From Rhizobiaceae bacterium (lineage in GTDB: Bacteria > Pseudomonadota > Alphaproteobacteria > Rhizobiales > Rhizobiaceae): a DNA stretch of 64,000 bases. The notes under the pieces were generated by a model that was not told the DNA's origin, made no database searches, and saw only the letters and a program-made list of their open reading frames with translations. Location: positions 62,001 through 126,000 of the forward strand of contig JANQMU010000132.1 of assembly GCA_028279875.1 (NCBI GenBank). Reading direction: 5' to 3'. Shown here piece by piece: positions 1 through 64,000 of this stretch (its first letter is position 1; every line of letters starts with the position of its first letter). The translations under genes were made by a program, and so were the position numbers.

Positions 1-804
1 AAGCGCCACGCCGCCGGCCGGTCCTGATTCGACCACGCGTATGGGCGTCCTTGCCGCCTGTTCCAGCGTCGTCACGCCACCGCCCGACAGCATCATCAGC
101 ATGGCGCCGGCAAAGCCCTCCTTCTTCAGGGCGGCGCTGAACCGGCCGAGATATCGCGACATCAGCGGACGGACATAGGCATTGGCGCAAACGGTCGAAA
201 ACCGGTCATATTCGCGCGCCTCCGGTGAGACCTCGGAACTCAGGCAGATGGTGACGTCGTCATCCAGCAATCGGCGAAGCCGTTCGCCGACCAGCCGCTC
301 ATGCGCTGCATTGGCGTAGGAATGCAGAAACCCGATCGCCACGGCCTCCGCATCATTGGCCCTGATTGCCTCCGCCACCCGGTCGATATCCGCCGGATCC
401 GGTGCCCGGAGCACCGCGCCATCCGCCAGCATGCGTTCTTTCAGCGGAAGCCGCAATTCCCGTGGCACCAGCGGAGCCGGCAATTCGATATCGAGATTAT
501 ATTGATCGAACCGTTTTTCATTGCGCATTTCCAGCACATCGCGAAAACCCGACGTCGTGACAAAGGCAACGCGTGCGCCTTTGCGTTCGATCAGCGCATT
601 GGTGGCAAGTGTCGTGCCATGGATGATGGATCGCACGTCGCTGAGCCGTACCCCCTGCGAACCGACCAGATCCATGATCCCGTTCATCGCGCCGATTTCC
701 GGGTGGGCAGGCGTGCTGAGAACCTTGTGCGTGGCCCGGCGTGTCTCCCCTTCAAGGACGATGTCCGTAAACGTGCCGCCAATATCCACAGAAAGTCTGA
801 TCAT
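1..804 (-). CDS. Hydantoinase/oxoprolinase A subunit (HyuA family), N-terminal part
   Basis: The frame reads in from an ATG at 804 and is cut by the left edge of the window, so about 268 residues of a protein usually near 680 are present. The N-terminus carries the DIGGTFTDIV phosphate-binding motif of the HyuA/5-oxoprolinase ASKHA fold, followed by HGTTLATNALIER and, near the cut, SGPAGGV. The family performs ATP-dependent opening of five-membered cyclic amides such as hydantoins and 5-oxoproline, or acetone-type carboxylation, usually with a HyuB partner, which would lie off the window. The start is supported by the motif sitting right at the N-terminus. The substrate cannot be told from this fragment. 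Confidence 0.85.
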   Translation of the reverse strand, partial: MIRLSVDIGGTFTDIVLEGETRRATHKVLSTPAHPEIGAMNGIMDLVGSQGVRLSDVRSIIHGTTLATNALIERKGARVAFVTTSGFRDVLEMRNEKRFDQYNLDIELPAPLVPRELRLPLKERMLADGAVLRAPDPADIDRVAEAIRANDAEAVAIGFLHSYANAAHERLVGERLRRLLDDDVTICLSSEVSPEAREYDRFSTVCANAYVRPLMSRYLGRFSAALKKEGFAGAMLMMLSGGGVTTLEQAARTPIRVVESGPAGGVAL

Positions 805-811
805 TAATAAA

Positions 812-823
812 AAGTACGTACTT
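812..823. promoter_or_regulatory. Palindrome AAGTACGTACTT, possible operator of the hyuA-like gene
   Basis: A perfect 12-bp palindrome lies 8 bp upstream of the HyuA start codon, with partly symmetric AT-rich flanks. Its position in a short divergent gap suggests a repressor site. No regulator gene is adjacent within the window. Confidence 0.4.
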
Positions 824-1032
824 ATTATCAGGAGTCAAGATGGCGACGCTTTGATCAGCCTGTACAGTGCGCAATCTGCTGACATTGCAGCCCGTACGGC
901 ACATGGCCGTTTTCGCATGTCTTTTGGCACGATGTGCATTTGTTGCGGCCATCTGCGCTTCCTATCCTCAAACGCAGGAGACGACCCGCCGGTCGCTTCA
1001 TCCAGGGACAATTCCAGTTTGAGGAGCACACC

Positions 1033-2013
1033 ATGTCGAATAATGATGAAAACAGTTCCGCCCGGGAGATACCGGCATCGGCGCCCGCGGACCCCTCCCG
1101 GCGCGCCTTGCTGGCGGGCGCCGCGGGGCTTGGCCTTGCGGCGAGCGTCGGCACCGCGGCCGCAGCCGCCGACGGGGACACCGGCACAGAATTTGCCGGA
1201 AAGACGGCCTTTGTCACCGGCGCCGCCCGCGGCATCGGCTATGCCTGTGCCGAGGAACTGGCCAAGGGCGGCGCCAATATCGTGCTCTATGACATCGCAT
1301 CACAACCGCCGGAAGTTCCTTATCCGCTGGCAACCGCCGAGGACCTCGCAGCGGCGAAATCGAATATCGAGGCGCTGGGCGTCAAATGCCTGGCCATCCA
1401 GGGCGACGTCCGCGACGGACAGAAGCAGAAGGATGCGGTGAGCCAGGCGGTCGTGGAATTCGGCGGCCTCGATTTTCTGATCGCCAATGCGGGCATCACG
1501 CAGCTTGGGCTGATGGGCCATTTCACCGATGAGCAGATCCAGACCGTCCTGGACATCAACCTGGCCGGCGCGGTCAAGACCATCCAGGCCGGACTGCCGA
1601 CAATGCGCGACCAGAAATCCGGCCGCATCGTGCTGATATCGTCGACCACCGGCCGTGCCGGCAGCGAGAACTTCCCGATCTATTCGGCCAGCAAATGGGG
1701 CATGATCGGCCTGGCCAAGAGCACTGCCCTGTCGGCAGCCAAGGACAATGTCACCTGCAACGCTGTCGCGCCGACGCTGGTCCGCACCAAGCTGCTCGAC
1801 AACGCCTATGTTCTGGGCGCGCTGAGCCCGGACAATCCGAGCTTCGAGGTGTTCAACGAAGTGGCAAAGACGATCCACCCCATGCCCATCGGGTTCTACG
1901 AACCGGTGCGAATCGGCCAGGCGGTCAGGTTCCTGTGCAGCGATGGCGCCGCCCTGATCTCCGGCGAGGTGATCGATGTCGGTGCCGGCGCCAATGCCAG
2001 GTTCAACGCCTGA
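1033..2013 (+). CDS. SDR oxidoreductase with Tat-like leader, mycofactocin-associated subfamily
   Basis: This is a 326-residue NAD(P)-dependent short-chain dehydrogenase. The start at 1033 follows GAGGAG. Residues of about 1-45 form a twin-arginine-like leader (SRRALLAGAAGLGLAASVGTAAAA). The Rossmann motif TGAARGIG, NAG and the catalytic YSASK follow. Between beta-2 and beta-3 it has the PYPLATAEDLAAAK insert, which in my knowledge marks the mycofactocin-coupled SDR family (TIGR03971), whose members hold their nicotinamide cofactor tightly. A Tat leader is unusual for an SDR and implies export of a folded, cofactor-loaded enzyme. No mycofactocin biosynthesis genes are in the window. The epimerase-like gene 65 bp downstream is probably co-transcribed. 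Confidence 0.85.
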   Translation: MSNNDENSSAREIPASAPADPSRRALLAGAAGLGLAASVGTAAAAADGDTGTEFAGKTAFVTGAARGIGYACAEELAKGGANIVLYDIASQPPEVPYPLATAEDLAAAKSNIEALGVKCLAIQGDVRDGQKQKDAVSQAVVEFGGLDFLIANAGITQLGLMGHFTDEQIQTVLDINLAGAVKTIQAGLPTMRDQKSGRIVLISSTTGRAGSENFPIYSASKWGMIGLAKSTALSAAKDNVTCNAVAPTLVRTKLLDNAYVLGALSPDNPSFEVFNEVAKTIHPMPIGFYEPVRIGQAVRFLCSDGAALISGEVIDVGAGANARFNA

Positions 2014-2078
2014 TGCCTACAAGACCGACGGCGGCCGCCCTAAGTTCAGCCGAACACGCAGCTTGAAAAGGGGTTCCC

Positions 2079-3149
2079 ATGCCGACACCGAATTATGATA
2101 CGAGCAAGCCTGTCCTGGTGACCGGCGCCACCGGTTTCGTCGCCGGCTGGCTGGTCAAGCGTCTTGTCGAAGAAGGGTTCACCGTCCACGCCGCCGTGCG
2201 CGATCCGGCGAACCGGGACCGGATCGCGCATTTGGCAAAGCTTGCGGAGGAATTGCCCGGTTCGGTGCGGTTTTTCGCCGCCGACCTGCTTGAGGACGGC
2301 AGCTATGGCGAGGCGATGGAGGGCTGCGCGGTGGTCTTCCACACCGCCTCGCCCTTTATCGCCAGCGTCGAGGATCCGCAGCGCGATCTGGTCGATCCCG
2401 CGCTCAAGGGAACCCGCAACGTCCTGACCTCGGCAAATGACACATCAGGCGTCGAACGCGTGGTGCTCACGAGTTCCTGCGTCGCCATGTTCGGTGATAC
2501 CGCCGATATCGCGGGGGCGCCGGGCGGCATCATCACCGAGGATGTCTGGAACACGTCCTCATCCCTCGATCATCAGCCCTATGCCTATTCCAAGACGCTG
2601 GCCGAACGGGCCGCCTGGGAGATGGCCGGCGCCCAGGACCGGTGGAAGCTGGTCGCCATCAACCCGGCCTTCATCATGGGGCCCTCGGTCTCCGGAACCT
2701 CGACGTCGGAATCCCACAACATCATCCGCCAGTTCGGCGACGGAACGCTCAAATCCGGTTTGCCGCCCTTCGAGATCGGCATGGTTGATGTGCGCGACGT
2801 CGCCGAAGCGCACATGCGGGCGGGATTCATCGACACGGCCGAGGGCCGCAATATCGTGTTCGGCGAGGTTGTGTCCTTCCTCGACCTCGGCAAGACGCTG
2901 AAGGCGGAATTCGGAGACCCCTGGCCGATTCCGACGAAATCCATGCCGAAATGGCTGGTCTGGCTGATCGGGCCAATGGTCAGCAAGGAACTGACCCGGC
3001 CGATGATCGCGAAAAACATGGGGCATAGCTGGCGGGCTGACAATTCAAAATCAAAGCGCGAACTCGGCATGGAATACGGCCCGGTCAAAGTCGCGGTCAC
3101 CGAAATGTTCCAGCAGATGATCGACACCGGAGCGCTGAAAGCCGGTTAG
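2079..3149 (+). CDS. NAD(P)-dependent epimerase/dehydratase-type reductase (dihydroflavonol reductase-like)
   Basis: This is a 356-residue extended SDR. It has the N-terminal nucleotide motif TGATGFVAGW and the catalytic YAYSK (in HQPYAYSKTLAE). The C-terminal substrate domain resembles aldehyde or dihydroflavonol-4-reductase-like proteins. GGGG lies 5 nt before the ATG. Such enzymes reduce aldehydes or ketones with NADPH. It follows the Tat-leader SDR in the same direction. The actual substrate is unknown. Confidence 0.85.
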   Translation: MPTPNYDTSKPVLVTGATGFVAGWLVKRLVEEGFTVHAAVRDPANRDRIAHLAKLAEELPGSVRFFAADLLEDGSYGEAMEGCAVVFHTASPFIASVEDPQRDLVDPALKGTRNVLTSANDTSGVERVVLTSSCVAMFGDTADIAGAPGGIITEDVWNTSSSLDHQPYAYSKTLAERAAWEMAGAQDRWKLVAINPAFIMGPSVSGTSTSESHNIIRQFGDGTLKSGLPPFEIGMVDVRDVAEAHMRAGFIDTAEGRNIVFGEVVSFLDLGKTLKAEFGDPWPIPTKSMPKWLVWLIGPMVSKELTRPMIAKNMGHSWRADNSKSKRELGMEYGPVKVAVTEMFQQMIDTGALKAG

Positions 3150-3157
3150 AGCATCGG

Positions 3158-3538
3158 CTATTCCGGTTTATTGCAGTCGTTGATTTCAATGGTCACTGTA
3201 TGCGATTTTGGTTCATCACTGGTACAGATACAATGCTGACCCACTTCGTACTGTTGATTCACTGTACATCTGATCCCAGCGGCCGGCGACCTGCACCATG
3301 ATATGTCAAACGAATACCCTTGGGATATGGCAAACTGCTTGGTATCAAGACCGTAACATGTTGCGAATATATCCGTCTTGCCCTTAGCTATCGTGGTGTT
3401 CTTGCTGCCAGTGCCCTGGACTTCAAAATCAATGGTCTGGCTTGGATTTTCTTTGGCGAAAGAGGGCAGGCTCAAGGATACAGCTGCAAGATAGGATACA
3501 GCTGCAAGGAAGGCCATCGGCGCGATTCGATAGGACAT
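3158..3538 (-). CDS. Small secreted cysteine-containing protein, unknown function
   Basis: This is a 126-residue protein with a clear Sec signal peptide (MSYRIAPMAFLAAVSYLAAVSLSLPSFA, probable cut after SFA). The mature part of about 98 residues is beta-rich and has several cysteines (TCYG, SWCRS, RCTV, HCICT, DCN), suggesting disulfides in the periplasm. I do not recognise the family. It lies tail to tail with the epimerase-like gene, 8 bp from its stop. The signal peptide contains a short tandem duplication (LAAVS repeated) that matches an 18-bp DNA repeat. Confidence 0.6.
   Translation of the reverse strand: MSYRIAPMAFLAAVSYLAAVSLSLPSFAKENPSQTIDFEVQGTGSKNTTIAKGKTDIFATCYGLDTKQFAISQGYSFDISWCRSPAAGIRCTVNQQYEVGQHCICTSDEPKSHTVTIEINDCNKPE
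3475..3508. repeat. Tandem 18-bp repeat inside a signal-peptide coding region
   Basis: The 16-mer AGGATACAGCTGCAAG occurs at 3475-3490 and again at 3493-3508, a period of 18 bp. It keeps the reading frame of the small secreted protein and duplicates six residues of its signal peptide. It looks like a recent slippage event. Confidence 0.75.
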
Positions 3539-3812
3539 GGCGTAGGTTCCTCAACGAAGTACATGGTGCAGTAACCGACAGTCGGATCAGGCGACTGAAA
3601 GGGCCATATTATGCCCCGCCTTGGAATTTGCGCAACACCTGAACGCCTCTCGAAACGCAGCTCCTGCGCCTTAAAGAAATGCATGCCGTATCCCGTTCGC
3701 CACGAAAATTTGGCCGAAAGGCTTTACCGGGGCCGAAGTCGCTCGTGCCCTCGCCCCCGAACTTCACGGACCTCACGTTCCGCAGCATAGCACGCTGTGC
3801 GGTACGCGCTGT

Positions 3813-4763
3813 CTACTGGGCAGCGGCTTTCGGAACGGCCGTGAACACACCCATTCCGGTCAACCAGGCATCGACGGGTTCATAATATTCGACGGTCCCT
3901 TCATACTCACCGGCTTCCTGCAGGCAGGCCAGAGCAGCAAACCAGGTGCGCACCTCGTGGCCACCACGACCACCCGTCCGCGTCAGGACATCGTCGGGCA
4001 TCTGATCCAGCGTCGTCAGATTACCGGCCATGAATGCATCGAGCAGGCCTTTGTCCCATTCCGGGTCCAGCGGCAGGAGTTCGGACTTGCCTTCGCGCGC
4101 TTTCACGCCTTCGCCAAGCACCCGATTTGTCCGCGCAAACCGTTGCTGGAACGTCATCTCACGCCCTTCGATCAGCATTTCGCGCACCTGCGGATTGGCT
4201 GTCGCGAGCGCCGGTACGGGCGGATCGTGAGACAGGCCTCCCGAGCCCATGACGAGGATCCGCTCCGGTCGTGCAGCGGCCCATTTGCCGACGGCGCGCC
4301 CAAGCGCACGGACCCGGTCAAAGGTCGGCCGCGGGGCCGCGGCGGAGTTCACGAAGACAGGAATAAAGGGCGGCATTTCATGGCGCTCCGACAGCAATTC
4401 CAGCGGCTGGACTGCCCCGTGATCAACGGCGATTTTATAGGAAACCGCCGTGTCCACGCCCTGATCGACGATGGACTGGGCCAGATCCTCGGCCACCGGG
4501 ACAGGCAATGTCAATTTGCCCGCAGCAGAGCCGTAGTCACCGAGGGATTCGCCTTCGATGCCGACGCAGAATGAGGGCATGAGCCGATAGAAAAACCCGT
4601 TTACATGGTCCGGATAGAACATGATGACCAAATCGGGTTCCAGCGCCGCAACCTTGTCGCGCACTGTGTCGAGGGCATCGTTGAACGCCTTCTCGGTTTC
4701 TTCCGCCGCGCGGATTTTGTCCAGCAACGGACTGTGCGACATGCAGACTGATCCAACAAGCAA
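3813..4763 (-). CDS. mhpB: Class III extradiol dioxygenase, 2,3-dihydroxyphenylpropionate 1,2-dioxygenase-like
   Basis: This is a LigB-fold, Fe(II)-dependent enzyme that opens 3-substituted catechols next to the hydroxyls. Motifs shared with E. coli MhpB are SHSPL at the N-terminus, PDHVNGFFY, MPSFC, GDYGSAAG, SYKIAVDHGAVQPLE and GSGGLSHDPPVP. The start chosen is TTG at 4763, with GGAGG 7 nt upstream, giving 316 residues against 314 in E. coli. A longer ATG-initiated frame exists but has no ribosome site and does not align. It is divergent from the mhpC-like gene, with a strong palindrome between them. The exact ring substituent is unknown. Confidence 0.92.
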   Translation of the reverse strand: MLVGSVCMSHSPLLDKIRAAEETEKAFNDALDTVRDKVAALEPDLVIMFYPDHVNGFFYRLMPSFCVGIEGESLGDYGSAAGKLTLPVPVAEDLAQSIVDQGVDTAVSYKIAVDHGAVQPLELLSERHEMPPFIPVFVNSAAAPRPTFDRVRALGRAVGKWAAARPERILVMGSGGLSHDPPVPALATANPQVREMLIEGREMTFQQRFARTNRVLGEGVKAREGKSELLPLDPEWDKGLLDAFMAGNLTTLDQMPDDVLTRTGGRGGHEVRTWFAALACLQEAGEYEGTVEYYEPVDAWLTGMGVFTAVPKAAAQ

Positions 4764-4886
4764 TGTTTGTCCTCCCCTTTGTATTTTTGCCCCTTCATCG
4801 CTTTGGGAGCAGGTTGTTGGACCCGCATGTCGGGTCCCGTGCAATCGGGCCACAAGTGACGTATCACCACTTTACATCTTTGATAG

Positions 4887-4904
4887 TAAAATGCTAGCAT
4901 TTTA
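4887..4904. promoter_or_regulatory. Operator of the aromatic-module GntR regulator: 18-bp perfect palindrome
   Basis: The 18 bp TAAAATGCTAGCATTTTA is a perfect palindrome with core ATGCTAGCAT at 4891-4900. It lies 128 bp upstream of the mhpB-like TTG and 211 bp upstream of the mhpC-like ATG in a divergent gap. The same core recurs in the other promoter gaps of this module, so a shared FCD-GntR operator is inferred. The rest of the 351-bp gap shows no gene. Confidence 0.75.
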
Positions 4905-5114
4905 TTGTCAAATCGGTCGTTCGACTGTCCGGGCTCCGATATTGACAGTTTGTCGCGGCAACGACCGTTTGGGAGGGCGGAATGCTGGCGACGTCAAACC
5001 ACGCAATGGCCGCAACTGCGGTGATCTGGATGCCGGAAACGACCCCTCAATCAGTCACGGCAGCCGCAGATATCGTTGCCTGAATCAGCAAACCCATCCC
5101 ATCGGAGACCATTT

Positions 5115-5981
5115 ATGGGCAAGCAATACACCGAGGCCGAAACCAGCCGTTTCGTGACCGTTCCCAAAGACGGCAAGGATCATGAAATCCACTACAATGA
5201 CTGCGACCCCGGCTCGGGTGGCGATACCGTCATCATGCTGCACGGGTCCGGTCCCGGCGCCACCAGCTGGGCCAACTTCAATCGCAACATCACACCGCTG
5301 GCCGATGCCGGTTACCGGGTGGTCCTGCTGGATGTTCCCGGCTGGGGCCAAAGCTCTCCCATCGTCTGCAACGGGTCGCGTTCGCATCTGAACGCGCATT
5401 TCGTCAAAGGATTCATGGATGCCGAGGGCCTAGAACGGGCACATCTTGTCGGCAACTCGATGGGCGCGCAAAGCTGCACAGCCTTCACGCTCGACAATCC
5501 CGACCGGGTCGGAAAGCTCATCCTGATGGGCGGCGGCACGGGCGGGATCAGCCCGTTCCAGCCCATGCCGACCGAGGGGATCAAGCGGATCATGAAGCTT
5601 TACCGCGACCCCACGGTCGAGAATATCAGGGCGCTGATGGAGATCTTCGTTTTTGACACCAGTGAGTTGACCGAAGAACTGTTCGAACTGCGGCTCAACA
5701 ACATGATGAGCCGGGAAGAGCACCTGAGCAACTTCGTCAAGAGCTTCGAACTCGACCCCAGACAATATCCGGATTACGGACCGCAACTGACCAAAATCCA
5801 GGCGGACACCCTGATCATCTGGGGACGCAATGACAGGTTTGTGCCGATGGATGCCGGGCTGCGCCTGTTGGCGAGCATCCCGAACTCGCAATTGCATGTT
5901 TTCAACAATTGCGGCCATTGGGCCCAGTGGGAGCATGCCGACCGGTTCAACCGGATGGTCCTTGATTTCCTGACCCATTAA
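5115..5981 (+). CDS. mhpC: Alpha/beta hydrolase, meta-cleavage product (C-C bond) hydrolase
   Basis: This 288-residue serine hydrolase has the same length as E. coli MhpC and resembles it throughout. It would cleave the ring-fission product (2-hydroxy-6-oxonona-dienedioate type) to 2-hydroxypentadienoate and a carboxylic acid. Visible elements are oxyanion motif HGSGPGA (43-49), nucleophile elbow GNSMGA with Ser115, Asp240 in WGRNDRFVP and His268 in [11 protein letters not shown]. The start at 5115 has GGAG 7 nt upstream; an in-frame ATG at 5076 lacks a ribosome site. It acts directly after the divergent dioxygenase. Confidence 0.92.
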
Positions 5982-5988
5982 AATGTTA

Positions 5989-6013
5989 GCCTGCCGGCGT
6001 GTTGCCGGCAGGC
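5989..6013. terminator. Hairpin between convergent genes
   Basis: A perfect 10-bp stem, GCCTGCCGGC/GCCGGCAGGC, with the 5-nt loop GTGTT, starts 8 bp after the hydrolase stop codon and 9 bp before the end of the convergent gene. There is no T-tract on either side, so termination strength is uncertain. Confidence 0.6.
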
Positions 6014-6021
6014 GGGACCCG

Positions 6022-6846
6022 TCACAAACGGCTCGGATGAAGGTGTTCTGTTGCCAGGCCCGGCCAGTCCGCCTGGCGCGCCGGATCGTCGAAAAATGGT
6101 GTTTCCCCTTCCGCAAGGACGTCGAGGATTTTCCGGCAAAGGCCATGCGGGGTTTCGTCCCACGCGCAGATTCCCTGTCTGAACGCAATGACCGGCGTGT
6201 CGTCCACACGGCAGCTGCCGAGCGGGGCCGCCATGGCAGCATTCATCTTTTCCAGCGTTGCATCATCGATCGGCAGAAACCGGGATCCGGCCGGGATGAG
6301 AGGCGTCGTGACATCGCCTTCAAGCGTCACGAGGTTCCAGCTGGTTGCCGCCAGTGTCCCATCGGCAATCAAGGGTGCCAGATCGGGTGGCCGACTGTCG
6401 ATGAGGTCCACCTCCCCTTTCAGACCCCAGCCGTCGAAAAGAAGCGCTTCGGTCAGCAGGCGCACCGATGACGGGCGCGGTGGGCAATGGACGGCCCTGC
6501 CCTTCAGGTCTTGCGGGGATTGAATGGCCGGATCAAACACGGAAATTCCGAAGCCCACATCATAAAGGGATGCCAGGAGGCGAAGATCATCATTGGCGCG
6601 TGTGTAGGAATGCCATTGCGGGCCGGTCTGCCGTATCGCCGGAAGCAGATCGACCGCCGTCATGATCGGCAGACGCATCGCGCGCTCCGATGCCTCCAGA
6701 TGACAGATATCGTTCACGGCCTCCGGAAGCGCGACGGCCTCCACCGTGTTGACAATGCCCGCTGCCAACAGCCGTTTCCCCAACACTTCGTTCAACGCAT
6801 GCATGCGAATGGTCGCCGGTGCCGGGGAATAGAGCGTCAGCGTCAT
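6022..6846 (-). CDS. TAXI/NMT1-like solute-binding-domain protein without signal peptide
   Basis: This is a 274-residue protein. The start ATG at 6846 overlaps the dctM stop (ATGA), so translation is coupled to the TRAP permease. The motifs SPQDLKGRAVHCPPRPSSVRLLTEALL and DLLPAIRQTGPQWHSYTRANDDLRLLASLYD resemble TAXI-type or NMT1-like periplasmic binding proteins. The N-terminus (MTLTLYSPAPATIRMHALNEV) has no export signal. The operon already has a normal DctP. It may be a cytoplasmic ligand-binding or sensing protein, or its export leader may have been lost; the family assignment is by motif impression only. Confidence 0.6.
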   Translation of the reverse strand: MTLTLYSPAPATIRMHALNEVLGKRLLAAGIVNTVEAVALPEAVNDICHLEASERAMRLPIMTAVDLLPAIRQTGPQWHSYTRANDDLRLLASLYDVGFGISVFDPAIQSPQDLKGRAVHCPPRPSSVRLLTEALLFDGWGLKGEVDLIDSRPPDLAPLIADGTLAATSWNLVTLEGDVTTPLIPAGSRFLPIDDATLEKMNAAMAAPLGSCRVDDTPVIAFRQGICAWDETPHGLCRKILDVLAEGETPFFDDPARQADWPGLATEHLHPSRL

Positions 6847-8198
6847 CCGACCACCTGTCTTGGTAAATAGAGCGAAATTTCCGGGAATATGGCGAGCAGG
6901 ATGATCATGGCCAGCATCGCGAACCAGAACGGCCAAATGCCGCGGAATATGCGCCCCATCGGCACATCCGGCGCGATGGACTTCACGATGAACACGTTGA
7001 TGCCGACGGGCGGGGAGATCATGCCCATCTCCAGCGCGATGACGACGATGATCCCGAACCAGATCAGATCCCATTCCAGGCCGATGGCGATGGGAATGAC
7101 GACCGGGATCGTCAGAACCAGCATCGCCATCGTGTCCAAAAACATGCCCAGGACCAGATAGGCCAGGACGATCATGATCAGGATGCCGTAGTCCGGTATC
7201 GGCAAAGCGACGAGTATCTCGACCAGCCTCTGCGGCACTTCGGTCAGCGACATGAACGGGATGAAGACGAAGGCGCCGATCAGGATCAGGAAGATCGTGG
7301 CCGTGGCGCTCATGGTCTGCAGGACGATGTCACGCAGGCTCGCGATTGACAGCCGCCGTCGGGCGACGGCAACGACGAAGGTCAGAAATGCCCCGACGGA
7401 CGACGCCTCCACCGGCGTGAAAAACCCCGTATACATGCCCCCGATCACCAGGACGACGACCAGAACGATGGGCAGGGACGCGACAACCGAACTCCACCGC
7501 TCGGCCGCACCGGCCCGCTCGCCGCGGGGACCGGCCGCCGGATGGCGGCGCGTTATGAGCGAAATGGCGACGATGAACAATATGGTGAGCAGTATTCCGG
7601 GAAACACACCCGCCATGAAAAGGCGCCCGATACTCTGCTCCGTGAGAACGGCGTAGATGATCATCCCGCCGGATGGCGGGATCAGAAAGCCGAGGGTCCC
7701 GCCGGCCGCGACAGATCCCGTCGCCAGGGAGTCACTGTAATTGTACCGCCTCATGGCGGGCAGGGCGACACGGCCCATCGTGACGGCGGAGGCCAGTGAA
7801 GATCCCGAGAGCGCCGCAAACCCCGCACAGGCCGTTACCGTCGCCGAAGCCAGCCCGCCGCGCATGTGCCCCATCCAGCGATAGGCGGCACGGAAAAGGT
7901 CGGCGGACATGCCGCTGGCTCCTGCGATGCTGCCCATCAGGATGAACATCGGGATAACCAGCAGATTATAGTTGGACGCCGCCTCGAATGTCTCGCCGGA
8001 CAGATTGGAAAAGGCGATGCGCCAGCTTCTCTCCCAGGCCATGTTCGCCGGCATGTCAAAGCTCAGAAAACGCGCCGCATTGGCGAAGACCGTTCCGAAA
8101 AATCCGACACCCAGCATGGCAAGGGCGACCGGCAGCCGCAGCGCCATCAGAACGAACATGACGACGAGACCGATGAGACCGATGGAGATCAGGCTCAT
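6843..8198 (-). CDS. dctM: TRAP transporter large permease, DctM family
   Basis: This 451-residue protein has about 12 hydrophobic segments along its length and the DctM-type pattern GVFPGILLTILF and PPVGINVFIVKSIAP near the C-terminus. It is the main membrane subunit of a Na+-coupled TRAP uptake system in the inner membrane. Its start overlaps the dctQ stop by 4 nt, and its stop overlaps the TAXI-like gene. Location within the mhp-like module suggests transport of an aromatic or related carboxylate; this is inference. Confidence 0.93.
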   Translation of the reverse strand: MSLISIGLIGLVVMFVLMALRLPVALAMLGVGFFGTVFANAARFLSFDMPANMAWERSWRIAFSNLSGETFEAASNYNLLVIPMFILMGSIAGASGMSADLFRAAYRWMGHMRGGLASATVTACAGFAALSGSSLASAVTMGRVALPAMRRYNYSDSLATGSVAAGGTLGFLIPPSGGMIIYAVLTEQSIGRLFMAGVFPGILLTILFIVAISLITRRHPAAGPRGERAGAAERWSSVVASLPIVLVVVLVIGGMYTGFFTPVEASSVGAFLTFVVAVARRRLSIASLRDIVLQTMSATATIFLILIGAFVFIPFMSLTEVPQRLVEILVALPIPDYGILIMIVLAYLVLGMFLDTMAMLVLTIPVVIPIAIGLEWDLIWFGIIVVIALEMGMISPPVGINVFIVKSIAPDVPMGRIFRGIWPFWFAMLAMIILLAIFPEISLYLPRQVVG

Positions 8199-8737
8199 AT
8201 GTCGTCATCCGATGTCAGATGAATGGACTGGATCGGACGACCCGCGACCAATCGCACGAAATCGACAGCCAGGATGACCGCATAGACTGCGGTCGAAACC
8301 GCCAGGATCCGATAAAACGGTCCAAACGAAATCACCAGTTGCTGCGATGCCTGGCCAAATCGCGCGGCTTCCCCGCCAGCCTTCCAGAGTTGCCAGGACA
8401 GGACCGCCACAAGACCGATGGCGATGAGTTTCATCAAGGCCAGGGTCACATTGGCGAATCGGCGCTTCATGTAAGGTTCCAGAAGCTCGATCTCGATATG
8501 CGCGCCGGTGCGTGCGCCGAACGGGATTGCAATGGCCACGACCGTGACCAAAGCCAGGACCATCAGGTCCTCGGCTCCGCGGATCGGGTCATTGAGCGCC
8601 TTGCGCATGATCAGGACGTTGAAGGTCGACAGAAGGGTCATGAAGGCCAGCGTCGCGCCGCCCGCGATGAACACCACCCGGGACAGGGCTCTGTCCCACG
8701 CGCCCGTGCCTCGCGCCGAAGGAAGAGAATCATCCAT
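8195..8737 (-). CDS. dctQ: TRAP transporter small permease, DctQ family
   Basis: This 180-residue protein has four transmembrane segments and a typical DctQ layout (VVFIAGGATLAFMTLLSTFNVLIMRKAL, then EDLMVLALVTVVAIAIPFGARTGAHIEIEL). It forms the membrane complex with DctM. It lies between dctP (71-bp gap with a hairpin) and dctM (4-nt overlap). Confidence 0.92.
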   Translation of the reverse strand: MDDSLPSARGTGAWDRALSRVVFIAGGATLAFMTLLSTFNVLIMRKALNDPIRGAEDLMVLALVTVVAIAIPFGARTGAHIEIELLEPYMKRRFANVTLALMKLIAIGLVAVLSWQLWKAGGEAARFGQASQQLVISFGPFYRILAVSTAVYAVILAVDFVRLVAGRPIQSIHLTSDDDI

Positions 8738-8763
8738 CGTGTTTTCCAGTTGAGCTGGCCGCG

Positions 8764-8801
8764 CCGGGCTGAAGAGACCTCATGGATTCCCTTCAGCCCG
8801 G
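8764..8801. other. Intercistronic hairpin between dctP and dctQ
   Basis: The 11-bp perfect arms CCGGGCTGAAG (8764-8774) and CTTCAGCCCGG (8791-8801) flank a 16-nt loop just after the dctP stop. It could stabilise the dctP mRNA or attenuate read-through so that binding protein exceeds permease. Similar hairpins follow two other binding-protein genes in the window. Confidence 0.65.
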
Positions 8802-8808
8802 TGATCAC

Positions 8809-9825
8809 CTAATCCGACAAGCCATGCAGATCGTTGTAGATCCCACGGGCATTGGGAATGCCTTTCGCCTCATAGGACTGAAAGATCTCTTCAAGTCCGC
8901 CGGCAACCGCAGCATCCATTTTGGCGCGCTCCTCATCGGTGACCGTAATGAACTCAAAGCTCGGATCGTCCATCGCCTTCATGCCCGCAAGCGCATCCGT
9001 GTCGGCATTGTGGAAACTTGCGGAAGCAACCTTGGTGAAGGCCTCGCCGGCAAGCTCGTCAATCACCGCGCGTTGTGCCTCCGGGAGGGCCTGATATCGC
9101 TGCTTGTTCATCGCAAAATAGACGGTCTGGAATTGCGGGGGCACATTGTCGATGTAGTACGTCGCCACTTCGCGCCAGTTCCAGGGCGGCATCATGTTGT
9201 TATGCGCGGCAACGGCACCATCAATCGTCCCTGAAGACAGCGCGGTATAGATTTCCGTCACCGGCATCTGCACGGAAACCCCGCCCATGGCCTCGATCAG
9301 AGGCCCCATGGATGCCGCATAGGGAACGATTTTCGCGCCCTTCCAGTTTTCCAGGACCGACAGATCGCGCGTCGCCGCGATGGACAGGGCTGCCGGAAAA
9401 CCGATTCCAAGAAAGACGACATCGTCGAATTCCTTGGCAAAGTGCTTGTCCCAGTTGGCGATAAACGCAGCGGAAAGCTCGTTTGAGTCCTTTGCCGTGC
9501 CTGGCGGTACGGTCAGCATGGCAACGGGGAATAGGTCGGGCGTGTAGCCTGCGACACCCAGAACGGCATCAGCCACACCCTCGACGACACGACGGTATTG
9601 CTGAACGGGCCCTGCGCCCAACTGACCGGCCGGGTAGACACGCACGGTCAACTCGCCATTGGTGCGCTTGGCAACTTCTTCCCCGAACCAGTCCCAGACA
9701 TTGGTGTTCGTATGGTGCTGCGGCGGTACGAATGTCGCCACTGTCAGCTCATCGGCAAGGACCGGCGCAGCAAGAAGTGACACAGCCGCGACAATCGCGC
9801 CAAGGCCCAGATTGAATTTCCTCAT
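8809..9825 (-). CDS. dctP: TRAP transporter periplasmic solute-binding protein, DctP family
   Basis: This 338-residue protein has a Sec signal peptide (MRKFNLGLGAIVAAVSLLAAPVLA). DctP features include VRVYPAGQLGAGPVQQYRRVVEGVADAV and the ligand-site region TEIYTALSSGTIDGAVAAHNNM. It is the first gene of dctP-dctQ-dctM-TAXI-like. GGGAGG precedes the ATG. An ATGCTAGCAT operator sits 127 bp upstream of the start, nearly the same distance as in front of the mhpB-like gene, so co-regulation with ring cleavage is inferred. Confidence 0.93.
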   Translation of the reverse strand: MRKFNLGLGAIVAAVSLLAAPVLADELTVATFVPPQHHTNTNVWDWFGEEVAKRTNGELTVRVYPAGQLGAGPVQQYRRVVEGVADAVLGVAGYTPDLFPVAMLTVPPGTAKDSNELSAAFIANWDKHFAKEFDDVVFLGIGFPAALSIAATRDLSVLENWKGAKIVPYAASMGPLIEAMGGVSVQMPVTEIYTALSSGTIDGAVAAHNNMMPPWNWREVATYYIDNVPPQFQTVYFAMNKQRYQALPEAQRAVIDELAGEAFTKVASASFHNADTDALAGMKAMDDPSFEFITVTDEERAKMDAAVAGGLEEIFQSYEAKGIPNARGIYNDLHGLSD

Positions 9826-9951
9826 TTGATCCTCCCAAATCGCCCATTAAGTCGGGCATTCCTCTTCAGGGCCGTTGCTTCAGCTTGCCGTGAAAGACGG
9901 TCCGGCCTCTCCGCGCAGGCACATCACTCGTGCGACTGCATTTCGTGTAAC

Positions 9952-9961
9952 ATGCTAGCAT
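9952..9961. promoter_or_regulatory. ATGCTAGCAT operator upstream of the TRAP operon
   Basis: A perfect palindromic core, preceded by GTAAC, lies in the 263-bp gap between the dctP start and the end of the mhp-like operon. It is one of seven matching sites around this module. Confidence 0.7.
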
Positions 9962-10088
9962 CCTAAAATTATGAAGACAAGTTTTTTTCGGTTTTCGAGG
10001 CACGTCATCAAACGCAGATAGCTCAAATCGTCATGGTCTTTTGGAAAAAGAGCCGCCGTTCTGGATGAGCGACAGCTCGAATGACTTT

Positions 10089-10838
10089 CTAGAAACTCCC
10101 CGGATACAACCCGCCGTCGAGAAGCAGATTCTGACCGGTCATGTATCCCGCCTGGACACTGCAAAGAAATGCGCAGGTTGCACCCAATTCGGCCGGATCC
10201 CCGACCCGGCCGGCAACGGGATTGCCGGTCAGGTGTTTGGTGATTTCCTTGGATTTGCGAAGCCGGTCGGTGTCAAACGGGCCGGGCAACAGATTGTTGA
10301 TGGTAACGCCCCTGGACGAAAGCGACGGCGCAAGACCAAAGACGAAGTTCGTCAACCCCGCCCGTGTGGCATTGGACAACCCAAGCACCGGGATCGGGAC
10401 GCGCACGGCGGACGATGTGATATTGACGACCCGCCCGAAACCGCGTTCGGCCATTCCATCGACCGTCAGCCGGATCAATTCGATCGCCGACAGCATGTTG
10501 GCATCGACAGCGGCGACCCAGGTGTCCCGGTCCCAATCGCGAAAATCGCCCGGCGGCGGACCGCCGGCATTGTTGACGAGGATATCCGGCTTGCCCTGCG
10601 CAGCGTCGACCAGAGCTTCGCGCGTAGCCTGCTCGGTAATGTCGCCGGGAACGGTCGTAACGGAGACCGAAGGAGCCGCTTCACGGATGTCGTTCGCCGT
10701 CATCTCCAGGGTTTCTTCCGTTCGTCCGTTGATGACGACATTGACGCCTTCGCGTGCCAATGCCATGGCGCAGCCGCGCCCCAACCCTTTGCTGGCTGCG
10801 CAAATGAGGGCGGTGCGACCCGCAATCTGAAAATCCAC
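10089..10838 (-). CDS. SDR-fold protein lacking the usual Tyr-x3-Lys catalytic pair
   Basis: This 249-residue protein starts at GTG 10838, with GGGGAGG 6 nt upstream; longer frames run into the aldolase gene. The Rossmann part is normal (CAASKGLGRG, NNAGG). Where SDRs have YxxxK after the catalytic serine, this one has LGLSNATRAGL. That LSN-x-x-RAG form occurs in a divergent 3-oxoacyl-reductase-like SDR group (cd05344-like, from memory). It is the last gene of mhpD-mhpF-mhpE-SDR, 13 bp after mhpE. It may reduce a pathway ketone by an altered mechanism, or serve another role. Confidence 0.8.
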   Translation of the reverse strand: MDFQIAGRTALICAASKGLGRGCAMALAREGVNVVINGRTEETLEMTANDIREAAPSVSVTTVPGDITEQATREALVDAAQGKPDILVNNAGGPPPGDFRDWDRDTWVAAVDANMLSAIELIRLTVDGMAERGFGRVVNITSSAVRVPIPVLGLSNATRAGLTNFVFGLAPSLSSRGVTINNLLPGPFDTDRLRKSKEITKHLTGNPVAGRVGDPAELGATCAFLCSVQAGYMTGQNLLLDGGLYPGSF

Positions 10839-10851
10839 TGTCTTCCTCCCC

Positions 10852-11895
10852 TCAGACTTTTTCCGTTTCTGTTTTTCCGGCGAGATCAAGCGCCACGTCA
10901 ACGATCATATCTTCCTGCCCGCCGACCATGCGGCGGCGTCCCAGTTCGACCAGAATGGAACGGGTGTCGACACCATAGGCCTTCGAGGCCCGTTCGGCGT
11001 GAAGCAGGAAGCTGGAGTAAACCCCGGCAAATCCCAGACTGAGCGTTTCCCTGTCAACTCTGACCGGACGGGCTTGAAGCGGACGAACCAGATCATCCGC
11101 CGCATCCATCAGGGCGTAGAGATCACATCCATGCCGCCAGCCCTTTTTATCCAGAGCTGCAATCAGCACCTCCAGCGGTGCATTGCCGGCACCGGCGCCC
11201 ATACCGGCCAGGCTTGCATCCACGCGCATGGCTCCACACTCGATCGCGGCAATCGAGTTGGCGACACCGAAGGAGAGATTGTGGTGGGCGTGAACCCCCC
11301 TTTGTGTTTCCGGCCGCAGGACACGATCAAAGGCCTCCAGTCGACGGCGATAATCGGCCATGTCCATCGCACCGCCACTATCCGTGCAATAGACGCAAAT
11401 CGCACCGTAGCTTTCCATCTGCTTTGCCTGCTGCGCCAACGCGTCGGGGGCGATCATATGGCTCATCATCAGGAAACCCGACACATCCATGCCGAGGTCT
11501 CGCGCCGCGCCGATGTGCTGACGGGAAATGTCAGCCTCCGAACAATGGGTTGCAACGCGCACGGAGCGAACACCGAGCGAATGCGCCTGTCTGAGATCTT
11601 CAATCGTGCCGATGCCGGGAATCAAAAGCGTCGTCAGAACCGCGTTTCTGGTGGCATCGGCGGCGGCTTCGATCCAGGACCAGTCGGTCTCCTTGCCAAA
11701 ACCATAATTGAAGGAAGAGCCTTTCAGCCCATCCCCATGGGCGACCTCGATCGCATCGACACCTGCGGCATCCAGCGACGCGGCAATCTCGTGGACCTGC
11801 TCCGTCGTGTAGCGATGCCCGATCGAATGCATGCCATCGCGCAGCGTCACATCCTGAATATACAATGTGTCGGTCTTCGGATCGAAGCGGCTCAT
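10852..11895 (-). CDS. mhpE: 4-hydroxy-2-oxovalerate aldolase
   Basis: This 347-residue HMGL-fold, divalent-metal aldolase splits 4-hydroxy-2-oxovalerate to pyruvate and acetaldehyde. The N-terminal motif [20 protein letters not shown] and the internal EVAHGDGL and [15 protein letters not shown] match MhpE/DmpG. The start overlaps the acetaldehyde dehydrogenase stop by 4 nt. Coupled translation fits the known channelling complex of the two enzymes. Confidence 0.95.
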
Positions 11896-12830
11896 GCAGC
11901 ATCCTCCCTGCGACGCGTGGCGATCAGCTCCGCAGTGGACAGTGCCGCAGAGGTCATGATGTCGAGATTTCCGGCATAGGCGGGCAGGTAATGGGCGGCG
12001 CCCTCAACCTCCAGAAGCACGGTGGTTTTGATACCCCTGAACGTTCCATATCCGGGGATTTGCACCGGATCATTTTCACCAAAACGCTCGAACTGAACGG
12101 TTTGCTTGAGCCGGTAGCCGGGCACATAGGCTGCAACCCTGGCAACCATCTCGGTCACGGCGGCATTGATGGTCGCTTCCTCGGCGCCTTGCGACAGGAC
12201 AAACACAGTGTCACGCATGAGCAGCGGCGGTTCGGCCGGGTTCAAAATGATGATCGCCTTGCCACGACCTGCGCCGCCGACATTTTCGATGGCTCTGGCA
12301 GTCGTTTCGGTGAACTCGTCGATATTGGCCCGTGTGCCGGGGCCTGCGGATCTGGACGAAATCGAGGCCACGATTTCAGCATAGGCAACATCCGCGACGG
12401 CAGAAATCGCGGCAACGATCGGAATGGTCGCCTGACCGCCACATGTGACCATATTCACATTGGCCGCAGCCAAATGGTCCTCGCCATTGACGACGGGAAC
12501 CACATAGGGGCCAACCGCCGCAGGGGTCAGATCGACCATCACCTTTCCAGCCCGCGTGACCATTTCGCTGTGGCGGGCATGGGCACCGGCAGACGTCGCG
12601 TCAAAGACAATCCCGATCTCATTCCAGCACGGCAGGGCGGCGAGGCCATCAATCCCTTCATGGGTTGTCGCAACCCCCATGCGCGCTGCGCGCGCAAGAC
12701 CATCCGATGCCGAATCGATGCCCACCAGCGCCGCCATTTCCAATATCCGGGAACTGCGATGGACCTTGATCATCAAATCAGTACCGATATTGCCGGAGCC
12801 GATGATGGCAACTTTGGTCTTGGCACTCAC
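11892..12830 (-). CDS. mhpF: Acetaldehyde dehydrogenase, acetylating
   Basis: This 312-residue protein converts acetaldehyde, NAD+ and CoA to acetyl-CoA. The N-terminal Rossmann motif is [15 protein letters not shown], and the catalytic cysteine lies in [15 protein letters not shown], as in MhpF/DmpF. It starts at GTG, overlapping the hydratase stop as GTGA. It would form the aldolase-dehydrogenase complex with the next gene and take the acetaldehyde directly. Confidence 0.95.
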
Positions 12831-13615
12831 GACGAAACGCCATAGCTGAAGGAAACGGTTCCGAGACCCCCAATCCTTGCGACGACTTTGTCACCGGGTT
12901 CAATCGCAACCATCGGACCAAGGGCGCCGGTCAAAACAGTTTGACCGGCCTTCAGTCCAACCGTTCGAGCCAGCCAGGCGGCCGCATTGAGTGGATGGCC
13001 CAGACAGGCTGCGCCGGCTCCGACCGAGGCGATCTTGTCATTCACTTCAAGGACCATTCCGCATGTATAGAGGTCGAGGCCCTGGATCGAATGCCGTTCG
13101 GCGCCCAGGACATAGAAGGCGGATGATCCATTGTCTGCGACGGTATCGGCGAAGGTGATATTCCAATCCCGGATTCGACTGTCGACGACCTCAATGGCCG
13201 CGACGGCATAGTCAGTGGCCGTCAGAACGTCGTCGGCCGCAATATTCGGCCCGATCAGATCCTGTCCCAGGATCAGTGCGACTTCGGCTTCGGCCTTTGG
13301 CTGCAAGACGGTCGATGGGTCGAGGACGCCACCATCGGCTATTTCCATGTCGTCAAAGAGAGAGCCGTAATCCGGCTGATCAACGCCAAGCTGGGCCTGC
13401 ACTGCCTTCGCGGTCAGCCCGATTTTGTGGCCGGAGATTTTGCGGCCTGCTGCTTTCCAGTGTTCGGTATTGGCCGATTGGATGGCATAGGCCGTTTCAG
13501 CGTCTCCAGCGGAAACATCATCTCGAAGCGACGGGATCGGCGACCCCTTATACGCGTCGCGCAAGCGCATGGCATGGACGGCGATAGGCTCACCCTGGTC
13601 GGCTGTATCAATCAT
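12827..13615 (-). CDS. mhpD: 2-oxopent-4-enoate (2-keto-4-pentenoate) hydratase
   Basis: This 262-residue enzyme, near the 269 of E. coli MhpD, hydrates 2-hydroxypentadienoate to 4-hydroxy-2-oxovalerate. Recognisable segments are [23 protein letters not shown] and [10 protein letters not shown], typical of the FAH-fold hydratases. The start MIDTAD at 13615 matches family length; an upstream in-frame ATG would add 24 unrelated residues. It leads the operon mhpD-mhpF-mhpE-SDR, with a long palindrome about 240 bp upstream. Confidence 0.93.
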
Positions 13616-13856
13616 TGTCTTGACTCTCTGGTTGTTGCCGCAAACTCGATGAAGGAGAGATCCCGATCCACGATCGGGAGCAAACATCCGATCGGCGACA
13701 GAGACCCTGTCGGTTCAATTCCTTCGCAACCGGCCGCAATCGGCATGACGCCCCCCCCAAAACGCATCACGGCAGAACGGCAAATCGACGCCGTACGGCT
13801 CTCAAAGCGCAATTCAACGCGCTTCGACCGAAAGCCGTGTTCGGGGAAACCTCTCA

Positions 13857-13894
13857 TAAACTCTAGTAACATGCAAGCATGTTACTAGAGTTTA
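13857..13894. promoter_or_regulatory. 38-bp palindrome with ATGCAAGCAT core, overlapping the gntR stop
   Basis: Both arms match over 18 bp, interrupted only by the central AA. The core ATGCAAGCAT is at 13871-13880. The inner flanks GTAAC/GTTAC also appear beside other copies. It lies between the end of gntR, whose stop codon it includes, and the mhpD start, so it may act as operator for the mhpD operon and, as RNA, as a hairpin ending gntR transcripts. The remaining 13616-13856 gap shows no gene. Confidence 0.75.
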
Positions 13895-14587
13895 GTTTGC
13901 TTTTACGTGGGGACGATCCGGTGCTGTCTTCTTTGCCACATTGAGGATGTGCCGCAGAGCGACCTCATACGCCAGTTTGGCGTCCCCCTGATCGATTGCT
14001 TCCATGAGCATCCGATGATCGTCCTTGGCGTCGCCGATCAGATTCTCAAATCCGGCTGTTTGTGCGATGAAGAAGTCCGACATGTTGAAATTGGGGCGCT
14101 GACGTTCGGCAACCAATGCGGAATGGGCCATCTCATGGATGATTCCATGAAACTCCTGATTGAGAGACGCGAATTTCTGGGTACGCCTTCGATCGTCAGA
14201 GCGCAGGGCAATAATGTCACTCTGTACGGCGTGAAGCGATTCGATCTGCGTTTCAGTTCGTCTCTCCGCCGCAAGGCTCGCCAGCAACGCTTCCATATGA
14301 CCAAACATGAGATAGAAATCCTGAATCGCTGCTGCTGAGGGGTTGATCACCTGGCACCCGACCTGAGGCGCGATTCGGACAAAACCATCCGCAGCCAGAT
14401 GATTGAGTGCGCTCATCACGGGCTGGCGGCTCGTATTCGTTTCATCCACCAAGTCCTTGACAAAAATCTGCTCCCCGAACTTATAGGTCGCATCGACGAG
14501 GCGCTTGATGACAAGATCATATACGGTGTCTTTTTTGCTCAACTTTACTTCCCATGGCTGTCGGAGGGTCAAGGCTGTGGTGACCAT
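13892..14587 (-). CDS. GntR-family regulator (FCD type), probable controller of the aromatic module
   Basis: The 231-residue protein has a winged-helix domain at about 15-85 (VYDLVIKRLVDATYKFGEQIFVKDLVDE and SRQPVMSALNHLAADGFVRI) and an FCD ligand domain after it. The start MVTTALTL at 14587 is preferred because the longer reading frame runs through an operator-like site at 14618-14627. FCD regulators bind small carboxylates and usually repress. Its own promoter, the mhp-like genes, the TRAP operon, the monooxygenase, the GlcG-like gene and the cupin all carry ATGCWWGCAT, so it is the natural candidate for binding it. Confidence 0.88.
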   Translation of the reverse strand: MVTTALTLRQPWEVKLSKKDTVYDLVIKRLVDATYKFGEQIFVKDLVDETNTSRQPVMSALNHLAADGFVRIAPQVGCQVINPSAAAIQDFYLMFGHMEALLASLAAERRTETQIESLHAVQSDIIALRSDDRRRTQKFASLNQEFHGIIHEMAHSALVAERQRPNFNMSDFFIAQTAGFENLIGDAKDDHRMLMEAIDQGDAKLAYEVALRHILNVAKKTAPDRPHVKAN

Positions 14588-14617
14588 TTGACCTATGCAT
14601 CGGATTGTTATGCCAGC

Positions 14618-14627
14618 ATGCTTGCAT
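14618..14627. promoter_or_regulatory. ATGCTTGCAT site in front of gntR (autoregulation)
   Basis: The palindromic core, with a 2-nt TT centre, lies 31 bp upstream of the chosen gntR start. It suggests autorepression. The 14588-14993 gap is the divergent promoter region and contains this and one further site, with no gene seen. Confidence 0.65.
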
Positions 14628-14907
14628 TCTTGTCCAGCCACCATACGGCCTGCCATGGTGGCCAGTTGCTTTTGCATACGGCTCGACCATCGGAGTTGTC
14701 CATCCAAGCGGCAAACATCACGACACCCGGCGTAATTGGTTTGAGATCAAGGTAGACACTCGACCACAGGGTCACTGCAGCACCCTGAGCCGGGCACATA
14801 GGAGCTTCCTCGCCACATTATGTCGGTGCTGGCCGATAATCCGGTCATGAAACACGCAAGGACCCGCCCCGGGGAATGTCGAAGCATTCCAAAAAAAGAG
14901 CGTTAAC

Positions 14908-14917
14908 ATGCTTGCAT
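14908..14917. promoter_or_regulatory. ATGCTTGCAT operator upstream of the monooxygenase
   Basis: The core is flanked by AAC and GTA, giving ACATGCTTGCATGT as a 14-bp palindrome apart from the TT centre. It lies 77 bp upstream of the monooxygenase ATG, in a good position to block or activate its promoter. Confidence 0.7.
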
Positions 14918-14993
14918 GTAAGATTGAGTTTGCTATTGTTCCGTCTGAATTCGACGACACGTCGACAGAAATACGATCCAGGGAGGAAATCTG

Positions 14994-16832
14994 ATGCCGG
15001 AAACGCAAGGCAACTCAGAGAGCTATAACGCTGACGAACTGCGCAGGAAATACCGGGAGGAGCGCGACAAGCGTCTAAGGTCGGATGGAGAAGCCCAATA
15101 TATCGATGCCGAGGGAGAATTCGAAGAGTTCGACCGAGATCCGTATCTGAAGGAGGTTCTCACCCGCGATCCCATTGTTGAAGACCTCGAGGTGGCTGTC
15201 ATCGGCGGTGGTCTTGGCGGCCTCCTGACGGCGGTAAGCCTCAGGAAAAAGGGCATCAAATCCTTCCGCATTCTTGAACAGGCCGGCGATTTCGGCGGGA
15301 CCTGGTACTGGAACCGCTATCCGGGAATTCGATGCGATATCGAGGCCTATGTCTATATGCCCCTGTTGGAGGAAGTCGGCACCATTCCCAGCGAGCGCTA
15401 TGCCTCCGGAGGTGAGATTTTCGAACATTGCCGGGCAATCGGCAGGCATTTCGATCTGTATGATCGTGCCCTGTTTCAGACGGGGGTCGAGAGCATCAGG
15501 TGGAACGATGATTTGGCCCGATGGATCATTCGCACGAACCAGGGCGATGAAATCCGTGCTCATCATGTCACTGTCAGCCAGGGGCCGCTTGCCAAGGTCA
15601 AACTGCCGGGGGTGCCTGGCATCAAGGACTTCAAGGGAAAGATGTTCCATTCGGCCCGCTGGGACTATGACTATACCGGCGGAAACATGGATGGCGGTAT
15701 GACTGGCCTGAGCGACAAGCGCGTCGCGGTCATCGGTACAGGCGCAACCGCTGTGCAGATCATCCCGAAACTTGCCGAATCGGCGGCAAAAGTGCTGGTT
15801 TTTCAGCGCACGCCCTCAGCCTTGGCAGCGCGCAATAACTCCAAGACCGATGTCGACTGGTTCCGCAACCAGCCGAAGGGCTGGCAGCAGGAGCGGGTCA
15901 CCAACTTCGAAACCAACATCACGCCGGGAACACACCCGGAGAGTGACCTGGTCGCTGACGGCTGGACGGATTTCTTCCTGCGTGTCAGGGGGCATATGGG
16001 TGCTGCCGTCAAGTCCGGTGAGTCCTTCAATCCGATGGACGTCATCCAGAAGGCCGATTTCGAAAAGATGGAAAACCTGCGATCCCGGATCGGCGAGATC
16101 ATTGAAGACGAGGAACTCGCCGCACGGATGACACCCTGGTACAACTATCTGTGCAAGCGCCCGCTGTTCAGTGACGATTTCCTGGAATCGCTGAACAATC
16201 CCAATGTCGAAGTCATCGACACGGATGGCGCAGGCGTGACCAAAATCGACGAAACCAGCGTTCATGCCAACGGCACCGCCTTTGAGGTCGATTGCATCAT
16301 CTTTGCCACCGGATTCGACGTTGCCGCCGCCGCCCACAAGGTTGGCGGCTACGAACTGATCGGCCGTGACGGCGTCTCGATGGATGAGAAGTGGAAAGAC
16401 GGCATGCGCACGGTGCACGGCACGCAAATGCACGGCTTCCCCAATTTCCATGTCGTCGGGGCGATCTCCCAGGGCACCACCTCGTTCAACTACACCCATG
16501 CCCTCCAGATGCAGGCCTCTCACGCGGTCGATATCATCGGAAAATGTGTCGATGACGGCATTCGCAGCATCGAGGTCACGTCCGAGGCCGAGGATCGCTG
16601 GCTGGAGAAAATGAAAACCCCGCACAAGATTGATCTGGTGGCCTATTACCGTGCTTGTACGCCGGGCTTCCTCAACCATGAGGGCGATGTCGACGGCCAG
16701 CCGACTTTCCTTGGCAGCACCTATGGCGGCGGTGCGTTGGCATATAACGAACTCATCAAGGAGTGGCGCGGTGGCGATCAAATGCTGGCCGACTGCGACG
16801 TCATCTATGAAGCCGAAACAGTTCCCGGCTAG
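14994..16832 (+). CDS. FAD-dependent Baeyer-Villiger-type monooxygenase
   Basis: This 612-residue protein has an FAD motif GGGLGG (71-76), an NADPH motif GTGATA (248-253) and, between them, F-K-G-K-M-F-H-S-A-R-W-D (213-224). This fits the type I Baeyer-Villiger fingerprint FxGxxxHxxxW(P/D). An N-terminal extension of about 60 charged residues precedes the FAD domain, as in several larger BVMOs. The family inserts oxygen next to a ketone, giving an ester, using NADPH and O2. GGGAGG precedes the ATG. As the only oxygenase besides the extradiol enzyme, it may start the pathway on an aryl or cyclic ketone; this is inference. Confidence 0.88.
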   Translation: MPETQGNSESYNADELRRKYREERDKRLRSDGEAQYIDAEGEFEEFDRDPYLKEVLTRDPIVEDLEVAVIGGGLGGLLTAVSLRKKGIKSFRILEQAGDFGGTWYWNRYPGIRCDIEAYVYMPLLEEVGTIPSERYASGGEIFEHCRAIGRHFDLYDRALFQTGVESIRWNDDLARWIIRTNQGDEIRAHHVTVSQGPLAKVKLPGVPGIKDFKGKMFHSARWDYDYTGGNMDGGMTGLSDKRVAVIGTGATAVQIIPKLAESAAKVLVFQRTPSALAARNNSKTDVDWFRNQPKGWQQERVTNFETNITPGTHPESDLVADGWTDFFLRVRGHMGAAVKSGESFNPMDVIQKADFEKMENLRSRIGEIIEDEELAARMTPWYNYLCKRPLFSDDFLESLNNPNVEVIDTDGAGVTKIDETSVHANGTAFEVDCIIFATGFDVAAAAHKVGGYELIGRDGVSMDEKWKDGMRTVHGTQMHGFPNFHVVGAISQGTTSFNYTHALQMQASHAVDIIGKCVDDGIRSIEVTSEAEDRWLEKMKTPHKIDLVAYYRACTPGFLNHEGDVDGQPTFLGSTYGGGALAYNELIKEWRGGDQMLADCDVIYEAETVPG

Positions 16833-16842
16833 AGCCTTCTGT

Positions 16843-16879
16843 CACCGGCACCTTGCGGATCAGCCGCGCGGTGCCGGTG
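16843..16879. terminator. Hairpin between convergent monooxygenase and GlcG-like genes
   Basis: The 10-bp arms CACCGGCACC (16843-16852) and GGTGCCGGTG (16870-16879) enclose a second short GC stem. It lies 10 bp after the monooxygenase stop and 18 bp before the convergent gene end. No T-run follows, so it may be a structural or bidirectional terminator. Confidence 0.55.
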
Positions 16880-16897
16880 GTTCAGCAATCTATTGAA

Positions 16898-17317
16898 TCA
16901 GAGCGAAGCGGATTGCTCGGACAGGATGGCGATGGCCTTCATGGCGATTTCTTCATCCTCATGCGACTGCACACCCGAAACACCGACGGCCCCTGCCACC
17001 GCATCGCCGAATTGGATCGGAATACCGCCCTGAATTGGCAGGCTGCCGGGCAGCGTGAGCATCGAATTCTGGCCCGCTGTCACAAAATCCTCGAAGAGTT
17101 TTGTCGAGGCCCTGAACAACGCGGCACTCCTCGCTTTCTCCGCTGCAACCTGAGCGGTACCGGGCGCCGCTGCATCCATCCGTTGGAGGGCAAGGATGTG
17201 TCCACCGTCATCCACCACACAAATGGAGATGCTCCACTGCCTCCCGGCAGCAAATTCACAGCCGGCTTGCGCAATTTGAACGGCCGCGCGGCCATCAATG
17301 ACAGTTTTGGACTTCAT
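16898..17317 (-). CDS. GlcG/HbpS (DUF336) family protein
   Basis: This 139-residue single-domain protein matches the GlcG/HbpS family: SICVVDDGGHILALQRMDAA, then AAEKARSAALF and LPIQGGIPIQFGDAVAGAVGVSG. Members bind heme or cobalamin-like ligands or accompany catabolic operons, and their biochemical role is often unclear. No signal peptide is present. An ATGCTAGCAT site lies 115 bp upstream, placing it in the same regulon as the ring-cleavage genes. Confidence 0.88.
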   Translation of the reverse strand: MKSKTVIDGRAAVQIAQAGCEFAAGRQWSISICVVDDGGHILALQRMDAAAPGTAQVAAEKARSAALFRASTKLFEDFVTAGQNSMLTLPGSLPIQGGIPIQFGDAVAGAVGVSGVQSHEDEEIAMKAIAILSEQSASL

Positions 17318-17431
17318 TTCGTCATCCTGCTTATCTGTTTCACTCCGGGTTCCATTGATCCGAGGTCGTGAACAATGCTGTTCTGACCAACGGTGCAGTG
17401 GCTGAACATATCTACCGGAATATCCATAAAA

Positions 17432-17441
17432 ATGCTAGCAT
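17432..17441. promoter_or_regulatory. ATGCTAGCAT operator upstream of the GlcG-like gene
   Basis: The perfect core is preceded by ATAAAA. It is in the 484-bp divergent gap 17318-17801, which otherwise shows no gene and carries one further copy nearer the cupin. Confidence 0.7.
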
Positions 17442-17658
17442 ATCAATGAAGCTGCAATGTGGCTGCGCGGCAAGAAAATGACCTGCTGAACTGGAACCCA
17501 TCGGCCAACGGCTCTATCAGATCGATGATGCCATTTGCCTGTTTTTCACACTGTTTCCTACTGCGCTGCGAACTCCCGAAGCGAGTTGCTGACGCGCCGG
17601 GGGGATCGGTTCCCGGCACGATCCTATCTCATTATGACTTGCAAATTATCTCATTAAA

Positions 17659-17668
17659 ATGCTAGCAT
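17659..17668. promoter_or_regulatory. ATGCTAGCAT operator upstream of the cupin gene
   Basis: The perfect core, with TTAAA on its left and ACAAA on its right, lies 134 bp upstream of the cupin ATG. This matches the 127-128 bp spacing seen for the dctP and mhpB-like genes. Confidence 0.7.
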
Positions 17669-17801
17669 ACAAATATCAAATAACGGGAATGGTGGATACA
17701 CCCCTGTCACCCGTTGCATATGTCGCTTGCCGGATGTGGCGATCGAATGGCTCTCACGCCTTGTCACCCGCGATCCGACGAGCCAACAAGGGAGGATATT
17801 C

Positions 17802-18230
17802 ATGGCAGAACTCATCGATTTCGGTTCATTCACCGTCAATTTTCTGCGAGACAAACACGACACCGATGGCGGTTTGGACATGTTCGAACTGACCACGCAA
17901 CCGAGCGGCCGGATGCCGGTCCCGCATTACCATGACAGTTGGGATGAAACGGTCTACGGCGTTGAGGGTGTGACAACCTATGTCATCGACGGCGTCGATC
18001 ATCATATCGGACCGGGCGAGACGGCCTTTGTTCCGCGTAAGATTGTCCACGGCTTCGACAACCGCTCGGAGCAGGTGGCAAAGTGCATCTGCATTCTGAC
18101 GCCGGGCGTCCTCGGGCCTGAATATTTCCGCGAACTTGCTGCAGAAATCCGGACGGGAAATCCCGACCCCGCAGTGATGAAGGAGATCATGAACCGCTAC
18201 GGCTTGATCCCGGCTCCTCCCGGCAAGTGA
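17802..18230 (+). CDS. Single-domain cupin protein
   Basis: This 142-residue beta-barrel protein has metal-binding residues in PHYHDSWDE (His42, His44, Glu49) and His83 in IVHGFDN. The start at 17802 follows GGGAGG. Small cupins of this kind can be dioxygenases, isomerases or ligand sensors. It is last on the right in the GntR-controlled module, directed away from it, with its own operator copy, so it probably serves the same pathway. Confidence 0.82.
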   Translation: MAELIDFGSFTVNFLRDKHDTDGGLDMFELTTQPSGRMPVPHYHDSWDETVYGVEGVTTYVIDGVDHHIGPGETAFVPRKIVHGFDNRSEQVAKCICILTPGVLGPEYFRELAAEIRTGNPDPAVMKEIMNRYGLIPAPPGK

Positions 18231-18284
18231 ACCAGCACCAGTCAACCAAGCTGCAAAAATGTTCGACCTGGGGACGCAGGCTGA

Positions 18285-19031
18285 TCAGTAGATCGATGCC
18301 CCGCCATCGAGCCGCATGACTGCGCCGGTGACCTTGCGCGATTCGTCGCTCGCCAGATAGAGCGCCAGATTGGCGACGTCTTCGGGGTCGGAGGGACCCA
18401 GCAGGGACTTCTGATAGATCGGGTTGTCTTCCTTGATGAAAGCGGCAACCCGCTCGGTCAGCACCACGCCGGGCGCCATGACATTGGCGCGGATACCGTC
18501 CCGGGCCCATTGCATCGCCATCGCCCGGGTCATGGCGAGAACGCCGCCCTTGGACGCCGTATAGGCATCCGCGCCATGGGTGCCGATGACAGCCCGCAGC
18601 GACGCGATATTGATGATCGATCCGCCGCCGGATTTCAGCATTTCCGGGATCACCCTGCGGCAGCACAGGAGCGTGCCGAAGAGATCGACGCGGATCGTCC
18701 GCCAGAACTCGTCGAGTTCCAGCTCGGTCACCGGGCCGTCCTTTGTCGACCCGCCCCCGGCGCTGTTCATCAGGACATCAATCGCGCCGAAGGCATCGAC
18801 AGCGGTTTTGACCATCGCATCGACGCTCGCCTCGTCACTGACATCGCCGGCGGCAGCGACCGCGCTGCCGCCGGTGTCTGTGATTTCTCCTGCGACCTTT
18901 TCGGCAAATTCGGGATTGTAGTCGGCGACGACCACCCGGGCGCCCTCCCCGGCAAAGCGCAAGGCCGCGGCCCGGCCGATGCCGTTGCCGCCGCCGGTGA
19001 TCAGGGCGGATTTTCCATCCAGACGTGACAT
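18285..19031 (-). CDS. SDR family oxidoreductase
   Basis: This 248-residue classical SDR has TGGGNGIGRAA, NSAGGG, the catalytic serine in INIASLRAV and YTASK. The start at 19031 (MSRLDGKSALITGG) follows AGGA and fits the family better than an upstream in-frame ATG. It is the last gene of the tctC-tctB-tctA-sulfatase-SDR-SDR operon, 10 bp after the previous SDR. It would oxidise or reduce a hydroxyl/ketone of the imported compound. Confidence 0.88.
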   Translation of the reverse strand: MSRLDGKSALITGGGNGIGRAAALRFAGEGARVVVADYNPEFAEKVAGEITDTGGSAVAAAGDVSDEASVDAMVKTAVDAFGAIDVLMNSAGGGSTKDGPVTELELDEFWRTIRVDLFGTLLCCRRVIPEMLKSGGGSIINIASLRAVIGTHGADAYTASKGGVLAMTRAMAMQWARDGIRANVMAPGVVLTERVAAFIKEDNPIYQKSLLGPSDPEDVANLALYLASDESRKVTGAVMRLDGGASIY

Positions 19032-19041
19032 GTCCTGTTCC

Positions 19042-19794
19042 TTATTTGAGATGATCGACCGGTGTGGCCTGCACGCCGCCAACGGCCTGCTCCGTCGGCA
19101 GCAATTCGATCGTCGCGACATTCACATGTGCTGGCGCGTTGACGGCAAACAGGATCGCATCGGCAATATCCTGCGGCTGCAATTCGACAATGCCGGACTG
19201 TCCCATCCTGTCCAGCGTATCGCGGTCGCCTTGCGCGGCCTGGTAGAATTCCGACGAAACCCTGCCGGGGCACAGTTCGGTCACCCGGATACCCGACCCG
19301 CGCAATTCGAAACGCAAATTCTGGCCGAACCGGTGGATTGCCGCCTTGGTGCCGCCATAGACGGCGGAAACCAGCGTATGCAGGCCGGCAATGGAACCGA
19401 TATTGACGATATGACCGCGCCGGCGTTCCCGCATGCCGGCGAGCGCCAGGGCGGTGATCTGAACAGGCGCGACGACATTGATGTCGAACGCCTCCTGAAT
19501 CGCGGCGGGATCGAGGCCCTCGAGCCCGGCCGAGCCGTGACCGACGCCGGCATTGTTGACGATAATGTCGGGTGCAAAGGCCCGAAGCCTGCCGCCAAGC
19601 CTGTCCGTCTCGCGCACATCAGCCGCCATCCAGGAACAGCCCGTCTCCGCCGCGAGGGCTTCAAGCCTCGCCTCCCGCCGCGCCACGGCAAGGACATTGC
19701 GTCCCGACGCCGCGAGCGCCCGAACCGTCGCCTCGCCGATCCCGCTGGTGGCGCCGGTGACCAGAGCGTTTTTCAACAATGGGCCTGATGTCAT
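19042..19794 (-). CDS. SDR family oxidoreductase (YdfG-like)
   Basis: This 250-residue classical SDR has TGATSGIGEAT, NNAGVG, GSIAG and YGGTK, similar to serine/3-hydroxy acid dehydrogenases of the YdfG type. The start overlaps the sulfatase stop by 4 nt (ATGA), so expression is coupled to desulfation. It probably handles an alcohol exposed by sulfatase action; the substrate is unknown. Confidence 0.88.
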   Translation of the reverse strand: MTSGPLLKNALVTGATSGIGEATVRALAASGRNVLAVARREARLEALAAETGCSWMAADVRETDRLGGRLRAFAPDIIVNNAGVGHGSAGLEGLDPAAIQEAFDINVVAPVQITALALAGMRERRRGHIVNIGSIAGLHTLVSAVYGGTKAAIHRFGQNLRFELRGSGIRVTELCPGRVSSEFYQAAQGDRDTLDRMGQSGIVELQPQDIADAILFAVNAPAHVNVATIELLPTEQAVGGVQATPVDHLK

Positions 19795-21329
19795 TTGCTG
19801 CCTTCTCCACCGGCCGATCGCGTCTCCACCGAACCATCCCAGCCATCCGGCGCCTCAGGAAAGAACTTCATGTCGCCCTTCGGATTGAGTGGCGGTACCG
19901 GCCATTGATGACCGCGGGTGAAGGACAGGCCGCGATTGGGGCCGGGATTGTATCGCCGCGCCGGCTCTCCGGTCAGTTCGCCATCTGTGATCCATTTCTC
20001 GTCGGACCCGTAGAGCTCGGACAGCAACTGACCCTTGAGATGACCCAGCGTGTTGGAATGTTCCGGTAAGTCGGCAAGGTCGATCATCTCATCCGGATCC
20101 TCTTCGATATCGAACAGTTGAAACACGTTCCCCACCGGATAGTAGATGAGTTTATGGCGCCGGTCACGGATCATGCGGGAGCAAGCGCCCGTCTCGCCGA
20201 ACTCGCCATAGAGCGTATCCCGCCGCTCGCCCGAGATCATCGAGCGGCCTTCCACCGTATCGGGAATATCGATGCCGGCGAGATCCAGAAGGGTCGGCAT
20301 GACATCCTGCAGACCGACCAAGCGGTCGTCCGTGCGATTAAAGCCGACTCGATGGCAGTTCTCGACACCCATCACGATCATCGGAATGCCGGTGGAGCCC
20401 TCGTAGAATGTCTGCTTGGCCCACATATTGTGATTGCCCAGCATCTCGCCATGATCCGATGTGAACATGATGATGGTGTTGTCCAGAATCCCTTCCTCTC
20501 GGATCGTACCGATCAGATGGCCGATCTGCTGGTCGATATGGGTGCACAGCGCGTAGAAGGCCCGCCGCGCCCATTCGATTTCGCGTTCGGAATAGACGGA
20601 CCGGGCCTGCACGCCCTGGACCATATAGGGCAGCGTCTCCGCCTTCTTGGCCCAGTCGGCGCAGAAGGGCCGATCGATCTCGATATCGGCATAGTGGTCG
20701 AGAAACCGCTGCGGCGGCACCAGCGGCGGGTGCGGATGGCGGTAGCCGAGATACCAGAAGGCCGGCCGTGTCGGGTCGCGCCTGCGCACATAGCGGCACA
20801 TGGTCTCCGTCGCCCAGTTGGTCGCATGCACTTCCTCGGGCAGATGCCAGGGCGTCGTCTGATAGGCATTGTTCGACATGCCGTGACCGAATTGCCGCCC
20901 GACATAGCCCTTGTCGCCGAGAAAGATCTCGTAATCGTCGGTGACGCCGTACATAGTGCGGCCTTCATCGTCGAACTGGATATCGTCGAAGCCGATACGG
21001 TCACGCTGCGGATAGGTGTGCGTCTTGCCCACCCCATAGGCCTGGTATCCGGCATCGCGGAAGGTCTGCGCCATGGTTGGCAGATCCGGCTCCATCGGGC
21101 GATAGGGCTGGAAGGTTCGGTCGCCATGGCGGCGCGCCGTGGCGCCGGTCATCAGGGTGCGTCGCGCCGGCAGGCAGACAGGCGTCTCGGAATAGCAATT
21201 GGTGAACCGCACCCCATTGCCGCACAGCGTGTCGAGAACCGGCGTATGGATGGAGGGGTGTCCGGCCGCGCCCAGCAGCGAGGCGGACCAGTGGTCGGTG
21301 CAAATCAGCAGCACATTGGGTCGGGTCAT
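19791..21329 (-). CDS. Sulfatase (type I, cysteine-type), cytoplasmic
   Basis: This 512-residue alkaline-phosphatase-fold sulfatase hydrolyses sulfate esters. The metal residues are in ICTDH near the N-terminus and FTSDHGEMLG. The modification signature is C52-L-P-A-R, in which Cys becomes formylglycine. No signal peptide is present (MTRPNVLLICTDH), so it acts in the cytoplasm on an imported ester. The start overlaps the tctA stop by 4 nt. A radical-SAM sulfatase maturase that could convert Cys52 is encoded at 33662-34993. Phosphonate monoester hydrolase activity is an alternative within the family. Confidence 0.9.
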   Translation of the reverse strand: MTRPNVLLICTDHWSASLLGAAGHPSIHTPVLDTLCGNGVRFTNCYSETPVCLPARRTLMTGATARRHGDRTFQPYRPMEPDLPTMAQTFRDAGYQAYGVGKTHTYPQRDRIGFDDIQFDDEGRTMYGVTDDYEIFLGDKGYVGRQFGHGMSNNAYQTTPWHLPEEVHATNWATETMCRYVRRRDPTRPAFWYLGYRHPHPPLVPPQRFLDHYADIEIDRPFCADWAKKAETLPYMVQGVQARSVYSEREIEWARRAFYALCTHIDQQIGHLIGTIREEGILDNTIIMFTSDHGEMLGNHNMWAKQTFYEGSTGIPMIVMGVENCHRVGFNRTDDRLVGLQDVMPTLLDLAGIDIPDTVEGRSMISGERRDTLYGEFGETGACSRMIRDRRHKLIYYPVGNVFQLFDIEEDPDEMIDLADLPEHSNTLGHLKGQLLSELYGSDEKWITDGELTGEPARRYNPGPNRGLSFTRGHQWPVPPLNPKGDMKFFPEAPDGWDGSVETRSAGGEGSK

Positions 21330-22819
21330 TGTTCAGCCTTCTCTTGGTTTTTTCGAATGCGTCTGGAGATCAGCGGCGCGGTGACGATCACCAGGGTAAG
21401 GCCGAAGATCGGCACGGCAATCGGATCCAGCACGAAGGCCGCGAAATCGCCGCGGCTGGCGATCAGGCCCTGCCGCAGCTTCTCTTCAAAGATTTTTCCG
21501 AGCGCCATGCCGATGACGATCGGAGCAATCGGATATTTGGCGAAGCGCAGGATCACGCCGACAATGCCGGCCACCGAACAGACGATGAGATCGACCGGAT
21601 TGCCGCGCACGACAAAAGCGCCGACCAGAGAGAACAGCAGGATCATCCCCATCAGCAGCGGTTCGGGAACCGCCATCAGCCGGGCAAACAGCCGGGCACC
21701 CAGGATGCCGGTGCCAAACAGGATCACATTGGCCACCATGATCATCAGGAACGCACCGGTCAGGACCTGCGGATTGTTGTTGACCAGATCAAAACCCGGC
21801 ACGACGCCCTGGATGGTCAGCACACCGAGCAGCACCACCGTGCCGCCATCGCCCGGTATGCCGAGCGCCAGGGTCGGGATCAGCGCGCCGCCGGTCACGG
21901 CATTGTTGGAGGCCTCCGAGGCGATCAGCCCGTCGGGCTCGCCCTTGCCGAAATTCTTCTTTCGCGGCGAGGTCTTGAGCGCCGCGGTATAGCTGACGAA
22001 GGTCGCCGCCATCGCGCCGGTTCCCGGAAGAATACCGATAAACGTGCCGATGACGCTGCTGCGCAGGAACTGCGCTGTTCGGATCCGCACGTCGGACCAG
22101 GCGGGCAGCCGAAAGCCGACATTGGTGACATCAGGCGGCTTGGCGGCGAAGTAATGCGCCGCCCGGTAAAGCACTTCGGAGAGCGCAAAGAGACCGATCA
22201 GAACCGGGATCAGCGTCAGACCGCCCATCAGCATCGGAATGCCGAAATCGAACCGCGTATATCCGGTCAGATTGTCCGGACCGATGGTCGTCAGCCACAG
22301 GCCGATCATGCCGCCCGCAAGGCCTTTGGCCGGACTGCCGTCCGACAGCCATGAGATACAGGTCAGCGCGAACACGACAATCGCGAAGATCGCCGCCGGG
22401 CCGAAGGCGACCGACACCTGGGCAAGCAGCGGCGCGGCGATAATCAGCACGACCAGCGAGAACATGCCGCCGATGAAGGACGAGAGGGTGGCCCAGCCGA
22501 TCGCCAGATCGGCCTTGCCGGCTCTCGCCATCGGATAGCCTTCCAGCACCGTGGCGGCCGATTGCGGCGTTCCGGGCGTATTGATCAGGATCGCCGAAAT
22601 CGAACCGCCATAGACGGACGTGACATAAATGCCGAGGAACAGCGCCATCGAGCCCTCAGTGGTCATGCCGAAGGCAAAGGGCAGCGCCACGATCAGCGCG
22701 GCCACCGTGCCCATGCCGGGCAAGGCACCGGCAAAGGTCCCCCACAGGCAGCCGATGATCAGCGCGACCAGGACCTCCATCGTCGAGAATTGCACTATGG
22801 CTTGCTGCAGCAGGTCCAT
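21326..22819 (-). CDS. tctA: Tripartite tricarboxylate transporter large permease, TctA
   Basis: This 497-residue membrane protein has about 11-12 segments and TctA signatures: GALPGMGTVAALIVALPFAFGMTTEGSMALFLGIYV, YGGSISAILINTPGTP and GILPGTGAMAA. It forms the Na+-coupled uptake complex with TctB and TctC. It lies 3 bp after tctB and overlaps the sulfatase gene, so a sulfated or carboxylated ligand is plausible. Confidence 0.95.
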   Translation of the reverse strand: MDLLQQAIVQFSTMEVLVALIIGCLWGTFAGALPGMGTVAALIVALPFAFGMTTEGSMALFLGIYVTSVYGGSISAILINTPGTPQSAATVLEGYPMARAGKADLAIGWATLSSFIGGMFSLVVLIIAAPLLAQVSVAFGPAAIFAIVVFALTCISWLSDGSPAKGLAGGMIGLWLTTIGPDNLTGYTRFDFGIPMLMGGLTLIPVLIGLFALSEVLYRAAHYFAAKPPDVTNVGFRLPAWSDVRIRTAQFLRSSVIGTFIGILPGTGAMAATFVSYTAALKTSPRKKNFGKGEPDGLIASEASNNAVTGGALIPTLALGIPGDGGTVVLLGVLTIQGVVPGFDLVNNNPQVLTGAFLMIMVANVILFGTGILGARLFARLMAVPEPLLMGMILLFSLVGAFVVRGNPVDLIVCSVAGIVGVILRFAKYPIAPIVIGMALGKIFEEKLRQGLIASRGDFAAFVLDPIAVPIFGLTLVIVTAPLISRRIRKNQEKAEQ

Positions 22820-22822
22820 CGG

Positions 22823-23284
22823 TCAGATCCGGTTGAACCAGGGCGATTTCGGCAGCAGAAGCTCGAAACCGAAGGTGAAAAGCGCCCAGATCAGCAGCGG
22901 CGCGGCAAGGCTGGCAATGACCAGGACGACATAATTTCGATATCCGAAGGCGAAGCAAAACAGGAAGAAGCCGGGGACGGCGGACAGGACAAAACCGATC
23001 CGCGTCATGGCAAAGCCTGTGGCGACAAGGATCACCGCGGCGCTCAGGAGCTGCGTGAGATTGACCCGCTGCTCGTCCCCGTCATTGTCGGAACGAATGG
23101 CCTGGACCAGCAGGACCAGAGCCAGAACGAACCATACGGCCAGGAAGCCGCGCGGCGCGAAGGCCGGACCGACATCGCCGCCGAAGGTCGGAACGTCGAA
23201 CGCGTCGGAAAAGGTAACGGAAAACAGCGCGGCGGACGCCAGGAGCAGAAATGCCGAAACCGATATGTCGAGAAATCGTTGCAT
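22823..23284 (-). CDS. tctB: Tripartite tricarboxylate transporter small permease, TctB
   Basis: This 153-residue protein has four transmembrane segments in the TctB layout. The start at 23284 (MQRFLDISV) has GGAG 5 nt upstream; an in-frame ATG 15 bp earlier lies before that ribosome site. It is between tctC (96-bp gap with hairpin) and tctA. Confidence 0.9.
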   Translation of the reverse strand: MQRFLDISVSAFLLLASAALFSVTFSDAFDVPTFGGDVGPAFAPRGFLAVWFVLALVLLVQAIRSDNDGDEQRVNLTQLLSAAVILVATGFAMTRIGFVLSAVPGFFLFCFAFGYRNYVVLVIASLAAPLLIWALFTFGFELLLPKSPWFNRI

Positions 23285-23344
23285 AGTGCTCCCCGACACC
23301 CATGTCTGAGGCGTGGAAGGCGAGACCGCGCGCCGGTGCGGAAA

Positions 23345-23373
23345 GGCGGATCCGCGGAAAACCCGGATCCGCC
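23345..23373. other. Intercistronic hairpin between tctC and tctB
   Basis: The perfect 10-bp arms GGCGGATCCG (23345-23354) and CGGATCCGCC (23364-23373) lie 7 bp beyond the tctC stop. It probably favours high binding-protein expression over the permease. Confidence 0.65.
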
Positions 23374-23380
23374 CTGCCGT

Positions 23381-24316
23381 CTACTTGACGAGGCCGGCCG
23401 CCTTCAGCAACTCGCCATTGCTCTGATAGGCATTGCGGAAGAAGGTCGTGAAATCGGCACTGTTCATATGCCGTATTTCGCGGTTCGCCTTGGCCATCCG
23501 GTCGGTAAACCCGTCCGACTTGACGGCCTCTTCACAGGTCGCATCCAGCTTGGCAACCACGTCGTCCGGCGTTCCGGCCGGGGCGAACAGGCCCATCCAC
23601 ACGGCGATATCCGCCTCATGCCCGAGCTCGCCCAGCGTCGGCACATCGGGATGGATATCGGACCGCTCCGGCGACAGGATGGCGATCCCGCGCCAGCCGA
23701 ATTTCACGTCAAAGTCGGAGAACCAGGCCGTCGCATCGGCGCGCCCGCCATTGATCTCCGTAGCGATATCACCGCCGCCCTTTGTCGGCAGATATTGCAT
23801 ATTCGTGCCCAGCATCGAGTTCAGGGCAACCGATGTGACATGGGCCATGGAACCGGGGCCGGCACCGGCGAAGACAAGTCCCTCGCCATTTGCCTTTTTG
23901 ACAAAATCGTCAAGGGTCTTGACCGGGCTGTCCTCGGCCACCACCAGATAAAACGGGCCGGAGGCAACCATGCAGATTGGCGTCCAGCTGTCGGCATTGT
24001 AACTGGTTTTCTTCAGATGCGGCTGGGTCGTCGTCGTGCCGACCGGCATGAAGCCGAGGCTGTAGCCGTCGGGCTTGGCATTCGACAGCTGCGTTGCGCC
24101 GACAGTGCCGCCGGCCCCGTCGACATTGGTGACGACGACCGACTTGCCGAGCAATTGTTCCATTTCGGCGGCCAGGAAACGCGCCGGCACATCCGCACCA
24201 CCGCCGGCGATGAACGGCACCATGACCGAAACGGAGCGATCCGGATATTCGGCCAGCGCCACAGTCGACGACAGCGCCAGTCCGATCGCCGCTGTTATTC
24301 CAAGAGCTTTATGCAT
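23381..24316 (-). CDS. tctC: Tripartite tricarboxylate transporter binding protein, TctC (Bug family)
   Basis: This 311-residue periplasmic binding protein has a Sec leader (MHKALGITAAIGLALSSTVALA) and then EYPDRSVSVMVPFIAGGGADV, the hallmark Bug N-terminus. The start at 24316 follows GGGAGGA. It is the first gene of the six-gene sulfatase operon and diverges from a LacI-family gene over a palindromic operator, which suggests ligand-induced expression. Confidence 0.93.
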   Translation of the reverse strand: MHKALGITAAIGLALSSTVALAEYPDRSVSVMVPFIAGGGADVPARFLAAEMEQLLGKSVVVTNVDGAGGTVGATQLSNAKPDGYSLGFMPVGTTTTQPHLKKTSYNADSWTPICMVASGPFYLVVAEDSPVKTLDDFVKKANGEGLVFAGAGPGSMAHVTSVALNSMLGTNMQYLPTKGGGDIATEINGGRADATAWFSDFDVKFGWRGIAILSPERSDIHPDVPTLGELGHEADIAVWMGLFAPAGTPDDVVAKLDATCEEAVKSDGFTDRMAKANREIRHMNSADFTTFFRNAYQSNGELLKAAGLVK

Positions 24317-24382
24317 GGGTTCCTCCCGATCATTGAACGTCTCGCCAACGCTAGCCAACGGCATTCGGTGTGTATATTGTTA

Positions 24383-24403
24383 AATTGTTGACCATCAACA
24401 ATT
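24383..24403. promoter_or_regulatory. Inverted repeat operator between tctC and lacI
   Basis: The 9-bp perfect arms AATTGTTGA and TCAACAATT, separated by CCA, lie 12 bp upstream of the regulator start and 67 bp upstream of tctC. It is a likely binding site for the adjacent LacI-type protein, acting on both directions. Confidence 0.65.
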
Positions 24404-24415
24404 AGGACAGGAGCA

Positions 24416-25417
24416 TTGACCTATAAGCAGGCTTACACGCAACGGGACGTTGCCCGGGCGGCCGGCGTGACCGACATGACCGTATCGCGCGTGCTGCGCG
24501 GCACCGGGACGGTCTCGGCTCGCACCCGGGAACATGTCCTCACCAAGGTGCGTGAGATGGGATACGTTCCGAACCGGCTGGCCGGATCGCTCGCCGTGTC
24601 CCGTTCCAACCAGGTCGGCGTCATCATACCGTCGCTGACCAACAGCATCTTCAACCAGGTGACGGCCGGCATTGCCGAGGAACTCGGAAAGGCCGGATAC
24701 AATCCGGTGGTCGGGATCTCGGACTATGACACCGGCAAGGAAGAGGACCTGATCGAGTCGATGCTGTCATGGCGTCCGGCCGGCTTCATCGTCGCCGATT
24801 TCGTCCATTCCGAGCGGACCCGCAACATGCTGCGCAATGCCGGCATCCCGGTCGTCGAGATCATGGAGACCGCCGGCGATCCGATCGACATGTGCGTGGG
24901 ATTCGATCACGCCGCCGCCGCCCGTGCGCTGACCGACCACCTGCTCGGCAAGGGATACCGGAACTTTGGCTTCCTCGGCTGGAAGGCGACGGGCTACGCC
25001 GCATCCACCCGGTATCTGACGATCCGGGATCGCCTGGCGGAAAACGGCCTTCCGCTGGCCGCGCCGGACGTCTTCACCGGACCACCGGACATACCGGAAG
25101 GCAAATCCGCGACCCGCCGCGTCCTCGAGACCAATCCCGAACTCGACATCATCATCTACGGCAATGACACGGCCGCCGCCGGCGGCATGTTCCATTGTCT
25201 CGAACAGGGCATCGACGTTCCCGGACACCTCGCCATTGCCGGGTTCAGCGGCCTGAGAATGGGCCAGGCCCTGCCCCGCGCCCTGACGACGATCTCCTTC
25301 CGGCGCTTCGACATCGGCCGCCGGGCCGCCAAGGTGGTAATCAATTCGATGGTCGGACAGAAGGAACCGAAACTCATTGATATGGGCTTCGAACTGATCG
25401 CCGGAGAAAGCAGTTGA
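24416..25417 (+). CDS. LacI-family transcriptional regulator of the tct-sulfatase operon
   Basis: This 333-residue protein has the N-terminal LacI HTH (YTQRDVARAAGVTDMTVSRVLRG) and a periplasmic-binding-fold ligand domain. Translation starts at TTG 24416, with AGGAG 5-6 nt upstream. HTH wording resembles GntR-like gluconate-type LacI repressors. It is divergent from tctC and probably represses that operon until the imported ligand or a metabolite appears. Confidence 0.9.
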   Translation: MTYKQAYTQRDVARAAGVTDMTVSRVLRGTGTVSARTREHVLTKVREMGYVPNRLAGSLAVSRSNQVGVIIPSLTNSIFNQVTAGIAEELGKAGYNPVVGISDYDTGKEEDLIESMLSWRPAGFIVADFVHSERTRNMLRNAGIPVVEIMETAGDPIDMCVGFDHAAAARALTDHLLGKGYRNFGFLGWKATGYAASTRYLTIRDRLAENGLPLAAPDVFTGPPDIPEGKSATRRVLETNPELDIIIYGNDTAAAGGMFHCLEQGIDVPGHLAIAGFSGLRMGQALPRALTTISFRRFDIGRRAAKVVINSMVGQKEPKLIDMGFELIAGESS

Positions 25418-25423
25418 GCGGTT

Positions 25424-26431
25424 TCAACGCGATGGCGCGGCGGTGCTGGCGCGAACGACAAGCTCGGGGTCGCGCGTGTCGATGACCGAAACCCCGCCGG
25501 TCACGGTCGATTTGTCGCTGACCAGTTCGACCGCCCGGGCGCCCATTTCGAAAAGCGGCATGGCGACCGTCGTCAGCGGAACGCTGAGATGATCGGCCAG
25601 TTCGATGTCGTGGATCGCCACGATGGAAAGATCGTCCGGAACGCGCAATCCCTTGTCCTGAGCCGCCTGCAGGGCGCCGATCGCGGCGACGACATTGAAA
25701 CACAGAAGTGCGGTCAGGTCGGGATGCGCATCGATCAGCCGGCCGGCGCAATTCCGGCCATCCTCGATGGACGGCTGACCGTGGACGATATCATCCGCTT
25801 TCGCGGACCGACCTGCGCGGCGCATGGCGCGCCGCCACCCGGCTTCGCGGTTGCGGGTGAACGTCATGCCCTCGCCGGTCGCCAGGCAACCGATGCGCCG
25901 GTGTCCGAGAGACAAAAGATGATCCGTCGCGGTTGCGGCGGCCCGCTCGTCGGGCAGGCTGACCAGATGCGTATTGGTGTCCAGCGCCGCCTGCAGCAGC
26001 ACGGTCGGCACGCTCTGCCGTCCGGCGCGGGCCAGAACCAGATCGGAATTGACCCCGCCGGCCTGCAGGATGAGCCCGTCCACGCCATTGCCGCCGATCA
26101 GTTCGAGCAGCCGCGACGCCCGGTCGTCCAGATGCGATCCGTCACTGACGATAATCGCCTTGCCGAGGGTCCCGGCCGTCTGCTGCGCGCCGCGCAGGAT
26201 CTCGCCATAGACCGGATTGGTGACATCATGCACCACCATCGCAATCAGGCCGGAACTGGCCGACCGCAGCGACCGCGCGGCCGCGTTGGGTGCATAGTCG
26301 AGTTCGTCGATCGCCTTTTCCACCCGCTCGCGGGTTTCCTTGCCGATCCGCAGCGTCTTGTCCCGGTTGACGACCCGCGAGACGACGGCGGGCGACACGC
26401 CGGCGGCTTTGGCAATGTCTGATATCGTCAT
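25424..26431 (-). CDS. LacI-family transcriptional regulator of the CoA-transferase module
   Basis: This 335-residue protein has HTH MTISDIAKAAGVSPAVVSRVVN at the extreme N-terminus and a sugar-binding-like C-domain ending HDIELADHLSVPLTTVAMPLFEMG. The start at 26431 has GGAG 8 nt upstream; an upstream in-frame ATG would add 7 residues. It lies tail to tail with the other LacI gene and divergent from the CoA-transferase operon. Matching operators at 26505 and 33481 are its probable targets. Confidence 0.9.
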   Translation of the reverse strand: MTISDIAKAAGVSPAVVSRVVNRDKTLRIGKETRERVEKAIDELDYAPNAAARSLRSASSGLIAMVVHDVTNPVYGEILRGAQQTAGTLGKAIIVSDGSHLDDRASRLLELIGGNGVDGLILQAGGVNSDLVLARAGRQSVPTVLLQAALDTNTHLVSLPDERAAATATDHLLSLGHRRIGCLATGEGMTFTRNREAGWRRAMRRAGRSAKADDIVHGQPSIEDGRNCAGRLIDAHPDLTALLCFNVVAAIGALQAAQDKGLRVPDDLSIVAIHDIELADHLSVPLTTVAMPLFEMGARAVELVSDKSTVTGGVSVIDTRDPELVVRASTAAPSR

Positions 26432-26504
26432 CGGCGGCTCTCCGCGGTTCACGTTCCATGATATCTATCATCGCCTTGACAAATTGTGCAAACCGGGTAT
26501 CCAA

Positions 26505-26524
26505 TTGGTAAAACGAATTACCAA
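26505..26524. promoter_or_regulatory. LacI-type operator, TTGGTAA-N6-TTACCAA
   Basis: Perfect 7-bp arms are separated by AACGAA. It lies between the lacI start (74 bp) and the CoA-transferase start (88 bp), and strongly resembles the site at 33481. Confidence 0.75.
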
Positions 26525-26611
26525 CCTGTTTTTGGGCATTTTTCGAGATCATCGGAAACGTGGTCGTTTATGGTCGACCATGATACCCCTGCCGTCACAC
26601 GGAGCAAGACC

Positions 26612-27802
26612 ATGAGCCAGCAACCTCAACCGCAAGCGCTGGATGGCGTACGGATCCTCGACTTCACGCAGATGATGCTGGGGCCGCTTTGCACCCAGAC
26701 GCTCGCCGATCTGGGCGCCGATGTGCTGAAGGTGGAGCGTCCCGGAAAGGGCGAATGGATGCGCTCCATGCCGATGATCGGCCAATTCGTCGGCGGCGAC
26801 AGCGCCGCCTTTCATTCCTTCAACCGCAACAAGCGGTCGGTGACCGTCGACCTGAAAAGCGAGGACGGAAAAGCGGCACTGATGGAGATGGCCAAACAAT
26901 GCGATGTCGTGGTCGAGAACTTCCGCTCCGGCGTCATGGATCGCCTGGGTCTCGGCTATGAGGATTTCAAGAAGGCCAATCCGAAGATCATCTACGCGTC
27001 CGGCTCGGGCTGGGGATCGGGCAGCTATATGGCGAAAAAGGGATGGCCGGGCCAGGACCTGCTCATCCAGGCCATGAGCGGCGTCATGTTCAACACAGGC
27101 CGCGCGGTCGATCCGCCGACGCCCTGCGGCACGCCGGTTGCCGATTTCGCCGCCAGCCAGGCGCTGGCGATCGGCATTCTCGGGGCGCTTCTGGCGCGCG
27201 ATCGGCACGGCGTCGGCCAGCGGGTCGAAACCAATCTCTATTCGGCGACGCTCAATCTGATGGGCCAGGAGAATTTCGCCGTACTCAATCAGGGCATCGA
27301 CCTGCATCGCTCCGAGGCCGGCGTCGCCTCCTGCTGGAACGATGCCCCCTATGGCGCCCACCCGACCGCGGACGGCTGGGTGGCGATCGCCATGTGTCCG
27401 CTGGAAAAGCTCGGCGGCCTGCTGGGCGACGAGACGCTGCACGAAATGGACCCCTGGGTCGAACGGGACGCGACCAAACTGCGGATCGACGAGAGCACCC
27501 GGAAAAAGACCACCGCCGAGATCATGCAGATCTTCGAGGAGGCCGATGTCTGGGCCGCGCCGATCCGCACCTCGCGCGAGGCAATGGACGAACTGGTCGA
27601 ACTGGACTCGCCGCGGCTGGTCGAAATGGACCATCCCAAGGCAGGCAAGATCAAGGCGATCGCCAATCCGATCTCGATGAGTGAGACGCCAACCGCGCTT
27701 CGTTACGTACCGCCCCAGGTCGGTGAACACACCGATGAGGTTTTGACCGAGATGCTCGGCGCCGAGCGGGTATCGGCCCTGCGCCGGGCGGGAGCCATCT
27801 GA
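26612..27802 (+). CDS. Class III CoA transferase (CaiB/BaiF family)
   Basis: This 396-residue protein starts LDGVRILDFTQMMLGPLCTQTLADLGADVLKVERPGKGEW, with the typical family N-terminus, the catalytic Asp expected in GWPGQDLLIQAMSG, and FNRNKRSVTVDLKSEDG. It moves CoA between carboxylic acids, activating the substrate for beta-oxidation-like steps. The start at 26612 has GGAG upstream. It leads a four-gene operon with an enoyl-CoA hydratase, an MBL protein and a dehydrogenase. Confidence 0.93.
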   Translation: MSQQPQPQALDGVRILDFTQMMLGPLCTQTLADLGADVLKVERPGKGEWMRSMPMIGQFVGGDSAAFHSFNRNKRSVTVDLKSEDGKAALMEMAKQCDVVVENFRSGVMDRLGLGYEDFKKANPKIIYASGSGWGSGSYMAKKGWPGQDLLIQAMSGVMFNTGRAVDPPTPCGTPVADFAASQALAIGILGALLARDRHGVGQRVETNLYSATLNLMGQENFAVLNQGIDLHRSEAGVASCWNDAPYGAHPTADGWVAIAMCPLEKLGGLLGDETLHEMDPWVERDATKLRIDESTRKKTTAEIMQIFEEADVWAAPIRTSREAMDELVELDSPRLVEMDHPKAGKIKAIANPISMSETPTALRYVPPQVGEHTDEVLTEMLGAERVSALRRAGAI

Positions 27803-28596
27803 TGGCCGAGGAACGCCTTCATCCCAATCTTGTCCTGCAGCGCAAGGGCAATATCGAAATCCTGCGCATCGATCGTGAAGAGGCGCTCGGCGCGCTGAAT
27901 TTCGAAATCATGAACCACCTCGCGGCCTATGCGGCGGATGTCGCCACGCGCAAAGACGAGGTGCGGGTCATCATCATCACCGGCACCGGCCGCGGTTTTG
28001 TCGCTGGCGCCGACATTGCCGGCTATCACGGCGTCGGCCAGACCGAATTCGACGACTTCCAAAGACAGTCCCGGCGCACATTCGACGCCATCGCCGCCCT
28101 GCCGCAGATCACCATCTGCGCGGTCAATGGCTACGCGCTCGGCGGCGGCTTCGAACTGGCGATGTGCTGCGACTTCATTCTGGTCAATGAAAAGACCAAG
28201 CTCGGCCTGCCGGAAATCAAGCTCGGCCTGCTGCCCGGCGGCGGCGGCACGCAGCGCCTGCCGCGCCTTGTCGGGCCCATGCGCGCCAAGGAAATGCTGC
28301 TGACGGGCCGCATGATAACCGCCGCCGAGGCGGTGGAATACGGCGTCGCCCTGGAGTCCTGCGCGCCCGATGCGCTGATGCAGCGGGCGCTTGAACTGGC
28401 CGAAACCCTTGCCGCCCAGGCGCCCGTGGCGCTTGCCGAGGGCAAACGGGTGATCGATGACGGGCTGGATGCGGCCCTGTCCGCCGGCCTGACCTTTGAA
28501 CAGCGGGTGCTCGGCGCCCTCTTTGCCACGGCCGATGGCAAGGAAGGCATCGCCGCATTCATGGAAAAACGCGACCCGAAATTCCTTGGGCGCTAG
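27802..28596 (+). CDS. Enoyl-CoA hydratase/isomerase family protein
   Basis: This 264-residue crotonase-fold enzyme has the two oxyanion-hole segments GRGFVAGADIAGYHG and AVNGYALGGGFELAMCCDF and a catalytic-region Glu in LPEIKLGLLPGGGGTQRLPR. It overlaps the CoA transferase stop by 1 nt. It would hydrate, isomerise or hydrolyse the CoA ester made by the preceding enzyme. Confidence 0.93.
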   Translation: MAEERLHPNLVLQRKGNIEILRIDREEALGALNFEIMNHLAAYAADVATRKDEVRVIIITGTGRGFVAGADIAGYHGVGQTEFDDFQRQSRRTFDAIAALPQITICAVNGYALGGGFELAMCCDFILVNEKTKLGLPEIKLGLLPGGGGTQRLPRLVGPMRAKEMLLTGRMITAAEAVEYGVALESCAPDALMQRALELAETLAAQAPVALAEGKRVIDDGLDAALSAGLTFEQRVLGALFATADGKEGIAAFMEKRDPKFLGR

Positions 28597-28620
28597 ACGA
28601 CTAGACGAAATGAGAGTGCA

Positions 28621-29571
28621 ATGAGCGATTCAGTCATCAGCTACCAGTCCGGGCCATTCGCCACCGTGTCGATGGGCCTTCCGGGCGACCATGAGGGAAA
28701 GACGGCGACACGCGTGTTCTTCGTGCGCGGCGCCGACAAGATCGCGCTGATAGACAGCGGCCTTTATGCCGGTTTGCCGGCGCTTGAACAGGCCTTCGAC
28801 GAACTCGGCATCGCCCGGGGCGATCTCGACCTTTTGCTCCTGACCCATGAACATATGGACCATGTCGGCAACAATGGCTGGCTCAAGGCCGAGACCGGGT
28901 GCCAAATCCTCGGCCATCCCGGCCGCGCCGACCGGGTGGCCGACAATATGCTGAACGCCAGGGCCATCGTGCATGCGTTCCCGGAAGGCGAGGAATTCGA
29001 CCTGAACACGGAATATCTGGACTGGATGGGACCGACGGAAGGACCGATCGAGTCCTTCATCCGGGATGGCGATCTGATCGATCTGGGCGGCGGGGTGGTT
29101 CTCGAAACGGTCGAGGTTCTGGGCCATTCCATGGCGGAGGTTGGATTCTTCGAACAGTCGACCAGAACGCTGATCATCGCCGATCCGCTCTTGCCGCCGT
29201 TCAACCCGGTCCTCTATCTTTACGAGGATCCCAATGTCATGCGCGCCACCTTCGACAAGATCGAGAGGTTCCTGGTGGAGCGCGATGTGAAGGCGGTTCT
29301 GTTCGCCCATGACGACGTCAAGACCGCTGCCGAGACACAGGAACTTGTCGACGATTGCCGCCGGCGGGTCGACAAGGTGGAGGCGTCTATGGTGGCCCAT
29401 ATGAAAGCCCATCCCGGCATCACCTTTGCCGAACTACGCGACAAATGCTGCGATGACCAGAACATGGTCCGTGAATGGCGAGCCCTGGTTTCCATCGACG
29501 CCAGCTTGAAGGACTTCGCGGCCAAGGGCCTTGCCCGGCAGGACGGCAAGGGTTGGCACTATGTCGGATAG
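28621..29571 (+). CDS. Metallo-beta-lactamase fold hydrolase
   Basis: This 316-residue protein has the zinc motif LLTHEHMDHVG, a later His in VLGHSMAEVGFF and Asp in IIADPL, followed by a helical C-terminal domain of about 90 residues. The family hydrolyses thioesters or lactones. In this CoA-dependent operon a thioesterase or lactonase role is reasonable. It overlaps the next gene by 11 nt. Confidence 0.87.
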   Translation: MSDSVISYQSGPFATVSMGLPGDHEGKTATRVFFVRGADKIALIDSGLYAGLPALEQAFDELGIARGDLDLLLLTHEHMDHVGNNGWLKAETGCQILGHPGRADRVADNMLNARAIVHAFPEGEEFDLNTEYLDWMGPTEGPIESFIRDGDLIDLGGGVVLETVEVLGHSMAEVGFFEQSTRTLIIADPLLPPFNPVLYLYEDPNVMRATFDKIERFLVERDVKAVLFAHDDVKTAAETQELVDDCRRRVDKVEASMVAHMKAHPGITFAELRDKCCDDQNMVREWRALVSIDASLKDFAAKGLARQDGKGWHYVG

Positions 29572-30526
29572 GCCGCTTCCGGCCTGCGCCGTTCTCGGCA
29601 ATGGCACCATGGGCGCGCAGATCGCCCTGTCGCTGGCCCTCGGTGGCGCGGATGTCGTGCTGTGGGGACGCCGGCCCGAAAGCCTCGACGGTTCCCTTGC
29701 CCGCACCGGCGACGCCTATGATTTCCTGGCCGAGGCTGGCCTTGCTTCGCCGGCGGACAGGGCGACGGTCCTCGCCCGTATCACGGTGACATCCGATTTG
29801 GCGACCGCCGTCAAGCATGCCGCCTTCGTCATCGAAGCCGTCGCCGAGGATCTCGGCGTCAAGCAGGCAATTCTCAAATCCGCCGAGGATGCGGCGGCGG
29901 ACACAGCCATCCTGTCGTCGACCACATCGGCGCTGAGCGCCACAGCCATTCAGTCGGCGCTTGCCCGCCCCGGACTCTTCTGCATCGCCCACTACGCCCA
30001 GCCGGCGCATCTGGTGAAGCTGGTGGAAATCGTTCCGGGAGAGCAGACGAACGAGGCGACGACCGGCGCGACCATGCAATTGATGACCGACACCGGCAAG
30101 ACACCAGTGCTGTGCCCGGACATTCCCGGCTTCCTATGGGCCCGCATCCAGCATGCGGTCCTGCGCGAATTCGCCACCCTTGTGGGCAAGGGTCTCGTCA
30201 CGCCGGAAGCCTGCGACACCATCCTCAAACAGGGCTACGCCTCGCGCCTGCCCGCCATGGGCGCCTTCGAACATGCCGATCTTGCCGGGCTGGACCTTCT
30301 CAACGGCGAAGCCGCAAAGGCGGTCTGGGCCGACCTTTCCAATGTCTCGGACCCGGCCGACACACCCGTCGGCGCGCTTTATGCGCAGGGCCATACCGGA
30401 ATGCGCAGCGGCAACGGATTCTACGACTGGGCAAACGAACGCGATCCCGAAGCGTTCAAGCGGCAGCGTGACGAGGAAATCGTCCGCCGGGTGAAAATCC
30501 AGCGCGGCGGCAAAGTCGAACTTTAA
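29561..30526 (+). CDS. 3-hydroxyacyl-CoA dehydrogenase-family oxidoreductase
   Basis: This 321-residue protein has the NAD motif AVLGNGTMGAQIALSLALGGADV and the HAD-type segments STTSALSATAIQSAL, FCIAHYAQPAHLVKLVEIVPG and NGFYDW at the end. It oxidises 3-hydroxyacids or their CoA esters. The start at 29561 lies within the end of the MBL gene. It is tail to tail with the idonate-dehydrogenase-like gene, 12 bp apart. Confidence 0.9.
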   Translation: MSDRPLPACAVLGNGTMGAQIALSLALGGADVVLWGRRPESLDGSLARTGDAYDFLAEAGLASPADRATVLARITVTSDLATAVKHAAFVIEAVAEDLGVKQAILKSAEDAAADTAILSSTTSALSATAIQSALARPGLFCIAHYAQPAHLVKLVEIVPGEQTNEATTGATMQLMTDTGKTPVLCPDIPGFLWARIQHAVLREFATLVGKGLVTPEACDTILKQGYASRLPAMGAFEHADLAGLDLLNGEAAKAVWADLSNVSDPADTPVGALYAQGHTGMRSGNGFYDWANERDPEAFKRQRDEEIVRRVKIQRGGKVEL

Positions 30527-30538
30527 TGCAATATGAGG

Positions 30539-31567
30539 TCAGGCCGCTGGCTTGATCAGCACCTTGCCGACCGCATCGCCGCTGGCCATGAATTCACAGG
30601 CGACCTGGGTCTCGCAAACCGAAAACTGCCCGGCGATCAGCGCGTCGAAATCGACCGTGCCCGACTCGATCAGCGAAACGGCCTCCTCGAATTCGCCGGT
30701 GAACAGAACCGATCCGATCGAATTGATTTCCTTCAGCGTATTGATGTGCAGATTAATCGGAACCTCGGAGGGCTGGATCAGCGACAGCACAGCGACGACG
30801 CCCTGTTTGCGCACGCTGTCCAGCGCCTGATTGTAGCCATGCGGCGACCCGCTCGCCTCGACGACGACATCATATTGGCCCGACAGTTTCGACATGTCGT
30901 CGCGATTGATGACGAAGCCCTCGGTGGCGCCGACCGCGCGCGCCGCGTCGATAGCGCCCTGTTTCAGATCGCTGACGTGCACTTCGGCACCCTTTGATAC
31001 CGCACCGACTGTCGCCAGCAGGCCCATCGGACCGCAGCCGACGACCAGAACCTTCGATCCGGCGCCGACCCCGGCGCGATTGATCGAATGCATCGCACAG
31101 GCCAGCGGTTCGGCAAAGGTCAGGTGATCCGGGTCGACACCATCCCTGACCGGGCGCAGGCACTTTGCCGGAAAATCGAAATAGTCACGGAAAAACCCGT
31201 CAATATGGGGCACGGTGGTCGCCGATCCGGGAAACCGCTTGGTCGGGCACATATTGATGTCCCCCGACAGGCAATGTTCGCAGGTGCCGCACGCGATCAC
31301 TGGATTGATGGCGACCAGCTGGCCCCTTTCCAGCGCCGACCCGTTCGGATCCTCGACGAGGGCGCAAGCCTCATGGCCGAGCGATACCGGATAATCAAGC
31401 TGAAACCCGGCATTGGCGAAGTGCCGGAAATAATGCATGTCGGTACCGCAAATGCTGGCGGTCGCCAGGCGCAGGCGCACATGGTCGGCTTCGATCGCCT
31501 CCGGCATATCGTCGCTGACGATCTTCACGGTCCCTGCGGCGGTCAGAAGTGATTTCGCATATCCCAT
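30539..31567 (-). CDS. Zinc-dependent alcohol dehydrogenase, L-idonate 5-dehydrogenase-like
   Basis: This 342-residue MDR-family enzyme has catalytic zinc ligands in ICGTDMHYF and GHEA, structural zinc cysteines in CGTCEHCLSGDINMC, and NAD motif VVGCGPMGLLA. The stretch FPGSATTVPHIDGFF resembles E. coli IdnD. It probably oxidises a secondary alcohol of a sugar acid or cyclitol. It ends a three-gene operon led by a binding-protein-like gene. Confidence 0.88.
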   Translation of the reverse strand: MGYAKSLLTAAGTVKIVSDDMPEAIEADHVRLRLATASICGTDMHYFRHFANAGFQLDYPVSLGHEACALVEDPNGSALERGQLVAINPVIACGTCEHCLSGDINMCPTKRFPGSATTVPHIDGFFRDYFDFPAKCLRPVRDGVDPDHLTFAEPLACAMHSINRAGVGAGSKVLVVGCGPMGLLATVGAVSKGAEVHVSDLKQGAIDAARAVGATEGFVINRDDMSKLSGQYDVVVEASGSPHGYNQALDSVRKQGVVAVLSLIQPSEVPINLHINTLKEINSIGSVLFTGEFEEAVSLIESGTVDFDALIAGQFSVCETQVACEFMASGDAVGKVLIKPAA

Positions 31568-31576
31568 ATCCGGTCC

Positions 31577-32293
31577 TCAAAATCCGATCGAGTAGCCGCC
31601 GTCAACCGGCAGGGCGACGCCGTTGACATAGCCCGCCTGCGGGCTTGCCAAATAGTGAACTGCGTCGGCCACATCGCCGGGCGTTCCAAACGCATGCGAC
31701 GGTATCCGGCCTTCGATCTTGTCGCGCCGCGCCGGATCCTTGGCGAGTATCGCCCGCGTCATGTCGGTCTCGATGAAGCCCGGGCAGACGGCATTGCAGC
31801 GGATGCCGAACGGGGCGGCATCGACGGCGACGGACCGGGTGACACCGATGACCGAGGTCTTGGCGGTGACATAAGCGGCCGCCGACGGCAGCGCCATCAA
31901 TCCCCCCATGGACGAGATGTTGACGATCGCGCCGCCCTTGTCCCGCTGCAGGTCGACATATCGGCCGCAGGACAGGAACAGCGCCTTGACGTTCAGATTG
32001 AGCACATGGTCGAGTTCGTCGGGCGCCACATCCCAGATCGGTTTCTTCAGATGGACACCGGCATTGTTGACCAGCACGTCGAGATTGCCGGCCTCCTTGT
32101 GGATCGTCTCGAGGAAACCGACATCGCGCCAGTCCGAAAGGTCGTGCCGCACGAAATGCACTTCATCGCCGAGTGCCGACACATCAGCCTCGGTCCGCGC
32201 CACCACATAGACCCTGTAGCCCTCGGCCAGGAATTTCTGCGTCTGCGCCAGTCCGAGGCCCTTATTGCCACCGGTAATCACTGCGGTTTTCAT
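31577..32293 (-). CDS. SDR family oxidoreductase (gluconate 5-dehydrogenase-like)
   Basis: This 238-residue classical SDR has TGGNKGLGLAQ, NNAGVH, ISSMGG and YVTAK. The start ATG at 32293, which overlaps the preceding stop (ATGA), has GGGAG 7 nt upstream. With the idonate-dehydrogenase-like gene it recalls the E. coli idnD-idnO pair, in which an MDR and an SDR interconvert idonate and gluconate via 5-ketogluconate. Substrate identity remains open. Confidence 0.88.
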   Translation of the reverse strand: MKTAVITGGNKGLGLAQTQKFLAEGYRVYVVARTEADVSALGDEVHFVRHDLSDWRDVGFLETIHKEAGNLDVLVNNAGVHLKKPIWDVAPDELDHVLNLNVKALFLSCGRYVDLQRDKGGAIVNISSMGGLMALPSAAAYVTAKTSVIGVTRSVAVDAAPFGIRCNAVCPGFIETDMTRAILAKDPARRDKIEGRIPSHAFGTPGDVADAVHYLASPQAGYVNGVALPVDGGYSIGF

Positions 32294-33423
32294 GGGCAAT
32301 CTCCCTGTTTCACATGATGTCGATAGAGCGTGTTCAGCGTGTCGAGAAAGGCGGCAGGGTCCAGGTCCCGGATGAAGAAATCCGGGAAGACGGCGCAGAC
32401 CTCGTCGACGAAGCCGAGAAACCAGACGTCTCTCGGGCGGGTCCAGGCATTGTCCATCGTGTGGCGAGCGCCCTTGAAAAACCCGCTATACAGCGGATTG
32501 TCCTCGTTTTTGGTCCAGGTCAGCCGGTGCGCGGGCTGGCCCTCATGGTCGAGATAGACACCCGACTGGACCGGTTCGGATGCGACCCACCCGGCAAATT
32601 TCACCGCTTCATCGCGATGATCCGACATCGCCGAAACGCCGATCCCGGCACCGCCCAGAATGCCGCGCTTCCGTGTGCTTCCGCGAAAACTCGGGAGATC
32701 GGCATGCGCCAGTTGATGCGGCCGAAACCCCGGCCGGGAATAGTTGATATAGCCGAACAGGCATGGCGAATAGGCAAACTCGTCGGTGGTCGCCATGGCC
32801 TCCAGGACATCGATCGGATTCCAGTGAACCGCCTCTCCCGGCCCCAGCCGGTAGAGCGCCTTTAGGACCGTCAACGCCAGAATGCCATTGTCCCGCGACA
32901 CGAACTCATCCGCCGAATGGGGAAGGTCCTCCTCCCCGCGCCCGGCGACCAGTGTCATCATCATGTCGAAGGCATCGACCGGCAGCAGCGGCGTGACCAT
33001 TTTGAAGTCGCCCGGCCGCGCATCGAGGATGGTCTCCCAGTCCGCCGGTCCGCCATTACAGAGATCGCTGCGCTTGACCGCCATCTGACAGGCCGCATCC
33101 ACCGGATAGGCCCAGAGCCGGTCCTGCCACATATAGCTCTCCAGGCTGCCACCGAGCGACATGTCGGCAGCCTTCTGCGGCGGCGGAAGCGGAGACAAGC
33201 ACTGCGATTCCGCGATCAGTCCGACATGCGGATGATCGAGCACGATCAGATCATGGGCCTCGGCGAGTTCCCGGATCGGCGCGTCGGCAAAAGCCTGCAG
33301 GCTTCGCCGCGACCAGTTGATGGTCACGCCGGTCTGCGCGGCGTAGAGCTCCGAGGCCGCCTCCAGGCATCGATAGCCGCGCGGATGATCCCATGTCATC
33401 CCGGACAATATTGGCTTGGCCAA
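32290..33423 (-). CDS. Extracellular solute-binding-like protein without signal peptide
   Basis: This 377-residue protein resembles family 1 ABC-type sugar-binding proteins: YAYPVDAACQMAVKRSDL-like central strand, NPIDVLEAMAT, GIGVSAMSDHRDEAVKFAGWVASEPVQSGVYLDHEGQPAHR. The N-terminus MAKPILSGMTWDHPRGYRCLE has no export signal, and there are no ABC permease genes near. It may be a cytoplasmic binding or sensing protein, or an enzyme-like derivative. It leads the operon opposite the sulfatase maturase, with the LacI operator 58 bp upstream. Confidence 0.75.
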   Translation of the reverse strand: MAKPILSGMTWDHPRGYRCLEAASELYAAQTGVTINWSRRSLQAFADAPIRELAEAHDLIVLDHPHVGLIAESQCLSPLPPPQKAADMSLGGSLESYMWQDRLWAYPVDAACQMAVKRSDLCNGGPADWETILDARPGDFKMVTPLLPVDAFDMMMTLVAGRGEEDLPHSADEFVSRDNGILALTVLKALYRLGPGEAVHWNPIDVLEAMATTDEFAYSPCLFGYINYSRPGFRPHQLAHADLPSFRGSTRKRGILGGAGIGVSAMSDHRDEAVKFAGWVASEPVQSGVYLDHEGQPAHRLTWTKNEDNPLYSGFFKGARHTMDNAWTRPRDVWFLGFVDEVCAVFPDFFIRDLDPAAFLDTLNTLYRHHVKQGDCP

Positions 33424-33480
33424 AACCCGGCTCCCGGTGAATTCTATGTTGCGTTCGCCTACTCATACATCTTGTTTCGC

Positions 33481-33504
33481 AGTTGGTAAAGCGTTTTACC
33501 AACT
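33481..33504. promoter_or_regulatory. LacI-type operator with 10-bp arms
   Basis: AGTTGGTAAA and TTTACCAACT flank GCGT. It shares TTGGTAA...TTACCAA with the site at 26505. It lies between the leaderless binding-protein operon (58 bp) and the sulfatase maturase (158 bp). No other element was recognised in the 238-bp gap. Confidence 0.75.
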
Positions 33505-33661
33505 TGATTTTTGTGATCTTGGTGCAGGCCCGAAAACCCACTGACAGGACGGCCGGTTTCACTATCAAAGACGGGCATGGCGCAAAGGGCGTTGCGTCAG
33601 CTATAACGGTCGGAAGCGCCGGTGAAATCACGCCGCCGGATCAGACCAGAGGAAACGACAC

Positions 33662-34993
33662 GTGGCTGAAACATCGCCCCTGATAGCCGAGCCCCCTGCC
33701 CGGATGCCGTTCTCGGTCATGGCAAAGCCGGCCGGCGCGCGGTGCAACCTGGCCTGCGACTATTGCTATTATCTGGAAAAGGAAACGCTCTATCCCGCTC
33801 AGCAGGTCATGCCCGATGACGTGCTCGAGCGCTACATACGCGACCATATAGAGGCACAGCCCGGCGATCATGTGACCTTTGCCTGGCAGGGCGGAGAACC
33901 GACCCTGCTCGGCGTCGAATTCTTCCGGCATTGTGTTGCGCTCCAGCAAACCCATGCCGGCGGCAAGACGATCGACAACGCCTTCCAGACCAACGGCGTT
34001 TTACTCGACGATGAGTGGTGCCGGTTCTTCCGGGAGAACGGTTTTCTGGTCGGCCTGTCGATCGACGGGCCGCGCACCCTGCATGACGGCTATCGCGTCA
34101 ACAAGGGCGGCGCCGGCAGCTTTCAAAAGGTGCGTGATGCTCTCGAGCTGCTGCAGAGACACGATGTGGCGTTCAACACGCTGACGGTCCTGCACCGGCA
34201 CAATGCCGACGATCCGCTGCGTCTCTACCGGTTCCTGAAATCCATCGGCAGCCGGTTTCACCAGTATATTCCGATTGTCGAACGTCTCGGCGTCGAAGGC
34301 ACCGAAGCCGGCCTGTCGCTTGTTTCCCCGGCTTTCAAGGGCGCCACCCAGGTCACCGAATGGTCGCTCACCCCGCAGCAATATGGGCGGTTCCTGATCG
34401 AGGTCTTTGACGAGTGGGTCCGCCACGATGCCGACCACGTGTCCGTTCAGATCTTCGATTCGACCCTGTCGCGATGGAGCGGCATGGGCGGTGGGCTTTG
34501 CATCTTTGCCAGGACCTGCGGCAATGCCGTGGCGATGGAGCACAATGGCGATGTCTATGCATGCGACCACTACGTTTATCCGGACTACCGGCTCGGCAAC
34601 ATCATGGAGCAGGATCTGGTGTCGCTCGTCTCAAGCGACCGGCAGGTCGCCTTCGGCCGGGCAAAGGCCGATCTGACACGGCAATGCCGTGCCTGCAATG
34701 TCCGCGATCTGTGCAATGGCGGCTGTCCCAAACATCGCATTGCGCAATCGGCAGACGGCGAACCGGGACACAACTACTTCTGCGAGGCCTATCAGCGGTT
34801 CTTCCACCACAGCGCACCCGCTATGCGCTTCATGGCCGACCAACTCAAAAATGGCGGCCGGCCCGTCGATGTCATGGGCTGGATGCGCGCTCGCGATCGC
34901 GGATTCCCCGGCCTCAAGGTGGGGCGCAACGATCCCTGCCCTTGCGGCAGCGGCAGGAAATTCAAGAAATGCTGCGAAAGGCGGCGCCGATGA
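33662..34993 (+). CDS. Anaerobic sulfatase-maturating enzyme (radical SAM/SPASM) with C-terminal SEC-C motif
   Basis: This 443-residue protein starts at GTG 33662, with GAGGAAA upstream. It has the radical SAM cluster CNLACDYCYY (Cys28, 32, 35), WQGGEPTLLG, and SPASM cysteines in the second half (GGGLCIFARTCGNAVAMEHNGDVYACDHYVYP and CRACNVRDLCNGGCPKHR). It oxidises the sulfatase active-site Cys to formylglycine without oxygen. The C-terminus adds GRNDPCPCGSGRKFKKCC, a zinc-binding SEC-C motif. Its only evident client here is the CLPAR sulfatase at 19791-21329. Confidence 0.92.
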   Translation: MAETSPLIAEPPARMPFSVMAKPAGARCNLACDYCYYLEKETLYPAQQVMPDDVLERYIRDHIEAQPGDHVTFAWQGGEPTLLGVEFFRHCVALQQTHAGGKTIDNAFQTNGVLLDDEWCRFFRENGFLVGLSIDGPRTLHDGYRVNKGGAGSFQKVRDALELLQRHDVAFNTLTVLHRHNADDPLRLYRFLKSIGSRFHQYIPIVERLGVEGTEAGLSLVSPAFKGATQVTEWSLTPQQYGRFLIEVFDEWVRHDADHVSVQIFDSTLSRWSGMGGGLCIFARTCGNAVAMEHNGDVYACDHYVYPDYRLGNIMEQDLVSLVSSDRQVAFGRAKADLTRQCRACNVRDLCNGGCPKHRIAQSADGEPGHNYFCEAYQRFFHHSAPAMRFMADQLKNGGRPVDVMGWMRARDRGFPGLKVGRNDPCPCGSGRKFKKCCERRRR

Positions 34994-34996
34994 ATC

Positions 34997-36682
34997 TCAG
35001 CCCTGCGGCACCGGGGGCTCCGCATCAACAATGAGTTGCGCGGCCTGGTCGGCGGCATCGCGAAACGGTTGCAGGATCAGATCGGCATCGCTGCCGGAAA
35101 GCGCTTCCGCGTCCGAAGCACGATGCGCGGTGACCGCCACCCGCCCGGCAAAACCGGCACCCCGCAGGGCTTCGATCAGCCCCGAACGCGCATCCTCATG
35201 GGTCACGCCCGTATCATGTTCGGGAACGGCGGAAACCGCCCATTTCACGCTGGCCAGCGGCAGGCTCGCGACGAATTCGGGATCGGTCGCATCTCCATAG
35301 ACCGCATCGAGCCCCGCATTTTGCCACTCCTTGATGGCGGTCGGATTGAAGTCGACACCCAGCACGGTCAGGCCATGCTGCACCAGCCGCTGCGCGATGG
35401 CGCTGCCATAGCGTCCCAGACCGAACAGCACGACATCGTAGCCCTGGCCGGGATGCTCCTGATCGCCGATCGCCTCGCGCATCGGATCGCGGCGCTCGAA
35501 CAGGCCGAGAACTGGCTCGAGCCAGCCATAGAGCGTATGGGAATAGGTGATCATATAGGTCGACAGCGAAATGGTGATGAGCCCGACCAGCGTCACCAGG
35601 CCGAGCGCCTCGGCATTGACATGCCCCAGCGTGACCCCCATGGCCATGAAGATCAGGGAGAACTCGCTGATCTGCGCGACCGTCAGCCCGGCCAGGAAGC
35701 CGGTCCGCTTGCGGTAGCCCATGATCCCCATGATGACCAGCACGATGAGCGGATTGCCGACCAGCACGAACAGCGAGAACAGGGCGGCGGACGGCACCTG
35801 TTCGCCGACGAGCGACAGGTCGAGATGGGTGCCGAGCGCAATGAAAAAGAACAGCAGCAGGAAATCGCGCAGCGGCGCCAGCCGTGCCGCCATCGCCTCG
35901 CGCAACCGCGTCGATGCCAGGGACACGCCCGATAACAGGCCGCCCAGCTCCATGCTCAGGCCGAGGAAATCGCCGGCCGCCGCAAACAGCGCCGCCCAGC
36001 CGATGGCAAAGCAGACCAGCAGCTCCGGCGCCCGCGCCAGCCGCTCGACCAGCGGTTCGGCGATGAAGCGGATGAAGACACCGACAAAGGCGAGCATCGC
36101 AAGGCCCGCAACGAAGATCAGCGCAATGTCGGCAAGCGCCGCGTCCTGTCTGGCGCCGACCCCGACGGCGGACAGCACGATCATCGCCAGCACGACGACC
36201 AGATCTTGAACGATCAGGAAGCCGAGCGCGATCCGGCCATGCAGGGAATCAATCTCGCGCTTGTCGGACAGCAGTTTGACGATGATGATTGTGCTGGAAA
36301 AGGTCAGCGCCACGGCGACATAAAGGCTGGTGACCGTGCCCAGGCCGAGGGCCAGCCCCATGAAAAAGCCGACCACCGAGGTGAACACCACCTGGCCGAG
36401 GCCGGTCATCAGTGCCACCGGCCCCAGGGTCCGCACCAGCTTGACGTCGAGCTTGAGGCCGACCAGGAACAGTAGAACGGCGATGCCGAGTTCCGCCAGC
36501 AGGTTGATATGCTCGTCCGACTGGGCAAGGCCCAGCACCGACGGACCCGCCAGGATGCCCACCGCGATGAAGCTGACGATCAGCGGCTGGCGCAGCAGCA
36601 CGCCGACCAGCCCGACGCCGGCTGCCAGCACCAGCAGGGCCGCAACTTCGTAGAAGACGGAAGCGGAGACGATTTCCAGCAT
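34997..36682 (-). CDS. Kef-type monovalent cation/proton antiporter with NAD-binding domain
   Basis: This 561-residue protein has about 12 transmembrane segments of the CPA2 Na+/H+ exchanger fold (residues about 5-400), then a TrkA-N/RCK Rossmann domain starting YDVVLFGLGRYGSAIAQRL. The start ATG at 36682 overlaps the ATPase stop (TGATG). The domain order is that of KefB/KefC-like K+ efflux systems. It is coupled to the P-type ATPase gene, suggesting joint ion homeostasis. Confidence 0.9.
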   Translation of the reverse strand: MLEIVSASVFYEVAALLVLAAGVGLVGVLLRQPLIVSFIAVGILAGPSVLGLAQSDEHINLLAELGIAVLLFLVGLKLDVKLVRTLGPVALMTGLGQVVFTSVVGFFMGLALGLGTVTSLYVAVALTFSSTIIIVKLLSDKREIDSLHGRIALGFLIVQDLVVVLAMIVLSAVGVGARQDAALADIALIFVAGLAMLAFVGVFIRFIAEPLVERLARAPELLVCFAIGWAALFAAAGDFLGLSMELGGLLSGVSLASTRLREAMAARLAPLRDFLLLFFFIALGTHLDLSLVGEQVPSAALFSLFVLVGNPLIVLVIMGIMGYRKRTGFLAGLTVAQISEFSLIFMAMGVTLGHVNAEALGLVTLVGLITISLSTYMITYSHTLYGWLEPVLGLFERRDPMREAIGDQEHPGQGYDVVLFGLGRYGSAIAQRLVQHGLTVLGVDFNPTAIKEWQNAGLDAVYGDATDPEFVASLPLASVKWAVSAVPEHDTGVTHEDARSGLIEALRGAGFAGRVAVTAHRASDAEALSGSDADLILQPFRDAADQAAQLIVDAEPPVPQG

Positions 36683-39423
36683 CAGCGGTCCCGCCCCGTG
36701 ATGCGTATCCGCAGCCATTTCTCGATTTCCAGAACGGCGAACAGCGCGATCCCGACGCCGATGATCTCCGCCCCGTGAATGAAATCGACCGGCCGCGTAT
36801 CGAACAGCGCTTCCATGAACGGCGCATAGGTGAAGATCAGTTGCAGCACGGTCACCACCGCCACCGCAACCAGCACCGCGCGCGTGCCGACAATGCCCTT
36901 CAGGGTCAGCGAAGGTGCCCGCAGATAGCGCACGCTGAACAGGTAGAAGACCTCCATCACCACCAGCGTATTGACGGCATAGGTGCGGGCTTCCTCGAGG
37001 CTCGAGCCCTGGGCGCGGGTCCATGCGAAGATGCCGAAAATCCCGGTCAGGAAAAGCGCCGAAACGAACACGATGCGCCAGACGAGGAACGCCGACAGCA
37101 TCGGCGCGGAAGCCGGTCGCGGCGGCCGCCGCATCACGTCGGCCTCGGTCGGCTCGAAGGCCAGCGCAATCGCCAGGCCGACGGAACTGACCATATTGAC
37201 CCAAAGGATCTGCAGCGGCGTGATCGGCAGCGTGTAACCGAGCGCGATGGCGGCGATGATGGCGAAGGATTCACCGCCATTGACCGGCAGCAGGAAGACG
37301 ATCGCCTTTTTCAGATTGTCATAGACCGTCCGCCCTTCCCGGATAGCGGCGGCAATGGAGGCGAAATTGTCATCGGCCAGCACCATTTCCGATGCCTCTT
37401 TGGCCGCCTCGGTGCCGTTGCCGCCCATGGCAATGCCGACATCGGCGCGTTTGAGCGCCGGTGCGTCATTGACCCCGTCGCCGGTCATGGCGACCACATG
37501 GCCGCCGGCCTGGAGGGCCTGGACCAGGCGCAGCTTGTGGGCCGGGCTGGTGCGCGCAAAGACATCGGTGTCGAAGGCGCGCTGCCGCAGCGCCTCATCG
37601 CCCAGATCATCGATATCGGTCCCCGTCAGCACGTCGCGATGATTGGCCAACCCCAATTGCCCCGCAATCGCCTGCGCCGTGCCGCGATGGTCACCGGTGA
37701 TCATCTTGATCCGGATACCGGCGGCCTGGCATTCGGCGACGGCCGCAATCGCTTCCTCCCGCGGCGGATCGATCAGGCCGAAAAGACCAAGCAGGGTCAG
37801 GTCGCTCTCCACATCCTCGAATGTCAGATCATGGTGTCCGGCATCGGTGCGCTTGCAGGCCACCGCCAGCACCCGCTGTCCGTCGGCGGCCATGTGCTCG
37901 ATACGGTCGTGCCAGTGGCCGGGCGTAATCGGCTGATCGCCATTCTTGTCACGCTGACGGCTGCACATGTCGATGACACGCTCCGGCGCGCCCTTCAGAT
38001 AGATGACGCCCTCGCCTTTGTGCCCGTGATGCAGGGTCGCCATGAAGCGATGTTCGGCATCGAACGGAATGAAGTCGACACGGGGCAATGCCCTGGCCTC
38101 CTCCACGGCATCGAATCCGGCCTTGAGCCCGACCGTCAGCAGGGCGCCCTCCATCGGATCACCCTCGACACGCCATTGGCCGTCATTCTCGCCCAGGGCC
38201 GAATCATTGCACAGCACGGCCGAGCGGGTCACCTCCGACAGGGCGGCGCGGTCCTCCGGCAGGATGTCCCGCCCGTTCAGGCTGAATCCGCCGCGCGGCT
38301 CGTAGCCGACGCCGCCGATATCGAATATATGCGACGCGGTGGCGATCGTGCGCACCGTCATCTCGTTGCGTGTCAGCGTGCCGGTCTTGTCGGAACAGAT
38401 GATGGACACTGAACCAAGTGTCTCGACGGCCGGCAGCCGACGGATGATGGCGTTGCGCGACACCATGCGCTGGACGCCGATCGCCAGGGTGACAGTCAGG
38501 ATCGCCGGCAGGCCCTCCGGAATCGCCGCGACGGCAAGGCCGACCACGACCATGAACATCTCGACCGGCGCAAAGCCGCGTAGCGCCACACCGAAGACAA
38601 AAACCAGGCCGGAGAGCAGGACGATGGTCACCGTCAGCCAGCGCGCAAAGACATCCATCTGGCGCAAAAGCGGTGTCGAGAGCTGCCGGACCTCGCTCAA
38701 CATGCCGCTGATGCGGCCGACTTCGGTATGGACCCCGGTCTCGACGACCACGCCGGCGCCCTGTCCCGCCGCGACCAGCGTGCCGGCATAGGCCATGGAC
38801 GTCCGGTCGCCCAGAGGCGTGTTTTCCGGAACGCGGTCGATCGATTTGTCGACCGGAACCGACTCGCCCGTCAGCGCGGCCTCCTGAAGCTTGAGACCCT
38901 TGACCCGCGACAGCCGCATATCCGCCGGAACCCGGTCACCCGGTTCCAGGATGACGATATCGCCGGGCACCAGATCCTCGGCCGGTACGGTCGCCCGGCG
39001 GTCCCGCCGCAGCACAGTGGCGCGCGGCGACAGCATCTGGCGAATGGCCTGAAGCGCCCTTTCCGCCTTGCCTTCCTGCACGAAGCCGATGATCGCATTG
39101 ACCAGCGCGACGGCCAGGATCACATAGGTGTCGACCCAGTGGCCGAGCGCCGCCGTCAGCACCGCCGCACCCAGCAGGACATAAATCAGCAGATTGTTGA
39201 AATGCGACAGAAACCGCATGACCGCGCTGCGGCTGCGCGGCGCCGGCAGGCGGTTGGGCCCGTACCGGGCCAGCCTCGATCCCGCTTCGTCTTCGGACAA
39301 TCCGGCCGGCCTTGTGTCGCGACCGTCCAAAGCCGCTTCAACCGTCAGCGCATGCCAGCGCCGGCCCGCGCCTGAAGCCACCTCCGGGCCCGCAGCCGGG
39401 TCCGGCTGTTCGATAGCTGCCAT
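36682..39423 (-). CDS. Cation-transporting P-type ATPase (P2A/Ca2+-like)
   Basis: This 913-residue ATPase has the actuator TGES, the transmembrane ion motif PEGLP, the phosphorylation motif CSDKTGTLT around residue 345, TGDGVNDAPALK and six C-terminal membrane segments. It carries an N-terminal cation-ATPase domain, HALTVEAALDGRDTRPAGLSEDEA. PEGLP is typical of type II ATPases that move Ca2+ or Mn2+; the exact ion is not settled. It lies between a small HTH gene and the Kef-type antiporter. Confidence 0.92.
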   Translation of the reverse strand: MAAIEQPDPAAGPEVASGAGRRWHALTVEAALDGRDTRPAGLSEDEAGSRLARYGPNRLPAPRSRSAVMRFLSHFNNLLIYVLLGAAVLTAALGHWVDTYVILAVALVNAIIGFVQEGKAERALQAIRQMLSPRATVLRRDRRATVPAEDLVPGDIVILEPGDRVPADMRLSRVKGLKLQEAALTGESVPVDKSIDRVPENTPLGDRTSMAYAGTLVAAGQGAGVVVETGVHTEVGRISGMLSEVRQLSTPLLRQMDVFARWLTVTIVLLSGLVFVFGVALRGFAPVEMFMVVVGLAVAAIPEGLPAILTVTLAIGVQRMVSRNAIIRRLPAVETLGSVSIICSDKTGTLTRNEMTVRTIATASHIFDIGGVGYEPRGGFSLNGRDILPEDRAALSEVTRSAVLCNDSALGENDGQWRVEGDPMEGALLTVGLKAGFDAVEEARALPRVDFIPFDAEHRFMATLHHGHKGEGVIYLKGAPERVIDMCSRQRDKNGDQPITPGHWHDRIEHMAADGQRVLAVACKRTDAGHHDLTFEDVESDLTLLGLFGLIDPPREEAIAAVAECQAAGIRIKMITGDHRGTAQAIAGQLGLANHRDVLTGTDIDDLGDEALRQRAFDTDVFARTSPAHKLRLVQALQAGGHVVAMTGDGVNDAPALKRADVGIAMGGNGTEAAKEASEMVLADDNFASIAAAIREGRTVYDNLKKAIVFLLPVNGGESFAIIAAIALGYTLPITPLQILWVNMVSSVGLAIALAFEPTEADVMRRPPRPASAPMLSAFLVWRIVFVSALFLTGIFGIFAWTRAQGSSLEEARTYAVNTLVVMEVFYLFSVRYLRAPSLTLKGIVGTRAVLVAVAVVTVLQLIFTYAPFMEALFDTRPVDFIHGAEIIGVGIALFAVLEIEKWLRIRITGRDR

Positions 39424-39486
39424 GATCCCGCATCCATTCGAGTTTGCGAAAAGAAACCGGCCCCGTGGCCGGTCCCCGCGAAAATG

Positions 39487-39693
39487 TCAGCTCTCTTCGT
39501 CTTCCTGGTCCAGCGGTGGCCGCGTCGCGTGGGCGTTGACGAACATTTCCAGATCCCTGGCCGCGACCCGGAATTCGCGGCCCAAGCGGACGGCCCGAAG
39601 GTCACCCTCATGAATCCTGTTGCGAACCGTTGCTTCACTGATCTTGAAAAGTTCCGCAATCTCATGCGTCGTGAAAAACGGTTTGCTCAACAT
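39487..39693 (-). CDS. Small helix-turn-helix (excisionase/MerR-type) DNA-binding protein
   Basis: This 68-residue protein consists almost entirely of an HTH_17-type domain: FFTTHEIAELFKISEATVRNRIHEGDLRAVRLGREFRVAARDLEMFV. No phage genes are near, so it is more likely a local regulator or leader of the ATPase-Kef operon, which begins 63 bp downstream. An FNR-like box lies about 64 bp upstream. Confidence 0.8.
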   Translation of the reverse strand: MLSKPFFTTHEIAELFKISEATVRNRIHEGDLRAVRLGREFRVAARDLEMFVNAHATRPPLDQEDEES

Positions 39694-39756
39694 CGCTCAG
39701 CGCCTTTGAATGCAAACTGACATCATCAAACATAATTGGGCATGTTTGAGATGTTT

Positions 39757-39770
39757 TTGACCCAAATCAA
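39757..39770. promoter_or_regulatory. FNR/FixK-like box TTGACCCAAATCAA
   Basis: It matches TTGA-N6-TCAA, the known FNR/FixK/Anr consensus, with A before TCAA as in TTGAT-N4-ATCAA. It is between the HTH-ATPase-Kef operon and uspA-like gene, so low-oxygen activation of one or both is inferred. The 211-bp gap shows nothing else. Confidence 0.65.
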
Positions 39771-39904
39771 AACGGTTGAGCGATAATAAGCGCAAACAGG
39801 CACGGTTTCAAATCGACGCCGGAAAAAGCGAGCGCAGCCGTGCCCACGATGATATCGAGGACGCCTGGAGCATCGGGCGACGGTCCTGTAATGGAGTTGG
39901 CGAC

Positions 39905-40753
39905 GTGAAGACATTCCTGATGGCAACCGACCTGTCGGCCCGCTCCGAGCGCGCGCTGGACCGCGCCCTGAACCTTGCGGCGGAGCACGGCGCGGCTCTC
40001 ACCGTCATCCATGTGGTTGATGCCGATCTGCCTGCATCGCTCGCCGAGGAACAGGCCGAGGCCGCCCGCCGCACCATTGGTGACCACATCCGCAAAACGA
40101 CGGGCCGCGACGCTGAGGACATTACGGTCACCGTGGCGTTTGGCAGATCCCATGCCGAGATTCTGGCGATGGCGGAAAAGACCGCGGCCGATCTGATCAT
40201 CGTCGGCGTCCACCGCGCCGACGCCTTCATGGATCTGTTTCGCGGCACCACCGCCGAACGGGTCATCCGAGCCGCGCGGGTACCGGTGCTGCTGGTCAGC
40301 GAAAAGGGCGACAAGCCCTATCGAAAGATCATGGTCGGCGTGGATTTTTCGGTCTACTCGAAACGGGCGCTCGCCTTTGCTCTCGACTTCGCGCCCCGCG
40401 CCAGTTTTCATGTCGTTCATGCCTATGACGTGCCCTTTGGCGGCTTCCTCTACGGCCGTAACAAGCAGACCGAAGCCCACCGGCGCGATCAGGTCGGGTT
40501 CGAGCGCACGAAACAGAGCGAGATGACAGCGTTCCTCGCCGGGTTCGAGACGCAAAAGCCACGCTTCAAACCGGTTCTGAAACAGGGCGAAGCCCAGCAG
40601 GTCATCAGTCAGCAGGCAAGCCGCCTGAACCCCGATCTGCTGGTCATCGGCACCCATGGGCTCACCGGCCTCGCCCACGCCTTTCTCGGCAGCGTTGCCG
40701 AGGATATGCTGAGAAACCCGCCCTGCGACGTGCTGACGGTCAAGGCCGGCTGA
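39905..40753 (+). CDS. Universal stress protein, tandem UspA domains
   Basis: This 282-residue protein has two Usp domains (about 1-140 and 141-282). The second ends in LLVIGTHGLTGLAHAFLGSVAEDMLRNPPCDVLTVK, containing the ATP-binding GxxG-x9-G(S/T) pattern. The start GTG at 39905 has GGAG 8 nt upstream; the long frame before it lacks a ribosome site and Usp similarity. The position next to an FNR-like box fits a role in oxygen or energy stress. Confidence 0.9.
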   Translation: MKTFLMATDLSARSERALDRALNLAAEHGAALTVIHVVDADLPASLAEEQAEAARRTIGDHIRKTTGRDAEDITVTVAFGRSHAEILAMAEKTAADLIIVGVHRADAFMDLFRGTTAERVIRAARVPVLLVSEKGDKPYRKIMVGVDFSVYSKRALAFALDFAPRASFHVVHAYDVPFGGFLYGRNKQTEAHRRDQVGFERTKQSEMTAFLAGFETQKPRFKPVLKQGEAQQVISQQASRLNPDLLVIGTHGLTGLAHAFLGSVAEDMLRNPPCDVLTVKAG

Positions 40754-40756
40754 CGG

Positions 40757-41617
40757 TCAGTCGGCCGGCCTGAATTCGACGATCGCACCGCCGCATTGTG
40801 ACGGTTCGAGCCACAGGCGCTCCGGCCGCCGGTGGAAGACAATCCCGCGCGCCTTCAAGTCCCGTTCCGTCGCGTCCAGATCATTGCTATCGACCGCGAA
40901 ACCCGCGCACCATGGCAGCGCCGGCGGTCTCACGCCGGGATAGCGTCTCTCAAGCGCCTGCGGCGACACGAACAAGACATATCCGCCGGCCAGCCCGACC
41001 GTTGCTTCGTCGCTGCCGCCCTCGACCGTGGTTCCGGTCATGCGCGCCAGCTTTGCAGCGCTCTCGGCCGGCGTCTGCGAACAGATGCAGATGCCCGCCA
41101 GATTGCGCGCTCCATTGGCATGGTCGTTCAATGTCGCGTCGAAAACCAGCTCCGGGGTCACCTGTTCGACAAAACAGACGAAAGCCTCCGGAAATTCCGC
41201 CTGCGGCACGGCAAACCATCGAAATCGCGCGCTGCCCGCACCGCCGGGATAATCGACGTCACGCCCCGCCAGCGCGACGGCGGCTTGCGAAAATCCGCGC
41301 GCCGCGACGTCCCTGGCAGACCGGTCGGCATTGTCGGCGGACAGCACCAGAATATGCAGGCCGAAATAGCGGGCAATGGCATGCTCGAGATGGTGTCCCG
41401 CAATGTCGCCCTCGACAGCCGTCAGTTCGACATAGTTGCTGCCGAAGACCAGATGGCTGTTGACCTGGCCAAGCGGCGTTGCGGTGCCGTCCCCGGCAAC
41501 GCTGACCAGTTCGCAGCGCGGCGCCACAGTGAACCCGCAATGCCGGAATGCCGCTTCCAGGGCCGACAGGTCAGGCCCCACCACGCCGATATGATCAATC
41601 CAGACAGCTTCCGTCAC
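40757..41617 (-). CDS. VOC (glyoxalase-like) superfamily protein
   Basis: This 286-residue protein has two VOC modules: WIDHIGVVGPDLSALEAAFRHCGF with NSHLVFGSNYVELTAV, and a weaker second one after FDATLNDHANGARNLAGICICSQ. The start GTG at 41617 follows AGAGG. VOC proteins use a metal for isomerisation, ring opening or lyase chemistry, so this could process a transported substrate. GTATAC-type operators at 41639 and 41726 lie in its promoter, shared with the divergent TRAP operon. Confidence 0.8.
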   Translation of the reverse strand: MTEAVWIDHIGVVGPDLSALEAAFRHCGFTVAPRCELVSVAGDGTATPLGQVNSHLVFGSNYVELTAVEGDIAGHHLEHAIARYFGLHILVLSADNADRSARDVAARGFSQAAVALAGRDVDYPGGAGSARFRWFAVPQAEFPEAFVCFVEQVTPELVFDATLNDHANGARNLAGICICSQTPAESAAKLARMTGTTVEGGSDEATVGLAGGYVLFVSPQALERRYPGVRPPALPWCAGFAVDSNDLDATERDLKARGIVFHRRPERLWLEPSQCGGAIVEFRPAD

Positions 41618-41638
41618 AGCACACCTCTCTTTCCGTGA

Positions 41639-41650
41639 ATTGTATACCAA
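41639..41650. promoter_or_regulatory. GTATAC-type operator (ATTGTATACCAA) near the VOC gene
   Basis: Located 21 bp upstream of the VOC start. It matches the recurrent ATTGTATACnAT pattern at 10 of 11 defined positions and fits the FadR-subfamily GntR consensus TnGTnnnACnA. Confidence 0.6.
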
Positions 41651-41725
41651 AATGCCTCAACCGATGCGAAAGCTCAACGAAAAAAGCACCAATCAGACCC
41701 GATTTGCCATTGCACAGACGTGACA

Positions 41726-41737
41726 ATTGTATACGAT
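41726..41737. promoter_or_regulatory. GTATAC-type operator (ATTGTATACGAT) upstream of the TRAP operon
   Basis: Located 65 bp upstream of dctP. Its reverse complement is identical to the site at 53854-53865, beside the GntR gene 12 kb away. Confidence 0.7.
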
Positions 41738-41802
41738 ACCATCATAATCAACGGACAGTCCCGTATCGGGAAAAGACAAAAGCACCGACATTGGAGGGTA
41801 GA

Positions 41803-42867
41803 ATGCGACGTTTCCTGACAACCTTGACCGCCATTGGTGGTCTTCTGGCCCTGTCGTTCGGCACGGCAGCGGCTGCGGACTACAAATGGAGAATGGCGAC
41901 CATCGCCCCTGAAAACAGTTTCGTTTTCAATATTTTCCCGAAATATTTCGCCGAAAAGGTCAATCTGTGGTCCAATGGCAGGATCGAGATCGAGGTCTTC
42001 GGTTCCGGGGTCCTCGCCCACCCCTTCAAGCTCTACGATGCCGTCCAGGAGGGCACAGTCGACATCGCATGGAGTTACCCGGGCTTTCTGGTCAACGCCG
42101 ATCCGGTCAATGCCATCTTCGCCGGTTTCCCGGGCGGCATGGCGCCGGAAACCTTCATGCACTGGGCCTATATGGACGGCGGCCAGGAACTCTGGGAAGA
42201 ATATCGCCGCGAGAAAATGGGGCTTGTCGGCCTCTATTGCGGCCAGGGCACCACGGAGATCTTCGCCCATTCGCACAAGCCGGTGCGCTCGGCCGAGGAC
42301 CTGAAGGGGTACAAGCACCGCTCCACCGGCGCCTGGGCCTCGATCCTCAAGGATGAGTTCGGCGGCGCGCCAACCGTGACGCCCTTCGGCGAGATTTTCG
42401 GCATGCTGCAGCGCAAGTCGATCGACGGCGTGGAATATGCCGGCCCAGGCGGCAATCTGGCGCTCGGCTACCACAAGATCGCCAAATACATCATTTTCCC
42501 GGGCGTCCATCAGCCCTCGTCCTCCCAGGAAATCTTCATGAAGTCGGAGGTTTTCGACGCTCTGCCGGACGATCTCCAGCAGGTCGTCCGCGATGCCGCC
42601 AAGGCCACCGTCATCAATTCCTGGCTGGAACTGGGCAATGCCGATCAGACCGCCATGGAGGAATATCGCAACTCCGGCAATGAATTGATCATGATGGACG
42701 ACGCGCTGGTCGCACAGATCGAGGCCGCCGGCCGCCAGTGGATCGAGACCAATATCGAAGAACAGGATGCCGCGGACCCGCTGGCTCAGAAGATCCTCGA
42801 ATCCTACAAGGCCTATCAGGCCGCGTGGTCGCAAAACGCCTTCACCCGCGCCCAGGACCGCGAGTGA
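41803..42867 (+). CDS. dctP: TRAP transporter periplasmic solute-binding protein, DctP family
   Basis: This 354-residue protein has a Sec leader (MRRFLTTLTAIGGLLALSFGTAAAA), then DYKWRMATIAPENSFVFNIFPKYFAEKVNLWSNG-type N-terminus and the ligand region EIFGMLQRKSIDGVEYAGPG. It resembles the TRAP binding proteins for 2-oxoacids/keto acids (TakP-like YxxxEIFGMLQ..DGVEYAGP). GGAGG precedes the ATG at 41803. It is the first gene of dctP-dctQ-dctM and is divergent from the VOC gene. Confidence 0.92.
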   Translation: MRRFLTTLTAIGGLLALSFGTAAAADYKWRMATIAPENSFVFNIFPKYFAEKVNLWSNGRIEIEVFGSGVLAHPFKLYDAVQEGTVDIAWSYPGFLVNADPVNAIFAGFPGGMAPETFMHWAYMDGGQELWEEYRREKMGLVGLYCGQGTTEIFAHSHKPVRSAEDLKGYKHRSTGAWASILKDEFGGAPTVTPFGEIFGMLQRKSIDGVEYAGPGGNLALGYHKIAKYIIFPGVHQPSSSQEIFMKSEVFDALPDDLQQVVRDAAKATVINSWLELGNADQTAMEEYRNSGNELIMMDDALVAQIEAAGRQWIETNIEEQDAADPLAQKILESYKAYQAAWSQNAFTRAQDRE

Positions 42868-42883
42868 TCTCAAGTTCCTCCCG

Positions 42884-42924
42884 TGGAGCGCTGCCTCCGG
42901 ATCCGTCCGGAGGTGGCGCTTCCA
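42884..42924. other. Intercistronic hairpin between dctP and dctQ
   Basis: The inner perfect stem CCTCCGGA (42894-42901)/TCCGGAGG (42906-42913) is extended by TGGAGCGC (42884-42891) and GCGCTTCCA (42916-42924) with a bulge. It starts 16 bp after dctP, fitting transcript stabilisation of the binding-protein mRNA. Confidence 0.65.
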
Positions 42925-42934
42925 TCGACACGCG

Positions 42935-43468
42935 ATGACAGCCTTGCTCACCCGCATCGACACGATTTCCCGATGGATAGCCTATCTGGCCATGGCGCTG
43001 ATCCTGTGCCTCATCGTCTCCATGTTCTATGAGGTCGTCGCACGCTACGGTTTCGATCAGCCGACCATCTGGTCCTACGACGTTTCCTACATGCTGAACG
43101 GGACGATCTTCCTGCTCGGCGCCGGCTTCACCCAGGCCAAGAATCTGCATGTGCGGGTCGACTTCCTGTCGGTCCATATGCCCGTCCGCACCCAGCACGC
43201 GGTCAATCTGCTGTTCTCGCTACTGATCCTGTTTCCGGCGATTTCCTGGATCACCTACCGGGCAACGATTCAGGCCTGGAAATCCTTCGCCACCGGCGCC
43301 GTCGAAGTCGTCAGCCCCTGGGCGCCGCTGGTCTGGCCGTTCGAGGCCGGCATCGCGTTGGGTCTCATCGGCCTCACCCTGCAGTTGGCGGCCTCGATCA
43401 TCCGCTACGGGATCGGACTGTCCAATCCCGCCGCCGTGCCCGGTCCGTCCGAGCAGGAACCCCATTGA
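42935..43468 (+). CDS. dctQ: TRAP transporter small permease, DctQ family
   Basis: This 177-residue protein has four membrane segments and the DctQ segment VVARYGFDQPTIWSYDVSYMLNGTIFLLGAGFTQAKNLHVRVDFL. The ATG at 42935 was chosen because upstream in-frame sequence overlaps dctP and is not DctQ-like. It pairs with the next gene. Confidence 0.9.
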   Translation: MTALLTRIDTISRWIAYLAMALILCLIVSMFYEVVARYGFDQPTIWSYDVSYMLNGTIFLLGAGFTQAKNLHVRVDFLSVHMPVRTQHAVNLLFSLLILFPAISWITYRATIQAWKSFATGAVEVVSPWAPLVWPFEAGIALGLIGLTLQLAASIIRYGIGLSNPAAVPGPSEQEPH

Positions 43469-43492
43469 AACCCGGCCCGGGAATGATGACCA

Positions 43493-44815
43493 ATGCCTGA
43501 CGGTATGCTCGCCTCATCGATGTTCCTGATGCTGTTCGGGTTCATCTTCCTCGGAATCCCGGTTTCCTTCAGCCTCATCGGCACGGCGTTTCTCTACGGA
43601 ATCATGGCCTTCGGCGACAGCCTGGGCGCTGTGCTCTATGACCGGGTTTTCGGCATCGCCACGAGCCCGGTCCTGCCGGCTGTTCCCCTGTTCATCTTCA
43701 TGGGCGCCATGCTGGAACGCTCGGCCATCGCCGAAAAGCTGTTCGACGTCATGCTGCTCTGGCTCGGCCGGCTGCCCGGCGGTCTCGCCGTGGCGACCAT
43801 CGCCATGAGCGCGGTGTTTGCCGCCGCGACCGGCATTATCGGCGCGGTGGAGGCGGTGATCGGCATGATGGCCATTCCGGCGATGATGCGGCTGAAATAC
43901 GACAAGGGGCTGATCTCCGGCACGATCTGCGCCGGCGGCTCGCTCGGCACGATCATTCCGCCGTCGATCGTCGTCATCATCTACGCCTCGATCGCCGAAA
44001 TCTCCATCGGCGAACTGTTCGCCGGCATCATGATCCCGGGCGGGCTGATGGTGGCATTCTTTCTGATCTATGTCGTAGTGCGCTCGGCGCTTCGCCCGCA
44101 GGACGGACCGCCGGTCTCGCGGGAGATCACCGATATTCCGCTTGGCGAAAAACTGTCACGCACCTTCACTGCGCTGGTGCCGGCCGTGGCTTTGATCTTC
44201 GCGGTCCTCGGCGCCATCCTGGCCGGCATCGCCTCGCCGACGGAAGCCGCCTCCGTCGGCGCCATCGGCGCCGTCCTGCTGACCGTACTCTACCGGGAAT
44301 TCTCATTCGGACTGCTTGTCCGCAGCCTGTCGAAAACCCTGACCATCACCGCCATGGTGATGCTGATCGTCGTCGGCGGCACCGGCTTTTCCAGCGTCTT
44401 TCTCGTGCTTGGCGGCAACACCCTGATCGACGACGTCGTCACCTTCCTCGATCTCGGGCCGGCCGGCAGCGTCGCCCTGTTCCTGTTCATCGTCTTCCTG
44501 CTCGGCTTCGTGCTTGACTGGGTCACGGTCGTGCTGATCTGCGTGCCGCTGTTCATGCCCATCCTCAAGGCCTTCAACATCGACCAGATCTGGTTCGCCG
44601 TGATGATGATGATCGTCATCCAGACCGCCTATCTGACGCCACCCATGGCGCCGGCGATCTTTTACTTGCGCACCATCGCCCCGCCTGAGATCAGCTACCG
44701 GGACATGTATATCGGCGCGATCCCCTTTGTGCTGCTCGAAGTGCTCGTACTGGCCGCCGTCGCATTGTTCCCCAGCGCCGCCACCTATCTGCCCTCGCTG
44801 ATGGTCGGATTCTAG
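43493..44815 (+). CDS. dctM: TRAP transporter large permease, DctM family
   Basis: This 440-residue protein has about 12 membrane segments, with DctM-type segments LLWLGRLPGGLAVATIAMSAVFAAATGIIGAVEAV, GTIIPPSIVVIIYA and LTPPMAPAIFYL. It is the main permease of this TRAP system. A second possible start is four codons in. It ends the operon; the 437-bp stretch beyond it has only a weak open frame. Confidence 0.93.
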   Translation: MPDGMLASSMFLMLFGFIFLGIPVSFSLIGTAFLYGIMAFGDSLGAVLYDRVFGIATSPVLPAVPLFIFMGAMLERSAIAEKLFDVMLLWLGRLPGGLAVATIAMSAVFAAATGIIGAVEAVIGMMAIPAMMRLKYDKGLISGTICAGGSLGTIIPPSIVVIIYASIAEISIGELFAGIMIPGGLMVAFFLIYVVVRSALRPQDGPPVSREITDIPLGEKLSRTFTALVPAVALIFAVLGAILAGIASPTEAASVGAIGAVLLTVLYREFSFGLLVRSLSKTLTITAMVMLIVVGGTGFSSVFLVLGGNTLIDDVVTFLDLGPAGSVALFLFIVFLLGFVLDWVTVVLICVPLFMPILKAFNIDQIWFAVMMMIVIQTAYLTPPMAPAIFYLRTIAPPEISYRDMYIGAIPFVLLEVLVLAAVALFPSAATYLPSLMVGF

Positions 44816-44889
44816 ACCGAGCAATCCGCAAAAGGACCGCGCAGCGGTGCAAATTAGCCATATCAAAGTCAGACTCAGCAGCGTTACGC

Positions 44890-45246
44890 TCAAGAAAAAT
44901 GCGACTGCGGGGCCAGCCCTTCAAGATACGCCACCAATCGTTGAATTCTGAAAACGGACACGCGACCTCGTGGTTCAGTCTGTCCGGAGTCCGGCAATTC
45001 AATCACGCAGCTGGAAACCGCGTCAAACCAATTGAAGGGAAGGTAGGCCAATAAGGAGAAATTTCGAATTCTCGCTGCCAAACCATGAGTGGGTCCTTTG
45101 AGGACAAAGCGACCGGGTTGCGAATCGCAGTCAATAGCCGAATTCTGTGCCATGCGAACGTTTGTGACCAACCGGACCCATATCAGCCCGACGAACAGAG
45201 TCAAAATGGCATCGCGAATGGCGGCCGTCGGTTTTCGATCGTTCAC
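44890..45246 (-). CDS. Weak open frame downstream of the WYL regulator, unknown
   Basis: A GTG-started frame of 118 codons begins 6 bp after the WYL regulator stop and fills most of the 44816-45252 gap. It has one hydrophobic segment near the N-terminus (AILTLFVGLIWVRLVTNV). No ribosome site, no domain and no recognisable family were seen. It may be non-coding or a decayed remnant. Confidence 0.25.
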   Translation of the reverse strand: MNDRKPTAAIRDAILTLFVGLIWVRLVTNVRMAQNSAIDCDSQPGRFVLKGPTHGLAARIRNFSLLAYLPFNWFDAVSSCVIELPDSGQTEPRGRVSVFRIQRLVAYLEGLAPQSHFS

Positions 45247-45252
45247 ATCGTG

Positions 45253-45990
45253 TCACGGCGTGACGGCACCGGAGCCCTCGATCGCCTGTTCGAAGGTTGC
45301 GCGCGGCCGCACTTGAAACTTTTCGTTTTGGATTTCGGCATCGAACATCCGGTCGCAGCGAAAATACCGGACACCGTCTCGCTTCAGATCCCACGTGAGC
45401 AGATACCAAACTGGATAGTTCAGCACGAGGAGTTGCGGTTCGACCCACCGGTGACTTTTGTTGTTGGATCCATCCCGATATCCAAACGTCAATACACGCC
45501 GCTCAAAAAACGCACGACAAAGCGTATCCGCCACCGAATCGTCAAGCTGACCAAAACTGACCAGAACTGGAGCAGAAGCATTGGGGCCAATCAAAATGCG
45601 AGATTTCAGCGCCTCGATGCTCGGCCGAACCGATGGTGAGAAACTTGCGGTGAGTTTTCTGCGAACGGGAGCAAGATTGGTCAACATCCAGGGTGATCGC
45701 AACTGCTCGGCGATAGCAATACTCACGAGAAGATCGACGGCCTCCCGGTAGTTCAGGGTCAACCGCCCCACACCCCAGTTGCGGTGCAGACGAATACCGC
45801 CGCCCCGGCCGCGGTCGGCCTCAACAGGAATGCCGCGCTCTCGCAGAAGTGCGATATCGCGGAACAGTGTCCGCCTGCTGACACCGAGTTCGGCCGCGAC
45901 AGCATCAACTGTCATATGCGCATCGGCCTTTAGCCGACTTGTAAACAGCTCAAGACGTTCAATGCGGTTCAGTGTTCTGGAGCGACTCAT
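45253..45990 (-). CDS. HTH/WYL-domain transcriptional regulator (YafY/DeoR-like)
   Basis: This 245-residue protein has an HTH_11 domain (MTVDAVAAELGVSRRTLFRDIALLRERGIPVEADRG) and a WYL domain after it (VEPQLLVLNYPVWYLLTWDLKRDGVRYFRCDRM). WYL regulators respond to small ligands or nucleic acids. It is divergent from the ABM-like gene, with a palindrome between them, so it probably controls that gene and itself. Confidence 0.9.
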   Translation of the reverse strand: MSRSRTLNRIERLELFTSRLKADAHMTVDAVAAELGVSRRTLFRDIALLRERGIPVEADRGRGGGIRLHRNWGVGRLTLNYREAVDLLVSIAIAEQLRSPWMLTNLAPVRRKLTASFSPSVRPSIEALKSRILIGPNASAPVLVSFGQLDDSVADTLCRAFFERRVLTFGYRDGSNNKSHRWVEPQLLVLNYPVWYLLTWDLKRDGVRYFRCDRMFDAEIQNEKFQVRPRATFEQAIEGSGAVTP

Positions 45991-45999
45991 CAGACAAAT

Positions 46000-46016
46000 G
46001 TGACATTAAATGACAC
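46000..46016. promoter_or_regulatory. Palindrome GTGACATTAAATGACAC between WYL regulator and ABM-like gene
   Basis: This 17-bp sequence is symmetric as GTGnCATTnAATGnCAC. It lies 9 bp from the regulator start and 44 bp from the ABM-like start. It is the likely operator of the WYL protein. Confidence 0.55.
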
Positions 46017-46060
46017 CTATTTCATTATCACCGCTTTGATCGGAAGCAAAGGAGAACCAA

Positions 46061-46387
46061 ATGACCGACCACGTTGTAGAAACCGCCACCATCACGCTCC
46101 GTCAAGGCGTGACTGAACAGGAGCTCCTGGAAGCCTCGGAAACCCTTCAGACGGGTTTTCTGCAGAAACAACCGGGCTTCCTGAGGCGCGAGTTGCTGAA
46201 GCAGGACCAGCGAAACTTCCTGGATCTTGTGCACTGGAGGAGCCAGCGCGACGCCGAAAACGGGATGCTGCAGGCCGAGACATCGAGCGATTGCGCGGCC
46301 TTCTTCTCGCTCATGGAAATCAACGAGGAAAATCCGTCGGAGGGTGTGATCCATTATCGTTCCATCGCAGTCTACGCGGACGAATGA
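46061..46387 (+). CDS. Small ABM-like (dimeric alpha/beta barrel) protein
   Basis: This 108-residue protein has the layout of antibiotic-biosynthesis-monooxygenase-like or NIPSNAP-type small domains: ETATITLRQGVTEQELLEASETLQTGFLQKQPGFLRRELLK..NFLDLVHWRSQRDAENG. AAGGAG precedes the ATG. A small oxygenase, heme-related or stress role is possible. A rho-independent terminator follows. Confidence 0.75.
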   Translation: MTDHVVETATITLRQGVTEQELLEASETLQTGFLQKQPGFLRRELLKQDQRNFLDLVHWRSQRDAENGMLQAETSSDCAAFFSLMEINEENPSEGVIHYRSIAVYADE

Positions 46388-46429
46388 CCGCCTGATGACC
46401 TGAATGTGGCCGCAGCAGCGGCAACTCTC

Positions 46430-46462
46430 GATCTCCGCCTGAAATCAAGCGGAGATCTTTTT
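46430..46462 (+). terminator. Rho-independent terminator after the ABM-like gene
   Basis: A perfect 9-bp stem GATCTCCGC/GCGGAGATC with a 10-nt loop is followed directly by TTTTT. It is 43 bp after the ABM-like stop and is the clearest intrinsic terminator in the window. Confidence 0.85.
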
Positions 46463-46561
46463 GAATTCTCCACGATAGCCGACCACCCGCAACTCGCCTC
46501 TGATGTTCGCCACGGAAGGCCTTCGTGTCATACTGCCGGGGTTGATTCGCCCCTTTGGCAG

Positions 46562-47812
46562 GTGTTGGCAGTGGCACGGATTGCGCTTCTCTTTGTTGTC
46601 TTCATTGACATCCTCGGCCTGGGACTGCTCCTGCCCATCTTGAGTTCGCTGCTGCTTGACCCCGCGCAACACTTCCTGCCGAAGGATATTTCCCAGGCCG
46701 GCCGGGAACTGCGCTACGGAATGGTACTCGGCCTGTTTTTTCTGGCCTGGTTTTTTGGCGCTGCCTTCATTTCCAAACTGTCCGACTATATCGGACGCAA
46801 GGTCTCCATCCTCATCTGCCTGTTCGGCGGGTTCGTCGGTTACGCCCTGACCATTGCCGCAATCGAATATTCCAGTCTGATCCTGCTCATCGTCGGCCGA
46901 TTTATCGGTGGGTTCACCGCCGGCAATCAGCCGATCGCCCAAGCCGCGCTTATCGACGAGGCGCAGGACGATCGCCAGAAGGCTGAATTCATGGGGCAGA
47001 TGGTGGCAGCGGTCTCGCTTGGCCTCATTGCCGGCCCGCTGATCACGGCGAGCCTCAGCAGCCGGTTTCTCATGGGCGATTTCGCTTCGCTCAGCCTTCC
47101 CATCTATGCCGCGATCGTGCTCGTCCTGATCAATATCGTTTTGATTGTCGTCTATTTCCGGGAGACCCTGGCCCGTCGCCGCAAGATCGACTTCGGGCTC
47201 AGCGAGGTCTTCCTGACGCTGCTGCGTATCCGGCATCACAAGACCACCCTGCGGCTGGCGCCCGTCTTCTTCTTTGTGGTCATGGGATACAACAGCTTCT
47301 TCATCTTTCTCAGCGACTTCCTCATCACCCGTTTCAACTTCGACACAGTGCAAAACAGCATCGTCATGATTGTCCTTGGTGCCACCATGGGGTCGATCAG
47401 CCTGTACCTTGTCGGACCGGTCCTGACCCGCTACCGGCACATCACCATCATGGTCGTGACGGTATCCATCATGGCTGTCTTCATCGCCGCCTATGTGTTC
47501 AATCCCGTAGCCGCGCTCGCCTATGTGCTGGTGATTCCGATCATCGCGGCGTTCGGGATCACCTATCCGACACTGCTGTCGATGTTTTCGGCCAGTGTCG
47601 ACGAAAGCCGGCAGGGTTGGGCCATGGGTGTGTGCGTCGCTCTCTTCACCCTGGGTTCGGGATCGATTTCCATCGTCGGCGGCAGGCTCATGGCGCTCAA
47701 TCCGGGGCTGCCCATGTTCATCGGGATCGGCAGCTGCCTGTTTGCGCTGGTGCTGATCGCCCTTTTGTGGCGCAACGCCCCGGACGTGGAGAAACTCTCT
47801 CCGGCCGAATAA
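46562..47812 (+). CDS. MFS transporter (TetA-like drug exporter family)
   Basis: This protein of about 416 residues has 12 membrane segments, the MFS loop motif SKLSDYIGRKVSIL after TM2 and RFIGGFTAGNQPIAQA, as in tetracycline-type exporters. The start is uncertain: an open frame extends back through the terminator, but GTG codons at 46562 or 46571 fit the first membrane segment. No strong ribosome site was found. The substrate is unknown. Confidence 0.82.
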   Translation: MLAVARIALLFVVFIDILGLGLLLPILSSLLLDPAQHFLPKDISQAGRELRYGMVLGLFFLAWFFGAAFISKLSDYIGRKVSILICLFGGFVGYALTIAAIEYSSLILLIVGRFIGGFTAGNQPIAQAALIDEAQDDRQKAEFMGQMVAAVSLGLIAGPLITASLSSRFLMGDFASLSLPIYAAIVLVLINIVLIVVYFRETLARRRKIDFGLSEVFLTLLRIRHHKTTLRLAPVFFFVVMGYNSFFIFLSDFLITRFNFDTVQNSIVMIVLGATMGSISLYLVGPVLTRYRHITIMVVTVSIMAVFIAAYVFNPVAALAYVLVIPIIAAFGITYPTLLSMFSASVDESRQGWAMGVCVALFTLGSGSISIVGGRLMALNPGLPMFIGIGSCLFALVLIALLWRNAPDVEKLSPAE

Positions 47813-47886
47813 TGGCCTTTGTGCGCGGAGCCAGTTGTGCTTATTTGCCGGGCCGGTTGTTGGCGTTTCAAGGCAGGATTTAAAGC

Positions 47887-48414
47887 ATGATGACAGAACA
47901 GGCGGTGCGGGAAACCCGTCCGGAAGACCTGGCGGGGCTTCTCGCACTCTATCCTGAAGCCTTTCCCGAAGAGGAGTTGAGGCCGGTCGTCTCCGCTCTC
48001 CTTCAATCGGAGGCGGAGGTTTTGTCGCTCGCCGGATTTGAAGGCGATGCGGTGGTCGCTCACATCCTCTTCACCCTGTGCGGGACGGTCGAACAGGATC
48101 GGAGCGGGGCGCTTCTTGCGCCCCTTGGCGTGATCCCCTCTCATCAGCGGCAGGGCTGGGGCAAAAGGCTGGTCCGCGACGGGCTGCGGCGGCTGGAGAA
48201 CCGGGGGATCAACCAGGCCCTCGTTCTCGGTGATCCGGCCTATTACGGACGCTTCGGATTCCGTACCGAGCGGAACGTGCTCGCCCCCTATCCCATTGCC
48301 GACGAATGGGCGGATGCCTGGCAGTCCGTCACGCTCGCCTCCCGCAAGGCCCTGCCCGCTGGGCGGCTCCTGCTTCCGGAGCCCTGGCTGGAGCCCGCCC
48401 TCTGGGGACCTTGA
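47887..48414 (+). CDS. GNAT-family N-acetyltransferase (YhbS-like)
   Basis: This 175-residue protein has VRETRPEDLAGLLALYPEAF, the acetyl-CoA motif LAPLGVIPSHQRQGWGKRLVRDGL and LVLGDPAYYGRFGF, which resembles the YhbS/predicted N-acetyltransferase group. The acceptor is unknown. It starts 74 bp after the MFS gene. Confidence 0.88.
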   Translation: MMTEQAVRETRPEDLAGLLALYPEAFPEEELRPVVSALLQSEAEVLSLAGFEGDAVVAHILFTLCGTVEQDRSGALLAPLGVIPSHQRQGWGKRLVRDGLRRLENRGINQALVLGDPAYYGRFGFRTERNVLAPYPIADEWADAWQSVTLASRKALPAGRLLLPEPWLEPALWGP

Positions 48415-48438
48415 TCGGCATGGCCGCCTGTCGTCACC

Positions 48439-49227
48439 TTACAACGTGTCGAACGGTTCCGGCTGGGTTCCGTCCACATCGGTGAAGCCGTATTGCCGGG
48501 CCACCACGGCGGTCTCCTGAATCGTGCCAGACCGTTTCATTACATCCGGGTCCGCTGCCAGCGCGGCGATGGCGCGCCCGACAAAGCGGGCTGACTCGCG
48601 TTTGGGCATTTTGCCCTTTTTGCTGTCGATGACATGCCCCGGGTAAAGCGACATCACGGCAACGCCAAGGGGTTTCAACTCGTGCGCCATGTCCCGGCTC
48701 ATCGCATCCGTCGCGGCCTTGGCGGCACCGTAAGCGACGTTTCCATAATATTTGCGCGCCGCGTAAAACGAGATATTCACAATCAGCCCGCTGCCCTGCG
48801 CGATCATCACCGGCGCCGCACAGCCCGCAGCAACGTAATTCGAACGGACACCGACCCGGTGCATTTCGTCCCACAGTTCCGGCGGTTGCGTCCAGAACGG
48901 ATCTTTCCACTTGAAACCCTTGTTGGCTGAACGGTTGCGCAAACGGGCATAGCCGCCCCAGGCATTGTTCACCAGAATGTCGAGCCGACCCGCCTCGTCG
49001 ACAACCCGCGCGAAGGCCGCACGAACCGCCTCATCGTCATTGTGATTGCACGGAACCGCGATGCCCTTGCCGCCGGCATTGGTTATGCCGGCCACGCTTC
49101 GATCCGTCACCGTCCTGCCGGTGACATAGACCGTCGCACCGACCTCCCCCAGACCGAGCGCAATGCCCTTGCCGACACTGCGCGTTCCGCCGGTGACGAT
49201 CGCGATCCTGCCGCTTAGCTGCCCCAT
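48439..49227 (-). CDS. SDR family oxidoreductase (DHRS1-like)
   Basis: This 262-residue SDR has TGGTRSVGKGIA, NNAWGGY in place of the usual NNAG, and catalytic YGAAK. The NNAWGGY form and long loop after it resemble the DHRS1-like SDRs. The start at 49227 (MGQLSGRIAIVTGG) is preferred over an upstream in-frame ATG. It is convergent with the GNAT gene. Confidence 0.87.
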   Translation of the reverse strand: MGQLSGRIAIVTGGTRSVGKGIALGLGEVGATVYVTGRTVTDRSVAGITNAGGKGIAVPCNHNDDEAVRAAFARVVDEAGRLDILVNNAWGGYARLRNRSANKGFKWKDPFWTQPPELWDEMHRVGVRSNYVAAGCAAPVMIAQGSGLIVNISFYAARKYYGNVAYGAAKAATDAMSRDMAHELKPLGVAVMSLYPGHVIDSKKGKMPKRESARFVGRAIAALAADPDVMKRSGTIQETAVVARQYGFTDVDGTQPEPFDTL

Positions 49228-49410
49228 ATCGAAGATCCTCGAGTAACCTTGCGGCCGGGCATTGCGTATTGGCGGCTCGGCCGCGTTGACCGAACTCAAT
49301 TTGCCTCTCATTTTATTTCGGTGAGGAAGCCTCAATTATGACGTTGCTCCGAATCAGATGTTCTCGTAATGTTCTCATCAAGCAGATCTTGAAAGAGGAG
49401 AATCGGTCAG

Positions 49411-49809
49411 ATGATCGCAGGAAGCTGTTGCTGCGGAGCGGTGAAGTTCGAGTTGTCATCCGAACCGTCAACGATGGGCACTTGCCATTGCACGCGGTGC
49501 CGCAAAGTCGGCGCCAGCGCCATCGTCTTTGTCAAAAAGCAGGATCTGAAATGGGTACGGGGGAAAGAACACGTCGCGCTCTATGAGCCGGAAGCCCCTT
49601 ACAAATATGGCAGGTGCTTTTGCCGGATGTGTGGAACATCGCTCGGTGAAATCCTCTCGCAGGAGGACAGTTTTCCCATTGCGGCAAATGCCCTGGACAC
49701 TGAATTCGGTCTCAAAAACCAGTTTCACGAATTTGTTTCCGAAAAACCGGGCTGGTACGAAATCTGCGACGACGCACCGCAATCTGAGGGACATCCTTCG
49801 CTCGGCTGA
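49411..49809 (+). CDS. GFA/CENP-V domain protein (glutathione-dependent formaldehyde-activating family)
   Basis: This 132-residue zinc protein has the cysteine pattern GSCCCGAVKFEL, CHCTRCRK and CFCRMCGTSLG. Family members bind zinc; true formaldehyde-activating activity is proven for few. It is convergent with the PrpD-like gene and has no clear pathway link. Confidence 0.9.
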   Translation: MIAGSCCCGAVKFELSSEPSTMGTCHCTRCRKVGASAIVFVKKQDLKWVRGKEHVALYEPEAPYKYGRCFCRMCGTSLGEILSQEDSFPIAANALDTEFGLKNQFHEFVSEKPGWYEICDDAPQSEGHPSLG

Positions 49810-49821
49810 GCGATTTGGATT

Positions 49822-51183
49822 TTATTCGGTGATCATGAAAGCCCCGGCGCCATCGGCACGCTCCAGTGCCTGGGCCCGGTCGAACAGTCTGATGGCCAAA
49901 TCCTCGTCGACCTCGCCCCAGCGAGCGCAGTCCATGAACTTCTCGCGCAGGCGCTCCGGGCCCATCGGCGCGTCGGCATGGCCGGTGGCCCGCTTGACAT
50001 GGGGCGATTCCAGGATGGTGCCGTCGCGCAATTCGACATGAACCACATCGTAAGGCGTGGCGTTCGGGTAACCCGGATCGAATTCCTCGACCGCGATCAC
50101 CTCGGTCGCCCGCATCAGCCGGCGAAGTTCCGTGTCGGCAAGCGCCGACGGGGTCAGCTCGGCAAGGCCCACACTGCCGAAACGCAGGGCCGCCGAACAG
50201 GCAAAGGGCAGGCTGAATTTGGCTTCCGACGGGTCTTTCGGATCGGCAAAGGGCATCACCGCGGCAAATTTCGTGCTGACCCGGGGCCGGATCGCAACCA
50301 CATCGGCGCTGTCGACGGGCCGATCCGCGATCAGTCGCAGCACGGCTTCAATGCAGCGCTGCGACGCGCCAACCGTCGGATGCAGTTTGACATTGAGCCC
50401 GTAACGCTCCGCCCGCCACAATTCCCCGAACCGGGCTTCGGTCTTAAGGTCGCAATTGCCCTTCGGCGTCAACGCGGCCAGAAGACCGGTCTCGGCATCC
50501 AGCACTTCGCCGCGCGCGGTAAAGCCGTTTGCCGCCAGCCTCGCCGCCCGGATGCCCGATTCGGCGGCTTTTCCGGCATGATAGGCCTTGGTCATGGAGC
50601 CGAAATTCCCCATCAATCCGCCGGCATGCGACGCTGCCAGGGCAATCGCATGGACCGACCGTTCGGCGTCGAGCCCCATGACCGACGCCGCGGCGGCTGC
50701 CGCCGCGACGGGACCGAAGACGGCCGTCGGATGCCAGCCCTTGCTGTGCAGATGATCCTTTTCGCGCAGCATCAGCTCCGCCCAGACCTCATAGCCCACC
50801 GCATAGGCGGTCATCATGCGTTTTCCATCGGCATCCGAAAGGCTGGAGGCAGCCAGGATCGTCGGCACCAAGACAGCGCTCGGATGGTTGGAAAAGGCAA
50901 AATCGTCATAGTCGATCGCGTGGCATGCCGTCGCATCGATAAGCGCCGCCATCTCCGCCGGCCCCCGCCCGGCACCGAGCAGGAAGGCCGTCTCGTCGGA
51001 GCGCCCCTGGCTGCCCGCATAGGCAACAATCTGGCGCGTCACCTCTTCATGCCGGCCGGCAAGCAGCACCGCCAGCGCATCAGTGAAGCCGAGGCGGACG
51101 GTATCGCGCGTCTTGGGCGGCAGCTGATCGAATGCCACGGAAGCCGCAAAGCGCCCGGCGGCTTCGGCAAGTCGCACGCTCAT
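49822..51183 (-). CDS. MmgE/PrpD family protein
   Basis: This 453-residue protein is typical of the 2-methylcitrate dehydratase/immune-responsive (itaconate decarboxylase) fold: DALAVLLAGRHEEVTRQIVAYAG, ATACHAIDYDDFAFSNHPSAVLVPTILAAS and HPTAVFGPVAAAAAAASVMGLD. Members dehydrate or decarboxylate tri/dicarboxylic acids or isomerise cyclic imides. The start overlaps the deacetylase stop by 4 nt. It ends the operon isonitrile-hydratase-like, deacetylase, deacetylase, PrpD. Confidence 0.9.
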   Translation of the reverse strand: MSVRLAEAAGRFAASVAFDQLPPKTRDTVRLGFTDALAVLLAGRHEEVTRQIVAYAGSQGRSDETAFLLGAGRGPAEMAALIDATACHAIDYDDFAFSNHPSAVLVPTILAASSLSDADGKRMMTAYAVGYEVWAELMLREKDHLHSKGWHPTAVFGPVAAAAAAASVMGLDAERSVHAIALAASHAGGLMGNFGSMTKAYHAGKAAESGIRAARLAANGFTARGEVLDAETGLLAALTPKGNCDLKTEARFGELWRAERYGLNVKLHPTVGASQRCIEAVLRLIADRPVDSADVVAIRPRVSTKFAAVMPFADPKDPSEAKFSLPFACSAALRFGSVGLAELTPSALADTELRRLMRATEVIAVEEFDPGYPNATPYDVVHVELRDGTILESPHVKRATGHADAPMGPERLREKFMDCARWGEVDEDLAIRLFDRAQALERADGAGAFMITE

Positions 51184-52106
51184 TGCTGCGCCTTCCATGC
51201 GGCAAGGATATCGCCGCCGGTCGCACACCAGATGTCCGACTGGCCGCACAGTTCAGCCAGCATGCCGTCAAACGCCTTGATACGGTGGGGCACACCGCTG
51301 ATCCACGGACGCAGCGGCAGCGCCAGGATACGCGCCGTGTCCTGCCGTTCAGCCTCCCGCGACAGGAACCGGTAGGCATCGAGAACCTGTTCGACATAGT
51401 CTTCGGGCCGCTGGCGATATTCTTCGAGCAGCCGGATATCTGACAGTTCGAAACCGAGCGGCATCGCCGTCAGCCCCGTCGCATCGCCGGTCATCGCGTA
51501 GGGAAGTTCGTCATTGACCCAGTCGCAGCTATAGGCAAAGCCGGCTTCGGCAACGAGCCGCGTCGTGTTTGACGAAAGCGCGTTCGCCGGTGCGTACCAG
51601 CCCGCCGGCGGCGCGCCGATGACGGCCGAGAGAGCGTCGCGGCACTCGGTGATCAGCCGCCGCTCCTGTTCCTCGTCAAGATAGTCACCGTGGATGGCGC
51701 CCATATCCCTGCCATGGGCGATAATCTCGCAATCCTCCTCAAGACAGTCCGCGACAAGCCGCGGATAGCGCTCGACCAGCCGGCTGTTGAGCGCGATCGA
51801 GCAGGGCACCTGATGCGCCTTCAGAACCTCCAGCAGACGGTAAATGCCGACGCGGTTGCCGTAATCGGCCAGTGTGTAGAACCAGTAGTCGGGATAGGGC
51901 CGGCGCATGCCGCCCGTCGGATTGATCGGTTCGGGGGCCATGTCGAGTGGAAAGAACTCGAGAACCGGCACCACCCACAGCGCCACCCGCTTGTCGCCGG
52001 GCCAGATGATCTTGTTGCGCTCCGGCAGGAAGCTGGCGGCATAGAGATCGTGATCCATGCCCTCCTTGCGCAACGGATAGGTCAGATAGGACGGATCAAC
52101 GCTCAT
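51180..52106 (-). CDS. Polysaccharide deacetylase-fold hydrolase (PuuE-allantoinase-like), copy 1
   Basis: This 308-residue NodB-fold protein shares the overall form of PuuE/allantoinase-like enzymes: WYAPANALSSNTTRLVAEAGFAYSCDWVNDELPYAM and LALPLRPWISGVPHRIKAFDGML. No signal peptide is present. Such cytoplasmic members open cyclic ureides or amide rings rather than chitin. It overlaps copy 2 by 11 nt and PrpD by 4 nt. Confidence 0.85.
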   Translation of the reverse strand: MSVDPSYLTYPLRKEGMDHDLYAASFLPERNKIIWPGDKRVALWVVPVLEFFPLDMAPEPINPTGGMRRPYPDYWFYTLADYGNRVGIYRLLEVLKAHQVPCSIALNSRLVERYPRLVADCLEEDCEIIAHGRDMGAIHGDYLDEEQERRLITECRDALSAVIGAPPAGWYAPANALSSNTTRLVAEAGFAYSCDWVNDELPYAMTGDATGLTAMPLGFELSDIRLLEEYRQRPEDYVEQVLDAYRFLSREAERQDTARILALPLRPWISGVPHRIKAFDGMLAELCGQSDIWCATGGDILAAWKAQQ

Positions 52107-53037
52107 CGGCCATCTCCTTCAGCCGGGCAAGGTCCCGGTCGTGATAGTGCTTGCGGTAGTGGCCGGCAATCTCCCGGGCCGTCGCATGCCAGACCTTGTC
52201 ATGGGACAGGATATAGTCGATCGCCTCGGCGAGCGGCTGATAACGGTGCGGATAGCCGATCATCCAGGGATGCAGCGGCAGGCACATCACCGTCCCGCTC
52301 TTTTCGCCCTCCTTGTAGAGCTGGTCGAACTGGTCCTTGATCATCCGGCAATATTGTCGCGGCGTGCCGGCGCCCGTATGCAGCGCCGTCCAGTCATTGA
52401 CCTGCAGCGAATAGGGCAGGCTGACCAGCGACCCCGTCCTGACGCGAACCGGCTGCGGCTGGTCGTCATGCAGCAGATCCAGCGTGTAGATCAGGCCCTC
52501 TTCGGCAAGAACGTGAAACGTTTCCGGCGTGTTGGTCAGCGCCGGCGACAGCCAGCCCGACAGCTCCTGTCCGCTGTGCCGCCTGATGGTCTCGCGCACG
52601 TCGCGCACCAGCGCCCGTTCCTGGTCCGGCGTCATGCCGTAATGATAGCGGGTATTGTAGACACCGTGGGAGAACAGTTCCCAGCCGCGATCCGCCATGG
52701 CCCGGCCGATGGCCGGGAAGTGGTCCAGCAGCGCCGCATTGAGAGATACGGATGCCCGCACGCCCAGCTCGTCGAACATCTCCGCCATGCGCCAGAAACC
52801 GACCCGGTTGCCGTAGTCGCGAATGCCGTAATGCAGGACGTCCGGCTCCGGCCGGAACCAGGATTGCCGGGCGACACTCCTTGCCGGTTTGAGTTCGTAG
52901 AATTCGACATTCGGCGCCACCCAGAACGCCACCCGCGCCCCGTCCGGCCAGTCGATGGGCGGCCGGTTCCTGTAGGGATTGAAGTAGTAGGCCTCGGGAT
53001 CGGGGCGCCGTTCGTCTTCGGGAACCGGCCAGACCAT
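52096..53037 (-). CDS. Polysaccharide deacetylase-fold hydrolase, copy 2
   Basis: This 313-residue paralogue of the next gene shares PDGARVAFWVAPNVEFYEL, DYGNRVGFWRMAEMFDELGV, ELFSHGVYNTRY and LPLHPWMIGYPHRYQPLAEAIDYIL. AGGAG precedes the ATG. Both copies probably assemble as a pair or act in successive steps on an N-containing ring. The substrate is unknown. Confidence 0.85.
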   Translation of the reverse strand: MVWPVPEDERRPDPEAYYFNPYRNRPPIDWPDGARVAFWVAPNVEFYELKPARSVARQSWFRPEPDVLHYGIRDYGNRVGFWRMAEMFDELGVRASVSLNAALLDHFPAIGRAMADRGWELFSHGVYNTRYHYGMTPDQERALVRDVRETIRRHSGQELSGWLSPALTNTPETFHVLAEEGLIYTLDLLHDDQPQPVRVRTGSLVSLPYSLQVNDWTALHTGAGTPRQYCRMIKDQFDQLYKEGEKSGTVMCLPLHPWMIGYPHRYQPLAEAIDYILSHDKVWHATAREIAGHYRKHYHDRDLARLKEMADER

Positions 53038-53060
53038 ATGTTACTCCTGTTGGCGTACGA

Positions 53061-53777
53061 TCATTGATTTCCATCCTTGAGCCGCGCTGCCGCCCGGCGC
53101 GCCGTTTCAAGCCGGGTCTTCTGGAAGCCAGCGGCGAAGGCCTGGATATTGTCGACCAGTTCGGCCGGCGCCGTCGCCGGCGAACCGGCTGAAAACAGCG
53201 GCTTCGGATCATATTCGATGGCCAACTGGATCTGCTCGGCGGCCTGCCGTCCGCGCATTTCAGCGATCAGGGCGAGCGCCCCGTCAATGCCGGCCGAAAC
53301 GCCGGCAGTGCTCAGGATATTGCCCGCGCGGACCACCCGCTCGGCGGACGGGACGGCGCCGAATTCCTCAAGGATCGGCAGTGACAGCCAGTGACAGGCG
53401 GCCTCCTTGCCCTCCAGGAGACCCGCGGCGCCGAGGACCAGCGATCCGGTGCACACCGACATAATCCATGTCGCCCCGGCGCTCTGTTCGCGAATGAAGG
53501 CCAGGACCTCCGCGTCTTCCATCAGCCCCTGCTGGCCAGGGCCGCCGGGCACGACAAGAACGTCGAATTGCCGACATTCGGCAAATCCAAGCGTCGGAAC
53601 GAGCGTGAAACCGGTATCCGATTTGACAGGCTCGGCAGTCTTCCACACCAGATCGACCTTTGCGTCCGAAAGCCGGCTGAACACCTCGTAAGGTCCGGTC
53701 AGATCGAGCTGAGTGATATTGGGAAATGTCAGCAGGCCGATCGTCAGAGGCGATGGTTCCGCTTTGGCATTCGTCAC
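53061..53777 (-). CDS. DJ-1/PfpI family protein, isonitrile hydratase-like
   Basis: This 238-residue protein has LTIGLLTFPNITQLDLTGPYEVFSRL, VLVVPGGPGQQGLME and the nucleophile elbow SVCTGSLVLGAAGLLEGKEAACHW with Cys109, very like Pseudomonas isonitrile hydratase InhA. The start GTG at 53777 has GAGGA 6 nt upstream. It leads the deacetylase-PrpD operon and has a GTATAC-type operator 77 bp upstream. It could also be another DJ-1-type hydrolase. Confidence 0.85.
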   Translation of the reverse strand: MTNAKAEPSPLTIGLLTFPNITQLDLTGPYEVFSRLSDAKVDLVWKTAEPVKSDTGFTLVPTLGFAECRQFDVLVVPGGPGQQGLMEDAEVLAFIREQSAGATWIMSVCTGSLVLGAAGLLEGKEAACHWLSLPILEEFGAVPSAERVVRAGNILSTAGVSAGIDGALALIAEMRGRQAAEQIQLAIEYDPKPLFSAGSPATAPAELVDNIQAFAAGFQKTRLETARRAAARLKDGNQ

Positions 53778-53853
53778 GGCACGTCCTCGCTGCATGGAAT
53801 CAACGTCAAGGGGGCGGTGCGTTGTCAGATACACCGGACGCCATCAGAAATCT

Positions 53854-53865
53854 ATCGTATACAAT
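53854..53865. promoter_or_regulatory. GTATAC-type operator (ATCGTATACAAT) of the InhA-like operon
   Basis: This is the exact reverse complement of the site at 41726. It is in the 392-bp divergent gap 53778-54169, which has no gene but holds a second, weaker copy nearer gntR. Confidence 0.7.
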
Positions 53866-54042
53866 AGAGAAGATGTCAAGCAAACTGCCGGACGGTGATT
53901 TCAGTCATGAACCCGCACTGATCCGATTCCGGTGACAGGAAAAAATCCACTATTTGTGGGAATAACCGGCGAATTTCGTGCGCATTGCCGCATGAAATCC
54001 AAAGAAATGTCGGCAAGACACGCCTCAATTGAATTTTGATAC

Positions 54043-54054
54043 ATTGAATACGAT
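54043..54054. promoter_or_regulatory. Near-match operator (ATTGAATACGAT) upstream of gntR
   Basis: It differs from ATTGTATACGAT at one position and lies 116 bp upstream of the GntR start, suggesting weak autoregulation. Confidence 0.5.
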
Positions 54055-54169
54055 CAGGCGTTATGGTAGCGTCCCTGATGAACGGACCGCGAGGCAGGAC
54101 GAGGCCGGAAATGAACGATAAGCGTCACCCGATAATCGTCATTCCGGCCCGTCAAAGGGAGGCAACGCC

Positions 54170-54838
54170 ATGACGACTTCATCGGAACGCGCCTATGAAT
54201 TCATCAAGCGGTGCATCCTCGACGGCAAATTCGCCAGCGGCGAGCGCCTTCCGGAGGATCGAATCGCATCCGAACTCGGCGTTTCGCGAACCCCGATCCG
54301 CGATGCCCTGCGCATGCTGCAGGCCGAGGGGCTGGTGACCAATGCGCCGAATTCGGGCGCCCGCGTCGCCGCCTGGAGCGAGGACGAACTGTCCGAGATC
54401 TCGCAATTGCGCGTCATGCTGGAGGGCTATGCGGCGGAGCTGGCAGCGGTCAAGATCGGCGCGGACACGCTCAATGAACTGGCAGGGCTCTGCGCCGAGA
54501 TGGAGGAAGGTGTCAGAAGCGGCACCACCGAAGGTCTCAGCCTGATGAGCGAAGCCAATCTGGCCTTTCACCGGAAAATCGTGCTGGCCGCCGGCAACAG
54601 CCGGCTTCTGCACGCGCTTGAGCCGTTATGGCATTTTCCCGTCGTGATCCGCAAATTCGCCATGTTCACGCCGGAGCGGCTGGAACGAAGCCTGTCCCAT
54701 CATCGCGAAATCGTCGAGGCGCTGCGCGAAAGGGATGCCGGCTGGGCCGGTTCCATCATGCGCACGCATATTCAGTCGGCGCGGGCTCTCGACACGACGC
54801 TGGCCAAGAGCGCGGACGCGCAGGCAAATGTTGCATGA
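54170..54838 (+). CDS. GntR-family regulator (FCD type) of the GTATAC regulon
   Basis: This 222-residue protein has a winged helix (AYEFIKRCILDGKFASGERLPEDRIASELGVSRTPIRDALRMLQAEGLV) and an FCD domain with the metal/carboxylate-type helices (ISQLRVMLEGYAAELAA, FHRKIVLAAGNSRLLHALEPLW, SHHREIVEALRERDAGWAGSIMRTHI). FadR-subfamily members bind TnGTnnnACnA, which the GTATAC sites match. It is upstream of a TRAP operon in the same direction. Confidence 0.92.
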   Translation: MTTSSERAYEFIKRCILDGKFASGERLPEDRIASELGVSRTPIRDALRMLQAEGLVTNAPNSGARVAAWSEDELSEISQLRVMLEGYAAELAAVKIGADTLNELAGLCAEMEEGVRSGTTEGLSLMSEANLAFHRKIVLAAGNSRLLHALEPLWHFPVVIRKFAMFTPERLERSLSHHREIVEALRERDAGWAGSIMRTHIQSARALDTTLAKSADAQANVA

Positions 54839-54968
54839 AAGCCGAAACGTTCCGGAGGAATGCAGAACACGTCTGTGACATCAGGCGTTCCCGAAAAGAA
54901 AAACCCCGCGGGGCGCAGTGCCCTGCAACCCGCCAAGCGGACATGAATCTGTATCGAAGGAGGACATC

Positions 54969-56009
54969 ATGAAGACCATATCCCGAGTAAGATCAACCAG
55001 CAGCCTGAACCGAAGGCAGGTCCTTGGCGGTACGGCCGCCGCTGCCGCAGCGCTGGCGATGCCGTCCATCGTCCGCGCCGCCGGGCGCAAGAGCTGGGAC
55101 CGGCCGATTATCGCCGGCCTCAATGGCCGCGAGGGCGACCCGACGGACATTTCCATCCGCCGCATCCCGGAAATCCTGGCAGAGGAATATGATGTCGATA
55201 TCAAGATCGAGATCTACCCGTCCTCACAGCTTGCCTCGGATCTCGGCCAGCTCGAGGCCGTGCAGAACGGCATCTTCGACATCGCCAGCAACGCGACGGC
55301 GGCCTTCAACGGCTTTACCGACGCCTTCAAATTCATGGACCTGCCGTTCCTGTTCCCGACCTGGGACGAAGCGCTGACATTCGTCCAGTCGGACATCATG
55401 CAACAGCGCTTCGCCAAGGCCGAAGAGGACATGCCGCTGAAAATGCTGCCGATCGTCGGGGCCGGCGGCTATCGCCTGCTGACCAACAAATTGCGGCTGG
55501 TCAAAAGCCCGGCCGATTTCAAGGGCATCAAGGTCCGCTCCTCATTCGGCGGATCGGTCATCGACATCAACACGCTGAAAGCCTGGGGCGGCCTGCCAAC
55601 GCCGATGCCCTGGGGCGAAAGCTATACATCGATCCAGCAGGGCATTCTCGACGGCATGTTCGTTCAGCCGATCTGGACATTCATTGCCGGCTTTGCCGAA
55701 ATCCTCAGTTTCGGCGTGCGCGTGCCGTCCAACTGGGTCGGCCAGTTGCAGGTGATCAACGCCGACACCTGGGCCGAGATGCCAGACGACATCAAGGACC
55801 CCTTCATGAAGGCCGCGCAGAAGGCCGCGGACGAGGGCAACGCCCTCGATCAAAGCCTCGAACAGGGCTTCATCGACAAACTCGCCGACGCCAACATGCA
55901 GATCCACACGCCGGACGAAGCGGAAATGGCGCAGTGGCGGGACCTGGCGCTCGCCACCTGGGACGCATCGGAAATCGATCCCAAACTGCTTGCAGACCTG
56001 CGCCAGTAA
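54969..56009 (+). CDS. dctP: TRAP transporter solute-binding protein, DctP family, with Tat leader
   Basis: This 346-residue protein has a twin-arginine leader (SLNRRQVLGGTAAAAAALAMPSIVRA), so it is exported folded. The DctP region IYPSSQLASDLGQLEAVQNGIFDIASNATAAFNGF and the ligand region SYTSIQQGILDGMFVQPIW are clear. AGGAGG precedes the ATG at 54969. It is first in dctP-dctQ-dctM, 130 bp after gntR; that gap shows no obvious operator. Confidence 0.93.
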   Translation: MKTISRVRSTSSLNRRQVLGGTAAAAAALAMPSIVRAAGRKSWDRPIIAGLNGREGDPTDISIRRIPEILAEEYDVDIKIEIYPSSQLASDLGQLEAVQNGIFDIASNATAAFNGFTDAFKFMDLPFLFPTWDEALTFVQSDIMQQRFAKAEEDMPLKMLPIVGAGGYRLLTNKLRLVKSPADFKGIKVRSSFGGSVIDINTLKAWGGLPTPMPWGESYTSIQQGILDGMFVQPIWTFIAGFAEILSFGVRVPSNWVGQLQVINADTWAEMPDDIKDPFMKAAQKAADEGNALDQSLEQGFIDKLADANMQIHTPDEAEMAQWRDLALATWDASEIDPKLLADLRQ

Positions 56010-56027
56010 CGCGCAATATGGGCCACG

Positions 56028-56546
56028 ATGAATGCGTTGGACAGGATTGTCGGCTGGACGGAGAAGGCGGTCACCGCCGTCTCCGTCCTTGCCTTGATGG
56101 TGATCACGCTGGTCATGGCGGCCCAGGTGATCTGGCGCTATGTTCTGGCCGATCCGCTGCTGTGGTCTGAATTCGTCGCCGTCTATGCGCTGGTCTGGGT
56201 GGTGTTTCTCGGCGCCGGCATGCTCGGCCGGCGGGATGACCATATCTCCATCCGCAGCTTCGTCGACCTTCTGCCGCCGGGTGCACAGGCCGTCTTTGCC
56301 GCACTGTCCAGGCTGGCAGTCCTGATCTTTGCCGGCATGGTCGTCGTCCTGGCGACCAACTGGCTGCTTTTCGGGCGGCATCCGATATCCCCGTCGCTCG
56401 GGTTTTCCACAATCTGGGTCAAGCTGGCCCTGCCGGTCGGCATGGTCGTGCTGATGTTGTTCGCCGGGCGAGACTTTCTCAAGGACATCCTGCAGATGCT
56501 CCGCGGCAGCGCTCCGGACACAGATACCGACACGGGCAGCCAATAG
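56028..56546 (+). CDS. dctQ: TRAP transporter small permease, DctQ family
   Basis: This 172-residue protein has four membrane segments and the DctQ form VIWRYVLADPLLWSEFVAVYALVWVVFLGAGMLGRRDDHISI. It follows dctP by 18 bp without a hairpin, unlike the other transporters here, and pairs with dctM 4 bp later. Confidence 0.92.
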   Translation: MNALDRIVGWTEKAVTAVSVLALMVITLVMAAQVIWRYVLADPLLWSEFVAVYALVWVVFLGAGMLGRRDDHISIRSFVDLLPPGAQAVFAALSRLAVLIFAGMVVVLATNWLLFGRHPISPSLGFSTIWVKLALPVGMVVLMLFAGRDFLKDILQMLRGSAPDTDTDTGSQ

Positions 56547-56550
56547 CCGG

Positions 56551-57846
56551 ATGGAAACCGTCGCGCTCTATCTGCTCCTGCCTTTCGTCCTGATGCTGCT
56601 GGCCAACATTCCGGTCGCCGTCACGCTCGGCCTGTCCTCGGCCATCTTCCTGCTGTTCTCCGGCACGCGCATTCCGCCGGTGCTGCTGGTTTCCGAAATG
56701 TATGATTCGGTCGCCAAATTCGTCCTGCTGGCCCTGCCGATGTTCGTCCTGACCGGCGAACTGCTCAACCGGCTTGACCTCACCCAGCGGCTGATTGCCT
56801 TCGCCCAGCTTCTGGTCGGCTGGATCCGCGGCGGCCTGGCCCATGTCAACATCCTGGCCAGCATGCTGTTTGCCGGTATTTCCGGATCGATCTTCGGCGA
56901 TCTCGCATCGATCGGCACGATCATGATCCCGTCAATGGTCCGGGAGCGCTTTCCGGCGAACTTCTCTGCCGCCGTGACCGCTTCCAGCGCCCTGATCGGC
57001 GCCATCATCCCGCCGAGTACGATCATGATCATTATCGGCGCCCATCTCGGCATTTCCATCGGCGGGCTGTTCGCCGCCGGCATCCTGCCCGGAATCATGG
57101 TCGGCCTCGCCCTGATGATCGTCGCCTATATCAGCAGCCGCAGGCATGGCTACGGCGAATTGCATATCCCGTCCGGTCCGTCTCAGGTCGTCAGGACGAC
57201 GCTGCGCGCCCTGCCTGTCATGACCATCCCGGTGTTCCTGATCGGCGGCATCGTCTTCGGCGCCTATACGCCGACCGAAGCGGGCGTCGCCGCCGTCATC
57301 TACAGCCTTGTTCTCGGGCTGGTGTACCGCAAGCTCGATTATCCGCTGATCCGTGACGCGCTGATCAGCACTGTCCGGGTCACGGCGTCGGCACTGTTCA
57401 TCGTCTCGACCGCCTTCGTCTTCTCGCGGATTCTCACCTTCAACCGCGTCCCGCAGGCGCTGATGGATCTGCTGCTGGCGATCTCCGACGAGCCTTTCGT
57501 GATCATCCTGATCATGACGCTGCTGCTGCTGATCGTCGGCACTTTCATGGATGCGTTGGCCAACATGATCATTCTCGGACCGCTGCTGATGCCGCTGATG
57601 GTCGACAATCTCGGCATGCATCCGCTGCAATTCGGCATCTGGCTGATGGTCGGGCTGCTGCTCGGCCTGCTGACGCCGCCGCTCGGCCTGTGCCTCTACA
57701 TGGTCTCGCCCATTGCCCGCGTGTCGCTGATCAGCGTCACCCGCGCCATCCTGCCGTTCCTGCTCGCCGAAATCGCTGTTCTGCTGCTGATCGCCTTCGT
57801 CCCGCAGATCACCACCCAGATACCGAAGCTGGTCGGGCTGGGATAG
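56551..57846 (+). CDS. dctM: TRAP transporter large permease, DctM family
   Basis: This 431-residue protein has about 12 segments, with GLTPPLGLCLYMVSPIARVS at the end and GAYTPTEAGVAAVIYSLVLGLVYRKL in the middle. It is the main permease. It is convergent with the YrdC-like gene, 5 bp apart. Confidence 0.93.
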   Translation: METVALYLLLPFVLMLLANIPVAVTLGLSSAIFLLFSGTRIPPVLLVSEMYDSVAKFVLLALPMFVLTGELLNRLDLTQRLIAFAQLLVGWIRGGLAHVNILASMLFAGISGSIFGDLASIGTIMIPSMVRERFPANFSAAVTASSALIGAIIPPSTIMIIIGAHLGISIGGLFAAGILPGIMVGLALMIVAYISSRRHGYGELHIPSGPSQVVRTTLRALPVMTIPVFLIGGIVFGAYTPTEAGVAAVIYSLVLGLVYRKLDYPLIRDALISTVRVTASALFIVSTAFVFSRILTFNRVPQALMDLLLAISDEPFVIILIMTLLLLIVGTFMDALANMIILGPLLMPLMVDNLGMHPLQFGIWLMVGLLLGLLTPPLGLCLYMVSPIARVSLISVTRAILPFLLAEIAVLLLIAFVPQITTQIPKLVGLG

Positions 57847-57851
57847 AGCCT

Positions 57852-58553
57852 TCAGCTCGGGATGGTCGCCGTGCCGATGGCTTTCAGATCGATATCGAAT
57901 TCGTCCAGCAGGATCGCGCAGATCTCTTCATAGAGGCAGCCGACGCGAAACGTCTTGAAGCTGACGAGATCGATGATCGTGCTACCGCGCCCCTTATCAT
58001 TGTGGTAGCGGGTCAGGCCATAGTCGATGCACAGATCGGCGGCGTCGCGAACCTCCGCTTCGACATGCTCCAGCCGGAACTTGCTGCCGGTCAGCGAGCG
58101 GTTTGCCGAGGAACCGACCACCGGCATGCCGCGGGCCCGTGCGCCTGCAGCAATGGCATTGTGCAGCGGCCCGGCATTGAGCAGCATATCGAGCGTTCCG
58201 TTGAGACTGGCGCTTTGCAGCACGAAATCAGGCACCGCGCCGACGAAATCATGGTCGGAACGGAACGGGGCGACAATCGACAAAGGCAGATTGTGTTTGC
58301 CGATCACCGCCTGCACCACCTGCCGCGACCGCGCGGGAGCGTCGATTACCTCGCCGAACAGGTCCCAATTGCCGAACCAGCCACAGGGCTTGCCGAAACT
58401 GCGTTGCTTGGCCGCATAGATCCGTTTGACCGCCTCTTCCGTGTGGCCGACGATGGCATAGCCGACCGTCGCCGGAAAGATCGCGACACCGCCTTCGGCA
58501 ACGGTATCGAGAACCCGTTTCGCATCACGTTCGATATCGCCCGTCTGGCCCAT
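57852..58553 (-). CDS. Divergent Sua5/YrdC-fold protein, copy 1
   Basis: This 233-residue protein has the Sua5/YciO/YrdC fold features AVKRIYAAKQR (K49-Q50-R51) and VGSSANRSLTGSKF (SSAN 148-151). The usual nucleotide-side PTET-YGLG segment is changed to FPATVGYAIVG. True TsaC/Sua5 makes threonylcarbamoyl-AMP for tRNA t6A. A TsaC role is unlikely here, as it sits fourth in an OYE-CoA transferase operon with a paralogue. It probably performs a carbamoyl- or acyl-adenylate-like reaction, or binds a nucleotide ligand; the function is unknown. Confidence 0.82.
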   Translation of the reverse strand: MGQTGDIERDAKRVLDTVAEGGVAIFPATVGYAIVGHTEEAVKRIYAAKQRSFGKPCGWFGNWDLFGEVIDAPARSRQVVQAVIGKHNLPLSIVAPFRSDHDFVGAVPDFVLQSASLNGTLDMLLNAGPLHNAIAAGARARGMPVVGSSANRSLTGSKFRLEHVEAEVRDAADLCIDYGLTRYHNDKGRGSTIIDLVSFKTFRVGCLYEEICAILLDEFDIDLKAIGTATIPS

Positions 58554-58557
58554 GTGA

Positions 58558-59793
58558 TCAGATGACCCCTTCGTCGGTCAGCGCATCCAGTTCAGCGTCC
58601 GTGCAGCCGAGCAGACCGCCATAGATCTCACGGTTGTGTTCGCCCGGCGTCTCCGGGCCCAGCCAGGCAATATCGCCGCCATCCTCCGAGAAGATGGGTG
58701 TGATACCAGGCACTTTCAGCGCCCCGAAGGTTTCGCTTTCAACCGTCCGGACCATGCCGCGTGCCTTGAAATGCGGATCGTCGGCAATGTCGGCAATCGT
58801 ATAGATCGGCCCGACGACGACGTCGTGGGCGCCGAGGATTTCGTCGATTTCCTGCGCCGTGTGCCGCTTCGTCCAGACCGCGATCAGCGCGTCGAGCTCA
58901 CCGGCATTGTGTCCGCGGGCAAGATGCGTCGCATAGCGTTCGTCATCGGCCAGTTCCGGCTGCCCCATCGCCGTGCACAGCCGGCGGAACATCGGGTCGA
59001 AATTGGCGGCGATAATGACCCATTTGTCATCCTTCGTCGGAAACAGGTTGGACGGCGACACATTGGCAAGTCCGGTGCCGCTGGCGTCACGGACGACGCC
59101 GGTCTTGTCATATTCCGAAAGCGTGCCCTCCATCAGGGCAAAACAGCTTTCCAGGATCGAGGCGTCCACCACCTGGCCCTTGCCGCCGCCCAGCGCGTCG
59201 CGCTGGTAGAGCGCCATCATCAGCCCCTGCACGGCGAACATGCCCGTCAGCGTGTCGCCAAGCGAGATATGCATGCGCGGCGGCGCTTCGCCTGGAAACC
59301 CGTTGATGTGGCGCAAGCCCCCCATCGCCTCGCCGACACTGGCAAAGCCCGGCCGCGGCGCGTAGGGTCCGGTCTGGCCGAAGCCGGAGACTCGGACAAT
59401 GATCAGCCGCGGATTGACCGTCAGCAATTCATCCGGGCCAAGTCCCCATTTCTCCAGCGTGCCGGGCTTGAAATTCTCGATTAGCCCGTCAGCGCCCGCC
59501 AGCAGGCGCAACACGAGGTCGCGCCCCTTCTCTGTGCGGAGATTGGCCGTGACGGATTTCTTGTTGCGGGCGAGCGTCGGCCACCACAGGCTTTTGTCCT
59601 TGTAGCGGTGATGGCCCCAATTGCGCATCGGATCGCCGGTCACCGGCGGCTCCACCTTGATCACCTCGGCGCCGAACTCGGCCATGCGCGCGCCGGTGAA
59701 CGGTCCGGCCAGCAATTGCCCCATCTCGATGATGCGCAGTCCGGCCAGCGGCCCCTTCAAGCGGGGATCCCGGTCGTCAGGATCTAGAGGCAT
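58558..59793 (-). CDS. Class III CoA transferase (CaiB/BaiF family)
   Basis: This 411-residue protein has LAGLRIIEMGQLLAGPFTGARMAEFGAEVIKVEPP, NLRTEKGRDLVLRLLAGADGLIENFKPGTLEKWGL and GFASVGEAMGGLRHINGFP. The start at 59793 has AAGGAG upstream; an upstream in-frame start would add 10 residues. Residues of the second half (AANFDPMFRRLCTAMGQPELADD) match succinate-HMG-CoA/formyl-CoA transferase relatives. It lies between the two YrdC-like genes. Confidence 0.92.
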   Translation of the reverse strand: MPLDPDDRDPRLKGPLAGLRIIEMGQLLAGPFTGARMAEFGAEVIKVEPPVTGDPMRNWGHHRYKDKSLWWPTLARNKKSVTANLRTEKGRDLVLRLLAGADGLIENFKPGTLEKWGLGPDELLTVNPRLIIVRVSGFGQTGPYAPRPGFASVGEAMGGLRHINGFPGEAPPRMHISLGDTLTGMFAVQGLMMALYQRDALGGGKGQVVDASILESCFALMEGTLSEYDKTGVVRDASGTGLANVSPSNLFPTKDDKWVIIAANFDPMFRRLCTAMGQPELADDERYATHLARGHNAGELDALIAVWTKRHTAQEIDEILGAHDVVVGPIYTIADIADDPHFKARGMVRTVESETFGALKVPGITPIFSEDGGDIAWLGPETPGEHNREIYGGLLGCTDAELDALTDEGVI

Positions 59794-59832
59794 CTCCGGC
59801 TCCTTAATTTGTCCAACCCGCACGCCATGACG

Positions 59833-60552
59833 CTAACCACCGCTAGCCATCGCGACGATGTCCGCGATACGGCCGGCCGGCGGCGGCGGCAGGGCGACCC
59901 CGAAATTGCGCGCCAGGATATCGGCGATCAGTTCGAAACAGGCGCCATAGCGAACGACTTCAAACGTCTCCAGATCGAGCAGGGTCGAGGAGGACTGATA
60001 CATGTGATAGGTGCGCAGACCGTGGTCGATGACGATATCGGCAATATCGATGATTTCCGGCTCGATATCCTCGACCCGGAATTTGGTTCCCGACAGCGAC
60101 ACATTGGCCGACGAGCCGAAAAGCGGATGCTGGGCCTCGCGGCTCAGCCGGCAAATCTCGGCGTGGAACGGTCCCGCATTGAGCAGCATCAGCACCGTGC
60201 CGGATTTGCTCGAACGCTCAAGCGCATCCTCGGTCATGGCACTGAACATCGGATGATCCGTGCGCGCCGTCGCGATGGCACCGAGCGGCAGGTCGAAATC
60301 CTCGACAATGGCCCGCACCACATCGCGTCCCCTGTCGCCGACGACATGGATATCGCGATGCATCTCCATATCGCCAAGCATCGCATTGAGCTTGGACGGC
60401 GCTCTCTGCTTGGTATCGAAGATCTTCTTGAGCGCCGCCGGCGAGCCGCCGATCGCCGAATAGCCGACGCTCATCGGCAGAATGGCAACGCCGCCATCAT
60501 GCAGAACCTTGAACGCCCGTTGCGCATCATTCGCGATATTATCCCGACCCAT
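59833..60552 (-). CDS. Divergent Sua5/YrdC-fold protein, copy 2
   Basis: This 239-residue paralogue of the gene at 57852 has KQR at 48-50 and FGSSANVSLSGTKF (SSAN 147-150), but ILPMSVGYSAIGG in place of PTET-YGLG. The start MGRDNIAND at 60552 has AAGGA upstream; a longer in-frame start adds 5 residues. Both copies share LNAGP(L/F)H and the C-terminal (S/G)STLLDL-like strand. It follows the OYE gene by 17 bp, so it is the second gene of the four-gene operon. Confidence 0.82.
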   Translation of the reverse strand: MGRDNIANDAQRAFKVLHDGGVAILPMSVGYSAIGGSPAALKKIFDTKQRAPSKLNAMLGDMEMHRDIHVVGDRGRDVVRAIVEDFDLPLGAIATARTDHPMFSAMTEDALERSSKSGTVLMLLNAGPFHAEICRLSREAQHPLFGSSANVSLSGTKFRVEDIEPEIIDIADIVIDHGLRTYHMYQSSSTLLDLETFEVVRYGACFELIADILARNFGVALPPPPAGRIADIVAMASGG

Positions 60553-60569
60553 ACGGTTTCCTTTCACCT

Positions 60570-61736
60570 CTAGCGCAGCTCGTCCAGAACCGCCCGGCTG
60601 TAGGGCCGCAGCGGTTCGCCGTGGCGCAGGCGTTTCACCAGATCCGCATTGGCGATGAAGGGCCGACCGAAGGAAATGAGATCGATCCCGCCGCGGGATA
60701 TCTCCGCAGCGGCCGTCGCCGCATCGTAGCCGCCATTGCCCATCAGCACGCCGTCATAATGCCTGCGCATGAAGGCGCTGGTGCGCCCGTCCAGATAATC
60801 ATACTCCACAAAATCATCGACGATGCCGACATGCAGATAGGCAAGCCCGGCGCTGTTCAGCTGTTCCATGAGATGGATGTAGCCGTCATTGTCACCCGGC
60901 TCATAGGTCATCAATCCGAAATAGGCGGCCGGCGACAGGCGCAGCCCGACCCGCTCCGGACCGAACACGGATGCCACCGCATCAACCGCCTCGAGAGCGA
61001 ACCGCGCCCGGTTCTGCGGCGACCCGCCATAGGCATCGGTGCGCTTGTTGGTGCACTGCCTCAGAAACTGGTCGGGCAGATAGCCGTTGGCCCCGTGGAT
61101 CTCGACACCGTCGAAGCCTGCCGCCTTGGCGTTGCGGGCTGCCCTTCGGTAATCGTCCAGCACCTGCCTGATGTCCGTTTCCGACATCGCCCGCGGCCAG
61201 ACATGATAGAGATTGAGAACCCCCACCTGCCGCCGCTTCCCACGAGTCGGGACCTTGGACGGTCCGATGGGCCTGACCCCGGTGAAGTGTGGATGCGACA
61301 GCCGCCCGACATGCCAGATCTGGCTGAAAATCTGCCCGCCGCGGTCATGGACGGCATCCGTGACCCACGCCCAGGCCTTCACCTGCGCCTCGGACCAGAT
61401 GCCGGGCGTATCGATATATCCCTGACAGTTTTCATTGATCAGGGTTGCTTCGGTGACCAGCAGCCCGGCATCGGCGCGCGACGCATAGTAGGCGACAGCC
61501 CCGGCGGTTGGCTCCAGTTCGTTTTCGGCGCGATTGCGCGTGCACGGAGACAGGGCGATCCTGTTTCGCATGGTGATCTGATCGTTCAGCGTGAACGGTT
61601 CGAAAAGCACGTCGATGCCGGTCACGGCCGTGCTTTGCCGCCCGCCCTGCTGCGCGCCGGCCGCCACCGACCAGTGGCTTGAGCGATCCAGCGGCCGGTT
61701 TGCCCGACCGGTACTGCCGCCGGTGCTATTTGCCAT
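60570..61736 (-). CDS. Old yellow enzyme family flavin oxidoreductase (NADH:flavin oxidoreductase)
   Basis: This protein of about 388 residues is a TIM-barrel, FMN-binding ene-reductase relative. It has FEPFTLNDQITMRNRIALSPCTRNRA, ADAGLLVTEATLINENCQGY, QIWHVGRLSH, FDGVEIHGANGYLPDQFLRQCTNKRTDAYGGSPQNRARF and GGIDLISFGRPFIANADLVKRLRHG. It reduces activated double bonds with NAD(P)H. The start at 61736 is uncertain, as OYEs usually begin close to FEPFTL, about 45 residues later. It leads the operon, with a GTATAC operator about 107 bp upstream. Confidence 0.9.
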   Translation of the reverse strand: MANSTGGSTGRANRPLDRSSHWSVAAGAQQGGRQSTAVTGIDVLFEPFTLNDQITMRNRIALSPCTRNRAENELEPTAGAVAYYASRADAGLLVTEATLINENCQGYIDTPGIWSEAQVKAWAWVTDAVHDRGGQIFSQIWHVGRLSHPHFTGVRPIGPSKVPTRGKRRQVGVLNLYHVWPRAMSETDIRQVLDDYRRAARNAKAAGFDGVEIHGANGYLPDQFLRQCTNKRTDAYGGSPQNRARFALEAVDAVASVFGPERVGLRLSPAAYFGLMTYEPGDNDGYIHLMEQLNSAGLAYLHVGIVDDFVEYDYLDGRTSAFMRRHYDGVLMGNGGYDAATAAAEISRGGIDLISFGRPFIANADLVKRLRHGEPLRPYSRAVLDELR

Positions 61737-61842
61737 CGGCAACCTGCCTGATCGCATACCCGTATGCGGGGCCGAAGGGAGGCCTCAATCGGAAGACGTC
61801 CGTCACCGAGTCAAAATCGCATTTTCTCTCTGTCATGCCAGG

Positions 61843-61854
61843 ATTGTATACCAT
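61843..61854. promoter_or_regulatory. GTATAC-type operator (ATTGTATACCAT) of the OYE operon
   Basis: It lies in the 178-bp gap between the amidase stop and the OYE start, 107 bp upstream of the start. It matches the sites at 41726 and 53854 in the GTATAC core and flanks. Confidence 0.7.
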
Positions 61855-61914
61855 CTAGCGACAAAAACAATAAATTAAGCAGATTTCATGCTGTTTTGGA
61901 TACAGAAAACGGAA

Positions 61915-63198
61915 TCAACTCCGAACGAGAACCTTTGCCGCCGTTTCGGCAAGCCCAAGCAGCCCCTCATCCGAAAGCCGCGGCGCAACCAGTTGGACGC
62001 CCACCGGCAGGCCGTTGGGTCCGTGGTGGGACGGCAGCGTGATGCAGGGGCAGTGCAGCGCGGTCCACATGCGGTTGAACGTCGCCAGCCCGCTGGCCGC
62101 CAGCCCGCGCGGCGCTTCCCCGGGAACCGATGGCGTCAGCCAGGCATCATATTCGCTAAAGGCGCTTTCAAAGACCACGCGCGCATGGGCCACGTGATCA
62201 TAGGCCTCAATCATCTGCCGGCGGGTCCGGCCCGTGGCGTTTTCCACCTCGTCGCGAAACCCCTTCGCCAGATCGTCATAATGCAGCAGATATTCCGCCC
62301 GGTAGGCGCCCCGGCCCTCCCAGTGCATGACCCGGTCCTGCATTTCAGTCAGCGACTTGAAAACATCCGGCACGCCGACATCGCTGACCACCGCACCGGC
62401 CGCCGACAATTGCGCCGCTGCATCCTCGATCGCCTGTTGTGTCGCGGCTTCAGCGTCGTCCCAGTGCTGGGTGCGGAACACGCCGATCCGGGCCCCCTCA
62501 ATCGGACGGCTTTCGGGCAATTGTTCCGTCACGCCGAGCGTAACAGACATTCTGGCAAGATCTTCGGCGCTGCGGCCGACATAGCCGATCGTATCGAGCG
62601 ACTGGTCATAGACCTTGATGCCCTCGATGCTGATCAGGCCGAAGGTCGGTTTCATTCCGAAGATGCCGCAAAACGACGCCGGCCGGATCAGCGAGCCGCC
62701 GGTCTGGGTGCCGAGCGCCATCGGCACCATGTGGTCTGCGACGGATGCTCCCGTCCCGCTGGACGAGCCGCCCGGCGTGTGCTCCAGATTGCGCGGGTTT
62801 CCGGTGGGCGGTTTCCGCCCATGCGAAGCGAATTCAACCGTGGTCACTTTCCCGAGAATCACGGCCCCGGAACCACGCAAGACGGCGACGCATGCTGCAT
62901 CGCGCGCCGGCCGGAACCCCTCATAGATGGGAGAATTGTATTCTGTCGGCAAATCGGCCGTGTCGATCATGTCCTTGATCCCCACAGGCACGCCGTGCAG
63001 CGGGCCCAGCGCATCGCTCCGGTCCCTTTGTCTCGCCTCGGCGATGGCCTGTTCCGGGTTCACATGGGCCCAGGCCTTGACCTTCGGGTCGCGCGCGGCA
63101 ATCCGCTCCAGGCAGGACCGTGTCAGCGCCTCGCTGGTCAGCGTCCCGGCTGCGATCCGTTCCGCCGCCTGGCTTGCGGTCAGTTCAAAAGGCTCCAT
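61915..63198 (-). CDS. Amidase signature family hydrolase
   Basis: This 427-residue enzyme has the Ser-cisSer-Lys triad: Lys in GVPVGIKDMIDTA, the glycine/serine loop GGSSSGTGASVA and the nucleophile region GTQTGGSLIRPASFCG. The start at 63198 overlaps the HMG-CoA-lyase stop (TGATG); a longer frame has no ribosome site. It hydrolyses an amide, consistent with an N-containing substrate in this module. Confidence 0.92.
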   Translation of the reverse strand: MEPFELTASQAAERIAAGTLTSEALTRSCLERIAARDPKVKAWAHVNPEQAIAEARQRDRSDALGPLHGVPVGIKDMIDTADLPTEYNSPIYEGFRPARDAACVAVLRGSGAVILGKVTTVEFASHGRKPPTGNPRNLEHTPGGSSSGTGASVADHMVPMALGTQTGGSLIRPASFCGIFGMKPTFGLISIEGIKVYDQSLDTIGYVGRSAEDLARMSVTLGVTEQLPESRPIEGARIGVFRTQHWDDAEAATQQAIEDAAAQLSAAGAVVSDVGVPDVFKSLTEMQDRVMHWEGRGAYRAEYLLHYDDLAKGFRDEVENATGRTRRQMIEAYDHVAHARVVFESAFSEYDAWLTPSVPGEAPRGLAASGLATFNRMWTALHCPCITLPSHHGPNGLPVGVQLVAPRLSDEGLLGLAETAAKVLVRS

Positions 63199-64000
63199 CA
63201 CGGCCCATCCTCTTTTGTCTCTGCGATCTCGGGAAAAAGACCCGCCTTTGCCACCATGGCCGGCACCGGCCTGTCCATCTGGTCGTTCACCCAGTCGGAC
63301 ACGGCAATCAGCGCGGCAAGGTCGATGCCCGTCTCGATGCCCATATTGCGCAGCATGAGGCACAGGTCCTCGCTGGCGATATTGCCCGTGGCACGCGGTG
63401 CAAAGGGGCAGCCGCCAATGCCGCCGACCGCCGCATCCAGAAACAGCGCGCCGCCTTCGATCGCCGCTACCGCATTGGCATAGCCGGTATTGCGCGTATT
63501 GTGGAAATGCCCGCCGACCGGCACGCCGGGTCCGGCGAGTTTTGCCAGATCCGCCGTCAGGTCCCGCACCTGATTGGGAACGCCTGCACCGATCGTGTCG
63601 GCAAGCCAGATCTCATCGGGCTGCAGCGCCAGCAGTCGCCTGGCGATATCCAGAACCGTCTCAGCAGGAACAACCCCTTCAAAAGGACAGCCGAAGGCCG
63701 CGGCGATCCCGAATGTCAACCGCTTGCTGGCGCTGTGGACGACATCGGCAATATCGCAGAACCCGGCAATCGTATCGGCAATGGCAACACCATTGTTGCG
63801 CCGGTTGAAGGTCTCGGTCGCGACCACAACGCAGCGCACCTCATCCATATCGGCCGCCAGTGCGCGCTCGACACCGCGCCGGTTGAGCGCCAGCCCGGCA
63901 TAACGGACATCCGGTTTCCGGTCGATGCGCAACATCACCTCCTCGGCACCCGCCATCTGCGGAACCCGCTTCGGGTTGACGAAGCTCACCGCCTCGATCC
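63198..64000 (-). CDS. Hydroxymethylglutaryl-CoA lyase-family protein, C-terminal part
   Basis: The frame is cut by the right edge; about 267 residues of roughly 300 are present. IEAVSFVNPKRVPQMAGAEEV is close to HMG-CoA lyases, followed by WLADTIGAGVP, GHFHNTRNTGYANAVAAIEGGALFLDAAVGGIGGCPFAPRATGNIASEDL, including the HxH metal site and the G-C-P-F-A-P catalytic loop. The family splits HMG-CoA or a related 3-hydroxyacyl-CoA into acetyl-CoA and a keto product. It is coupled to the amidase. Confidence 0.9.
   Translation of the reverse strand, partial: IEAVSFVNPKRVPQMAGAEEVMLRIDRKPDVRYAGLALNRRGVERALAADMDEVRCVVVATETFNRRNNGVAIADTIAGFCDIADVVHSASKRLTFGIAAAFGCPFEGVVPAETVLDIARRLLALQPDEIWLADTIGAGVPNQVRDLTADLAKLAGPGVPVGGHFHNTRNTGYANAVAAIEGGALFLDAAVGGIGGCPFAPRATGNIASEDLCLMLRNMGIETGIDLAALIAVSDWVNDQMDRPVPAMVAKAGLFPEIAETKEDGP

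Follow-up and report, generated by a model that had tools for sequence, protein, structure and literature searches.

The window analysed here, i.e., the whole 64-kb stretch of DNA, contains a module of genes for aromatic ring cleavage with an FCD-type GntR regulator gene among them. Two divergent genes code for an MhpB-like class III extradiol dioxygenase (3813–4742, minus strand; Pfam LigB) and an MhpC/BphD-like meta-cleavage product hydrolase (5115–5981, plus strand; Pfam Abhydrolase_1). The dioxygenase reaches 361 bits on the MhpB (3-carboxyethylcatechol 2,3-dioxygenase) equivalog NF009910 (cut-off 291) and scores below the cut-offs of the other MhpB models, NF009907–NF009909; the hydrolase fails the BphD equivalog TIGR03343 (353.6 bits versus a cut-off of 462). 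A TRAP transporter operon on the minus strand (6843–9825) comprises dctP (8809–9825), identified by Pfam and NCBIfam, and dctQ (8195–8737) and dctM (6843–8198), both named from sequence alone. Its last gene (6022–6846) codes for a protein of unknown family without a Pfam match, homologues of which (~40% identity, tblastn) are found in two related loci, L051 and L052. The mhpD-F-E operon, also on the minus strand, codes for an MhpD-like 2-keto-4-pentenoate hydratase (12827–13615; Pfam FAA_hydrolase) that fails the MhpD equivalog NF008461 (281.9 bits versus a cut-off of 350), the acylating acetaldehyde dehydrogenase MhpF (11892–12830; TIGR03215, 456 bits, cut-off 282), and the 4-hydroxy-2-oxovalerate aldolase MhpE (10852–11895; TIGR03217, 559 bits, cut-off 286). 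It ends with a short-chain dehydrogenase frame (10089–10901), which has homologues of 70–77% identity in five of nine relative loci. Beyond gntR lie genes for a type I Baeyer–Villiger-like flavin monooxygenase (14994–16832, plus strand), recognized by Pfam and NCBIfam scans and by homologues of 57–59% identity in eight of the nine relative loci, an HbpS/GlcG-like protein (16898–17317, minus strand; Pfam HbpS-like, 104.9 bits), and a cupin-domain protein (17802–18230, plus strand; Pfam Cupin_2, 53.3 bits).

The regulator gene (13892–14587, minus strand) codes for 231 amino acids if translation starts at ATG 14587. The open frame extends up to 14707; orthologues begin at the position of TTG 14542, and homology makes this the likelier start. 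The protein passes the Pfam cut-offs for an N-terminal GntR winged helix-turn-helix (PF00392, 42.4 bits, cut-off 27) and a C-terminal FCD domain (PF07729, 47.9 bits, cut-off 24.3). Residues N143, H147, H191, and H213, which we take to be the metal site of the FCD subfamily (motif D/N-x3-H...H...H), are invariant in all nine aligned regulator sequences. Scores were below the curated NCBIfam cut-offs for PhnR (48 versus 271 bits), CsiR (39 versus 218), NanR (31 versus 260), and LldR (21 versus 311). A structure model shows six C-terminal helices (the effector domain of the VanR group of FCD regulators has six), and Foldseek lists Atu1419 (VanR) among its matches (TM 0.43–0.46); since the mean pLDDT is only 59.5, the model carries no argument. 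A Pfam scan of ten module proteins revealed no second regulator, and none of the IclR family either.

Seven ATGCWWGCAT palindromes had been reported in this block by an earlier note. All are present at the positions it gave and with the centres it assigned (TA at 4891, 9952, 17432, and 17659; AA at 13871; TT at 14618 and 14908), and an exact search found no other copy in the window. The candidate operator core at 4891–4900 (ATGCTAGCAT; 22-mer 4883–4904, 21.1 bits on the motif described below) lies between the divergent mhpB- and mhpC-like genes and overlaps promoter-like sites on both strands. The same decamer precedes dctP and the TRAP operon at 9952–9961 (22-mer 9948–9969, 20.9 bits). The core at 13871–13880 (ATGCAAGCAT; 22-mer 13863–13884, 25.1 bits), in front of the mhpD-F-E operon, is the middle of a 38-bp palindrome (13857–13894) with 18 of 19 pairs matched. 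The putative autoregulatory site before gntR (14618–14627, ATGCTTGCAT; 22-mer 14614–14635, 17.6 bits) has a poorer flank fit, and a one-mismatch copy overlaps it at 14610. The site before the monooxygenase gene (14908–14917, ATGCTTGCAT) lies in the 22-mer with the window's top motif score (14904–14925, 29.3 bits). The lowest-scoring full operator of the seven (22-mer 17428–17449, 15.1 bits; core 17432–17441, ATGCTAGCAT) precedes the HbpS/GlcG-like gene, and its core falls within a minus-strand promoter-like site. The last core, before the cupin gene, is at 17659–17668 (ATGCTAGCAT; 22-mer 17655–17676, 21.2 bits). All seven are intergenic, as had been claimed, provided that gntR starts at ATG 14587 or TTG 14542. 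The proposed spacing of 127–134 bp from the start codon does not hold generally: it is true for two of eight genes, measured edge gaps being 148 bp for mhpB, 214 for mhpC, 126 for dctP, 255 for mhpD, 30 or 75 for gntR, 76 for the monooxygenase, 114 for the HbpS-like gene, and 133 for the cupin gene.

Exact copies are far more frequent here than expected: there are seven in the window, all within 4891–17668, against a mean of 0.37 and a maximum of 2 in 100 dinucleotide shuffles. When one mismatch was permitted, the count was unremarkable (11 copies versus 8.83 expected), and the signal is therefore confined to the exact or extended form. The genome-wide scan proposed in the earlier note returned 16 exact copies in 6,886,902 bases (6.89 Mb, 164 contigs), seven of them within 12.8 kb. 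At the density given by the remaining nine, a 12.8-kb block would be expected to hold 0.017 copies (Poisson P ~7e-17). Eight of these nine were scored with the 22-bp motif (all except C149), and one, inside open frames, reached 18.3 bits. The extended form AMATGCWWGCATNYWA, a pattern composed after the sites had been inspected, matches exactly at five places in the genome, all of them in the present module.

A longer motif was learnt from relatives. The 22-bp model was trained by a one-site-per-segment EM algorithm solely on intergenic DNA of nine GntR orthologue loci (45–52% identity), with the window excluded; its 25 segments were picked by gene adjacency after inspection of the DNA, a choice that was not blind. 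A palindromic EM of width 18 was dropped because it counted overlapping registers many times over. The log-likelihood of the motif was 290, versus 75–83 in eight shuffles, and three of the 25 segments gave weak sites only (6.3–8.1 bits). Applied to the window, the motif ranks the seven sites 1–7 at 29.3–15.1 bits, with the next best at 12.7, while top window scores of column-permuted motifs went up to 19.6 bits; the same sites rank 1–7 across the 153,391-base contig. Sites of at least 15 bits numbered 34 in the nine training loci (0.5 expected from shuffles) and 25 in eight non-training loci (the window, L077–L079, and L124–L127; 1.3 expected). The palindrome taken in the earlier note as the regulator's motif covers only the core, and a single register, of the predicted operator, which is longer and made up of three parts. 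Literal motif strings searched in the literature gave unrelated content among the matches listed.

The motif follows relatedness of the regulator. Among loci gathered by GntR similarity alone, 16 of 17 with a homologue of at least ~38% identity have a site no more than 500 bp from gntR, compared to two of 32 (L080 and L044) with more distant homologues (Fisher p 7e-10, with loci taken as independent, although L082, L083, L086, and L087 closely duplicate each other). Nine of the 17 close loci were scored leave-one-out. The count covers each gene once, leaving aside 3-kb loci that repeat a counted gene and loci fetched for motif matches only; of the 29 loci L017–L045, it covers those with a tblastn match (all except L023, L026, L031, L032, L035, L038, and L045). 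The one close locus with no site within 500 bp of gntR is L078 (47% GntR identity). Its gntR adjoins a phage integrase, and a search of the locus turned up none of the module's genes, which may explain the missing site.

The mhpB- and mhpC-like genes are present in nine of nine orthologue loci, as is the monooxygenase gene in the eight mentioned above, and in relatives sites also lie upstream of genes for a TonB receptor and a Rieske oxygenase and of mhpD-like genes. GntR matches occurred in 23 plasmid records, of which four, from Pseudomonas, Rhodococcus, and Gordonia, were compared; all four have sites, and mhpB is present in three of the clusters. Near-identical matches to the module DNA itself are almost absent from plasmids. 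On the Pseudomonas plasmids pSTY and pTTS12, a GntR of ~39% identity lies by mhpB, a hydrolase gene, mhpD, mhpF, mhpE, and a cupin gene. The motif has sites there too, and the exact 10-mer is contained in some of them; unlike the module studied here, the stretches examined are without a Baeyer–Villiger-type monooxygenase. In the sections of PMC9537497 that were covered, this plasmid cluster is named for phenylpropionic acid degradation, and GntR is not mentioned.

Computation shows that the sites exist, that they are enriched, and that they are conserved together with this clade of regulators, which in turn is conserved with mhp-type genes. From these results, we infer that this GntR protein binds the sites. 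We consider it highly probable that the FCD-GntR encoded among the seven palindromes, most likely a repressor, has them as its operators, and very probably this one local regulator controls the whole aromatic-degradation block. The comparative motif and relatedness tests support the earlier claim that the protein encoded at 13892–14587 would act on all seven sites. A GntR dimer would read an operator of ~18–22 bp with the consensus AACATRCTWGCATGYWAGTT, of which ATGCWWGCAT is the core, at seven promoter regions: those of the mhpB/mhpC pair, the TRAP operon, mhpD-F-E, gntR, and the monooxygenase, HbpS-like, and cupin genes. The most likely arrangement, in which repression and the inducer are what we infer, is an autoregulated repressor relieved by a pathway compound. 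The protein would sit on or near the promoters until its FCD domain bound a substrate or an intermediate of ring cleavage and it was released, and uptake, monooxygenase, ring cleavage, and lower pathway would be switched on jointly.

MhpR, a member of the IclR family, is the local regulator of the E. coli mhpB-C-D-F-E type pathway; the module studied here differs in that its regulator is GntR/FCD. The Rhodococcus ohp operon of Powell and Archer (1998) reportedly has a similar gene set and a GntR-type regulator, ohpR. Among the matches listed for open-licence PMC papers, none described a GntR regulator for mhp modules or for phenylpropionate ones. Operators of the FadR subfamily usually have the form GT...AC, NanR and BioR being exceptions (PMC4494728), and because of these exceptions GT...AC is usual for the FCD subfamily, not defining; the core found here is GC-N2-GC. 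According to the parts of PMC7797058 covered, Atu1419 of Agrobacterium fabrum, an FCD-GntR of the VanR group that controls hydroxycinnamate degradation, represses its own and neighbouring promoters via several identical 10-bp palindromes, ATGTATACAT, in which Arg45 contacts G at position 3. The two systems are alike in regulator family, aromatic catabolism, and repeated 10-bp palindromes; Arg45 aligns with Arg54 of the present regulator, and the operators share the ATG-N4-CAT layout. They differ in the operator centre (TATA versus CWWG) and the pathway, sequence identity is ~20%, and one of four contact residues is conserved (Glu34, Thr46, and Arg49 correspond to V43, Q55, and M58). E. coli NanR, an FCD-GntR whose three half-site operator is occupied by three dimers cooperatively (PMC8012715, in part), offers a precedent for a three-part operator, but with direct repeats GGTATA, a sugar-acid inducer, and an N-terminal extension.

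That the GntR protein is an activator at these sites, or an activator at some units and a repressor at others, seems unlikely. Overlap with promoter-like sequences is confined to 4891 and 17432, and the other sites lie 30–255 bp before start codons with no promoter mapped, as an activator would allow; against this, the site before gntR fits autorepression, and Atu1419, which among DNA-bound relatives named in the literature covered is closest in structure, acts as a repressor through palindromes that overlap elements of its promoters (PMC7797058). Promoter-like sites were not enriched (7 versus 5.4 expected), so the repressor-type position of the sites is suggestive at most. Binding by some other protein is very improbable. 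The window does code for regulators of the LacI type (25424) and WYL type (45253) and for a second FCD-GntR (54170), as seen in a scan of 20 of ~62 frames, and some relatives' clusters adjoin other regulators, IclR in L053 and MarR in L077. Yet the loci were selected purely on GntR similarity and the motif tracks it, while no motif match of at least 9 bits lies near the second GntR.

It is more improbable still that the repeats are hairpins, terminators, or remnants of a repeated element. The 38-bp palindrome at 13857–13894 does score terminator-like on the plus strand, but no plus-strand gene ends there, and the remaining six sites are short and without such stems following. Flanks vary from site to site, unlike those of a copied element, and the motif is common to relatives despite the near lack of close plasmid matches noted above.

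Returning to the GntR repressor, relatives have a better symmetry axis 4 bp away in 22 of 39 sites (the seventh L053 site is outside this count). Conceivable, if doubtful, is that a distinct FCD-GntR clade with its own operator code, a two-axis operator, travels with mhp-type modules. Such a clade would be spread over chromosomes and plasmids of Alphaproteobacteria, Gammaproteobacteria, and Actinomycetota, and its operator would comprise three GC steps at a spacing of 4 bp (TGC WW GC AT GC WA), letting two overlapping palindromes form with a 4-bp offset. Sites in the window would use one axis and many relatives' sites the other; two axes could allow two dimers on opposite faces, or tuning of promoter strength by axis choice. 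The sister-register pattern CTWGCATGYWAG was not enriched genome-wide (21 forward matches versus 38 of the reversed control), and outside the window it matches exactly at two places, in L090 and L092, which score 14.5 and 6.4 bits.

Control of a catabolic cluster by a local GntR repressor is a well-known and fairly ordinary type of bacterial regulation. The present analysis provides a testable regulator–operator pair for an aromatic ring-cleavage module, and predicts that the protein of unknown family, the HbpS-like protein, the cupin, and the Baeyer–Villiger-type monooxygenase are members of the pathway. It also ties together similar clusters of sphingomonads, Pseudomonas plasmids, and Rhodococcus plasmids, and regulator–operator pairs of this type are useful as sensors of aromatic compounds.

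Profile matches identify the genes around the putative operators as an aromatic ring-cleavage module comprising an MhpB-like dioxygenase, an MhpC/BphD-like hydrolase, MhpD-, MhpF- and MhpE-like proteins, a Baeyer-Villiger-like flavin monooxygenase, an HbpS-like protein, a cupin and a TRAP binding protein. MhpB (in one of four MhpB models), MhpF and MhpE passed the curated cut-off, while the hydrolase and MhpD fell below it. The 6022-6846 product, encoded by the last gene of the TRAP operon, had no Pfam match and has homologues (~40% identity) at two other loci, L051 and L052; it is an uncharacterised module member. The regulator (13892-14587, - strand) combines a winged-helix GntR domain with an FCD domain, each over the Pfam cut-off. 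Judging from where its orthologues begin, gntR probably starts at TTG 14542 rather than at 14587 or 14707. A second FCD-GntR gene (54170-54838) has no match to the operator motif nearby.

A scan of genome contigs found nine loci with GntR relatives at 45-52% identity, in sphingomonads and one Marinicaulis bin. Genes similar to mhpB (~39-41% identity) and mhpC (31-34%) lie near gntR in all nine, a monooxygenase homologue (57-59%) is present in eight, and mhpD, mhpF or mhpE are at least partly present in five. At a relative locus, L049, a TonB receptor behind an operator at 12684 appears as separate open frames for the plug and the barrel, two in all (L049:12721-14942), unlike that of L053, which is a single frame. 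Within the organism's own family, 297 genomes yielded, apart from itself, only two remote matches (E < 1e-20), and the best match other than itself in 41 close genomes was 2e-15. Since matches are so few and weak, we infer that the module probably reached this organism from a source beyond its own family.

Seven copies of ATGCWWGCAT had been reported, at 4891, 9952, 13871, 14618, 14908, 17432 and 17659, and the window indeed contains exactly these seven (shuffled sequences: mean 0.37, maximum 2), while one-mismatch variants are near chance (11 versus 8.83 expected). The exact 10-mer occurs in three of the nine relative loci. An EM search of 25 intergenic segments from those loci, with the window left out, returned a 22-bp motif, nnaCATnCTtGCATGCTAGttn, with a log-likelihood of 290, compared with 75-83 for the eight sets of shuffled segments. 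A site scoring at least 13 was present in 22 segments, and the other three had weak sites. When this motif was scanned against the window, the seven reported sites took ranks 1-7 (29.3, 25.2, 21.2, 21.1, 20.9, 17.6 and 15.1 bits), as they did over the whole contig (153,391 bases). The next unrelated window match was weak, at 12.7 bits (61827-61848); it is situated 70 bp upstream of a gene for a flavin oxidoreductase (60570-61757, - strand) and adjoins a TGTATAC sequence. Six column-permuted control motifs gave top scores of 9.3 to 19.6. A whole-genome scan, a check proposed in the earlier note, located the 10-mer in 16 places, nine of them beyond the window. The motif was applied to eight of the nine; scores ran from -3.5 to 4.5 bits in seven, and the remaining copy, at locus L003, reached 18.3 bits but lies inside open frames on both strands. 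The extended pattern AMATGCWWGCATNYWA, which was composed after the sites had been inspected, has five exact matches in the genome, every one within the cluster; 17432 differs from it by one mismatch and 14618 by two.

The presence of the motif depended on the relatedness of the regulator. Loci were collected by GntR similarity, the motif playing no part in the choice, and were examined for a site of at least 15 bits within 500 bp of gntR, the nine training loci being scored with leave-one-out motifs. Such a site was found at 16 of 17 loci whose gntR homologue is at least ~38% identical, versus 2 of 32 more distant ones (L080 and L044); the Fisher value of 7e-10 is a rough guide only, because related loci are not independent. 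The sole close locus without the operator, L078 (47% identical gntR), lacks the module, and its gntR adjoins a phage integrase gene. The training loci hold 34 sites of at least 15 bits where 0.5 would be expected, and the eight loci outside the training set hold 25 where 1.3 would be. Among held-out loci, L077 has four strong sites, of which one precedes gntR/mhpC and another mhpF. On plasmids pSTY and pTTS12, sites lie in the interval separating mhpB from gntR, and in Rhodococcus and Gordonia plasmids sites precede gntR. L080 (35% identical GntR) carries three ATTCTAGAAT palindromes, at 545, 1927 and 1962, with an altered operator core, possibly reflecting co-divergence of regulator and site. 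The motif ranks and the dependence on relatedness, both comparisons of sequence, support the earlier proposal that the seven sites form a regulon of the local FCD-GntR.

The best window site extends to TAACATGCWWGCATGTTA, and the site at 13871 sits in the middle of a 38-bp near-perfect palindrome (13857-13894, 18 of 19 pairs) between gntR and mhpD. This palindrome has a terminator-like hairpin score on the + strand, yet no + strand gene ends there. All seven window sites prefer the WW centre as symmetry axis, a preference partly built in, as the core defined their discovery. Among 39 sites in relatives, a GCATGC axis 4 bp off is favoured by 22 and the WW axis by 10, with 7 showing no preference; the mean axis scores are nearly equal (4.85 versus 5.18 of 8). 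Because the GC-N2-GC core is retained on either axis, the operator may be read as a series of three GC steps at 4-bp intervals. Many GntR proteins are described as having additional half-sites 7-12 nt off centre (PMC4494728), and three repeats are occupied by three NanR dimers (PMC8012715).

Atu1419, an FCD-GntR whose structure in complex with DNA has been solved, is described as reading ATGTATACAT, with Arg45 contacting G3 (PMC7797058). In a HMMER alignment, Arg54 of the window GntR pairs with this arginine, and the window operator core retains G3 and C8, as in the Atu1419 operator. Glu34, Thr46 and Arg49 of Atu1419 are replaced by V43, Q55 and M58. R54, V43 and M58 are invariant in all nine orthologues.

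The FCD-GntR would most likely act as an autoregulated repressor, since site 4891 falls within promoter-like sequences of both divergent genes, mhpB and mhpC, and 17432 within one. Promoter-like sites overall are not enriched, and one takes the operator core as its -10 box. As FCD proteins bind small organic acids (PMC4494728), the inducer would likely be a substrate or a ring-cleavage product. The same source gives GT...AC as the usual operator consensus of the FadR/FCD type, from which the GC...GC core thus departs. The predicted regulator-operator pair, as supported by these comparisons, would be of a known type, a local GntR over catabolic genes, with an operator that appears unusual relative to the family consensus.
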